Below the pieces are notes generated by a model, which was given only the letters and a program-made list of their open reading frames with translations, was not told the origin of the DNA and made no database searches. Made by a program: the position numbers and the translations under genes. This document shows, in pieces, positions 1 to 64,000 of a stretch of DNA of 64,000 nt. The stretch's first letter is position 1. Every line of letters begins with the position of its first letter. The stretch comes from Ricordea florida. Lineage: Eukaryota; Cnidaria; Anthozoa; Corallimorpharia; Ricordeidae. The stretch covers positions 10,926,736 to 10,990,735 of the forward strand of contig OX453282.1 of assembly GCA_949710005.1 (NCBI GenBank), in the 5' to 3' direction.

Positions 1-103
1 CAACTACATAACACGTGCTACATGCTTGCATTCACAAATTCCCTTATAACTTAAGGTTTACTCAAGTGCAAAAGGCTATCTAGTATTTTTATCGATTACT
101 ACC

Positions 104-475
104 TGTTCTCGCCAGCGTCGCGTTCAGACATTTCACAGTTCCACGAGAATATCAACAGCTTTATTTTCCACACGTCGAGATTACACTCACAATTACTCTT
201 CTAGTCGTCTTTCGGTGAAATTCGCTATAAACGTAAACTAGGTTTAGAAAAGGGGCGTAAATAAACTCAAGGAAGTAAACAAAGGTTGAGGATTCAGTAA
301 ACTTACACAATTGTGGATCCTGTTGGGGTGTGGAGAGTCAAATTCGGAAAAATACACCAACGCACAAAGTTGTCTCCGTAACAAAAACAAAACATGGCCG
401 ACCCCGAGCACATGGTCGCGATGGCCGAAAGGCCCTATGGGATGAAGTCCGAAACAACAGAAAAAATTAACAACA
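104..475 (-). repeat. 3' LTR of BEL-1
   Basis: Direct repeat of 7840-8211. It is preceded on the element side by a purine-rich tract and on the genome side by CTACC (99-103), the matching target-site duplication. Confidence 0.95.
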
Positions 476-486
476 TCCCGCCCCCC
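476..486 (-). promoter_or_regulatory. Polypurine tract of BEL-1
   Basis: On the minus strand the 11 bases directly upstream of the 3' LTR read GGGGGGCGGGA. This is the expected position of the RNase H-resistant primer for plus-strand DNA synthesis. Confidence 0.8.
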
Positions 487-580
487 ATGAAACCCTAAAG
501 GGGGGTTCATAACAGCGTTGGCCGTAAGTCTTTACACTTAATAATCCAAGTCTCTTCATTTTGGTTCGGTTATCACGACT

Positions 581-2848
581 CTACTCGTCATTTACTCCCT
601 CAAGTAGGCACAGCTTTGTCACTGGTCGCTTGAATGTACTCCGTTCTGTTCGGACTTGGACACTCCTCACCAGCCCATCTGATCCGGGGAAGGTGTTAAG
701 CACTCGACCGAGCTTCCAATGGCTCCTCTTTACATTGTCGTCTGCAATCAGTACAATATCTCCAACGCGAAAATTTCTTTGCTGCAGTTGCCACTTGTGT
801 CTTTCCTGTAATGAAGGTACGTATTCCTTCAACCACCGTCTCCAGAAGTGATTCGCAAGTAGCTGAGCCTGTCTCCAGCGTTTTCGGCTGAACTTATCTT
901 TCTCATCTACCACATCAGGAGGGATGTTCATTGAAGGGCGGACATTCAGGAAATGGTTCGGAGTCAAGGGTTCAGCATCACCTGGAGTCGAGGAGTTGGG
1001 TGTTAACGGCCTCGAATTTGCAATGCGTTCAGCTTCAGAAAACACTGTGGTCAGGACCTCCTCGTTCATTGATTGGTTGCCTAGAATAGCTTTCAGGCTT
1101 CTCTTGACGGTCCTCACCAATCTCTCCCAAACTCCCGACATATGAGAAGCTCCAGGAGGGTGGAAAATCCAATTACACCCTCTCGGTATGAGGTCTTCTT
1201 GTACTTTGTTGTGCTCCATGCTCTCCACGGCCTCTTTTATCTCTTTATCAGCACCAACAAAGTTTGTCCCATTGTCAGAACGAATCTCTTCGACGTGTCC
1301 TCTACGGTTCAAAAATCTTGTAAGCACCAAAATGAAGTCGTCCGTGTCAAGAGATTTGGCCAATTCCAGGTGTACTGCTCGGGAATTCATACATACGAAG
1401 ATGACTCCCCAGCGCTTTTCTGTCACCCTACCTCTTCCACGTTTTACGTAGAAGGGTCCGAAATAGTCTACCCCGGAATAGGTGAACGGGGGCTTGTATG
1501 GCGTTAATCGTACCTTCGGCAAGTCTCCCATCTGCTGGTTCATCTTTGGCCCCATCTGCTTCCTGCATGGGACGCACGCTCTTAAGACTTTCTTGATAGC
1601 TCCTCTGGCTTTCACTATCCAGAACTGTTCTCTTAGAAGTGACAACACCTGTTCTACACCACAATGGCCATTTGCCTCATGGAGACTCCGGATCAAGATA
1701 GTGCTGACATGGTGATTTTTCGGCAAAATCATGGGATTGATAGCATCAGCAGAAATTGGGGCCTTCGATATCCTTCCACCTACACGGATGGTTCCGTCCT
1801 CATTCAAAATTGGCTTGAGCTTGATTATCTTGCTGGAAGCTTTAACTTGCTTTCCTTTACTCAAGTTAGTCACCTCGTCTGGGAAGTTACTCCTCTGCAC
1901 GACTCTCACGATCGTTCTTTTTGCTGTCTCCATATCTTCACAGTTGATATCTCTATTCACTCCGATCACCTCTGGATCTTGTTTCTTGACGGCGTGCCAC
2001 TTTATCCAATCCAGGGACTTGAGAGGCCAGACCACCTTTCGCAAGGTACGCACCCAGCTGGATGATTCAGTGATGAGGCGTTCAACTGCCATGGCGGGTT
2101 CCAGGCTGGTGACGAATATCTCCTTCTTCACCTCGAGCCTTTCAGGGGGAACAACTTCGAACTTGTTCTCTGGCCATTTCTCTTCAGGTTCTCTCAAAAA
2201 GGGTGGTCCCTTCAGCCACCGCTCATTCTTCAGAAAGTCCTCCATCTCTAAGCGACGGCTGACATCGTCCGCAGGATTAATCTTGCTTGGACAGTATCTC
2301 CACTGGTCTGGATGGGTCAATTCTCTGATTTCACTCACTCTGTTCGCCACAAAGGTTTGGAACCGTCGGTTCTCGTTCTTGATATAGTTCAGCGTACTCA
2401 TTGAATCGGACCAGAGGACAACTTTGTCAAACTGGAAGCCAAGCTCCTTTCTGACTGTTGAGTCAATACGTGCTGCCAGAAATGCGCCTTGCAGCTCAAG
2501 TCGTGGTAGGCTCACAGTCTTTATGGGAGCGTTCCTTGATTTCCCGGTTATGAAGGAACATTCAGTCTCGGCATCTGAATACTCGATGCGCAAATAGCTC
2601 GCAGTTCCATAACCAACCTCTGAGGCATCTGCAAAATGGTGTAGTTGCAGTTTGACCCCCTCATGGTGTGGACGACTGAAGTAGCATCTCGGAATGCTCA
2701 AGTTCTCCAGGAGAGGCAAAGCGCTCTTCCACCTCTTCCATTTCTCAAGAATCTCTCCACTGATTGGGTGATCCCAAGGTTTTTTCCGCTTCCATAGGGT
2801 TTGCATAATCTGTTTTGCTGGCAGCAGCACTGGAGCCACAAAATTCAA
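581..2848 (-). CDS. BEL-1 RNase H, integrase and C-terminal domain
   Basis: Open frame of 755 codons. RNase H is at about residues 70-190 (FADASEVGYG, LPRLELQGA, LWSDSMSTLNYI, NPADDVSR). The integrase zinc domain is at about 390-430 (HEANGHCG ... CVPCRK). The catalytic core is at about 459-580, with acidic residues in SGVDYFGPF, RSDNGTNFVGA and GVWERLV. The pol C-terminal domain typical of BEL/Pao ends the frame (FRVGDIVLIADD, LGRVLNTFPG). All three integrase acidic residues are present. It has no start codon of its own; it is the 3' part of a gag-pol polyprotein put out of frame by one base at its 5' edge. Confidence 0.93.
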   Translation of the reverse strand: MNFVAPVLLPAKQIMQTLWKRKKPWDHPISGEILEKWKRWKSALPLLENLSIPRCYFSRPHHEGVKLQLHHFADASEVGYGTASYLRIEYSDAETECSFITGKSRNAPIKTVSLPRLELQGAFLAARIDSTVRKELGFQFDKVVLWSDSMSTLNYIKNENRRFQTFVANRVSEIRELTHPDQWRYCPSKINPADDVSRRLEMEDFLKNERWLKGPPFLREPEEKWPENKFEVVPPERLEVKKEIFVTSLEPAMAVERLITESSSWVRTLRKVVWPLKSLDWIKWHAVKKQDPEVIGVNRDINCEDMETAKRTIVRVVQRSNFPDEVTNLSKGKQVKASSKIIKLKPILNEDGTIRVGGRISKAPISADAINPMILPKNHHVSTILIRSLHEANGHCGVEQVLSLLREQFWIVKARGAIKKVLRACVPCRKQMGPKMNQQMGDLPKVRLTPYKPPFTYSGVDYFGPFYVKRGRGRVTEKRWGVIFVCMNSRAVHLELAKSLDTDDFILVLTRFLNRRGHVEEIRSDNGTNFVGADKEIKEAVESMEHNKVQEDLIPRGCNWIFHPPGASHMSGVWERLVRTVKRSLKAILGNQSMNEEVLTTVFSEAERIANSRPLTPNSSTPGDAEPLTPNHFLNVRPSMNIPPDVVDEKDKFSRKRWRQAQLLANHFWRRWLKEYVPSLQERHKWQLQQRNFRVGDIVLIADDNVKRSHWKLGRVLNTFPGSDGLVRSVQVRTERSTFKRPVTKLCLLEGVNDE

Positions 2849-3591
2849 CGGTCGAACACGGAGGCAATCGTTGACAACACACCTCGCATTGTATTTGGCT
2901 TGTTTAACTGTACTGTTTTGAATCCCAGCGTATCGGTTTCAATTCTCCATTGCATTCCAAGGGCTCGATCAATTGGTAGTTCATCCAAGTCGAGGTCGAG
3001 AGAAGGTGCAGCTCTCTTCTTCACGGGTATCTCTCCTAGAACTTGGCGATCGTTGCTTTGAAATTTGGTCAGGTTGAAGCCTCCTTTTGCGCACAACTTC
3101 ACAAGTTGGTCAGCCAATGATATTGCTGCTGTGGGGGTGCCCACTGACTTTAGCAGATCGTCAACGTAGAAATTACGCTTCACAGTTTCCACAGCGGCAG
3201 GGTCGAAAGCCTTTGCATTGTCGTCTGCACTTCTCCGCAGGGTGAAATTTGCTGCACATGGCGAGTCGGTTGCACCAAAAATGTGCACAGTCATCACATA
3301 CTCCTCAGGAGAATCGGTCATACTTTTAGGCCACCATAGAAATCTTAGCGAGTCTTGGTCCTCCTTGCGGACTTTAACCTGGTGAAACATACTCTCCAAA
3401 TCGGCCACTAGAGCAATGTTCTCTTCTCGGAACCTCAGGAGCACCCCCACGAGACTGTTGGTGCAGTCTGGTCTCTGTAGAAGGTTCTTGTTCAGGGAGG
3501 TCCCCTTATGCTCTGCAGCTGCGTCAAATACAATCCGCACCTTCCCAGGTTTGTTAGGATTCATGACAGCAAAATGCGGTAAGTACCAAGT
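2845..3591 (-). pseudogene. BEL-1 reverse transcriptase block
   Basis: This is the continuation of BEL pol on the far side of the LINE. It contains VRIVFDAAAEHKG, the palm motif ALVADLESMFHQ, FGATDSPCAANF and the catalytic FYVDDLL, so the RT active-site aspartates are intact. The frame stops within the conserved segment that follows ASVFD, and the RNase H-integrase block resumes in another frame four bases away, which fits the loss of one base near 2848-2852. The 5' part of this block is cut from its gag-protease portion by the LINE. Confidence 0.88.
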
Positions 3592-3598
3592 TCTAGGT

Positions 3599-4942
3599 TA
3601 ATGTTCTAGATGCTTTCTTTAACAGCATCTATGTCAAAAATCGCCGAAGAATGTGTCATTGCAGACTACGTCAAACCTGCTGTGCTAAGAACACTCAACC
3701 CTAATCAATATGGCGCAGTGCCCAATTCCTCCACGACTCAAGCTTTGATTCATATGGTTCACTACTGGGCTAAAGAGACTGACGGAAATGGAACTGTCCT
3801 CTTTGATTATCAGAAAGCTTTTGACTTCATAAATCACAATATACTCGTACGGAAGCTTTCTACGCTTGACCTGCCAAATCATATCACTAACTGGATAATT
3901 GATTTCTTGAGCGATCGCTCGCAACGGATCAAACTAGCAGATGGGTGCTACTCTGAGTGGGGATACGTTCCCTCTGGAGTACCACAGGGAACGAAACTTG
4001 GGCCCTGGTTGTTCTTGATGCTTATTAACGACCTAAATCTTGTTGCATCTAACGATCACAATGTGACACGTATTTGGAAGTATGTTGATGACACTACGGC
4101 GTCTGAATTTGTTCCTAAGAACTCTGAAAGCAACGCACAGCAGATAGCCGATAGTGTGTCTCAGTGGTCTTCTGACAACAAGATGAAGCTAAATAGCGAC
4201 AAATGCAAGGAACTGAGAATTTCCTTTTCTAGAACTCAAAGAGATTTCTCACCAGTCACTGTCAATGGTAAAGAACTTGAGGTAGTTCGACACGCAAAAC
4301 TACTTGGTGTTACAATTTCTAGCGACTTATTATGGAATCAGCATATAAGTAATATTATCAAGAAAGCTTCCAAACGACTTTATTTCCTGGTTCAGCTCAA
4401 GCGGGCACGTGTGTCCTCTAAAGACCTCGTTCTTTTCTACGCGATGTGTATAAGATCAATATTAACGTACGCAGCTCCAGTATTCTACCTTGCTTTGCCA
4501 CAATATCTACAGTGTGAACTAGAGCGTGTTCAAAAAAGAGCACTTTCTATTATCAATCCCAACAGAAACTATGATGAGGCATTAGAAGAAGCCGAAATAC
4601 CCTCCATTAACACTTATATCAAGGAAACATGCAGAACTTTCTTCCATTCTATCGTAAACACCAAAGATCACAGGCTTAATGGACTGCTACCAAATATTAA
4701 AGAAACTAACTATAACCTAAGACAACCTAGTCACTTTGCCATCCCGAAGTGGAAGACCAATCGCTTTAAAAACACCTTCATAATGTCTTCAAGTATCAAT
4801 TTTTAGGACATGAACTTTTTATTGTATTTTATCGTATTGTATGTATTTTAAATTATTAATCATTATTCATTGTAATACGCAATTCAGCCATGTTTACTGG
4901 CTGCGATGTTTTACTTTATTAAACTATCTATCTATCTATCTA
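3599..4942 (+). mobile_element. 5'-truncated non-LTR retrotransposon nested in BEL-1 pol
   Basis: This plus-strand insertion of about 1.34 kb sits inside the minus-strand BEL pol. A 7-bp repeat TCTAGGT is present at 3592-3598 and 4943-4949 and reads as the target duplication, although its right copy adjoins the (CTAT)n tail, so its exact length is uncertain. The element begins in the middle of an RT domain and ends in a short 3' UTR and a tetranucleotide tail, the usual form of a 5'-truncated LINE. Removing it leaves the BEL reading frame in register, so the LINE arrived after BEL-1. Confidence 0.9.
3610..4806 (+). CDS. LINE reverse transcriptase, C-terminal part (CR1/L2/jockey-like)
   Basis: Open frame of 398 codons. 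Residues from about 45 to 170 carry RT blocks: LFDYQKAFDFINH, the strongly conserved SGVPQGTKLGPWLF, and the catalytic KYVDDTTASE with its two aspartates. The remainder is a typical thumb and C-terminal region ending in NTFIMSSSINF. The endonuclease and the first RT motifs are missing through 5' truncation, so the piece cannot act alone. The YVDDTT box points to the CR1/L2/jockey-type group; I cannot name the clade with certainty. Confidence 0.85.
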   Translation: MLSLTASMSKIAEECVIADYVKPAVLRTLNPNQYGAVPNSSTTQALIHMVHYWAKETDGNGTVLFDYQKAFDFINHNILVRKLSTLDLPNHITNWIIDFLSDRSQRIKLADGCYSEWGYVPSGVPQGTKLGPWLFLMLINDLNLVASNDHNVTRIWKYVDDTTASEFVPKNSESNAQQIADSVSQWSSDNKMKLNSDKCKELRISFSRTQRDFSPVTVNGKELEVVRHAKLLGVTISSDLLWNQHISNIIKKASKRLYFLVQLKRARVSSKDLVLFYAMCIRSILTYAAPVFYLALPQYLQCELERVQKRALSIINPNRNYDEALEEAEIPSINTYIKETCRTFFHSIVNTKDHRLNGLLPNIKETNYNLRQPSHFAIPKWKTNRFKNTFIMSSSINF

Positions 4943-7867
4943 TCTAGGTCCTCTTTTTTTAGCTTCAGCGGGCGTCAATTTTCTAGCATGCCCCTTGGAG
5001 ATGTAATCTTCCATGACTGCACGGTACTTGTCTTCGAGCCCTGGCTCACGAACGAATTTCCTCTTCAGGCTCTGCATCCTCCTTTCGTCTTCACAGCGAT
5101 TGTTAGGTAATTCAACCTCCTCACTGCGCCACAGCAGACCAGTTTCATAATGACCATCATGCACCTTCATTGTTCTTTGTAATATGTCAACTGCATGCAT
5201 ATCTTCTCTGGACATATTATGGGATGTCAGAATCGTAGAATCACTTGCATTAATCTCGTTCCTTGAGAGGTCGTCTTTCCGCGTGCCGAAGGCATCCAAA
5301 TTCCAGAACTTCTCAATCTGATCATGGAGTTTCTTATCACAGCTTGTAAAGTTGATGTTAAGATCCTTGGGAGTAGGAACACCTTGGAGAATTCCAGTAA
5401 TGACCCAGCCCAGTGGTCCTCTCAATGCCCTCAGTTGACTGTGTGGTGTGCTAGGTTTTCGCACTTCAAACACTTCGTGCGCGTAGTCGACATCTTTTCC
5501 TATCAAGACAGAGACCTTTTGGATCTCTACATCCGGGATCTCTATGTCCTTCAAATGTGGGTGGAGGGACGCATCGATGTTCCTGGGAAGCCACTTTTCT
5601 GAGATGTTAAACTTCTCTGACACCAGACCTTCTTCGACCGTAATCGTCTCTCCGACGCCGTTAGCTGACTGAAGCTGAAATTTCACCTCTTGAAGTTCTT
5701 CATTCGTTTTCTCCATTAGAGTGTTAACAGAAACCTGCTCCTTTCGTCCTTTCAATCCAAGAGTGGTGGCGACATCACTACTTATTATGGTGCCTCGAGA
5801 TGCATTGTCAAGCAGGCCATAGGTAGTTACATAAGACCTACTGGGAGCTATCACCTTGACAGGGACGACATGCAGCAACACCGCTTTTGAAGGAGTCCCA
5901 GTGATAGTAGCATACTCTTCAACAGTCCTGGGCGCATCTGACTGACGAACTTCTCTTGTTTCTTCCTGCACCTCCCCTTGCCCTATCTGTCCTTGTGGCT
6001 GTCTCTCAAGCTGCGGCCTTTGACCTTGCTCACTTGTTTTCTTCTTGTAAGGATAATGCAGCAACCTGTGATGTCGTCTATCACTTCCACACCTACAGAA
6101 AGCTTTGGACTCGCACCTAGCACGCATGTGGCCAGATTTCAGGCAAACGTGACACAATTTGTGTCGCTTAACAATCTCCCATCGGGCTTGAATGTCGTCA
6201 GCTTTAAATCTTTCGCATTGAGTAAGCTCATGTTTCTCCGAGCAGCAATAGCAATGATTAAGGCTCTGCATTCTAATTTTCCTCTCCGCATTCGAGGGTC
6301 TGACAATCCCACTATAAGCCTTTATATCTGTGGTGAATGCAGAGGTGTGTCGGCCTGGCCTAGCGTTCGATTCACTCTGTTTCTCAGGTCTCTTGTCACA
6401 GACAAATCCTGGGTCATTCTTGATGTCAGCCTGTCGTTTGACAAATTTGGCCAGGTCAGAAAGCCGAGGGGTTGAGCCACTCTCTCGGATTTTGAATGAG
6501 GCTTCTCCCCATTTGTTCACGAGATAGTTTGGCAATCGCCGCGCAATTTGCTTTAGGTTTGATACTGTACTCGCCTCAAGTTCATATTCTCCAGAGACCT
6601 TCTTTGAGGCTGACTCTAGTTGTTCTGCGAAGTTCCTCAGTCCCACATAGTCAGTGTTGGACAATTTCTGCCCCTTTGTCAGATTCTCTATGCAGCCAGC
6701 AGCAACAGTAGCGGGCTGTCCATACCGTGCCAGCAGGATTTCTAGCACTGCATCATACGAGCACCCTGAAACCCTCTCAACGACTTCATAGGCCTCACCG
6801 GCCAGAAACTTGGGAAGAAATTCTAATTTTTGGCTATCGGTCAGAATCCCATCTTCCAAATTGTCCCGGAGTCTGTTTCTAAAGATGGGATAGTCGCTGG
6901 GGTTCCCTGAGAATTTAATGGGCTGCATGGCTTGCAGCATTGTCAACTTCAGCAAAATGGCTGTGGTGTCATCACTTCTGTTGGTATTCGCTGACGCGGG
7001 CTTAGCCCTGCGACCCTCATCACCTTCGGGGGGAATTTCTTTCTTTGTCAGGGGATTCGTCCAGGTAGTGTTCTGAATTCTGTCTTTAGGGGGCACTTCG
7101 GGTGGTATGAAGTCAGGGATCTTCGGGTTCAAGGTTTTTTCATCGCAACCCGCCGACCATCTAGCAATTTTTTCATGTTGTGTCATCGGTAACATAAGCG
7201 ATAACTCTACTTTGTCCTCTAGGGAAGTATTGGTGGCAGTATCAGTGCCATCCTCAAGAAATTCGGCTTCCTTTTCTGCCAGTTGGACCTGATACTTTAA
7301 TTCACAAGCCCTCCTCTTCTTACAAAATTCCAGCTCAATCCTTTTGTTTTCCATTTCTAATTCGTACTGAGCCACTTCTTGATCCCGTTGCAACAATAAT
7401 TTCCTCATTTCAACATTTTTTCTAGCCTCTCCGAGTTTTGACTGCTTTGAAGAGGTGTACGACTTCTTATACTCTTTTCCTGGGATTTTAGGGCGTTTGA
7501 AACAATCATTAATTGCATCTATGCAAGCATGATATTCCGTTTGAGTTTCCTGGTGTTTATTTTTAACCCGCTCAAATTCTTCTTGGGGCAACTCTTTCAT
7601 CACATAGAAACTATAGCAGTTATCGTATTTCTTCCAAGCTAAACTCAAGTCCTTCAAGGCATTCTCAAGTTCATCGTACTTCAATTCAACAAGGCAAGCC
7701 TTTGCACACTTCAACTTTGTACTCACGCGACCTAAGAAGCCAGCGAGTGAATTCTTGTGTTGCTCCAGTCCATCCGATTCCACCAAATTTTCACCACGGG
7801 CTGGACTTTCGCTCCTCTCATGATCCAATTGTCGAATGATGTTCTCGCCAGCGTCGCGTTCAGACAT
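4940..7867 (-). CDS. BEL-1 gag-protease and start of RT (frame cut by LINE)
   Basis: The frame is open from upstream of 7909; the first ATG is at 7867, giving about 975 codons. From the N-terminus it shows a charged helical/coiled-coil stretch (about residues 150-220 of the open frame), a DUF1759-like capsid region (about 320-480, with KFSGNP and WGEASFK), two Cys/His clusters (CYCCSEKHELTQC and CHVCLKSGHMRARC, about 553-600), and an aspartic-protease-like segment (YGLLDNAS, about 698-705) with an unusual D-N-A-S in place of D-S/T-G. The frame ends with the RT N-terminus at an artificial TAG made by the tetranucleotide tail of the nested LINE. Without the LINE the frame would continue into the RT block at 2845-3591. 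The first nine codons lie in the 5' LTR. Confidence 0.9.
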   Translation of the reverse strand: MSERDAGENIIRQLDHERSESPARGENLVESDGLEQHKNSLAGFLGRVSTKLKCAKACLVELKYDELENALKDLSLAWKKYDNCYSFYVMKELPQEEFERVKNKHQETQTEYHACIDAINDCFKRPKIPGKEYKKSYTSSKQSKLGEARKNVEMRKLLLQRDQEVAQYELEMENKRIELEFCKKRRACELKYQVQLAEKEAEFLEDGTDTATNTSLEDKVELSLMLPMTQHEKIARWSAGCDEKTLNPKIPDFIPPEVPPKDRIQNTTWTNPLTKKEIPPEGDEGRRAKPASANTNRSDDTTAILLKLTMLQAMQPIKFSGNPSDYPIFRNRLRDNLEDGILTDSQKLEFLPKFLAGEAYEVVERVSGCSYDAVLEILLARYGQPATVAAGCIENLTKGQKLSNTDYVGLRNFAEQLESASKKVSGEYELEASTVSNLKQIARRLPNYLVNKWGEASFKIRESGSTPRLSDLAKFVKRQADIKNDPGFVCDKRPEKQSESNARPGRHTSAFTTDIKAYSGIVRPSNAERKIRMQSLNHCYCCSEKHELTQCERFKADDIQARWEIVKRHKLCHVCLKSGHMRARCESKAFCRCGSDRRHHRLLHYPYKKKTSEQGQRPQLERQPQGQIGQGEVQEETREVRQSDAPRTVEEYATITGTPSKAVLLHVVPVKVIAPSRSYVTTYGLLDNASRGTIISSDVATTLGLKGRKEQVSVNTLMEKTNEELQEVKFQLQSANGVGETITVEEGLVSEKFNISEKWLPRNIDASLHPHLKDIEIPDVEIQKVSVLIGKDVDYAHEVFEVRKPSTPHSQLRALRGPLGWVITGILQGVPTPKDLNINFTSCDKKLHDQIEKFWNLDAFGTRKDDLSRNEINASDSTILTSHNMSREDMHAVDILQRTMKVHDGHYETGLLWRSEEVELPNNRCEDERRMQSLKRKFVREPGLEDKYRAVMEDYISKGHARKLTPAEAKKRGPR

Positions 7868-8211
7868 TTCACAGTTCCACGAGAATATCAACAGCTTTAT
7901 TTTCCACACGTCGAGATTACACTCACAATTACTCTTCTAGTCGTCTTTCGGTGAAATTCGCTATAAACGTAAACTAGGTTTAGAAAAGGGGCGTAAATAA
8001 ACTCAAGGAAGTAAACAAAGGTTGAGGATTCAGTAAACTTACACAATTGTGGATCCTGTTGGGGTGTGGAGAGTCAAATTCGGAAAAATACACCAACGCA
8101 CAAAGTTGTCTCCGTAACAAAAACAAAACATGGCCGACCCCGAGCACATGGTCGCGATGGCCGAAAGGCCCTATGGGATGAAGTCCGAAACAACAGAAAA
8201 AATTAACAACA
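7840..8211 (-). repeat. 5' LTR of BEL-1
   Basis: 372-bp direct repeat partner of 104-475, with identical length and, by eye, identical sequence. On the minus strand it starts TGTTGT and ends GAGAACA. It is followed on the outside by the target duplication CTACC (8212-8216). The first in-frame ATG of gag lies at 7867, inside this LTR. Confidence 0.95.
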
Positions 8212-8216
8212 CTACC

Positions 8217-8795
8217 AAACACAGCAATCAATACGTTTTACTTGCTTTTTCTGTACCGAGACCATCCTTGGAGACCCAAGGCCAGACAGTCAGTGGTTAG
8301 CGAAACGCCCCGGAAATCCGGGGATAGACCGAAACTGGCAACATCGATTTAGGGATGGACCATTATTTTCCTGGAAGGGGGATTGGGAAAAAAGAGGGGA
8401 AGGAAGGGTGCGGGGGGGAGGGGGGGAAGGGAGGAAGTGTATATGTCTCCCCGCAATAAATTTTTTCATCCGCTTCACGTTTGCAACAATTTTGTCTTTT
8501 CAGACCCTGCAAACAATTGTTCTCAATATTTCTCACGCCTCTCTCTCTATTAATGTTATCCAGTTTTCCATAATCGATTTCCACGATTAATGGCCTCAAT
8601 GGAGATGTAGATGTCCATTACTTGCCTTATACTACGGTCCAAGGTGGACTGCCCTTGAATAATTGGCCCAATGTAGCTAGGTAATAATCTTCACAACAAA
8701 ACTATATATCTAAACTAAACTTCGCAACTTTAGATTGGAAGGCAACAGTTTCTTCATATTTATTCTTATTGGTTCATTTCATTATGTAACGTTCA
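8217..8795. other. Intergenic, G-rich stretch, no gene seen
   Basis: Sequence right of BEL-1 has no convincing coding potential. A purine/G-rich run (about 8374-8434) sits in what looks like a short dispersed repeat (about 8240-8600), whose boundaries I cannot fix from one copy. Confidence 0.4.
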
Positions 8796-9542
8796 TTACG
8801 AAAACTTAAGTGCAGTTTTCTTATTTTTAAGTTTGTTTTTTTTTTTTGCTGCCTCTCCCTCTTCTTTTTTTTTCTTGTGTTTGGAATCCCTTTCAGCACC
8901 AGCGGTATGCTGAGAACCAACACCCACACTAGCAGTATCTGTGTCACAAGTACTTGCACCAACGGCTGCAACCACGCCGGCAACATCTCGACCAACCACA
9001 GTAACTGTACCCGCGCCCAAACCAGCTATGTCTCGAGCACAAGCACCCACAGCAGTAGTGTCCTGAACACCAGTACCCACATCAGCAGTGTCTTGAACAC
9101 CTCAACGCACAGCAACACCAGCAGTGTCTTGAACATCTGCATGCACAACCACACAAGCAGCACCTCGAGTATCAACTGCACCTACACAAACAGTTTCTTG
9201 GGCACCTGCACCCGCACCCGCACCAGTAGTGTCTTGATCACCTGTATGCAAAGAAACACCAGCACCCACACTAGCAGTGTCTTGGACAACAGAACCACAC
9301 CCATAACAGTAGTGTCTTGAGCACCTGCACCCACACTGGCACCCAAACCTGCAGTGTCTAGAACACCTCCATCTGCAGCCACGCCAGCACCCATATTGGT
9401 TGTGTCTCGACCACCTGCAACAGCTGCTACACCAGCAGTATCTGGACCAACCGCACTCACACTAGCATTCATAGTATCTACAGGCTCTGTTTGTTCATTC
9501 TTTGACGTTACTCTGTTATCAAAGGATAATCACAAAACATAG
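8796..9542 (-). repeat. Degenerate 30-bp minisatellite with decapeptide coding pattern
   Basis: The minus strand holds about twenty imperfect repeats of roughly 30 bases that translate as variants of GAGVQDTAGV (for example VGPDTAGVAA, GVLDTAGLGA, GAGAQDTTVM, GTGVQDTTAV). They are followed by a very basic tail (KHKKKKEEGEAAKKKNKLKNKK). The pattern is spread over at least two frames (9182-9472 and 8796-9080), so no single protein is encoded now. It may be a decayed exon of a repetitive protein or a minisatellite with chance openness. I recognise no family. Confidence 0.55.
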
Positions 9543-9609
9543 AAACCTATTGAGGAAAAAATTACAACAGCTTTAATATTGGAACTTCCTTACCAACAGT
9601 AACAGCCAA

Positions 9610-10140
9610 TAATCACATTTGCTCATGGGATTTGGACCCCTCTAGAGGAAACCAAGATATACCAACAAATGATCCAGGCCTAGCCGAGCGCAAGCCCCAC
9701 CTGTCCATACAGACAAGCCGAGTTCAAGCCCCACCTGTCCATACAGACCAGCCGAGCTTAAGCCCCACCTGTCCATCACATTTGCTCATGGGACTTGGAT
9801 CCCTTTAGAGGAAACCTACATCTACCCACAAATGATCCAGGCATAGCTGAGCTCAAGCCCCACCTGTCCATACGGACCAGCCGAGCTTAAGCCCCAGCTG
9901 CCCATCACATTTGCTCATGGGACTTGGACCCCCTTAGAGGAAACCTACATCTACCCACAAATGATCCAAGCCTAGCCGAGCTCAAGCCCCACCTGTCCAT
10001 ACAGGCCAGCCGAGCTTAAGCCCCACCTGCCCATCACTTTTTCTCATGGGATATGGACCTCTTGAAAAGAAACCTACATCTATCCACAAATGATCCAATC
10101 CTAGCCGAGCTCAAGCCCCGCCCGTCCATACAGACAAAGC
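9610..10140. repeat. 129-bp tandem repeat, about four copies
   Basis: The motif beginning CACATTTGCTCATGGGA recurs at 9614, 9777, 9906 and 10035 (the last as CACTTTTTCTCATGGGA). The spacings are 163, 129 and 129 bases. The first unit is longer because an internal segment of about 34 bases (CCGAGYTYAAGCCCCACCTG...) is itself duplicated. No coding function is seen. Confidence 0.85.
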
Positions 10141-13100
10141 TTAGGCCTCACTTTCCGTTTTCCTTCCCCTAGGATTTGCACCCTATGGGAGGGAAACTGC
10201 CAATGCCACCAGGCCACCATATCTGCTCATCCCATACAAAGGGCATCCAGGCCACCCAAGGGGAGGAAATCAAATTCCAAGACGCAAATGATAAAGTACA
10301 GATCTCTTTACAGGTATGTCACATGCACCCACCTTGTGGAAAGGGAACCTAACTCAAAGCCTAATTCATATCACTTAACCTAAATGTTGTACACAAAGAT
10401 CGCTGAAACCTACGGTTTCATTAAAGGTCTCCTTTGCCTCTTCTCCTGTCTAGAAGAAAATTTTGGATCAACATTTTAAAGGAAACATACAGTTGAAAAA
10501 GCTGTTCTTTATTGTGTGTGTGTGAAGTCCCTAAGTATTAAAATTCCGATTTATTGGCAGTGTTACGAAGAACATTTTAAGTACTTTGTTATCACTGAAA
10601 ACTATAGTGCTCTACATGACCCATATGTGTGCAGGTGTAATCAGTGTCAAATTGTGACTTAGGCACCACGCATTAGGCACAGCAACAAGAGACTTAAATT
10701 TTAACAATTGCCTCACCAATTCGTTCACGAATAGTCTCTCGCTGTTCCTGATGGCTTCATGGTGTGGAATGACTGCGTGTGTCAGTGGCCGATGCTAAGA
10801 AAAAAAGAGTGGCAATTCTTCGAGGCTCCCAAGCCAATCGTAGACTTCCTTAATCAAAGAAAGTTAACGTCTATCTACCTTGTTGCCAATTTCCTGTATC
10901 AAAGATAACTATACATTCTCTGAATAAAACATTTAACAGAGGCCCAACAAGCAGAACATTTTAAAATAGGTGCCTGTGTTTGTTTTCGAAATTTGGCAGA
11001 TCGGTGCCAATAGCCTGATCAACTTTGTTGAGAACCCTAATTGCCTTAAGATACCACAGGATACCACAATGCAGCAAACCTAATAAGTATCATTTAGATC
11101 CAAGTTACTCAAAAACTGACTTGGAACAGTGCTCCAGCGACAAAATGTCGCTGGTATATTTTGTCTGCCCACTGTGCCTTAATTAAAGTCTCGCCCTCGC
11201 TTGGCAGCACTCTCTTTCTTCGAGCACGTCTCACCTAGATTATGGTAAAAAAGATCATTTCATAAAAAATTCACCAAGTTTGACTTGAACATGGAGTCAA
11301 GAGACTATGTCTACCCAACTCTAGACAACTACAATCTCAATTTACCGGTACCTACACTATCTGCTAGCCAGTGATATTCTCCCTTTTGCAGCACAAACTA
11401 TTCCACAGTTAAGCCAAGGAAAACAAGTATGTTAATGGATAACTAATGAAATTGACTGAAAAGACACTATGCAGTAATGAAAGCTTTCATCCTCTCTACT
11501 CTTGCATAAAAAAACAGCAAACACAGTACAAGTTCGGTCCATAATCTATTGATAGGCCATTTAAGCAACATATATGATATTGTTTTTTCATAGCTGCCTG
11601 AAGTCATGCTTTTAGCCTACCTTTAAATATTCACAATTCAAAAGATAAACACCATAACCAGTCTCCCTATTGCATTTGACATACATTATTCACTTGTCCT
11701 GAGCTTATTGCTGACTTCCGCATTGATAACAAAAGACTAGGTAAATTGTTATTTGCATATTATCATATAGGAATATGGTATAATTTTTAAAAAAATATAA
11801 ATTCATATTTGTACTATCACCTTCTTGTCAGCTAGTATTGATTCTTGAAATTCTCTTTCTTGTTCTTCCCTCACTTTCCTGAGCCTCTCTGATTTTTCCC
11901 TAATGATACAGTAATCAAAATTCAATACCGCAAATTGGAAAATTCATTAATTATTCAGAAGTGTGACAGCCAAAAGAACAATATTGTTCAGGTCACATGT
12001 GAATCTCTCTAAGCCCCAATAAAGCTGAATAGTTTTTTATACCACTTGGTATACCACTAAATTGCCAGTTGGATAGCCTCTCGGAAAACTCTGCTAAAGC
12101 GATCCTAAACTGGCCTACTACGTTATACACCAGCATCGTTTAAATTACCAGCTACAGAGAAATATTGAATAATTCAGCCCAGCCTGTACCTCGATTTTTG
12201 GTGCAGACAATTATTGACACTTTTTCACAACAAACAATTAATACCTGACAGATCCTATGAAATGGTAATCCCAAAACAACACCAGAAGGGGTCTTCCACG
12301 GCTAATATCAGCTACATGATCAACCTATAGATTTACGAAACCAAACAAATTTAACAAATAATAAAACAAAAGGGCTTGTGGTACCTTCACAAACTAACAG
12401 ACAAGAAATGGAATGTTGTAATTAAGGGTACGTTCTTACCACGTGTCCACTGTAATGATGGGGCAAGGTGTAGAAAGGACTTGAAAGAGAGCATACAGTT
12501 CATCCGTAACATCGTTGTAACCTAAAAAGGTTGCAAAACAGTTCTTTCAACGACATGCTTCTCAATATATCCTTGTACAGGTATAATGGGAACTGTTGGC
12601 AGACAGTTAACCAACAGTCCAGAGTGGGTAGCTCATTTTCACCATTTATTACCAATGTCTATCTCACTAACTACTCTAAATGATAAACACAATACATGAA
12701 AACCAGTATAATTATGACCCAGTCTCTTGACATCAAAATTGTTCTTACTCATAACAAGGGTTGTCATCACCCTTACAGCAGAGCCTTTGTTTAACACCCC
12801 TCACTTATAGGCCAGTTGTTCTATCATCAACCAATTTTATTTTATTTTTTCAATACAAGCAATAACAAGCGCATGCTCCACAAAATCTTGACATGAATTC
12901 TACAGTCTTTTCTTTTCTCTCATGCAGTAAAAGAAAGACTCTTGTAACAGGTTAGGTTAAAATCATTAATGGTTAACAACTCAGTTGCAAGTAGTTGATG
13001 GCCAAAACGAGTCAGTGTAACTACAAAAAAGTTTTTAGTTAACATTGCATATAACAAGAAGGAGTCTCAATCCTCTTTACTCAGTCATATTTGACAGCAA

Positions 13101-14420
13101 CAAGGTTGATACTTGAAAGTCACGCTCCGCTTTGAAGACACACTTAATATGTATAACTTGTTGTAATTATCAATTGCTTGAGTTTCTCAAACCCATCAAA
13201 AAGGACATACATTTTTCCTTGCTCCCCAAGCAAGGCTGAAGTATACACATGTATATTGATATTTTGCAAAGGTTCCTATATCATTAAAAGGGTGCTAGTG
13301 CTAGGTAATACACTTTATGGAGTTGTGTATTTACATGAAATGTCTTTAAAACATTATGAATATCCACAAATGTTTATGACTGCCACAATGTTCCTTTCAA
13401 TTGGTGTCATAACAACAATTCAGAACTTCGCAATCATTACGAAGTTCGGAACTATTACGACGATGGGAATTTTTTTACGGATGGCAGGCCATAAACGGAT
13501 CTTACCGAGCCAAGGGAGTAAATTGAAGCGGGATTTAACTATTCAGCAGCTTAGCTGAAACAGCCAAATTCTGATATGATTGAGGTCACTGCTTCGTTTG
13601 ATATCCAGATTGGGAAAAGGAATGCATTTCTTTTTTTCGACTTGCTTGACAAAGTGCTAAAGCTGTAAACCGCTAAAGGCCTCACAACCACAGAGCTGGA
13701 GAGTTCGGAGATCGCACTAGGGGCACATGTGGAATCAGATTGATTATGAGCAGCGTCGTCCCGATCAGGCAGCTCTAAAATATTCTTGATAGAAAATAAG
13801 TTTCGGAAGCAAAATCTGAGTTATTGGGATTTTGCGTAACTGCTTGATTTGCCGAAGTCATGTTTCTTGTCTTGTTTGGCATTTGGCAGTGTAATGATGG
13901 GAAGGCACCTCAGTTAGCCACAGTCGACAAATCTGAGATATTCAATTTCTTCAAATATTTCTTATGAAACAATTGCAATTCATCGATTAAACCTATAGCG
14001 CTGCATTTCAATCAGATCAAATATCTGACAGTTACTGAACTAAGGGAAATTCTTTGCTGTTGATTGGTGGTCTTTAAGAAACAAAAATGGCTTATACAAT
14101 GATATCTAAGAGGAGTGCAAAATGATTGGAGTAGACTATGTAAAACTGTGTAATAAAGCTCGCTAAGTAAAGATGAGGTCAAAGGTTTTGAGCTTGTATC
14201 TCAAGTAACATGAAGTCTATCCTGGGCAATTTATGAAAGTTGACCAATCAATATTCAGAATTACGGTATGCAGCATAAAATTTTCCAGTTCATCCAACTA
14301 CTTTAAATACTCTACCGTTGTTAGTCATTCAACACTTTGCTATTACATTATTACATTGCTAATTGTTTTAACAATTCCAAGCATTAAGCAGAGAACTTTG
14401 CACACTATGAATTGAACTAT
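10141..14420. other. 4.3 kb without recognisable genes or clear repeats
   Basis: AT-rich sequence with frequent stops in all frames. The longest open frame (13178-13558) is low in complexity and matches no family I know. I see no tRNA, no satellite and no convincing splice-flanked exon. It could be intron or intergenic DNA. Confidence 0.5.
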
Positions 14421-14645
14421 TAGAGGTAAAGGCGCACGTGAACCACGAGGCTCACAGAGCCGAAGGTTTTACCCGGTTCTTATAAGCATAAAGGAGTTAG
14501 AAGGAATGCTACTTCTCCTCCTCCCCTGGATAAAATGTAGGTCAATCGCAGGATTGGCCGCAGCGGTATATCACCGGCATCTATTTATATACCTGGGTGG
14601 AAACTCAGTGTGGAGTTACGTTTCTGGTAGTGGATAACAACACAT
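14421..14645 (-). repeat. SINE-like repeat, headless copy
   Basis: Shares with 14905-15186 the order GGCGCAC ... CTGGATRRRATG ... TATATCRCCGG ... TATATACCTGGGTGGA ... AGTGTGG. It lacks the tRNA-like head present at the right end of the second copy, so it is truncated or an older relative. Confidence 0.6.
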
Positions 14646-14904
14646 TATTGTCAGCTTGATTGGGACGGCGCAATTAGTGATCTTAAGTCCAACATGTTTA
14701 TTGCTACCAATAATATTTTATTACAAATAATATTATAGTCTCTAAGTACTAAACCGCTTACTGTGGGAGCTACGTCACTATTTCCAACTGACAGAACACA
14801 GTTTTCCATAATTCCAAAACCACGTACGCACATCGAGGTAATAGAGATGGCTGCTATAAGAGGCCGGTAAATAAGTGAGTTTTGGTGCAGATAATACCAG
14901 TTCT

Positions 14905-15186
14905 TAAGGGCGCACACGGGCCTTCAGGCTACTACGGCCGGAGCTGATACCGGTTTCTGAAGCATGAAGCACCTGAGAGTATTACTACCCCCTGGATGGG
15001 ATGCTAGTGCAACACAGGGTTACCCCCAGCATTATATCGCCGGTAGCCATTTATACACCTGGGTGGAGAGAGACAGTGTGGGGTAAAGTTTCTTGTGTAA
15101 TGAAACAACACAGTGTCAGCATTAGGGTTCGAACTCCAAACCTTCTGCTCGGAAGTCCGACACGCTAACCACTACACTACTGTGCC
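14905..15186 (-). repeat. tRNA-derived SINE
   Basis: The minus strand starts with a tRNA-like head: TAGTGTAGTGGTTAGCG resembles an A box, and GAGTTCGAACCC about 40 bases later resembles a B box. A body shared with the copy at 14421-14645 follows. This is the usual arrangement of a Pol III SINE with an internal promoter. Confidence 0.7.
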
Positions 15187-15689
15187 TGGAATATTATTCT
15201 CAAAGCAAGAATCTGATGGGCATCGAGTTCTTGCATAAGTTTAAAAGTTATATAGAAAAAATAAAGTTTTATCAAAGCATTTGATTAATAAAAACATGAG
15301 TACTTGTTATACTTTTTATCTTGATGCTAACGCGCTTCTGAAACAAACGTAGTAGTGATAGATTTAATGTTGATATTTATAGGCATTCTGTCACCAAAGT
15401 CATTACCGCGTTGATTGGCTCATCTTTTGGAAACATTCTAAAGTGCTAATAACAAAACTGGCAAAAGGAATCATCACCACTACTCACATCACACGACTCA
15501 GGACTCAACGATGGAAATTCAACCAGATGCAGTGAGGTCAGTTAAACAGTAGCTAGCAAGGAATTTAAGCCGCATAATATGCATATGGTTAACCACAAAG
15601 GTTTAAGAACTCGAGTAACTGTACTTAAACTCAATAAATTGGGTAAATCAAACGAATTGATTAAGTAAGATGAACCACCACAAGGTAAA

Positions 15690-16130
15690 AGGGAGGTGCT
15701 GAGGTTTCGAGCGTTAACCCTTCGTCTGAGCGAATGAGAGGATTGTAGGTTATGTAAAATTTATATAGAGAAGTTTAAGGCCATGCTATTGGTGGAACCA
15801 TAGCAGTATGTGAATGGAGGTGAATAAATTAGATGAATGATTAAATGAATGAGAAACGTTCGTTGCTACCGTGGGGATTAAGAGAACCGAGTTGGAAGAT
15901 AAACTTCTGTTATAGGTTTCAACGGCTTTCCGTGTTGCCCTGATATACGGTAAGGCCACATTACGCCATGTTTTGAGTGGAGTGGTTAGGAAGATTTAAG
16001 TGTCGTGCTACAGATTTAGATGCATCTTTGTCATTTCGTTCGACGTCGCGCAGATGTTCGCGGAATTGTGTTTCAATTCCCCACTGCCGCAGCACCAGTT
16101 CCTTAGAAACTATCCCCACAGTAACTGTAC
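15690..16130 (-). pseudogene. Penelope-like element remnant, GIY-YIG C-terminal part
   Basis: Minus-strand translation gives, with a few stops, FREHLRDVERNDKDASKSVARHLNLPNHS and, after a gap, QKFIFQLGSLNPHGSNERFSF. In metazoan Penelope-like retroelements this tail belongs to the GIY-YIG endonuclease that follows the RT. The RT is not present upstream, so this is a 5'-truncated fragment. The downstream stretch near 15690-15720 resembles the 3' end commonly attached to such copies. Several in-frame stops show it is dead. Confidence 0.75.
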
Positions 16131-16395
16131 TTAAAATCTAGACCTGTAATGAGGAAAAACTAAATTGAAGCCACATTTGTTAAATGGCCTTCCTCTTACA
16201 TTTTGGCTATAATGTCAACTTCTTTACTTTGCAGTTAAAAATGCTTAAAACACACAGAAAAGTATCAAAATATTGGTTGTTGTCTCTTCTACGGATAAAA
16301 CATTGCTGAGAAGGCTTGGACTGTGAAAAGATCTGTATGAAACAGTACATCTATTCCATTTTCTATGTTCGTTTCTTTGCAAGTTATTGAGTTAA

Positions 16396-16765
16396 TAGGG
16401 AGTTTAAGATTACCGAAGGCGACGGAAGACGAAAACGTCACCGCAAAATATAACTTGGCTCTATCATAAGTCTTTCGCGATTATTCAGTCTCATTCATTT
16501 CCTACATATTGATGAAGTATTTTAAAAAGAAATTGGTACGAGAGGTTTCAGAGTGAAAATAGAGAATGAAAGATTCTTTGCTACAGGCTTACGTTCTCAT
16601 GAAAACCTTAAATATGGTGATTTCACGTCGTCATTATGCAGAGAACTGCAAATCTTCTTGCTAAAATCCCTGCAGCACGTTTATTTATACTCTTTCAACC
16701 AATGATATTATTGATATTAGAGTGGTTGTCGTAGTCGCAGCTGTCGTCGTTTCTTAAACTCCCTA
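16396..16765. mobile_element. Small inverted-repeat transposon (MITE)
   Basis: A perfect 14-bp inverted repeat TAGGGAGTTTAAGA (16396-16409 and 16752-16765) bounds a 370-bp non-coding element with TTAA sequence beside both ends. CGACGG-type motifs lie inside both ends (GGCGACGGAAGACG left, GACGACAGCTGCGAC right after reversal). From memory, elements of this look are very abundant in coral genomes; I cannot confirm copy number. Confidence 0.7.
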
Positions 16766-17164
16766 TTTAAATTTGCAATGCATTTTATGACTTTGACTCC
16801 TAGAAGTTTAAGGTAAAACGGTGTAATAGTCGTTTAGTCATAATCTTGTACATGTACCCTCTTTATTTCTTTTGATAGTTTGTATATATTCATTGTAAGG
16901 AAAATATGGTAAATAATTCTGATGTGTAAACCTCTTAAAATCGGCATTTGTCTGTGACTAAGGTCTGTCACTAAATCACTTAAAAATGATTTCTTTATTT
17001 GTAGAAATTAAACAAAAGATTTAGTTAACAGCTCAATGTCTAAGTAAAGCCTAACATGGAAGTTGTGATGACCAGTGGTTTTGATCGTTTCAATGGTAGG
17101 TACGTGGTGTAAGCATCATATAGTGGTTCCCCGTTAGTGAATATATAGCATATATTGCTCCCCA

Positions 17165-19192
17165 AAGCCATACACAGCCCTATGAAACCCTACATAGCCC
17201 TACACAGCCATACATAATCCTACATAGCCCTACACAGCCATACATAACCATACATAGTTCTAGATAGCCATACAGAGCCTTACATAACCCTACATAGCCC
17301 TACACAGCCATACATAACCCTACAAACCCCTACACAGCCATACATAACCATACATAGTTCTACATAGCCATACATAGCCCTACATAGGCATACACAGCCA
17401 TACATAGCCCTACATAGCCCTACATAGGCATACATAGGCATACATAGCCCTAGATAGGCATACATACGCATACATAGCCCTACATAGCCATACATAGCCC
17501 TATATAGCCATACACAGCCATACATAGCCATACATAGCCGTACACAGCCATACACAGCCATACATAGCCCTACATAGGGATACACAGCCATACATAGCCC
17601 TACATAGCCCTACATAGGCATACATAACCATACATAGGCATACATAGGCATACATAGCCCTACATAGCCCTAAAAAGGCCTACATAGGCATACATAGGCA
17701 TACAAAGCCCTACAAAGCCATACACAGCCTTTCAAAGCCATACATAGCCATACGCAGCCATACGTAGCCATACATAGGCATACATAGCCCTACATAGCCA
17801 TACATAGGCATACACAGCCATACATAGCCCTACATAGGCATACACAGGCACACATAGCCCTACATAGCCCTACATAGGCATACATAGGCATACACAGCCC
17901 TACATAGGCATACATAGCCATACATAGTCCTACATAGACATACACAGCCATACATAGCCCTACATAGCCCTATATAGGCATACACAGTAATACATAGCCA
18001 TAAATAGCCATAAATAGGCATACGTAGCCATACGTAGCCATACATAGCCCTACATAGCCATACACAGCCATACATAGCCATACACAGCCATACATAGCCA
18101 TACATAGCCATACACAGCGATACATAGCCCTACAAAGGCCTACATAGGCCAACATAGCCCTACATAGCCCTACATAGCCATATATAGCCCTACACAGCCA
18201 TACACAGCCATACAAAGCCCTACATAGCCCTACATAGCCATACACAGCCATACATAGCCATACATAGCCATACACAGACATACATAGCCCTACGTGGCCC
18301 TACATAGCCATACACAGCCATAGATAGCCATACATAGCCATAAATAGCCATACATAGCCCTACATAGCCATACACAGCCATACACAGCCATACATAGCTA
18401 TACATAGCCATACACAGACATACATAGCCCTACATGGCCCTACATAGCCATACACAGCCATAGATAGCCATACATAGCCATAAATAGCCCTACATAGCCC
18501 TACATAGCCATACACAGCCATACACAGCCATACATAGCCCTACATAAACATACATAGGCATACATAGCCCTACAATAGCTATACATAGCCCTACATAGCC
18601 ATACACAGCCATACATAGCCCTACATAGGCCTACATAGGCATACATAGTCATACATAGCCCTACATACGCATACATAGGCATACATAGCCCTACATAGCC
18701 ATACATAGCCCTACATAACCATACACAGCCATACATAGCCCTACATAGGCATACATAGGCATACATAGCCATACAGAGACATACATAAGCATACGTAGCC
18801 ATACGTAGCCATACATAGCCCTACATAGCCATACACAGCCATACATAGCCATACACAGCCATACATAGCCATACATAGCCATACAAAGCGATACATAGCC
18901 CTACATAGGCCTACATAGGCATACACAGCCCTACATAGACCTATATAGCCATACATAGCCCAACACAGCCATACACAGCCATAAACAGCCCTACATAGCC
19001 CTGCATAGCCATACACAGCCATACATAGCCATACATAGCCATACACAGCCATACATAGCCCTACATGGCCCTACATAGCCATACACAGCCATAGATAGCC
19101 ATACGTAGCCATACATAGCCCTACATAGCCCTACATAGCCATACACAGCCATACATAGCTATACATAGCCATACACAGCCATACATAGCCCT
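17165..19192. repeat. 10-bp satellite array, left part
   Basis: About 2.0 kb, near 200 units, of a 10-base repeat written TACATAGCCA / TACACAGCCA / TACATAGCCC / TACATAGGCA. The register is almost unbroken; one 11-base unit occurs near 18571. Longer blocks of variant units recur at several places, so there is higher-order structure. Open frames here (MAMYGYVWLCMAVYGYVGLC type) are a consequence of the 30-base common period and are not genes. Confidence 0.97.
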
Positions 19193-19603
19193 TATTATGG
19201 CTGGGGAAGGTCATGGGTTTAAATCGAACTGAACTCCAACCCCGGTTAGGCTGTAGGAAGTAGGGAATTACTGAGGATCAACAGAACCACCGCTTGAGAT
19301 TATTTGTCCATTTATTGATTCCGTTGAAACCACGTAAAAACTGAAAACAACAACACGGTTCTTGTAGGATACCGATGAACTAATTCCAGGACCAGCTAAT
19401 CACAAATCAAATAGCACAAAACTAAGAAAACCTTACCTCTTTTCTCCCTCAAACTCTAACGAATCACAAAATGGAGCGGCGTAATAAGCGTAATAATCAA
19501 AACCTCGTGCTCACTAAAAACTAAAATTCGAGATCTAACTAATGCACCGCGAATGGAAACGGAAATGGCTGTTACACCAGCCCATTGTTTGTCTGTCACT
19601 ACA
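19193..19603 (-). repeat. 3' LTR of BEL-2
   Basis: 411-bp direct repeat of 26142-26552. A short purine-rich stretch (AGGGGAG within 19604-19613, minus strand) precedes it at the polypurine-tract position. Confidence 0.92.
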
Positions 19604-19712
19604 TGGCTCCCCTAAATTACGAGAGTGATTTACTAATTAGAGAAAACAAGTCGACACTGTGCAGTTCCTTTCCGAACAGTTCCTATGTGTAGACGCAGGT
19701 AGCATCACCCTA

Positions 19713-22700
19713 CTAAGGCTCCTCGATGGGGAATCCCTGGTCTCCATCTTCATTATTCTGCATCAACAGAACCAACTTATGTACTGGGCGGTCAAACAAG
19801 GTAAGACTCTTCTTGTGCTTGCCTTGAGGGTCGATTGAAGGATTCGCTACGGCCACCCTCACCTTACGTACGTGTCCATTCTCGTCCGGGTACACTTCAG
19901 AGACACGGGCGAGTGGCCATCTATTTCGTGGAACGTCATCATCCTTCAAGATGACTACATCATCAACCTGAAGATTTCTGTGGGAACTGGTCCACTTCTG
20001 TCTAGTCTGCAACGATTGTAAGTAGCTCCTTCTCCACTGCTCCCAGAACTCATTCGCGAGGTGCTGGACACGACACCACTGCCTTCTGGAGTACACATCA
20101 GCCCGTTGAAAACTCCCTGGTGGTGGTAGGACCAGTTTAGACTTCATGGTTAGCAGTTGACTTGGAGTGAGAGCCTTCAGAGAATCTGGCGCCGAGGAGT
20201 CATCTATAGTCAAGGGACGGCTGTTCACTATCGCCTCGGCTTCGACCATCAGGGTTCTCAGGGACTCGTCATTTAACTGTCTACCATGCTTCAGCAGCAG
20301 GGCCTCCAATACGCTTCTAACAGTGCGGATCTGCCTCTCCCACACCCCGCCCATGTGGCTGGCGTGCGGGACGTTCATTTTGAAACTTATCCAGTTGCAA
20401 TTATCCTTCAAAAGTTCTTTTTGGATAACGTCATGGTGCATTTCGGCAAGTGCCGATTCTAACTCGTTTCTCGCACCAACAAAGTTGGTACCCTGGTCGG
20501 ATCGTAGCTGTCGAACTGGCCCGCGACGACCGACAAAACGGCGGTAGGCATTGATGAATGAATCGGTGGTAAGGTATGCTGCAACCTCTAAATGGATGGC
20601 CCGAGAATTCATGCAAGTAAACAAGACACCATACCGCTTCATCTCCTTTCTCCCCTCTTTGATGTACCACGGGCCAAAATAGTCCACTGCGCTGTATGTA
20701 AACGGAGGGCTTGGCCTCAACCGGTCTTCTGGGAGATTAGCCATCTTTTGCACTTGCGTCACTCCTCGTAACTTTCGGCATGTCACACACTCGGCTACGT
20801 GCTTTCCGACGGTAGAACTCCCACCCACTATCCAAAGACCAGACTCACGTATTTCACTTTGCGTTCGAGCTCTTCCTTGATGGCCTATTTGTTGGTGATA
20901 GTGGCGGACAGTCAGGTCTGTCACATGCGATTTCTTGGGTAGTATCACAGGATGTCTCGCTTCATAGGGAAGATTGGCCAAGTCGATTCGACCACCGACA
21001 CGCAGGACGCCATGCTCATCGAGAAACGGGTCCAGGCGGTGAATAGGACTTGCTTTCTTTAGTGGAGTGCGGGATCTAACACCTCCACCTTCCTTGCGCT
21101 GGGCTGATTGTAGCAGCTCTATTTCCTCATTAAACTGGTGCCTCTGGACTGCCTTGAAAATCTTCTGCTCTGCTAGCTGCAGTTCCTCGACGTTCACAGG
21201 GTAGAATCGCTGGCCCTTTTCCTTTGACGTCGTTTCATCATGTTGGTCTCTTTGACCCTTTAAGATCTTCATGAAGATCAGGCAAGTCGCTAATGCCTTC
21301 CTTGCGCGATGCCAGTCCGAGAAGTATTCGAGCCGTTCGAGAAGTGTTGGATATTGTTGAGTGGTGCAAGTGAAAACTTTGATTCTCTTCACTTCTGGAT
21401 CCTCGGGAGAAACATCAAATGGTGGATGCTTGTCTTTCTTGTACCCGAGCGGGTTCCACAGAAGTGCCGGCCTCTTCCACCATCTCGTGCTGTGTATCAA
21501 CTCTTGTGCATGGAGACCTCTCGACGCGTCATCGGCTGGGTTGTCATCAGTATCAATATGCTCCCATTGGTCGGGAGACGTACGGTCTCGAATCTGTTGG
21601 ACGCGATTGGCGACAAACGTATGGAAGCGTCGAGCATCATTGGATATATACCCCAGAACGACATTGCTATCCGTCCAAAATACTTGTGGAATCTTGCTGT
21701 ACTTCAGCTCTCTCTGTAGGAAGGCACTGACCTTCGTTGACACCACAGCAGCAGTAAGCTCTAATCTTGGGACCGTAACTGGCTTGAGCGGCGTGACGCG
21801 TGACTTCGCCATGACAAGACAGCAGTGAACTTCACCTTGGCTGTTCACCATCCTCAGATAGGAGCATTGGCCATATCCGTTAATGCTCGCGTCGGAGAAG
21901 CTTTGAAGCTCGATGGTTCTTGGCTCACCAAAATTCTCCGGCTTATAGCAGCGAGGAACTCTTAGCTCGACTAGCTTCTGTAATTCGCTTCTCCATTTCT
22001 CCCATCTGGGTCTTATGGAATCAGGTACCGCTTCATCCCAATCTGTTTTGTCCTTACACAGCTCTTGTAAAATGCCCTTGCCTATCATTAGGAAGGGCGC
22101 CACCAATCCCAGTGGATCGTAGATCGAACTCACCGAGGCCAATATTCCTCTTCTGGTAAGTGGCCTGTCCTTTAATACCACTCTAAATTGCAGCTGGTCC
22201 GATTCAACACACCACTGGATGCCCAATGCCTTTTCAATTGGTAATAGATCTCTGGTCACATCCAGGTCCCGAATTACACTTGCGCGTTGATCCTTGGGGA
22301 TGGCCTCGTTTACTTCCTTGCTATTAGAGATCAACTTGTGGAGGTTAAATCCTCCTCTGGAACACAAACCTTTGGTATTCCTTACCAGGGCGATGGCTTC
22401 GTTGGCGGTCGGGACTGACCTAAGGCCGTCATCCACGTAGAAGTCGTCTCTTACGAAGTCTGCTGCTTCGCTTCCCCACTCTTTCTCAAAGTCGTCAGCT
22501 GTGGTCTTGAGTGCGAAGTTTGCGCAGCCAGGGGAAGACGTTGCACCAAAGAGATGCACCTTCATCCTGAACTCAGCCGGAGGCTTGTCTAAGTCGCCAT
22601 CCTCCCACCAGAAGAACCTGAGAAAGTTGCGATGCTCTACATCAACGAACACCTGAAGGAACATTCCTTCAATGTCGCAGGTAAGAGCGACCGGCTCCTT

Positions 22701-34439: not shown

Positions 34440-35230
34440 GTTTTATTAAGTGAGAAAAGATCAAGATTTTTTCAAATCTGACCAGGCCATAGATTCATTA
34501 TGTTCTCTTTCACAAAGACATTTCCAAATGCAAAAAATACAAAGCCCCTTGTTACATAACCTGCCATCATCCCAGTTCACTCACCTTACCAGCTTGTGCA
34601 ATTTTTTACTCCTTGAAAAAATTACTTGTGCTCATTTATTCCAAACTGCTCCCAAAACCACTTGAATACCTATACTAATAATACACATGCAAAAAATTCA
34701 ACATGCTGCCTGGCTGAAAGCACATCAATTAACCCCAAACAGTGCAAAGTTAAAACTGAGTGCAGAAAGTTGAAATTAAATTGAGTGCAGAAAGTTTACA
34801 TAAAATTTTTTCATGTATATTATTAACAAGTAATCAAAGTATTTCGAGTACAATTTGGTATAAATAAGCAATCTTAATGTTTTCAAAGACAACAAATTGC
34901 ACTTGCCCTACAGGCTATGCAATTTCTTCAGTCTTTGAACAATTTACTTGTGTTCATTTATTCCAAATTGCACTTGAAATCATTTGATTACTTATACTAA
35001 TAATATACATGATAAATTTCAACACGTTGATTGGCTGAGAACACTTCAGTTAGTCCCAAACAGTGCAGAAAGTTGAATTTGAGTACAGAAATTTGAAATT
35101 AAATTTTTGCACATATATTATTATGTATGAAAGAGCACTTGTAACTTTTAAGAGATAACAAATGCACTAGCACTGTACTTATTTATTTAAAATTGCACTT
35201 GAAACCATTTGAGTACCTATACAAATCAGG
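34440..35230. repeat. Imperfect tandem copies of a dispersed repeat
   Basis: The segment ACTTGTGYTCATTTATTCCAAA ... CACTTGAAAYCATTTGATTACCTATACTAATAATA ... AACAGTGCAGAAAGTTGAA occurs at 34624 and again at 34946 (offset 322). A partial third copy lies around 35170-35222. Confidence 0.7.
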
Positions 35231-35499
35231 ATGAGAGGATTACTATAAGCACGATAATCGATGCCAAGAGATCCTTCCTTACTTTAGAAATCATTCTGCG
35301 CTTCCCAGCGAGTAAACCTTAAAAATTCTTACCATATATTGCCACGGAAACTTAAACCTTTGTTACATTTTGTGTCTCATTAGCTTGAGCGCGAAACGTG
35401 TCAGGAGAACTACGTATTTATTTGGATTTCCCGCGAAGGAATCGCGCAGTTTTGCAGGGTCTTCGCCATGACGAACGCGGAACTGAGGCTGAGGCAATG

Positions 35500-36514
<1,015 letters not shown>

Positions 36515-36637
36515 GCGGGGATGAACTTGGGCGACGGGCCGATCGCCGAGGATGACTACAGTGTATATCAGTATATGCTTCAATTTTGTTGTTTTATTTG
36601 TTAGGGAAATGCTTTAATCAAAAGGAGGAGGATTTTT

Positions 36638-36773
36638 GGCAAGATTTCCGTACCGGTCCCTACTTCATTATGCATGCACCAGATGAATTGTAAACATATT
36701 TTTGTTATTGCAGAATGAAACAATATGGCTACAGCATGCATAATGAAGTAGGGACCTGTGCGGAAATCATTCC
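36638..36773. mobile_element. Fold-back MITE, copy A
   Basis: 136 bases, from GGCAAGATTTCCG to CGGAAATCATTCC, with inner arms CAGGTCCCTACTTCATTATGCATG (left, one mismatch) and its complement on the right. The outer six bases differ between the ends in the same way as in copy B, so they belong to the element. Confidence 0.8.
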
Positions 36774-37159
36774 GGATTTTTTTGTGGTATTTGTGAAATA
36801 CTAGGCAGAGCAACAAGAAAATGTTATTGAAAGTGCACTGGCCGTCACTACGATGACGTCAACAATCTGTTTCTGCACGGCAGTCCGTCTTGGATATGAA
36901 ACTGAAAAGAATTTCCCGCAAAGCTCTGGAATAGAAAACCGTTGGATCTAGGTAAGACTTGCGGCAGAAATGGGAAAAATTGAATCAGCACGCCACAGCT
37001 GCAGATTGCAGCCTACGCGCGCAAGGAAGCCTGGATCAGATTCTGAGAAGTCATGTGGTCACCATCATTTACTTTTATTGATAAGACATAAATGTCCTTA
37101 ATACACTGCATCTCCAAATTTTTAACCTTTTAAGAGTAAAATTCAGTGCAAAGAAGGAT

Positions 37160-37312
37160 GGAATGATTTCTGCACAGGTCCCTACTTCATTATGCCTGCT
37201 GTAGCCATACTGTTTCATTTTGTAATAACAAGAAATGTTTACATGTGTATTACCCTAAACAATTCATCTGCTACATGCATAATGACGTAGGGACCTGTGT
37301 GGAAATCTTGCC
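37160..37312. mobile_element. Fold-back MITE, copy B (opposite orientation)
   Basis: 153 bases, from GGAATGATTTCTG to GGAAATCTTGCC, the reverse complement layout of copy A. Arms and centre match copy A (ATGAATTG / CAATTCAT, ATGAAACA / TGTTTCAT). Confidence 0.8.
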
Positions 37313-37720
37313 AGAACGTTGAACTAAAATGTGGCAATCTACAATAATTTTAGAATAACACTCACTACTGTACATTATGCTAATGCAAGGACCTTCATTA
37401 AAAGCATATAACTTATAACTTATTATAACATGTTGTCCTACATGTACATGTACTGTAAGTAAGGTAATATTGCTTGTAATCTACTGTATTTGAGTATTTT
37501 ACATGACTATAAAAGTGGCTTCCAACATACCTAGAGAAACAGTGACAGAAATCATTTGCCCCGTGCATCATTAGACAGTGTGTCACAGAAGGTTAACAGC
37601 TGTTGTGTAGTATGTATAAATTATTTTGTGCTCTTTCCAGAGTCACAATATTATACATATTATTAAGGTACTCTACATTATTGAAGTGTTACCACGTCAT
37701 GGTATTTTTTTTTTATTAAT
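37313..37720. other. No gene recognised
   Basis: AT-rich sequence between copy B of the fold-back MITE and the LINE fragment; nothing supported. Confidence 0.4.
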
Positions 37721-37828
37721 TTATTCCATTCCAGAATTACACAAGAAGTACACAAGTAAGAGTAGAAATGGAAAAGGGCAAAAATATAGCAAGCTAACTG
37801 GATGCCCTTCTTTAATTGACAATAAAAA

Positions 37829-38122
37829 TTAGGGTAAAAAAGTTAAACTTGACATAGGAGAGGAAGAAGTATGAATTAATTGATATTCAGCAAAATAATA
37901 TTGAAAGAGTGCTTTTTTAAAATGTTTTCTAGTCGCTAAGTTGCGTATAGATAAAGGAAGGTCATTCCAATAGTAACATCCAATAACAGTGGGGCAAAAT
38001 TTCCTTATGTTTATTCTGGAGAAACCGGGGTTTAAGTGTTGTAAGGATGCACTTCGAGTAGCGTAGTTATGTTGCTCAGATACCAGAGATACGGTGTCAT
38101 GGCATTTACTTCGTGTTACCAC
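37829..38122 (-). pseudogene. LINE RT C-terminal fragment (CR1/L2-like)
   Basis: Open piece of 97 codons with HNYATRSASLQHLNP, RKFCPTVIGCYYWNDLPLSIRN and KHFKKALFQYYFAEYQ. This is the tail that follows the thumb in CR1/L2/jockey-type LINE polymerases (Y-N-T-R ... G ... W-N-x-L-P ... F-K). A T-rich stretch at about 37685-37720 lies where the 3' end of a minus-strand LINE would be. RT motifs are absent, so this is a short 5'-truncated copy. Confidence 0.65.
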
Positions 38123-38149
38123 ATTATGGCTAGTAATTTTACATTACAA

Positions 38150-39440
38150 AAGATGCTTAAACAGGTACTGAAACCAAAAGTTATTTAAGGTCTTATTTGG
38201 TTATTCTCAGTACACTTTGTTTAAGTTAGTTTCTTTGTCGGCTGCCTGGTACGAAAACCCCAAAACCCTAAGGGAAAAATGGGAACGTACTCCCCAACCA
38301 AATGCAAGCACAACAACCCTTGGGGGTTAAGGGTATAAAATCAGGTCCATTTTGCTTTTAAACCATTTTAACCTATTATGTACATGATTGGATTTCAAGA
38401 AAAGAAAGAAAGTGGTGTTATCTTGTTGTTGCCATTGTGACTGCTACTGCAAACAAACCATTATTTAGTTCTCCCAAAGGCTGATAAAAACTGTCTAGTA
38501 AACATTCATCTACAGTAATATACACATTCTGACAACAACTTGCTCGAGAATTGGGAAATGACTATAATAACACTCTGTAGTCCAATTAGATGGCATACTT
38601 ACAACTATTTAAATGATCATATAAGTCAAATGAAAATCGCTCCAAATAAATTATACTTCCTTGAATATCTCTGCATGTTCCAAACAAAAATACTGCCAGT
38701 AGACTAAATTTTTTTTCCATGTTGCTGCATGTAATTGTTGGGAAGTGAAGTATGAAAAATGATTCCATTACAGCAAAAGAAGACCTGAAATTAACAAACT
38801 CTCATTTCTTGTAGGTGCTTTTAAGGTAATCTCCCTGTGCTGTTGGAGAATCATGTGCCATGCCCTTGAAAGGTGAGAAAACCTATAACATAACTGAATA
38901 ACATCTAACAACAACCATCATGTTTGTGTGTAATTGCCCATTTTCTCTTCATGTCAGGAATGTCAGCAAAATTTCATTGCAAAGAGAGATGCACTGTCCA
39001 TCTATTCTCAGTAACAGAAATTTTATAATGAAATGACTTTAATAAAGAAATGACTTCCTGGAGCAATATCTAGCCATTTTGTCTTAATGTAAAAATTTCC
39101 AAAAAAATGTGGGCCTGGTTTGTGATGTACATGGCAGATGCAAGTGTTTTCTTGATCATCCCTGAAAGATAGTTATAGTAGTAGGACTTTTTTCAATTTC
39201 ATTCAATTTGGCAAAATACAGGTGCGCTGTCTTTTTTCACCTCTAATTCCTTTTTTTAGTTTTCTTAAGGCACTTTAAAAAATTGGGTTCACTATTACTG
39301 CATGTCGACTCCTCTATCCATTTCTAATAATTATTATAAAAAAATGCTTTTCACTTGCGATAGTATTATTGAAATAGGCTTTACTCACTTTGAAGTTGGT
39401 TGATTTTCTTGTTTGTGTATTTTCAAATGTGTGGAAAGCT
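38150..39440. other. No gene recognised; intron-like sequence near the right end
   Basis: No supported coding sequence. The stretch at about 39375-39440 (TTGATTTTCTTGTTTGTGT ... TTTTCAAATRTGT) recurs near 40755 and 51125, so it belongs to the repeated gene-family cluster described to its right. Confidence 0.5.
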
Positions 39441-39460
39441 AATCCTGTTTCCCTAAGTAC

Positions 39461-40690
39461 CTTTTACACAATTCCCTCTCAATGGGTTGCAGACTTTTTC
39501 AATTTCACTTGTTGATTGTTGCTGCCAATTTGGTCGTTTCAGAAAGGAAGATACAAGCATCTTAGATGCCTCTCCACCACGTCTTTTGTTGAAAATGATA
39601 ACCCTGCAAAGTGTACTCTCAGCAAGGTGGCCCCAGGTCTGCATGGCTGGATTGTCTGCTAAGCCTTTGATGTTTTCCTTCATTCTTTGAAGGAGATGTT
39701 TTCGCAGGACTTCTAGGTCTTTAGTCAATGGAAGGAGATCAGTTGTATTAAATTTTCGGCCTTGGATGGTTGAAAGGGAATGATGAGTGATTTTGTCACC
39801 CCATTCAGACTCCATACGTTTTTCAAGGTTCTCTTGCTCTTGTAGTAGAACTTGGTCTTTTTCTCTCAGGGCTCTTCCCTTCAATATGGAAATACACTTT
39901 TTGAGTGAGTAGCCCAACTTGAGTGCCAAGGATGGGGTACCCACTGTGTTCTCTCTTCCAGTATTTTCAAAACTGCATAGCGTTTTAACAGCAGCTACAA
40001 TGCGGTCAAAGCATTCTGGCTTTAGGAAATCTGCAAGGCCTAATCTTGCTTCCTCAATTTCTTCCTGTCGTAGCTGAATCAGAAGCCTTGAAAGCTGTCT
40101 CATGCCCTGTGACACCTCATGAAGGCGTTCCCTGCCAAGTTTCTCTGCAGTAATGGAACCATATGTCTTAATTAACAGGTCATTTCTTGCAGCAATAGAG
40201 ATTTTATCACATTTCATCATAGCAATGACTTCCTGAAGCAATACACTGTCAGTTAGTTTTGTGTCTTTAATTAGGAGCATCTTGCTTTTCTCATGGATTC
40301 TTTGGCACTTTTATACTTGATCATCTTCTTTGCTGCTCTTTTTTCTGAAGCTGCATGACTTGCAATGGTGTGAGAGTTCACTTTTACGGATAAACACATA
40401 GCAGAAGCAACAGGGCAGAAATTCGTCTGGACCGCTGTCATCTAACTCTGTTGGTCTTCTTTTGACAATTATTTGGCCAGCATCGATTTCCCGAACTTTA
40501 ATGTTGTGGTGATAGTTTCCCATATTCCTTAGTTTCTCAAGCTGTAGTTTTCTTTCTTTGGATCCAGTTTTTAAAGCAATTGCCTTGGCCACTTCTGGTT
40601 CATTAGAATGAACATTCATGTAGTGTCTGGCAATTTTACTGTACAGCTTTTCTTAATAAAAGCAGGCTTGCTTTTTGTCATAGATGCGAG
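39461..40690 (-). pseudogene. Zinc-finger and central-domain exon of a tyrosine-recombinase-like gene family
   Basis: One minus-strand frame with few breaks. It starts with a zinc-finger-like stretch (ACFY, stop in place of an expected Cys, EKLYSKIARHYMNVHSNE), then NYHHNIKVREI, a Cys/His cluster (CCFCYVFIRKSELSHHCKSC), a stop near 40311, and a conserved helical region of about 270 residues (LLQEVIAMMKCDKISIAARN, TPSLALKLGYSLKKCISILK, ESTLCRVIIFNKRRGGEAS). Near the end one base is lost and the sense continues as QPIERELCKR before a good donor AAAAG/GTACTT at 39461. I recall many uncharacterised coral and fish proteins of this layout. Its function is unknown. Two stops and one frameshift make this copy a pseudogene. 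Confidence 0.7.
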
Positions 40691-40809
40691 TGTTTTCCTT
40701 GCTTTTCTTTACCTTGGAAGTATCAGCTGATGATTAAGAAACAGTAGAATAGAGATGTTTTCCTGTTTGTGTTATTTTCAAATATGTAGCATGCTAATCA
40801 GAGTTCAAT

Positions 40810-41577
40810 TGAATACTTTATACAGAAGTGGCAACATCGTGCAATCAGCATGGGATATGACCAGTAGGAACATTGACATGATGGGTATAAGTGAAACACA
40901 TTGGACAGGGTAAGGAGAAGTGCATCTTGCAGAAGGGGAAACCATCATCTATTCTGGAAGAGATGACGACAATCACAGAGAGTGAGTAGGTATTTTAATG
41001 TCAAAAGAAGCAACTAGAGCTTTGATGGAATGGGCCCCTGTTAGTGAAAAGATTATTCAAGCCCGATTCTACTCTAAACACATTAAGCTGACAATTGTGC
41101 ATATCTGTGCGCCAACAGAAGATTCAGATGAGGAGGTAAAGGATGAGTTCTATAAAATTATGCAACTGCAGAATGTACTGGATCATAGGAAGTTCCATGA
41201 CATCCCAATTGTCACGGGAGACATGAATGCTAAGGTGGGAGAAGAAAACTTGGGACTATGACAGAGTGCTTGGCAGACATGGGTTGGGGAGATGGAGTGA
41301 CAACGGGGAAAGGCTTTGTGAAATATGCGACGTGAATGAGCTAGTTATAACTGGAACACTGTTCCCACACAAAAGCATACACAAGGCCGCATGGATCTCG
41401 CCGAATAGAAATACCAGGAATCAGATAGATCATGTGCTAGTAAGTAAACGATTTAGGAATTCAGTGAAGGACACCATGGTGTATAGGTCTGCAGACATCG
41501 GAAGTGACCACTATCTTGTATGTACGGAGGTAAAACTGTGGCTGAGAAGGCATCTTAATGAAAGGAGGGGCACATGA
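40810..41577 (+). pseudogene. RTE LINE endonuclease domain
   Basis: Reads MGISETHWTG, then HICAPTEDSDEEVKDEF, DIPIVTGDMNAKVG, RNTRNQIDHVLVSKRF and SADIGSDHYLVCTEVKL. These are the conserved AP-endonuclease motifs, including the G-D-M-N, Q-I-D-H and S-D-H-Y boxes with catalytic Asp/Asn/His in place. A stop near 40908 and a frame change near 41260 split it. In the RTE group this domain nicks the target DNA to prime reverse transcription. Confidence 0.85.
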
Positions 41578-42249
41578 GTCAAGTATGATACAGACAAGCT
41601 GACAAATGAAAATATCCCGAGGAAGTTTACAATCACTTTGAGGAACTGGTATGAATTGCTGCAAGATGAAGGTTCATTTGCAGAGGAAGAGGAAGAAGTT
41701 GAACACGACTTCCAAGTAATGAAGAAGTAATAGAGGTTGCAGAGGAAGTACTGGGTAGACCTAGCAAGAATAAAAAACCATGGATAAGTGAAGAGTCCTG
41801 GTACCTCGTAGATCAGAGAGAGAGGATTAATAAGAGGATCCTTTCCACACGTTTGGAGAGGGTGAAGGAATAGCTTAGTGTGAAATATGTAGAAAAGAAT
41901 AAGGAGGTGAAGAGGAGCATAAAGGCAGACAAAAGGAAATGGCTTGACAATATTGCAAAAGAAGCTGAAGAAGCTGCTAGAAGTCAGCACATGAAGACTC
42001 TTAACGGACTCACAAAGACACTGTGCAAGGAAAGATCCAGGCAGAGCGTAGCAGTAATGGACAAAGAGGGAAAGCTGTTGGGCGGATCGAAAGAAGGAAT
42101 TACAGGCAAGATGGACTGAGCATTTTGAGGAGGTGCTGAACAGGGAAGACCCAACAAACCCAATAACAAGTGAGGATTAGTGTGACTTGGAATTCAGCAA
42201 AATAATCGAGGAGATAATTAAGTTAATGAGTTAATGAAGTTAATGAGCT

Positions 42250-42499
42250 AACAATAAGTGAAGTAGAGGCAATAATGAAGCCATTAAACAATGGCAAGGC
42301 TCCTGGAATTGATTCAATCACAGCCGAGCTTTTGAAAGCAAGTATAGGTTTTTTAGGACAAAACGTACATCAACTGATAGTGAAGATATGGAAAAAGGAG
42401 ACAATCCCAGAATGCTGGAAGAGAGGCCTCATTATCAAGCTAGCAAAGAAAGGAAATGTCAAAGAATGTAAGAACTCAAGAGGTATTACCCTACTGTCT
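42250..42499 (+). pseudogene. RTE LINE RT, N-terminal part
   Basis: Reads EVEAIMKPLNNGKAPGID, ITAELLKASI and IPECWKRGLIIKLAKKGN, then SRGITLLS at the point where Gypsy-1 enters. NGKAPGID is the hallmark first block of RTE/L1-type RTs. The sense resumes on the far side of Gypsy-1. Confidence 0.85.
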
Positions 42500-42640
42500 T
42501 GTAAAGATTTGTCAAAGACAGCGAGCATTTAGAACTGATTTTATTGTAAGATCGTGAACCCGAATGTCACGCAACGGGGAAGGTCATTGCATAACAATAA
42601 TTACAAAGATCACATGCTAATCACGAGGCATCTCGACACA
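42500..42640 (-). repeat. 3' LTR of Gypsy-1
   Basis: 141-bp direct repeat of 46992-47132, with target duplication TGTCT outside it (42495-42499). Confidence 0.95.
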
Positions 42641-42651
42641 CCCTTCCTCTT
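42641..42651 (-). promoter_or_regulatory. Polypurine tract of Gypsy-1
   Basis: The minus strand reads AAGAGGAAGGG immediately before the 3' LTR. Confidence 0.8.
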
Positions 42652-42788
42652 ATGCAAAAAGAACAAAACAGGTCACTAAATATTTGACGTTCTCTAAATG
42701 TCCAACGCTCAATGTTATGGTTGCTAATTTATAAAATGATCAGAACTCAACATCAAAACAGGCCATCAATCTCAATGTTCAATCTCAA

Positions 42789-45700
42789 TCAAGTCATCAC
42801 ATAATCATTCATCCATGCTGGGCGTTGACAGCTCCGGCTGGATCTGCGGGGACTGGTAATCGTCGAAGAGCCCGGTACGGCTGCTTCTACAGGCTCACTT
42901 GAAGGGGATGCTTCCTGACTGGGACCCATGGGTGCGGTCTGGTTCTGTTCCCTTGGGGCTGTGTGGTCAGTGTCATCGGAAGGCTGAGCCTTATGGTCAT
43001 CTGTGCTCTGGGGTTCATCTGACGCGATCAGTTGACGGCGGTTTCGTCTGTAAACAGAGTCCCCAATTTGCACTTTGTAGCTTCGCGGACCAGCCTCACC
43101 AACACAGGTGCCCGCCGTCCATGTGGTGTTCCCTGGCAGTCGCATACGCACGGATTGTCCAGGTATAATTGGCTGAAGTGGCTTCGTGTGTCTGTTGTAG
43201 AAGTGCTGTTGGCGCCGCTTCATGCCCATTATGGCTCTCGTTTCTTCTTCTGTTGAGTGTCGCGGCTGAAGCAATGTACCGGACACCGGCAACAAGGTCT
43301 TACAACGCCGACCGAAGAGGCGTTGTGCTGGGCTTGTTCCAACACCTTCTGTTGGTGTATTCCGCCAATCCAGTAGGGCAAGGTACTCAGACTGGCCCGA
43401 TGCTTTGCATTTTTTGAAGAGGCGCTTGACCGTCTGGACAGCATTCTCCGCTTTCCCATTAGATTGTGGGTAGCGAGGCGACGACGTGTGGTGTTCAAAA
43501 GACCAGGTTTCTGCAAAGACTGCGAACTCAGCTGATGCAAATTGGGTACCATTGTCCGTAACAAGGACATCAGGGATGCCATATCGTGCAAACACTTCTT
43601 TCATCTCTTTGATAACACTTCTCGATGTCACAATGTTAATGCGGGCGACTTCGATGAAGTTTCTGTAGTAATCTGTAATGACTAGCAATGTACGGCCATC
43701 CAATTCACAGAGATCTGCAGCCACCTTTGACCATGGTCGTGCCACCATTTCATGTGGCTGTAGTGGTTCTTTGCCAGGAGCACTTCGATGCGTGAGACAG
43801 ACATCACACTTGGATACGTACTCCTTTAATTCGGTAGCCATACGAGGCCCGTAAAGGGTGTCTCGAGCTCTCCGAATGCAGCCTTCGACACCAATGTGAG
43901 AGGCGTGTGTAACAGCCATGAGTTCCTTACGTAAGGTCACTGGAACTACCAATTGCTGCCCTTTGAAAACGAGATCCCCCTGAACCGTCAACTCGTCACG
44001 AAAGTCAAAGTATGGGTACAGACATTCAGGGGTCTCCTTCCGACTATCAGGCCAACCATTCTGAATGGTGTGCCGTAGTTGTTGTAACACTGGATCATCA
44101 GCAGAAGCATGTTTGATTTGCTGCCAGCGTGCTTTGCTCACAGGGAGGGAGATTCTGTGGTCGATGTCTTCCAGCTTTTGAGAGAAGTGGCATGAATTAA
44201 CTTCAGGAAGGTATGCTCTACTAAGGGTGTCCGCTAAGAACATCTCTTTTCCTTTCTTGTAGTTGATCCTCAGGTTGTACTTCTGTGTTTTCATCAGCAT
44301 GCGTTGCAGACGTTTCGGTGCTGAATGGAGAGGCTTGAGTGCAATGTTTTCCAACGGCTTGTGGTCAGTTTCAATAGTAACCATGTAACGGCCAAAGATG
44401 TATGCCTCAAACCTGTCACAGGCGAACACGATAGCTAGCATCTCTTTCTCGATTTGCGCATACCGAGTTTCTGCAGGTGTGAGTGCCCGGGATGCGTAAG
44501 CCACAGGCTGGCCATTTTGGGTCAATGCTGCTCCTAATCCAGATTGTGAAGAATCACACTGGATTGTGGCTTCTTCCTTCAAATTGTAGTACCGAAGCAC
44601 TGGTGTAGTGGTGACGGCTTTCTTAAGTGTGTCCAACGCTGTCTGTTGGGGACTTTCCCAGGTCCAATCCACGTCGTTTTGAGTCAGCTCTCGCAGTGGC
44701 TTGGTTATATCTGAGAGATGCGGCAAGAACTTGCTTAGGTATTGTGCTAGACCTAACAGTCTCTGTACTCCCGCTTTGTCTGTGGGCGCAGGCATCTCAG
44801 TTATGGCTCTGACTTTGGCTGGGTCTACGCATAAGCCTTCATCTGTGGCTATGTGCCCAATAAATGGCACCTCCTTCTGCCGAAGAGCGAACTTGTCTGT
44901 GTTAAGGACAACCCCCTGGGCTTCACAACGCTGCAGGAATGTCATGAGGTTCTTATCATGGTCGTGAACGGCTTCCAGATGCGTGTGTCCAAATCCGACA
45001 ACCACAAAGTCATCTGCGATGACCTCCACACCATGCAGGCCCTCGATAAGTTCATGCATCCGTCTTTGGAATACTTCTGGGGCCGAGCTGATTCCGAAAG
45101 GCATTCTTTTCCAACGGAAACGCCCAAATGGTGTTTGAAATGTTGTGAGGAACGATGATTTCTCGTCCAACACAACGTGCCAAAAGCCACTTCGAACATC
45201 TAATTTTGTGAAGACTTTGGCCCCATAAAGGCGTGTAGCGACATCCTCAATGGTGGGGAGAGGGTAATGTTCCCGAAGGATTCCCCGATTCAAGTCCTTC
45301 GGATCCAGGCAAATTCGTAACTTGCCATTTGCCTTGGGGACTACGACCATTGAACTAACCCACGCTGTTGGGATGGTCACGGCTTCGATAATATCTTGCT
45401 GGTGAAGGTCATCTAAAGTTACCTTGAGTTTGTCTCTCAATGCAACTGGCACCCTGCGGGGTGCGTTCTGTACTGGGTCTACCTCAGTATCGATTCTGAT
45501 GCGATATACACCTTCCATTTTGCCAACGTTGGCTCTGAAGACTTTTGGATACCTTCTAAGTAAGTCATCTTTGGAGAGAGGAGAGTGACGTGACGTCTCG
45601 CCACTTGTGCCGTCCACTGTGTAAACAGGAAAACTTCCAGTACTCAGTTTGTGTAGTTCATCATTGTCAATGTACTTGATGATTTTCATTCCAATGCATG

Positions 45701-45842
45701 CTTTTCTTCCCAAGAGCGGCCGTATTTCGGTACTATCCACTAGTTTACAGTTGAGAAGACACTGGTAGTCACCACGAGAGACGTGAATTTGAACTTCACC
45801 TACTACAGGAATTTTCGAGCCCCCATACGCTACGATCGCTGT
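42789..45842 (-). CDS. Gypsy-1 RT, RNase H, integrase
   Basis: In the same frame as gag, beyond the TAG. Counting from 45740: RT with LRICLDPKDLN, LDVRSGFWHV and GVEVIADDFVVVG (ADD near residue 240 in place of the common YxDD), RNase H near 395 (IQCDSSQSGLGAAL, TDHKPLE), the integrase zinc domain HASHIGVEGC ... CDVCLTH (near 645), core acidic residues in VITDYY, LVTDNGTQFA and GKAENAVQTVK (near 690-762), and the short C-terminal domain (SYKVQIGDSVYRRNRRQL). All catalytic acidic residues are present. The C-terminal tail is low in complexity with no chromodomain. Confidence 0.93.
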   Translation of the reverse strand, partial: TAIVAYGGSKIPVVGEVQIHVSRGDYQCLLNCKLVDSTEIRPLLGRKACIGMKIIKYIDNDELHKLSTGSFPVYTVDGTSGETSRHSPLSKDDLLRRYPKVFRANVGKMEGVYRIRIDTEVDPVQNAPRRVPVALRDKLKVTLDDLHQQDIIEAVTIPTAWVSSMVVVPKANGKLRICLDPKDLNRGILREHYPLPTIEDVATRLYGAKVFTKLDVRSGFWHVVLDEKSSFLTTFQTPFGRFRWKRMPFGISSAPEVFQRRMHELIEGLHGVEVIADDFVVVGFGHTHLEAVHDHDKNLMTFLQRCEAQGVVLNTDKFALRQKEVPFIGHIATDEGLCVDPAKVRAITEMPAPTDKAGVQRLLGLAQYLSKFLPHLSDITKPLRELTQNDVDWTWESPQQTALDTLKKAVTTTPVLRYYNLKEEATIQCDSSQSGLGAALTQNGQPVAYASRALTPAETRYAQIEKEMLAIVFACDRFEAYIFGRYMVTIETDHKPLENIALKPLHSAPKRLQRMLMKTQKYNLRINYKKGKEMFLADTLSRAYLPEVNSCHFSQKLEDIDHRISLPVSKARWQQIKHASADDPVLQQLRHTIQNGWPDSRKETPECLYPYFDFRDELTVQGDLVFKGQQLVVPVTLRKELMAVTHASHIGVEGCIRRARDTLYGPRMATELKEYVSKCDVCLTHRSAPGKEPLQPHEMVARPWSKVAADLCELDGRTLLVITDYYRNFIEVARINIVTSRSVIKEMKEVFARYGIPDVLVTDNGTQFASAEFAVFAETWSFEHHTSSPRYPQSNGKAENAVQTVKRLFKKCKASGQSEYLALLDWRNTPTEGVGTSPAQRLFGRRCKTLLPVSGTLLQPRHSTEEETRAIMGMKRRQQHFYNRHTKPLQPIIPGQSVRMRLPGNTTWTAGTCVGEAGPRSYKVQIGDSVYRRNRRQLIASDEPQSTDDHKAQPSDDTDHTAPREQNQTAPMGPSQEASPSSEPVEAAVPGSSTITSPRRSSRSCQRPAWMNDYVMT

Positions 45843-46910
45843 CTAATATTGCTTCACATGCTCGAAGCCGACGTCTTTGGTCGCTTTCTTGTAAAGGTGT
45901 ACGGGGATGACATTGCATTGAGCGCCTGTGTCTGGTTGGAAACGTAGAAAGTTCCCAGATTTCAGCTTGAGGGTGACCAGCTGAGAATCATCGAGCTGTA
46001 CTGCAGCGATATCAGAGATGCTGTAGATTTCGTCACACTCGGTATCTTCCGTTTCCTCGTGGTCCACAGCTCTTACTGTTTGGCTGTTTTTGTTTCTATT
46101 GGCCCACGCTCCTCTGCTCCTGCACATGGCTGCAAAATGGTTGTAAATTCCACACTTGGAGCACGTTCTTCTATATGCTGGACAGCTCTCTCTCTTCTTC
46201 GCATCGTGCGTTTTTCCACAGTTCCCACATTCCTTTGTGGCGGCATTCTTTCCTTCGTGTGTAGGCTGAAACTTGAAACCATATCTTTCGCTGCTAGCAC
46301 GAGGTTCTCTCTTGCTCGGTTGATTTACGGCGTTAACTTGTTTTGTTTCGGAACTTTCTTCCACAATTTTCATTTGCTCGGCTGTGCTCTCCGATGTGCG
46401 ACAAATCTCGTCTGTTTTCTTCAGCGTTAGACTTGTTTCGCGTAACAGTTGTCTTCTGACCTTTGCATCTCGTATTCCAAATACAAGACGATCTCGAAGA
46501 ATTTCTTCTGGCGTAATTGTATTGAAACTACAACCCTCAGCTAGCTTGCGTAGCGCCGTTCTGTATTGGTCGTAGGATTCTCCAGGCTCTTGAACCCTGC
46601 AGTTGAATCTGTAACGCTCAAAGGGTACATTTTGTCGCGGCTTGCAGTACGTGGCGAACTTCGTCAAGACTGGCTCGATTTTCTCGTTGTCGCCCTCGCT
46701 TTCCCAACCTGTGAACGTTGAATAAACTTCTCGGGCCTCTTCACCTATCACTGTCAGTAGGGTTGCCACTTGTATTTTCTCGTCCTTTTCGCTTAACTCT
46801 GTCGCCAAAGCATAACTTCTCCATGCTAGTTCGAATTTTTTCCATTTCTCGGCCGCGTTCGCATCATGTATCTCTAGCGGCGCAGGCGGCGGTAAATGTG
46901 ATGTCGCCAT
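45843..46910 (-). CDS. Gypsy-1 gag and start of protease
   Basis: 355 codons from ATG at 46910. The N-terminal capsid-like region has KWKKFELAWRSYALA, a motif typical of metazoan Gypsy gag, and FERYRFNCRVQEPGESYDQY. The Cys/His clusters CGNCGKTH and CSKCGIYNHFAAMC lie near residues 225-265. The protease active site FQPDTGAQCNVIP, with intact D-T-G, is near 327-339. The frame is stopped by a TAG inside the protease domain; the same frame continues beyond it with YGGSKIPVVGEVQIHV. Either a recent nonsense change or stop readthrough would explain this. Confidence 0.92.
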   Translation of the reverse strand: MATSHLPPPAPLEIHDANAAEKWKKFELAWRSYALATELSEKDEKIQVATLLTVIGEEAREVYSTFTGWESEGDNEKIEPVLTKFATYCKPRQNVPFERYRFNCRVQEPGESYDQYRTALRKLAEGCSFNTITPEEILRDRLVFGIRDAKVRRQLLRETSLTLKKTDEICRTSESTAEQMKIVEESSETKQVNAVNQPSKREPRASSERYGFKFQPTHEGKNAATKECGNCGKTHDAKKRESCPAYRRTCSKCGIYNHFAAMCRSRGAWANRNKNSQTVRAVDHEETEDTECDEIYSISDIAAVQLDDSQLVTLKLKSGNFLRFQPDTGAQCNVIPVHLYKKATKDVGFEHVKQY

Positions 46911-46973
46911 TCTTCTTTCTTTTCAATCTGTGTTTTCAATCAATGTTCCACTAAGGTATCTGGCGAGAGTTCT

Positions 46974-46991
46974 ATCCCGACGCTGCCACCA
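46974..46991 (-). promoter_or_regulatory. Primer-binding site of Gypsy-1
   Basis: Directly after the 5' LTR the minus strand reads TGGTGGCAGCGTCGGGAT. The first 11 bases complement the 3' end of a eukaryotic tRNA-Leu (...CGCTGCCACCA) as I remember it; the match then weakens. Confidence 0.7.
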
Positions 46992-47132
46992 TGTAAAGAT
47001 TTGTCAAAGACAGCGAGCATTTAGAACTGATTTTATTGTGAGATCGTGAACCCGAATGTCACGCAACGGGGAAGGTCATTGCATAACAATAATTACAAAG
47101 ATCACATGCTAATCACGAGGCATCTCGACACA
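46992..47132 (-). repeat. 5' LTR of Gypsy-1
   Basis: 141-bp direct repeat of 42500-42640. It starts TGTGTCGAG and ends CTTTACA on the minus strand. The only difference I see is a G/A in the TATTGTRAGATC segment. Confidence 0.95.
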
Positions 47133-48358
47133 TGTCTGTTGTGGGCAAGTTTCTTGGAAGGATTATTATTGATCGGGTAAGGAGCATGGTCGACAGAAGA
47201 CTCAGAAAGGAATAAGCAGGTTACAGGAAAGGAAGAGGAACCACAGACCAGATATTTATCTTGCGGAATATCATCGTACAAGTAAATGAATGGTAAGCTA
47301 CCCTATACATGAACTTCATAGATTTTGAGAAGGCTTTCGATTCCATACATCGAGAAAGCCTGTGGAAGATCATGAAGAAGTATGTTATCCCAGATAAGAT
47401 TGTGAGAATGGTGAAGCTATTTTATGGTGACCTCAAACGTGTGGCAGAAGACCATGGAGAAACTTGTGAGTGGTTTGACATTAAAATGGGTGTAAAGCAA
47501 GGATGTAATATGTTGGGTTTTTTCCTTGATTGCAATGGACTGGGAGATGAGAAGAACAGTTGGGAAATGCGAAAATGGCATTAGATTGAAATTTACATCT
47601 AAACTGGATGACTTGGACTTCGCAGATGATGTAGCGCTGCTCTCGTCCACCAAAACACAGATTCAAGACAAAACATCAAGGTTGAATGATGAAGCCAGAT
47701 GAGTGGGTCATAAAATCAACATAAGACAAAGATAAGGATCAAATCAAGAAACCAGGAAAGGCTTACCATCATGGGAAAAGACATCAAAGAAGTTGACAAG
47801 TTCACATACTTGGGAGCTACAGTTTGCAAAGAGGGGGGAGGCATGAAGGACTTAAAGAACACATTCTTGAAAGCGATGGGTACATTAAAAAATTTTGTCC
47901 GGTTGAAAAAGATCTGGAGCTCTAGAAGCATCACTAGAAGAACAAAGCTGAGATTGAAAAGCTGAAATTAAAGGGGGATGATAGGATGGTAGATGTCATT
48001 AATAATAAGTGTCTGCAAAAGATTTTGCGAATTAATTGGCAAGACCATATTAGTACAGGAGAGTTGCTAGATAGAGCAGATATGAGATCAATGAGTGAGG
48101 AAGTGAGGAGGAGAAGGTGGAAGATGATTGGCCATATAATTATTAAGACAAGACCAGAATAACGACAGCAACGTGGCACTGACATGGGCACCAGAAGGGA
48201 AAAGGAAAAGGGGAAGACTGAAGACCACATGGAGACGTATGGTAGAAAAGGAAATGAGAGAAGCAGGATGGAAGACATGGGGAGAGGCAAGAGCTGTCAC
48301 AGCAGACAAGGAAAGGTGGAAAAGCTCTGTGGAGGCCTTATGTGCCAGAGGGCAGTGA
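47133..48358 (+). pseudogene. RTE LINE RT, remaining part and C-terminus
   Basis: Resumes with GKFLGRIIIDRVRSMVDRRL, then FIDFEKAFDSIHRESLW, MGVKQGCNMLG, LDDLDFADDVALLSS (catalytic ADD box near 47620) and FTYLGATVCKEGGG. The end (48173-48358) reads GRLKTTWRRMVEKEM and DKERWKSSVEALCARGQ. Several frames are used, with stops, so it is non-functional although the catalytic aspartates are still readable. Confidence 0.85.
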
Positions 48359-48478
48359 GAAGATAGGTAACAGGTAATTTACAAGTGTAGCCAACTGTTT
48401 GATAGTCTGAAAACAAAAGCTACACTAGCAAATTACACTCGTCTTGTAAAAGTTTTATAGAATTGAGCACAGTTTATA

Positions 48479-49060
48479 TTATGTACAGTGTAGCTCATTT
48501 TTCTCTTGGTTGAGTACCTGTGATACTGTTGCAAGGTACTTTAAAAGTCTGGTGCTTGTTATGGCCTCTGGATGTTGCAGGTTAAAACCTACTGTTTTTG
48601 TCAGGTTCTTTAGGCACTCCCAAAGCCCTAGGTAGATGTTTAAGAGATGTCTCATTTGGTCGAGCGAAAATATAGGGGTTTTCCTTCTGGGTGTGGACCT
48701 TCTCTTTGTTGTCAACCAAAAGTTGTATGTCCTCTTTCATCTTGTGTGTAAGAAGAACTGGAACTTATCATTCTTATCTGCTGCTTACTGCCATAATGTG
48801 CACTTTACCCTCCACACCAAGTTTCTTCAGGTGGCAATTTGCTTTCTTTACTTCTATGTCATTAAGAAGTCTTCTCAACCGGTTCTCACTATATATATTA
48901 AATTTATAATTTAGACATAAATCAATCATGTGGCTACTTTCAACCAATTCTGAATCCGCTTTTACTAAGGTTGACTTAAGACGTTTGCCTCTGTATTCAG
49001 GCAAGAAGTTTGTTTTTGGAAGGGCTGTGTTTAAAAACTTTTTTTGTATGTACAAATTTC
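48479..49060 (-). pseudogene. SET plus tyrosine-recombinase-like copy C1
   Basis: Minus strand. SET fragments come first: FLPEYRGKRL, then NRLRRLLNDIEVKKANC and LGVEGKVHIM. After a deletion of the SET end the sequence passes into VPVLLTHKMKEDIQLLVDNK and ENPYIFARPNETSLKHL, and in another frame VGFNLQHPEAITSTRLLKYL and ATVSQVLNQEKNEL. The second half is the N-terminal part of the recombinase-like domain seen intact at 60327-60814. Frame changes and an internal SET deletion show decay. Confidence 0.75.
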
Positions 49061-49984
49061 TATGACAATCAATTGGCCAGTCTCTATTTCACAAAATAAT
49101 TAATGTTAATTTTGTGGTGGTAGTTTTTCAGATTCCTCAGTTTCATTAAGGCATCACAGCTTTCTGGGAAGCCAGTTCTTTTTTATTGTTATTACATTTA
49201 AATCAATTTACCAATTTTCTAAGTATGAAAAAAAGGACACTAGTTGTCCAAAATCAGTACAAATGTCCTTCAATGGTTTGTTTTTTTTGTGTGTGTGTTG
49301 GTGATACCAATCATTCTTGTTAGTGCAATACTATTGGTAACAATTCATGATGCAGCATTAGTAGAGCATTCCATAATTCAAGCAATAAACATTCCAACTG
49401 ATTCAGACTAATTGTAACTCAAACATCCCTATTAACACCAGTATGTGAAATAAATCCAGTTTAACTTCCAATTCAATGGCGAAGTTTAGTTTAAAGATGT
49501 CTTGTACCATAAAAATCATTCAGAGTCTTGTTTAGTGTAGTGTTTGAGTTATGGTAGTTAGTTCTAATCAAAAAACAGTGGAATTACATCTCCTAGCCTG
49601 AACCTTAAGTTAACCTTGCTGCCCTACTTATTGCATTTTTCACAAAGTACTTCACCGCAGTCCAGTCTCTAGGACAGGTTTGCTTTTTCTGATGCACTCA
49701 AGGCATTGCACCTTTCCAAGAAGTTCTTTCTTTTTGATTGCATTTCCAAGGTGTTGAAATACACATTGCTTTTCTCTGTTAGTCCATGGTGTGTGGGTCA
49801 CTGTCCTTTTCTTTCTTTGACTTTAGTGGATGAAAATGCTGTGTTTTTCCCCTTCTAGTTTCTTCAATTTCTAGTTGACTATTTTACCCCCAAAATGATT
49901 TACAGATCATCCTAAACCATGTTCAAATGTACTCTTGACACAATCAAGCTGCACTTTAGGTACTTTTTCTCTCTAGATAGGAAA
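49061..49984. repeat. Non-coding spacer repeated between SET copies
   Basis: Segments at about 49069-49280 and 49820-50060 align with 50797-51030 and 51355-51620 (for example CAATCAATTGGYCAGTCTCT, GTTGTCCAAAATCAGTACAAATG, GTGGATGAAAATGCTGTGTTTT). Together with the SET parts they define a diverged tandem duplication of about 1.6-1.75 kb. Confidence 0.8.
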
Positions 49985-50810
49985 AATTGACGTGAGTGGT
50001 TTCCCTGCCCAATTTGTTACATCTCCTGCATGTGTCAATAGCAGTCAAAATTTTGCTAACTTTGGCCAATTCAATTTTGGACTTGTGCAGACCATAGAAC
50101 TCTCGATTTATATTCGAGCTCATGCCCCATGTGGAATGCTAACCACCAGAGCTCATTTTTGTCTAAGGTTGAGTACTTGTGATACTGAACTTACAGTACA
50201 AGTCGGATATACCTTTGCATTCAAAATACGGTCTGGTTTGGTGATGCAAAAGTATTGGAGTTTGCCTTCTTTGGAGCCTCTCTCTATAGTCAACTGATAG
50301 TTGTATGGCCTCTTTCTTCCCACTTTTTGGAAAAACTGGAACTTTTCATCCTCTTCTGCTAAGCTTCTTAATGCCATAATCATATAACAACTGAGTTCCC
50401 GCTGAAATGTCCATAGTCGCAAATAAACAAAGGTGCACTTTCCCCTCCACATCAAGTTTCTTCATCTGGCAGTTTGCTTTTCTTGCTTCTATGTCATTAA
50501 CAAGTCTTCCTAACCCATTCGCAAATATGGTATGAATACTTAAACTTAAGAATAGAGCTACTTTCAATCAATTCTGAATCTGTTCTTATTACGGTTGAAT
50601 TCAAACTCACCAGTTTGTTTTTCCTTTAACATCAAAGAAATAGAGGAAACTTCCCAATTCTGATTCATATGTTGCCTTCCGTCTTTCCACTTCTTCAACA
50701 TCAAGAAGTTCGCCTCTGTATTCGAGCAAGAAATCTCCCTTTTGAAACGGCTGTGTTGTAAAAATGTTTTTGTGTGTACCAATTAATCTTATGGCAATCA
50801 ATTGGTCAGT
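49985..50810 (-). pseudogene. SET plus tyrosine-recombinase-like copy C2, same-frame junction
   Basis: Minus strand. The SET N-terminal half (50607-50801) reads IRLIGTHKNIFTTQPFQKGD, then LLEYRGELLDVEEVERRKAT and GSFLYFFDVKGK. The SET C-terminal half (50346-50567) reads NGLGRLVNDIEARKANC, GKVHLCLFATMDISAG and TQLLYDYGIKK. In the same frame, after one TGA, it continues KVPVFPKSGKKEAIQLSVDY, the start of the recombinase-like domain. Further on come SVSQVLNL and ELWWLAFHMGHELE, and the tail near 49993 resembles the end of the intact exon. KMT5A-type enzymes have an NHS motif in the cofactor site; here it reads NDI. This is the best-preserved SET copy of the three. Confidence 0.78.
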
Positions 50811-51539
50811 CTCTTTCCCAAAATCAATGTTACTGTTGTGATGCTAGTTTTCAGATTCCTCTGTTCCTTAATTTAAGGCATCACAGCTTTCCAGGAAGTC
50901 ACTTCTTTTTTATTGCTTCTAAAACTGTTGCATTTACATTAATATTACTTGCCAATTTTCTGAATATGAAAAGCACAACAGTATAGTTGTCCAAAATCAG
51001 TACAAATGACCTTCCGTGGTTCTTCCCTTTTTTACGTTGATGTTACCGATCATTCTTGTCAGTGCAATACTTGGTTGGTGCAGCATTAAGGTGGGCTTTA
51101 CTCTTTGTGAAGTTGGCTGATTTTCTTGTTTGTGTTGTTTTCAAATATATTTGCCAGTGCTTTTGAAGGTGTAACATATATAACTTGTTAACCCCTTATG
51201 CCAGGCATTGTTAATTTAGGAAAGCTTACCAGATTGAAATCAGGCGGTGATATTTCATGTATATCTTGCATGTATATGTCACCATCAAACTTCTTCAGTG
51301 GCCTTCTCACAACATGAAAAGATCTCTTTTAAGGAAAGCTTAATGTTGGTCTCTAGTGGATGAAAATGCTGTGTTTTCCCCTTCTAGTTTCTTCAGTTTT
51401 CAGTTGACTGTTTTAGGCCCAAAATGATTCACAGGTCATCCTAAACCATGTTCAAACGTACATGTATTCTTGATGCAAATTGATCAAAGCTGTACTGCAG
51501 GTCAAGTTTCTATCTAGGTAGAAGGCATTAATGTGAATA
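50811..51539. repeat. Second copy of the SET-cluster spacer
   Basis: Aligns with the spacer at 49061-49984 as described there. It also contains a TTTTCTTGTTTGTGTTGTTTTCAAATAT stretch near 51130 that recurs near 39400 and 40755 at the edges of the zinc-finger exon. Confidence 0.75.
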
Positions 51540-52110
51540 TCATTGAGTGGTTTCCCTGCCCAATTTGTTGCATCTTCCTGTTTCAATAGCAGTCAAAATT
51601 TTGCTGACTTTGGCAAGTGAAGTTTTGGTCTTATTTAGATGATAGAACTCTCTATTTATATCCAGCACATGGGACATGTGCTGGATATAAATAGATAGTA
51701 ATAGTGGTGCATGCTAACCACCATAGCTCATCTTTTTCGAAGGTTGAGTACTTGTGATACTGAACTTACAAGTGATATACATTTGAAAAATAGAGTCTGG
51801 TTTGGTCATGCAAAAAATAAATATAGGGGTTTTCCTTCTTGATTTGGACCTTCTGTCTCAAGTTAACCAATATCTGTACGGCCTCTTTCTTCCTACTGTT
51901 TGGAAAAACTGAAACATTCCATCTTTTGCTGTTTAATGCCATAATCACACAACAACTGATTGCCTGGTTAAATGTCCATGGTCGCAAATAGACAAGGGTG
52001 CACTTTCCCCTCCACATAAAGTTTCTTCTTAGCTGAGTTTGCTTTCCTTGCTTCTATGCCATTAACGAGTCTTCTCAACCCCGTTTGTAGCTACTTTCAA
52101 TCAATCCTGA
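51540..52110 (-). pseudogene. SET plus tyrosine-recombinase-like copy C3
   Basis: Minus strand. A SET C-terminal piece (GKVHPCLFATMDI, CDYGIKQQ near 51940-52015) is followed, shifted by one base, by VSVFPNSRKKEAVQILVNL and KVQIKKENPYIYF. Then come a truncated middle, a short SVSQVLNLRKR-like stretch and a tail that aligns with the end of C2. A 20-base perfect palindrome (51652-51694) interrupts the region that is simple in the other copies. Confidence 0.7.
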
Positions 52111-53211
52111 ATCCGTTCTTTGTCTACTGGCAGTGTTTTTAGTGGCAATACTTAAAGCACTTTGATTTTTGCAAACTTGTTCATCCATGATCTATTGGGC
52201 AGAGTTTGCTTTGTCATAAAGGAAAATTAATACCATTGCAGAAATGTCACTTTTCAAGTGCCCTTCGTTTCAGCAAATTTGTACATTATAAATAATTATG
52301 CTTCCAAGTCAGCAGTCACAGTGGTATTAAAGCACATTTGTTGCAGTTTTAAAATAAAATCACAATGTTTGTAACTTTAAGTCAGTAGAGATGAACTTAC
52401 ATGTAAAAGGAGCTAATTATTATTACTGGGTTGCTATGGCAATCCAGTATTAAAATGGGGTTGCTATATTTTTTTTTCTCCGTGAGAAATTGCAATTCTT
52501 GCGCAATGTTGCCTATATAAAGGGTTAGAAAAGACGCCGCCGCTGTGTGATTGGCTTGGCATGAACATCGCCATAACAACCTGATTGAAGAGACGGTGAA
52601 GAGAACGTGAAAAGTTTCATGTGGACTCCATTCGCGTAAGAGTTTTTCTTCTGCAGAGCTGCTCTCTTTTCGAGCTGTTAACTCGATTTATTCACTAAAT
52701 GACTTTATTAGTGTCTATGTTTGCTATTCCTGGATGTGTTTACGTGCTGGAGAGTGTTTTCTTCTTTAAACGTTGAGGTCTGTGGTGTTAGCGATTCCTT
52801 CGGTGAAAGGATTCACATTTTTTCTGTTGGAAGTGTAGAGCTTATTTTTAAGAATTGGTTCACGCTTAGCAGACCACGTCCATCGAGTTCATGAGTCGAT
52901 CCACGCGTGAAGTTTGGAAAGCAAGAGTGTGGCTCGCTGTGACATGTATTATTTTGAATCCAAGATAACAAGCTGGTTACGCACGTCAAAATACGATACT
53001 TCGTCTTAACTTGAGTTCTAAAAGCGATCAAATCGAAAACATCGGGGTAGCATTCTCATAAAGTGTTCATTTATATTTATAGCGAAAGATCTATAACATA
53101 TAAAATACAAGATATACCCTTAGTAACTGTTGTGTACGTCATACACTATGCAGCCATGTTTGCAAGATGAATATTTAATGAGTACCCACAATGCTTAGCG
53201 CCGTACATAAC
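52111..53211 (-). repeat. Probable 3' LTR of Gypsy-2 (outer end undetermined) and flank
   Basis: The minus strand from 53211 begins TGTTATGTACGGCGCTAAG directly after a polypurine tract, the expected start of a 3' LTR. A TATA-like CTATAAATATAAATG follows about 115 bases in (near 53080-53095). The end of the LTR cannot be placed because no second LTR is present in the window; a limit near 52.5-52.6 kb is only a guess. The rest has no gene. Confidence 0.5.
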
Positions 53212-53281
53212 ATCTCCCCTTTTGTTATTACCAGGCGTGAAGCTGATGATACTGGTGTAAAACATAACAAGTTCTTCAACG

Positions 53282-53495
53282 AAATATCAACAATAAAGCT
53301 TCTGAAACGAGAACATAGTGTCCACTGTTCAAACTTGACAGTCCTTAATTTGAACAAATAAAAATAGAATATCCACAGTTTGAACAATATATCAACAATA
53401 CAGTTTCTGAAAAGAGAATATAGTGTCCACTGCTCAAACTTGAAATAGTCCTTAACTTGAGCAAATAACAAAATAGCATATCTACAGTTTGAAGT
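53282..53495 (-). repeat. 105-bp tandem duplication at the pol 3' end of Gypsy-2
   Basis: ATCAACAATAAAGCTTCTGAAACGAGAA (near 53286) recurs 105 bases later as ATCAACAATACAGTTTCTGAAAAGAGAA. Each copy continues with ATAGTGTCCACTG and a CACAGTTTGAA / TACAGTTTGAA end. The right copy overlaps the last pol codons. Confidence 0.75.
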
Positions 53496-56400
53496 CACGG
53501 AGATTACTAGGGGTTTTCACAGTTCGTCCTGATCGGGTCTTGACTACTTCTGCCTCTGACTGGGTCATAACAGGTGGTCCTAACTGTGCAGCTGGGTCAT
53601 TTCTCGATTCTTCCATGGTTCTGGTTTGAGGTACTATGTTTTTGTTCTCACTGGTGTTAGTTACCAGAGAGCTGGGACTATCCATCGGCTGGACTGTCAG
53701 TCGCTTATTTAACGCTGCTGTGTCCTCTGATGCCATAGTGGCTGGAGCCCTTGTGAAATGTAAGTGCCTTCTATTTCTCCGATACTTGGTGCCATCAGGT
53801 GCTTGAACAACATAAGATCTGGGTGACCTATGTTTGTACAGGACTGTTGCTGCTTTCCATTGTTTGTCATGTTGCATTCTGATAACATCGCCCGTGTGTA
53901 GTGATGGTAACTCTCTGCCACAGTGCTTGTCATATTGCTTTTTTTCGTTCTCCTTCATTTTCTCCAGGATGTGTTTAATTTCTCTGGCACCCTGTGGTCT
54001 GAGTAGGGCTGCAGTGGTTGGGAGTGTTGTCTTAAGTCTGCGTCCCATCAGAAGTTGTGCTGGGGATAAATTAATCTTCTCTAGTGGTGTGTTTCGATAG
54101 TTCAGAAGAGCTTGATATGGGTCTGCACCTTTCTTAAGCAGGGTTTTCATTGTCTGGACTGCTCTTTCCACCTCGCCGTTTGCTTGAGGATAATGTGGGC
54201 TAGATGTGGTATGTTCAAACCCATAACACTTTGTAAATGCATTGAATTCTGAACTTGTAATTATAAACTGTGAACCATTGTCAGTTATCAATTGGTCTGG
54301 TATTCCATGTCTTGAGAACTGGCTCTTTAGGTAACTAATGGTGTTCCTGCTGGTGAGATCATCAAGTTTGTCAACTTCAATCCACTTGGAGTAGTAATCT
54401 ACGCACAATAGATAACTATTTCCTTGGTACTCAAAGAGGTCTGCTGCTATCTTTGACCATGGTCTCTCTGGTGTTTCAGTGATGATCATTGGCTCTTTGG
54501 CATGTGCTGTTTGGTACTGGCTGCACTTGAAGCACTTGGCCACCTGTTCTTCGATTTGGGTCATCATTCGTGGCCAAGACAGTAGGTCTCGAGCGCGTTG
54601 TTTGCTCTTGACTATCCCTTGGTGTGACCCATGTATCTTCTCCAGCATCTGAGCTCTAAGTGCATGTGGAACAATGAGCTTTTGTCCTTTGAATAATAGG
54701 CCATCAATGCAAGAGATCTCTTCTCTGAACGTCCAGTACTGTCTGATCGCTAGTGGAACTTCTGCCCTCTTGTCTGGCCACCCTTCCAGCACAATATCTT
54801 GAAGCACTTGCATGACTGAATCATTAGCTGTAGCTTTCTGCAATTCCAGGTACCTTTCAGGCGAAATAGGTAAGTGTGCTGTTAAATTCACTTCATTGAC
54901 CTCTAGATCTGGCACTAGTGTTTCCTTTGTTTCAGGGAGGAATGCCCTGCTTAAGGCATCAGCTAAGTTCATTTCTGCTCCTGGCTTGAACTTGACTTTT
55001 AGATCATATCGTTGTAGGGACAACATCATCTTTTGTAGGCGAAGTGGTGCTTGGTGTAATGGTTTGTTCAGAACAACTTCAAGAGGCTTGTGGTCTGACT
55101 GGACCGTAACTTGCTTGCCATAGAGGTATTGATGGAATTTTTGCTCACCATAAACAATAGCCAGGGTTTCTTTTTCTATTTGCGCATATTTTCTTTGGGT
55201 GGAGGTTAATGCTCTGTATGCATATGCGATTGGCTTGTCTTCCTGTATAACTACAGCACCGAGTCCCTTTGAACTGGCATCCACTGACAGTGTAACTGGC
55301 TTATCAGGGTCATAATAACCAAGGACAGGTGTACTAGAAGCCATCAACTTGAGCTTCTGAAAGCTTTCCTCTTGCTCCTTTTCCCAGTGCCACTCAACCT
55401 CTTTCTCCAATAGTTGTCTGAGTGGGGAGCTCACATCAGCCATATTTGGCATGAATTTGGCCAAGTACTGCATGAATCCTAGAAATGTTCTCAGTTCCTT
55501 TGCACTCTTTGGTTGTCTCATTTCCTGTACCGCACGGATTTTTTCTGGGTCCGCTATGAGCCCATCCTTTGTGAGCACGTGACCAATGTAGGGTACAGTT
55601 TCTTGTCTGATGTGGCATTTCTCAGGGTTGAGTTTTAGGTTTGCTTCACGAGATCTGTCTAGGACTTGTCGGAGTCGTACATCATGTTCATTAACATCTC
55701 GTCCCCAGACTAGTATGTCGTCTACTATGGGTTTGGCTCCTTCAATATCTTCAAACAGGTTGGAAATGGACTTCTGAAACACTTCAGGTGCTGATTTTAT
55801 CCCGAACGGGAGTCGAGTAAATCGATATCTTCCAAATGGAGAATTGAAGGTGCAGAGCTTGGAGCTGGCTTCATCTAACTTGATTTGCCAAAATCCTGAC
55901 TTGGCATCTAAGGTTGAGAACACCTTTGCACCAGGAATTTCTGCGACAACTTCTTCAATCGTTTTCATTGGATAGTGTTCACGTTTAATGGCCTGATTTA
56001 GATCCCTTGGATCAATGCAGATACGAATTTTGGAGGGTTTTATAACCGTGACCATGCTGCTGACCCACTCAGTCGGCTCAGTTTGGCGGACAATTACTCC
56101 AGCTTTTTCCATGCGATCTAACTCTTCTTTTATCTTGCCTTTGAGTGCCACGGGGACTTTCCTAGGAGGATGGACAACAGGTGTTATCGCTAGGTCAATC
56201 TTGATTGCATGTTCTCCAGGAAGACAGCCAAGTTCTTGGAATAAATCGGAATACTCTTGCAGTATGTCGGGAGTATCTGTTGTTTCAGTGTGTGTTACTG
56301 AACTTGCTGGGCTGGTGGTATCTGCCTGTTGGTCTTCAGGAGAGGTGGATGCAACTGTATGTATCCGACTGACTAGTCCCATCTCTGTGCAGGTGGCTGC

Positions 56401-56799
56401 ACTAAGTACTGCTGGCACTTTGCAGTCAACAATGTAAAATTTCACTTGGTACAGTTTGTCTTTATATTGGCATGGCATTGTTGTGACTCCTCTGACATCG
56501 ATCACATGACCAGAGTAGGACTTCAGTTGCGCAGCTGACTTTGTAAATTCTGCTTTGATTCCTAGCTTGTGGAAGGTTGCTAGGGGCATCACATTACAAC
56601 GCGCTTTTGTGTCTAACTGGAATTTGACCACTTTGTCATGAATCATAATTTCCTCGTACCACTCGCCGATGTCAACTGCGTTCACTGTTTCGAGACATCC
56701 CACATAGAATTCTTCATCACTGCTACTTTCCTGCACAAAGTGCATGTTCTTTGGTAGCACGGTTTTGCAAACATTTGCGAAATGATTTGGCTTGTTGCA
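53482..56799 (-). CDS. Gypsy-2 protease, RT, RNase H, integrase
   Basis: In the same frame as gag, after the TAG. It starts with the second half of a zinc knuckle (CNKPNHFANVC). By residue from 56760: protease FQLDTKARCNVMP near 47, where the usual D-T-G reads D-T-K; RT with IRICIDPRDLN, LDAKSGFWQI and PIVDDILVWG (VDD near 348); RNase H near 491 (LSVDASSKGLGAV, SDHKPLE); integrase CFKCSQYQ (near 742) and core residues in LCVDYYSKW, LITDNGSQF and GEVERAVQTMK (near 787-862); and a short C-terminal domain (SYVVQAPDGTKYRRNRRHL). RT and integrase catalytic residues look intact; the protease glycine change probably inactivates it. Confidence 0.93.
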   Translation of the reverse strand, partial: CNKPNHFANVCKTVLPKNMHFVQESSSDEEFYVGCLETVNAVDIGEWYEEIMIHDKVVKFQLDTKARCNVMPLATFHKLGIKAEFTKSAAQLKSYSGHVIDVRGVTTMPCQYKDKLYQVKFYIVDCKVPAVLSAATCTEMGLVSRIHTVASTSPEDQQADTTSPASSVTHTETTDTPDILQEYSDLFQELGCLPGEHAIKIDLAITPVVHPPRKVPVALKGKIKEELDRMEKAGVIVRQTEPTEWVSSMVTVIKPSKIRICIDPRDLNQAIKREHYPMKTIEEVVAEIPGAKVFSTLDAKSGFWQIKLDEASSKLCTFNSPFGRYRFTRLPFGIKSAPEVFQKSISNLFEDIEGAKPIVDDILVWGRDVNEHDVRLRQVLDRSREANLKLNPEKCHIRQETVPYIGHVLTKDGLIADPEKIRAVQEMRQPKSAKELRTFLGFMQYLAKFMPNMADVSSPLRQLLEKEVEWHWEKEQEESFQKLKLMASSTPVLGYYDPDKPVTLSVDASSKGLGAVVIQEDKPIAYAYRALTSTQRKYAQIEKETLAIVYGEQKFHQYLYGKQVTVQSDHKPLEVVLNKPLHQAPLRLQKMMLSLQRYDLKVKFKPGAEMNLADALSRAFLPETKETLVPDLEVNEVNLTAHLPISPERYLELQKATANDSVMQVLQDIVLEGWPDKRAEVPLAIRQYWTFREEISCIDGLLFKGQKLIVPHALRAQMLEKIHGSHQGIVKSKQRARDLLSWPRMMTQIEEQVAKCFKCSQYQTAHAKEPMIITETPERPWSKIAADLFEYQGNSYLLCVDYYSKWIEVDKLDDLTSRNTISYLKSQFSRHGIPDQLITDNGSQFIITSSEFNAFTKCYGFEHTTSSPHYPQANGEVERAVQTMKTLLKKGADPYQALLNYRNTPLEKINLSPAQLLMGRRLKTTLPTTAALLRPQGAREIKHILEKMKENEKKQYDKHCGRELPSLHTGDVIRMQHDKQWKAATVLYKHRSPRSYVVQAPDGTKYRRNRRHLHFTRAPATMASEDTAALNKRLTVQPMDSPSSLVTNTSENKNIVPQTRTMEESRNDPAAQLGPPVMTQSEAEVVKTRSGRTVKTPSNLRDFKL

Positions 56800-57507
56800 C
56801 TAGAAACATTTTCGTCCTAGTGCTGGGCATACACTGCTCTTCTCATGAGTCGATCCACATCTTGTACATTCTGATGACTTTCTTGCCTTATCTCGGCGTG
56901 AGCGTTTAGAACGATCTTCCCATTTCATATAGCTGGTTTCTACAGCTTGTACTTTGGGATCTGCACCAGCCATCGTCTGTAGTTGAGCATTAGATATTTC
57001 TTGTGTTCTAGCGATATCAACGGCTTGTTCGAGAGTCAGTCCAGAACCTTCTTGAATCAGCTTTTCTCTTGCCTTCTGTGAGCGACATCCAATTACAACT
57101 CTGTCCCTAACCATCTCGTCTGGATCCTTATATCCACAATTTTTAACTAGCAGCTGCAGATCGGTGACGAACTGGTCGAACGGTTCGCCTTCTTGCTGTA
57201 CTTTGTTATGAAATTTGTATCGTGCGAAGACATGGTTCGATTTTGGCTTTACGTAGGCTTCAAACTTGTCGTAATACGTTTGTAGTTTCTTGTTTTCTTC
57301 CTCGCTGAGAGTCCAGGTATTATATATGTCTCGGCTCTTATCGCCAACCCAAATCATCACGTAATTGCACCGTTGTTCTTCGGTCTTGCCTTTGAGAGGG
57401 CCACCGAAGGTAAATTCGCATTGCTGTTTGAACGATCGCCACGCTCCCGGCAAGTCGCCACTGGACCAATCCATTTTGGGTGAATTTGCCGTTGTTATGC
57501 CTTCCAT
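56800..57507 (-). pseudogene. Gypsy-2 gag, cut by TAG in a zinc knuckle
   Basis: 235 codons from ATG at 57507. It carries the gag capsid pattern WRSFKQQCEFTFGG, VMIWVGDKSRDIYNTW and FARYKFHNKVQQEGEPFDQF. The end reads CTRCGSTHEKSSVCPALGRKCF and then TAG at 56800-56802. The next codons (CNKPNHF) complete the Cys/His knuckle in the same frame, so the stop replaces one residue inside a conserved motif. Confidence 0.9.
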
Positions 57508-57604
57508 TTCGGTTCTGGATATTCGTTAGGCTCTAATCGATCTTGATACAAGGTTTTCTTTCCTCGATGGCTTTCTTTCACGCGAGAATTGAAAAAAAAC
57601 CTCA

Positions 57605-57676
57605 GGCTTGAACGGGATTCGAACCCATGACCTCTGCAATACCGGAGCAGTGCTCTACCAACTGAGCTATCAAGCC
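57605..57676 (-). tRNA. tRNA-like Pol III unit 1 (nominal anticodon GGT)
   Basis: 72 bases fold as a cloverleaf. The acceptor stem GGCTTGA/TCAAGCC and D stem GCTC/GAGC are perfect, and the T arm is ATGGG TTCGAAT CCCGT. The A box TAGCTCAGTTGG and B box GGTTCGAATCC are present, and an eight-T terminator follows. The anticodon stem has a T-T mismatch at its base and the loop reads CCGGTAT, with C instead of the universal U33. The nominal anticodon GGT would be Thr, which eukaryotes normally read with AGT. Probably transcribed but not a normal decoder. Confidence 0.6.
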
Positions 57677-57859
57677 AACTGGGCGCAGGTCATATTGTGA
57701 GTTCGTTATATACCCGTAGATGAAGAAGAATGATGCAAATGAATATATGAAAGACCATATATTTGAACTGCGGATTAATATGTAATAACATTAATTGATC
57801 ATCGCAGTTATGTAAACAACTTAAGACGCTGTGAATTTGAAGCCTGAAAAAAAACCTCA

Positions 57860-57931
57860 GGCTTGAACGGGATTCGAACCCATGACCTCTGCAAGACCGG
57901 AGCAGTGCTCTACCAACTGAGCTATCAAGCC
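57860..57931 (-). tRNA. tRNA-like Pol III unit 2
   Basis: Same fold and promoter boxes as unit 1, with anticodon loop CCGGTCT. A run of eight Ts follows the 3' end on the minus strand. C33 and the T-T mismatch are retained. Confidence 0.6.
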
Positions 57932-58115
57932 AACTGGAAGCTGGTCATATTGTGAGTTCGTTGTATACCTGTAGATGAAGAAGAATGTTTGCAAATGAAT
58001 ATATGAAAGACCATATATTTGAACTGCGGATTAATATATAATAACATTAATTGATCATCGCAGTTATGTACACAACTTAAGACGCTGTGAATTTGAAGCC
58101 TGAAAAAAAACCTCA

Positions 58116-58187
58116 GGCTTGAACGGGATTCGAACCCATGACCTCTGCGATACCGGAGCAGTGCTCTACCAACTGAGCTATCAAGCC
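58116..58187 (-). tRNA. tRNA-like Pol III unit 3
   Basis: Same fold as unit 1, loop CCGGTAT, with a T-C mismatch at the base of the anticodon stem. An eight-T terminator follows. Confidence 0.6.
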
Positions 58188-58390
58188 AACTGGGAGCTGG
58201 TCATATTGTAAGTTCGTTATATACCCGTAGATGAAGAAGAATGATGCAAATGAATATATGAAAGACCATATATTTGAACTGCGGATTAAGATGTAATAAC
58301 ATTAATTGATCATCGCAGTTATGTACACAACTTAAGACGCTGTGAATTTGAAGCCTGAAAAAAACCTCAGGCTTGAACGGGATTCGAACC

Positions 58391-58892
58391 GTTCACTGTA
58401 GGTAAAATTTTGTTTGACAAATTGAATACTGGCATCTTAAGAATGTTGTCTGTGCTTCAGAAACCCTTGTGTCTTGGTTTTAATTTGTATCCAGATGTAG
58501 TGGTAAGTCATTAGATTATGTCTACTGGGCCTTAAATGACTCTTTCCTTAAGAAACCAGCCATATCCTATCTTCCCTCTTGAAATGCCAAATTTTATGGA
58601 CAACCCCAGCTTAGGTTTTATCTTAAATGTATCTTGAATTTTAGGAATTTAATAATCGAAAGATTTATTAGTTTGGAAATTTGATAAATAGCACACTGTG
58701 GATACTGCACCTAACACGTTATGCTGCACATGAACCTTGCTATCAGTTCAAAGTATACATACAGTACACTTTATTTGAAAGAGCTGTGTCATCAAGGAGG
58801 TAAACCTTAATTACACTGTATGGAAAACCAGAGATCCAACCAAGTGAGAATGCTTTAATGGGACTAAGTGCTGCTGCAGGCTATGATTTTAC
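58391..58892. other. No gene recognised
   Basis: AT-rich sequence after the truncated fourth tRNA-like unit; it would be intron if the two exons to its right belong to one gene. Confidence 0.4.
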
Positions 58893-58967
58893 CTGATGGA
58901 CCAATAGATTGACGTACCATTCGGGGTCCTTCTTCGTCGCTCCCACTAGCAATATCACTGTTAAGGG
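58893..58967 (-). CDS. Putative small exon downstream of the recombinase-like exon
   Basis: A 75-base minus-strand exon candidate between a pyrimidine-rich acceptor (CCATTCCATTAG) and a donor CATCAG/GTAAAA. It reads LNSDIASGSDEEGPRMVRQS followed by IGPSG, an acidic linker. Its phase (1-1) matches the phase-1 end of the exon at 60327-60814, so both could be spliced together. No homology is recalled for the peptide itself. Confidence 0.4.
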
Positions 58968-60326
58968 CTAATGGAATGGTAGGAAACAAAATAACACAGA
59001 ACTGAATGACTTCAAATTCAGTTAACAATGTTGTAATGATTTTATTATGGTGTATACATAATATGCTGTGGCTCAATTTTATCCTTGTTTTAAATTTTTT
59101 TTCCTTTCTTGAAACTCATTATCATAAAAAATCAAAGGCTCCTTCGAGCTACCTCATGGTATGTGGTAATTATTCCATGAAGTGCTGTCCTTTCCCCAGA
59201 TCATAAAGCGTTCATTCCGAATAATTCGCTTTGTGCACTCTTGTTACGACTGATCGATTACTCATCGTTCAAATTGGAGACATTGTCACTTTTAAGGCTT
59301 TAAAACCCATTTCTTCCCCCTTGAGCATTCTTGAACACATTTCCTGTTCGTTCGCAAGATCTTCAAAAGTGTACTTTGATCAAAGATGGAGCGAAAGGAA
59401 TGAAAACCCACCTTGACAATCTTTGCGTCAGGCTCAACACAACAGACGCCACTTTGTAACTGCATATGCTGCAGCTGTCTCACCCCCTCCCCCCACATAT
59501 GTGAAAATAAAACAATTGCACGACTTTGTGGACAAAACCAAACCTAGTAGGGGAGATAGGGGAGAACCTTTTTAATTCACATTTAATGCCGATTTAATGC
59601 ATAAATTAATTGTCTAACAGGAATGGAGTGACTAATCCAACCATTACTATACCTCATGGTATGACATACATACCATGAGGTAATTACCTTTATCATGATA
59701 ACTGCAGATAACAAGGGAAAAGAAAATTTAAACCAAGGATAAAATTAAGCCACAACATAATATTATATTACATGTATAGTTCATGGCAAGTCACAAGCAA
59801 GTGGAACTGTATGCTGTAGTCTGTTAGGCTTAATGTGTGAAATTTAGTTACTTTTGGACGTTAATTTTAGTCTACCAGTATTTCATTTGAAATAAAAATG
59901 CCATTTCACTGGGCTTAAATCAATACAATTAGGACCAGGTAGGCATCTGCATTTGTCACCCAGGCATAATTTATGTTTAACTCAACATTACACGTGAAGG
60001 AATCTTGTATTTGCCTCTTTTGGTTGAGATGTTGAAAGCAACTTAGCAAAGCTATCTTCAGTTTAGAACTGGCCAGTTTGTCTGGTGCCCAGCCTTTAAT
60101 AATGAGACCAATGGATTCAACAGTAAACCAAATTAACCTAAGGAAATTCATTCTTCATACTGGACTAGGTACAGGCATTTTTTAACAGCTACATGCATAT
60201 GATTTTTCTTCATGGGTAACTTCTCTCACTTTCATTTACTGTACAATCAACATAACTTATTATTGTTATTATAATGATGGTAATCCTAGCAAAATGATGC
60301 ACAGTGAACTACTTAGCTATGCTTAC
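58968..60326. other. Intron-like region with a large inverted duplication
   Basis: No coding sequence is seen. The segment at about 59045-59180 reappears inverted at about 59655-59785 (TGTGGCTYAATTTTATCCTTG, ATTATCATRA, CTACCTCATGGTATG). The right arm also contains a short palindrome TACCTCATGGTATG...CATACCATGAGGTA. Confidence 0.55.
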
Positions 60327-60814
60327 CATCTGCTATATCAATATCAATATCATCAAGTTGTTTCCCTGCCCACTTTGATGCATCTCCTTCATCAACAACA
60401 GTCAGAATTTTACTGAATTTTGCTAATTCAATTGTGGACTCGTGTAGACGGTAGAACTCTCGATGTATATCCAGCTCATGCCCCATGTGGCGTGCTAACC
60501 ACTGCAGCTCATTTTTCTCTAGGTCGAGTACCTGTGATACTGTTGCAATGTACTTTCGCAATCTGGTGCTTGTTATGGCCTCTGGTTGTTGTAGGTTAAG
60601 ACCTACTGTTTTTGTCCGTTTGTTTAGGCACTCCCAGTGCCTTAGATGTTTAAGAGATGTCTCATTTGGTCGAGCAAAAATATAGGGGTTTTCCTTCTCG
60701 ATGTGGACCTTGTCTCTGTTGTCAACCAATAGTTGTATGGCCTCTTTCATCTCACCAGTAAGAAGAACTGGCACTTTTCTTCCCCTTTTTCCCCGAATCT
60801 CTACCATGTCTAAC
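60327..60814 (-). CDS. Tyrosine-recombinase-like exon, intact
   Basis: A 488-base open exon between acceptor TAACCATAG and donor GATG/GTAAGC; it starts LDMVEIRGKRGRKVPVLLTG. It contains IQLLVDNRDKVHIEKENPYI, a basic segment, EAITSTRLRKYIATVSQVL, WLARHMGHELDIHREFYRL and IELAKFSKILTVVDEG. The order T-R-L-R-K-x-x-A-T ... L-A-R-H-M-G-H ... F-Y-R resembles the second half of tyrosine recombinases (H-x-L-R-x-x-x-A-T, L-G-H, catalytic Y), with S/T where a histidine is usual. The acceptor phase fits the donor at 39461. I recall the family from uncharacterised coral and fish proteins. Whether it cuts DNA or is a domesticated fold is unknown. Confidence 0.7.
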
Positions 60815-61640
60815 CTATGGTTACAGAGTCACAGAGAAAGATATAGACAAATGTTTTTGTTAGCATGTACTATGTATAGCAATAACTCGGAGTATTTGTG
60901 CTGTTAACATAAACTGTAATTATTATCCAACCACACTGAATATTGTCCTAATAACATGCAAAATGGGTATGAATAATACGTCATAAACATATTTTTTTGG
61001 TGGGAGCATAATAAACAACCTGCCCGGATGTTCAAATGTTGGATAGTAAAATAATATGATGGAAATCAATATATTACGCTATCTGCTGGATAGTGATTTA
61101 TCTGGTGGATAGTGCTATCAAACATTTGCATGAATGTCCATTAGGTATGCTATGAATGGGAATTGCTCAGGACCTTTTAGTTGTTAGTAGCTTCAAGTAT
61201 TGGTTACACTCAACTGACTGTTTGTTACCTCTGAATGCCAAAATGGTTCAAGCCATTACAAAAGTATTGACAATATCCTGATCTGGATTTCCTATACCAA
61301 GAGCATGAGTATGAGCATGAGTCTGCTCTTGTCACAGCATTTTCCACAACCTCCATGAACTTTTAGAACGTACACCTTTGCTGCAAATTTTGGATAATAT
61401 TTTACACCTGTGTCACTTAGCAGAGGGGCCTAGGTTCCATGTTCTTATTTTAATAGATCATATTAAGGCTGAAATGCATAGTTGTATAATTTTTTATTAG
61501 TGAGATATCTGATCACTGTGTTTTCTTTTTAATTTTATTGTTAGATTCATCTCACAGGAATGAGCAGCCACAATCAACCAACAAAAAACGAGGATGGAAG
61601 GTTTCTATCAACTTTACCTAAAAGTTGAACTTTTACAGTT
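60815..61640. other. No gene recognised
   Basis: AT-rich sequence upstream (minus strand) of the recombinase-like exon. No zinc-finger or central-domain exon of the same gene is visible here or further right. Confidence 0.45.
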
Positions 61641-61649
61641 ATATATCAA

Positions 61650-62520
61650 ACAATCCCTTGTAGAATCAGACACTATGTAGAATCTATGCAAATGCTATGT
61701 CACAGAGTATGTAAAACATATGCTAATGTCCTATGTTGTTTCTATGCCAGGACTATGTTTTTGGTATCAGAAATGCTATGTTTTCGCTGGTCAAACGGAA
61801 CCTACTTAAAAGCTATGCACAGTTTTTAGAATTAGGAATAAAGGAAGAAATGACATAGTTTCTGCATAGCCTAGACATACAATTTACTTAGCTATTGGAC
61901 CTCACATTCAACTTTACATAGACATTTGAATTGACCAATCATAGAAATCAAATAGAATTCACATAGAAGTGAAATAGAGTTTACATAGTAAAATGGAACA
62001 GGGAACAGTTGACTAAATAGCTTTTGAATAGGGTTTGCTTAGCTTTTAGATAGCCTAGGAATGGAGCAAACATGATAAACATAGTCTTTACGTAAGGTTC
62101 ACATATATTTTGCATAGCATTAAAATAGGGAAAACACAGAGTAAATAGCCTTTGCATAGGTTTGAAATAGAGTTTACACAATAAAAGGGAATAGGTAACA
62201 GTTGACTAAATAGCTTTTGAATAGGGTTTGCCTAGATTTTAGATAGCCTAGGAATGGAACAAACATGATAAAGATAGTCCTTACATAAAGTTCACATATA
62301 TTTTGCATAGCATTAAAATAGGGAAAACACAGAGTAAATAGCCTTTGCATAGGGTTTGCTTAGCTTTTACATAGCCTAGGAATGGAGCAAACATGATAAA
62401 CATAGTCTTTACATATAGTTCACATATATTTTGCATAGCATTACAATAAGGAAAACACAGTTGACTAAATAGCTTGTGAATAGGATTTGCTTTGATTTTA
62501 GATAGTGGTAGGTAATATCC
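61650..62520. repeat. CTATG/CATAG-rich repeat block with tandem units
   Basis: From about 61668 to 61820 the motif CTATG occurs eight times. From about 61850 to 62460 its complement CATAG occurs more than a dozen times. The right part is also tandem: GTTGACTAAATAGCTT at 62009, 62201 and 62460, and TTTTGCATAGCATTA around 62109, 62302 and 62430, giving periods near 192 and 128 bases. Confidence 0.8.
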
Positions 62521-63656
62521 TATATATTTAATTCAAAATTATCAATAGAATAGGTTTAAAACATATACAGATGGAAAAAGTATGGTAAAGGATAGCTTTG
62601 ACACAAGTAAAAAATGTTTCTCATAAGAAGCAAAATAAATAGTCTTAATGAGTATTTGAAAAAAATTAAAATCAACTTTAAATAATTTTCACACATAATC
62701 AAAAGGACATCTGGTGGCAATGAAATAGATCATAAAAATAGCCTAGCCGGAGAAATTTAAATCAAAATATTGCACTTAAGCTGGTCCACTTGAGTTAGTG
62801 ACACAGTTAGCAGGTTTAAATGCTCTCCCATTTTCAGCTTCCTTTAAGACCTTTACAAAAAAGTTGTTATTAATCATAGTACAAAACAAATCAAGTACCG
62901 GTAATTATTTTGTGCAGCCTTAAGAAATGGTTTCGCAGAAAAAGTTATTTCGCAGAATACTTATTGTAATTCTGGAGAGAAGTCCAAAGTAAGGAAATTT
63001 AATCATATTTAACAGATTTACTATCAAAAGATTCTTAAACTGTTAACTCTTGAGCACTAACTGGCCAGATCTAATTGTTGTTTTTTAAAATAATATTTTG
63101 TGACAACTTGGCTTATAAATCTTCATCTTCAAATTCATCAACATTTTTATTTTAATCAGAGAAATTGTTGGACTCATCTGACTCTACATGTGGTTTTGGC
63201 TGAATGGACAGCTCGGTCATATAATAATATTATAGTTTATAAGGTTGTAAGCTTTGCAGAATGTTTATAACCAGGACTTGGTCCTGTTCCTCGAAATATA
63301 TTGTTTCCCCCAACGATGAACAGTTGGGAGGGCATCTGGCTATACTCAAAACCTGCAAATCAAATTCAAAACGGAAATTCTGACTCAAAAAAATAATGTA
63401 CATCAGGTGCTACAAAAATTTAAAATTTATATACTAATTCCTTGTGTGTGATACCTTTTGCTCCAGCTTCTGCTATTTATACTCCAAAATCCATTTTAAA
63501 AACTAACGGAAAATCTAATAGGGTGCTTAATTTGTAAGCCATAATAAGCCGGCTTTTCGAAATAATCTTAACACACAAATATGCCGTTCTTAATTAAGGA
63601 GCTGTATGAAGCAGCGCCCGAGTTCATGTTACCTTTACTGTCAGGATTATATATAG
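62521..63656. other. No gene recognised
   Basis: AT-rich sequence, with stops in all frames at short distances and no supported feature. Confidence 0.45.
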
Positions 63657-63762
63657 GTTATTCACCAGCCGGGAGGTCCGTATTGGGAAAAACTGTGCCC
63701 GAGGTTCGAAGACCGAGGGCACAGTTTTTCCCAATACGGACCAACCTAGGCTGGTGAATAAC
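63657..63762. repeat. Second long palindromic (hairpin) element
   Basis: Left arm GTTATTCACCAGCCGGGAGGTCCGTATTGGG... and right arm ...CCCAATACGGACCAACCTAGGCTGGTGAATAAC are inverted repeats of about 46 bases around a 13-base loop. It has the same architecture as 34042-34183 with unrelated sequence. From memory it is also a frequent coral repeat. Confidence 0.85.
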
Positions 63763-64000
63763 GTTTTTATTTTTTTCTAAAACCTGAAAACGTTTCAGGC
63801 GCGTTTCCTCGGTTTTCTTCATGTTGCAAACCGATGTTTTCTTTATCATTTTCCATCTCGTCGGGGTAGTAAAATTCGCTTTCGCTGTGATAGCTCTCGT
63901 CTGAATCCATGTTTAAATTAGTACTTGGCATTAAAAAAAGTTTAGGCCTTACATGATAAGTATCTTAATTAATAGTTTGTAAAAACATTGCAACGAAGCA

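Follow-up and report, generated by a model that had tools for sequence, protein, structure and literature searches.

SETMAR exists as one gene rather than as a family of copies, and its transposase is a DDE-type mariner enzyme. KMT5A (SETD8) is not known to carry a recombinase. In SETMAR the mariner transposase is fused to a SET domain of subfamily II, and SETD8 is assigned to subfamily VI (PMC2200798, in the available sections). Cryptons are eukaryotic elements that have a tyrosine recombinase (YR) and lack reverse transcriptase; reports of them include cnidarians, sea urchin and medaka (PMC3212892). As described in the available text of that paper, some oomycete Cryptons carry a Ulp1 protease, while the animal ones have no C-terminal domain and no terminal repeats were found for them; 'SET domain' and 'methyltransferase' occur nowhere in its main text. 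A 2023 paper reported up to 65 KMT5A-similar genes for Hydractinia and 61 for sea urchin; most have an N-terminal SET domain followed by a long C-terminal part that is homologous in both animals (PMC10368294, in the available sections). The paper discusses the expanded genes in terms of chromatin regulation, and its main text contains neither 'recombinase' nor 'integrase'. Starship elements are described, in the sources available, as fungal, cargo-carrying, very large and classed by their tyrosine recombinase.

To our knowledge, no Starship has a SET-YR fusion, and known Cryptons are not large and intron-rich in the manner of the SET-YR units described here. The SET-YR family resembles Cryptons in its YR and in a Ulp1-type protease in one Montipora member; no reverse transcriptase domain was found in seven family proteins (Pfam, E <= 0.01). 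Unlike animal Cryptons as they have been described, it has a conserved C-terminal exon after the YR (contigs C10, C12 and C5 of the genome analysed here). It further differs from Cryptons as described in having an N-terminal SET domain, finger-like motifs, six introns (contig C10) and a unit size of 33 kb or more (contigs C5 and C12). The SET domain is of the same type and fold as that of KMT5A, but it is N-terminal in a long protein with an ND motif, whereas KMT5A is a short protein with NH and has its SET domain at the C-terminal end (PMC10368294, available sections). Like SETMAR as described, the family fuses a histone-methylase domain to a mobile-element enzyme, though with a SET domain of a different subfamily (KMT5A type), and like Starships it forms very large units with a tyrosine recombinase, in animals rather than fungi.

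The initial annotation of this locus knew of no described element with this pair of domains. No paper pairing SET with YR was found in the literature searched, which left subscription papers and Repbase outside its scope; the available text of papers on whale-shark and zebrafish SET genes does not describe the pair, and 'recombinase' is absent from that of the zebrafish paper. The claim stands for the literature searched but not for databases, where such proteins are already deposited, and the 2023 expansion in Hydractinia and sea urchin probably represents the same family. This link is made through one sea-urchin protein, P0040 (S. purpuratus LOC100890715), which has SET and YR motifs; no Hydractinia protein was among the matches listed.

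Decayed copies in the window

The window is a stretch of 64,000 nucleotides from the corallimorph Ricordea florida (C11:10926736-10990735, on contig C11), and the genome searched comprises 537.8 Mb in 48 contigs. Copies C1, C2 and C3 of the window are distinct from contigs C1, C5, C10, C11 and C12 of the genome, despite the overlapping names. The copies were located by reading the minus strand in three frames and by BLAST against an intact gene on contig C10. Exon names below follow that gene.

39461..40725, minus strand: core exon copy, 97% nucleotide identity to the contig C10 exon, two in-frame stops
48486..48982, minus strand: copy C1, with a remnant of the SETa/SETb intron (48982-48933), decayed SETb (48888-48795) and a YR-exon piece (48769-48486)
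49503..50762, minus strand: copy C2, with SETa (50762-50611), a 72-bp intron (50610-50539), SETb (50533-50373), YR-exon pieces (50355-50231 and 50187-49995), and the C-terminal exon with downstream sequence (49823-49503); no core exon, in-frame stops
51527..52120, minus strand: copy C3, with an intron remnant (52120-52089), SETb (52081-51938) and YR-exon pieces (51918-51795, 51762-51709 and 51680-51527); core exon missing, stops and frame changes present
58394..59331, minus strand: intron-like sequence, 93% match to the contig C10 intron between the YR exon and exon 4
60327..60814, minus strand: piece C4, an open YR exon with the motifs TSTRLRK, HMGH and FYRL, acceptor and donor sites present, 98% nucleotide identity to the contig C10 exon

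Three decayed minus-strand copies with a SET and a recombinase-like part had been proposed from the sequence, and both the frame reading and the BLAST comparison recover them. Nucleotide identity to the intact gene is 84% for the SETa/SETb intron fragment, 84% for SETb and 90% for the YR exon in copy C1; 93% for SETa, 92% for the 72-bp intron, 96% for SETb, 77-83% for the YR pieces and 95% for the C-terminal exon in copy C2; and 87% for SETb and 76-83% for the YR pieces in copy C3. As the annotation had it, copy C2 keeps a single frame from LLYDYGIKKLSRRG to KVPVFPKSGKKEAIQL, interrupted by one TGA.

The SET assignment is not due to chance, since the Pfam SET model matches copy C2 with an E-value of 7.8e-12 and copy C3 with 0.0043, the latter under the curated cut-off. 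Copy C1 has no Pfam match of its own and is assigned by nucleotide identity to the intact gene. Pfam named no recombinase in any of the eight window pieces scanned; what establishes the recombinase identity of the pieces is the intact gene together with its homologues.

All three copies lack the 1267-nt core exon, which in the contig C10 gene encodes the finger-like C/H motifs and the N-terminal half of the recombinase; copy C1 has one 82-nt match (74%) to this exon, upstream of its SET piece. SETb breaks off at about nucleotide 166 of 197 in copies C2 and C3 and at 109 in copy C1, and the YR exon restarts at about nucleotide 28-38 of 488. The YR exons of copies C2 and C3 have another gap in common, from 156 to 273. 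The SET/YR joint aligns across all three copies, in agreement with the junction originally noted in C1 and C3. The direct passage from SET to recombinase is therefore a feature of the decayed copies and not of the intact gene, in which the core exon lies between the two.

The adjoining of SETb and YR pieces without a large intron is what would be seen in processed retrocopies of a spliced messenger from which the core exon had been skipped. This origin is essentially refuted and we give it almost no credence: copy C2 keeps the 72-bp intron at 92% identity, and the joint, aligned in the three copies, lies inside both exons (SETb nucleotide 166 to YR nucleotide ~28-38 in copies C2 and C3) rather than at splice ends. 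The retained intron and the common joint indicate one rearranged ancestor and tandem duplication. Copies C1-C3 are thus dead versions of a multi-exon animal gene that have lost internal sequence and been duplicated in tandem.

Elsewhere in the window, piece C4 encodes the C-terminal half of the recombinase, and the core exon copy (40725-39461) encodes the finger-like motifs and the N-terminal half, including NKRRGGE. Both fall outside the range 48479..52110 to which the locus was originally assigned.

The intact gene model and other loci in the genome

A paralogue of the window segment on contig C10 (mostly 91-97% nucleotide identity, with part of the fetched sequence reading N) contains an open gene model, all on one strand:

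27547763-27547640: exon 1
27547312-27547150: SETa
27547077-27546881: SETb
27532204-27530938: core exon
27529654-27529167: YR exon
27528165-27528100: exon 4
27527616-27527372: C-terminal exon

The model has seven exons and six introns; the splice sites examined follow the GT-AG rule, and the exon junctions preserve the reading frame. The open frame runs 849 codons from ATG to stop, or 807 counted from SETa. The predicted protein contains the SET motifs RLVND (107) and YDYG (148), finger-like CFYC/CCFC motifs spotted by eye, and the YR motifs NKRRGGE (541), GKRGRK (592), STRLRK (666), HMGH (693) and FYRL (704). A Pfam scan of the 807-residue model returned SET and a chance match to DUF5101, nothing else. 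It is nearly certain from the gene model that the intact gene would encode an N-terminal KMT5A-type SET domain, C/H finger-like motifs, a complete YR and a small conserved C-terminal domain. The annotation had looked to an intact paralogue with both domains as the decisive evidence, and at the level of gene models there is one here, as well as predicted proteins in many animals.

The SET half is closest to KMT5A, as had been proposed: KMT5A chains in the PDB match at 4e-29 and the next SET protein at 2e-13. Across 20 aligned members it is 37-49% identical to human KMT5A, with the same fold. The NH of the KMT5A SAM-binding motif is replaced by ND in all 106 Pfam-SET proteins among the best 120 of 352 homologues (102 by motif; P0058, P0070, P0091 and P0116 read by eye), while NH is kept in human KMT5A and in this genome's own KMT5A; separate KMT5A-like exons lie at C6:23213334-23214439.

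The proposed recombinase nature of the second half was upheld by structure prediction, in which the catalytic domain has the YR fold, and by residues R354, K403, R480, H506 and Y515, which are invariant or almost so across the aligned family. Together they support a tyrosine recombinase at the level of the model, although sequence searches of Pfam, NCBIfam and PDB with the YR exon as query gave no identification. The first histidine of the box-II HxxR motif is a threonine here (T477, TxxR), and H506 and Y515 lie in a stretch of the model (503-520) with pLDDT below 50. Because of these two features and of ND in place of NH, neither the SET nor the YR enzyme activity is certain.

Genome searches scored the best candidates, and copy numbers are lower bounds – there are at least 22 matches to a homologous YR protein. 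A second SET-YR family has open core and YR exons on contig C5 and at two loci on contig C12, along with a partial core match and a YR exon on contig C8, each with one stop, and an open YR exon on contig C7. Its core and YR exons are 83-93% identical to an Acropora millepora protein. The SET query located SETa and SETb upstream of the core and YR exons, and C-terminal exons follow the YR exon:

C12:8850745-8850581 and 8848847-8848659: SETa and SETb
C12:8819911-8819672: C-terminal exon
C5:18450128-18450292 and 18452243-18452431: SETa and SETb
C5:18479954-18480193: C-terminal exon

Exon-1-like sequence precedes the SET exons on both contigs. These two genes are known exon by exon, not as assembled full reading frames. 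Between the contig C5 and C12 copies, identity reaches 99.0% in a stretch of 11.9 kb, 98.3% in one of 2.2 kb and 99.5% in the 1.5 kb that precede SETa; in a tandem array before the core exon it is 93-98%. The shared unit, introns included, covers at least C12:8852245-8818671 (33.6 kb), of which C12:8842401-8850745 is known from the SET matches alone; 33.6 kb is a minimum, as the 5' end was not reached.

Could the two halves have nothing to do with each other, a YR element having landed next to a KMT5A pseudogene or the reverse, and gene models in other species being misjoined? The direct joint in copies C1-C3 is a deletion scar and the SETb-to-core intron of the contig C10 gene is 14.7 kb, both as this would have it. 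Set against these are the same SET-then-YR order and strand at three loci of two diverged families in the genome, the same arrangement in cnidarian, echinoderm, mollusc and vertebrate proteins, the ND substitution common to the family, and a contig C10 SET domain nearer to that of Acropora (64%) than to human KMT5A (48%). Chance adjacency is very improbable.

Homologues in other animals

With the 807-residue model as query, 352 proteins matched at E 1e-3 or better among 7,995 scored; further searches covered the best 120 of 212 matches and 51 of 51. The matches listed include corals, an octocoral, many fish, the frog Ranitomeya, a sea urchin and metagenome proteins. SET-bearing members also occur in the oyster Crassostrea (with an FHA domain), the bivalve Solemya and the sea cucumber Apostichopus, all with ND as well, while relatives in beetles and a snail have no Pfam SET.

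Among the best 120 of the 352, which include many isoforms of single genes, 106 have a Pfam SET domain. The SET motif is recognisable in 102, and precedes the YR in every one of these. All four YR motifs are present in 110; at least one pattern is missing from P0043, P0087, P0088, P0090, P0112, P0114, P0115, P0118, P0119 and P0120, and proteins of the further searches lacking some include P0196, P0205, P0208, P0209, P0121 and P0147. In a single Montipora protein, SET (67-178), a Ulp1-type protease (389-571) and the YR motifs (1169-1322) occur together. The SET label requires four changes on a 32-row tree in which three rows are long branches; several rows labelled as lacking SET consist of one metagenome reading frame each, unable to show an upstream SET exon. 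An alignment-based scan of viral contigs gave 125 pattern matches and no relative. Judged by sequence, the SET-YR architecture spans cnidarians, echinoderms, molluscs and vertebrates in a family mostly labelled uncharacterized in databases, and this large group of genes now has an identity.

Possible mobility and origin of the family

We think it reasonably probable that the window holds dead copies of a SET-YR gene belonging to a YR-based unit, recently or still mobile, whose KMT5A SET domain was captured at an early stage in the history of animals. In such a unit the recombinase half would cut and rejoin DNA through a tyrosine-DNA link at the unit's own sites, and this activity would move or copy whole gene units of 33 kb or more with their introns. 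What the SET half does is hypothetical: in the same protein it might mark H4K20-type lysines or bind nucleosomes at the unit or its target, and so might open, select or shield the chromatin there. If the family is mobile, it is a DNA element with its own histone methyltransferase, and the idea of transposons writing their own chromatin state becomes directly testable. We put mobility itself at roughly even odds, or a little above.

An alternative that we hold to be less likely, though a serious one, is a host gene family: a long-domesticated recombinase, fused to a KMT5A SET domain in an early animal and spread by segmental and tandem duplication, with the YR serving in DNA binding or another nuclear role and no transposition. 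The multi-exon structure and the retention of introns in whole-gene copies fit this account. So do the family-1 segments on contigs C1, C10 and C11, mostly 91-97% identical, whose sequences have the look of ordinary segmental duplications that include the relic array. That array (copies C3, C2 and C1) is found whole on contig C10 and in its C3/C2 part on contig C1, so it predates the segmental duplications.

The ends of the units bear on both accounts. In favour of mobility, all six loci compared with the contig C12 copy end at one shared (TATG)n tract, some 0.8 kb past the stop codon; past the tract the flanks on contigs C12 and C5 continue into other repeats. Because this 3' end lies in a microsatellite and both flanks examined are repetitive, the common end could partly reflect the flank of the query itself; copy ends within a microsatellite are also what the host-family account would expect. 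Inspection of the 3' end of the contig C5 copy revealed neither terminal inverted repeats nor a target-site duplication. The original suggestion of a host gene captured in a YR transposon is therefore plausible but not proven, as the element ends are not established.

Against a host family, similar copies or pieces are dispersed over five contigs of the genome. In the loach Misgurnus, 0-11 of 667 residues differ among 15 proteins, and four near-identical ones are on contigs of four different sizes. The catalytic positions of the YR are conserved from cnidarians to vertebrates, there is the association with Ulp1, and the 13 early-activated KMT5A-like genes of Hydractinia are stated to be non-adjacent (PMC10368294, available sections).

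A broader and more tentative extension of the mobile-unit reading, which we place a little below even, is that animals hold an unrecognised class of very large, intron-bearing YR elements encoding their own KMT5A-type methyltransferase, some also a Ulp1-type protease, and that the KMT5A expansions of Hydractinia and sea urchin are such elements expressed at genome activation. What has been taken there for an ancient expanded H4K20 regulatory system may then be recombinase-bearing, possibly selfish units.

If the family is not mobile, it would represent a recombinase domesticated long ago, joined to a histone enzyme and maintained by selection in several phyla, and long purifying selection favours the host-family account. 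Among the newest copies (C5, C12, C12) pN/pS is near 1 or undefined, with too few changes to read. Between the two families pS is 0.76-0.89 and pN 0.25-0.38, and pN well below pS indicates that the proteins have been under selection.

Repeats between the SET and core exons

The intron between the second SET exon (SETb) and the core exon contains a tandem array both in the intact family-1 gene model on contig C10 and in the family-2 copy on contig C12:

C10:27533586–27543149, tandem array, units of ca. 0.7 kb
about C12:8832780–8842300, tandem array, units of 2.37 kb

A 73-codon open stretch is repeated inside the 2.37-kb units of the C12 array. These stretches may be repeated linker exons, and we liken them to the repeated peptides found between SET and YR in the homologous protein P0001 and many fish members.

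Family-2 loci on C11 and C5

A third locus, at C11:15369236–15393986, shares the upstream sequence of family 2 at 91% over 1.5 kb. A genome search with a SET query found SET exons there, and a genome search with a homologous YR protein, in which the best candidates were scored, found no YR match nearby. On C5, the region directly after the TATG microsatellite (18481297–18483600) resembles dozens of other places in the genome, with at least 120 matches from the 39 of 3138 first-look candidates that were scored.

Partner domains among relatives

FHA, chromodomain or PF06467 domains are listed for P0130 (Crassostrea virginica), P0209 (Osmerus), and P0121 and P0147 (fish); by motif patterns, most YR motifs are absent from P0121, P0147 and P0209. 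Partner domains of the YR or SET module appear to be swapped among relatives.

Other features of the window

Four long minus-strand frames (998–1519 codons) are possibly retroelement polyproteins:

4940–7936, minus strand, long open frame
19713–24272, minus strand, long open frame
42789–45842, minus strand, long open frame
53482–56799, minus strand, long open frame

Three minus-strand tRNA matches spaced ca. 255 bp apart (57604–58187) may form a tandem array of tRNAs or SINEs. From about 17040, direct repeats of ca. 10 bp, hundreds in the array, extend for nearly 3 kb.
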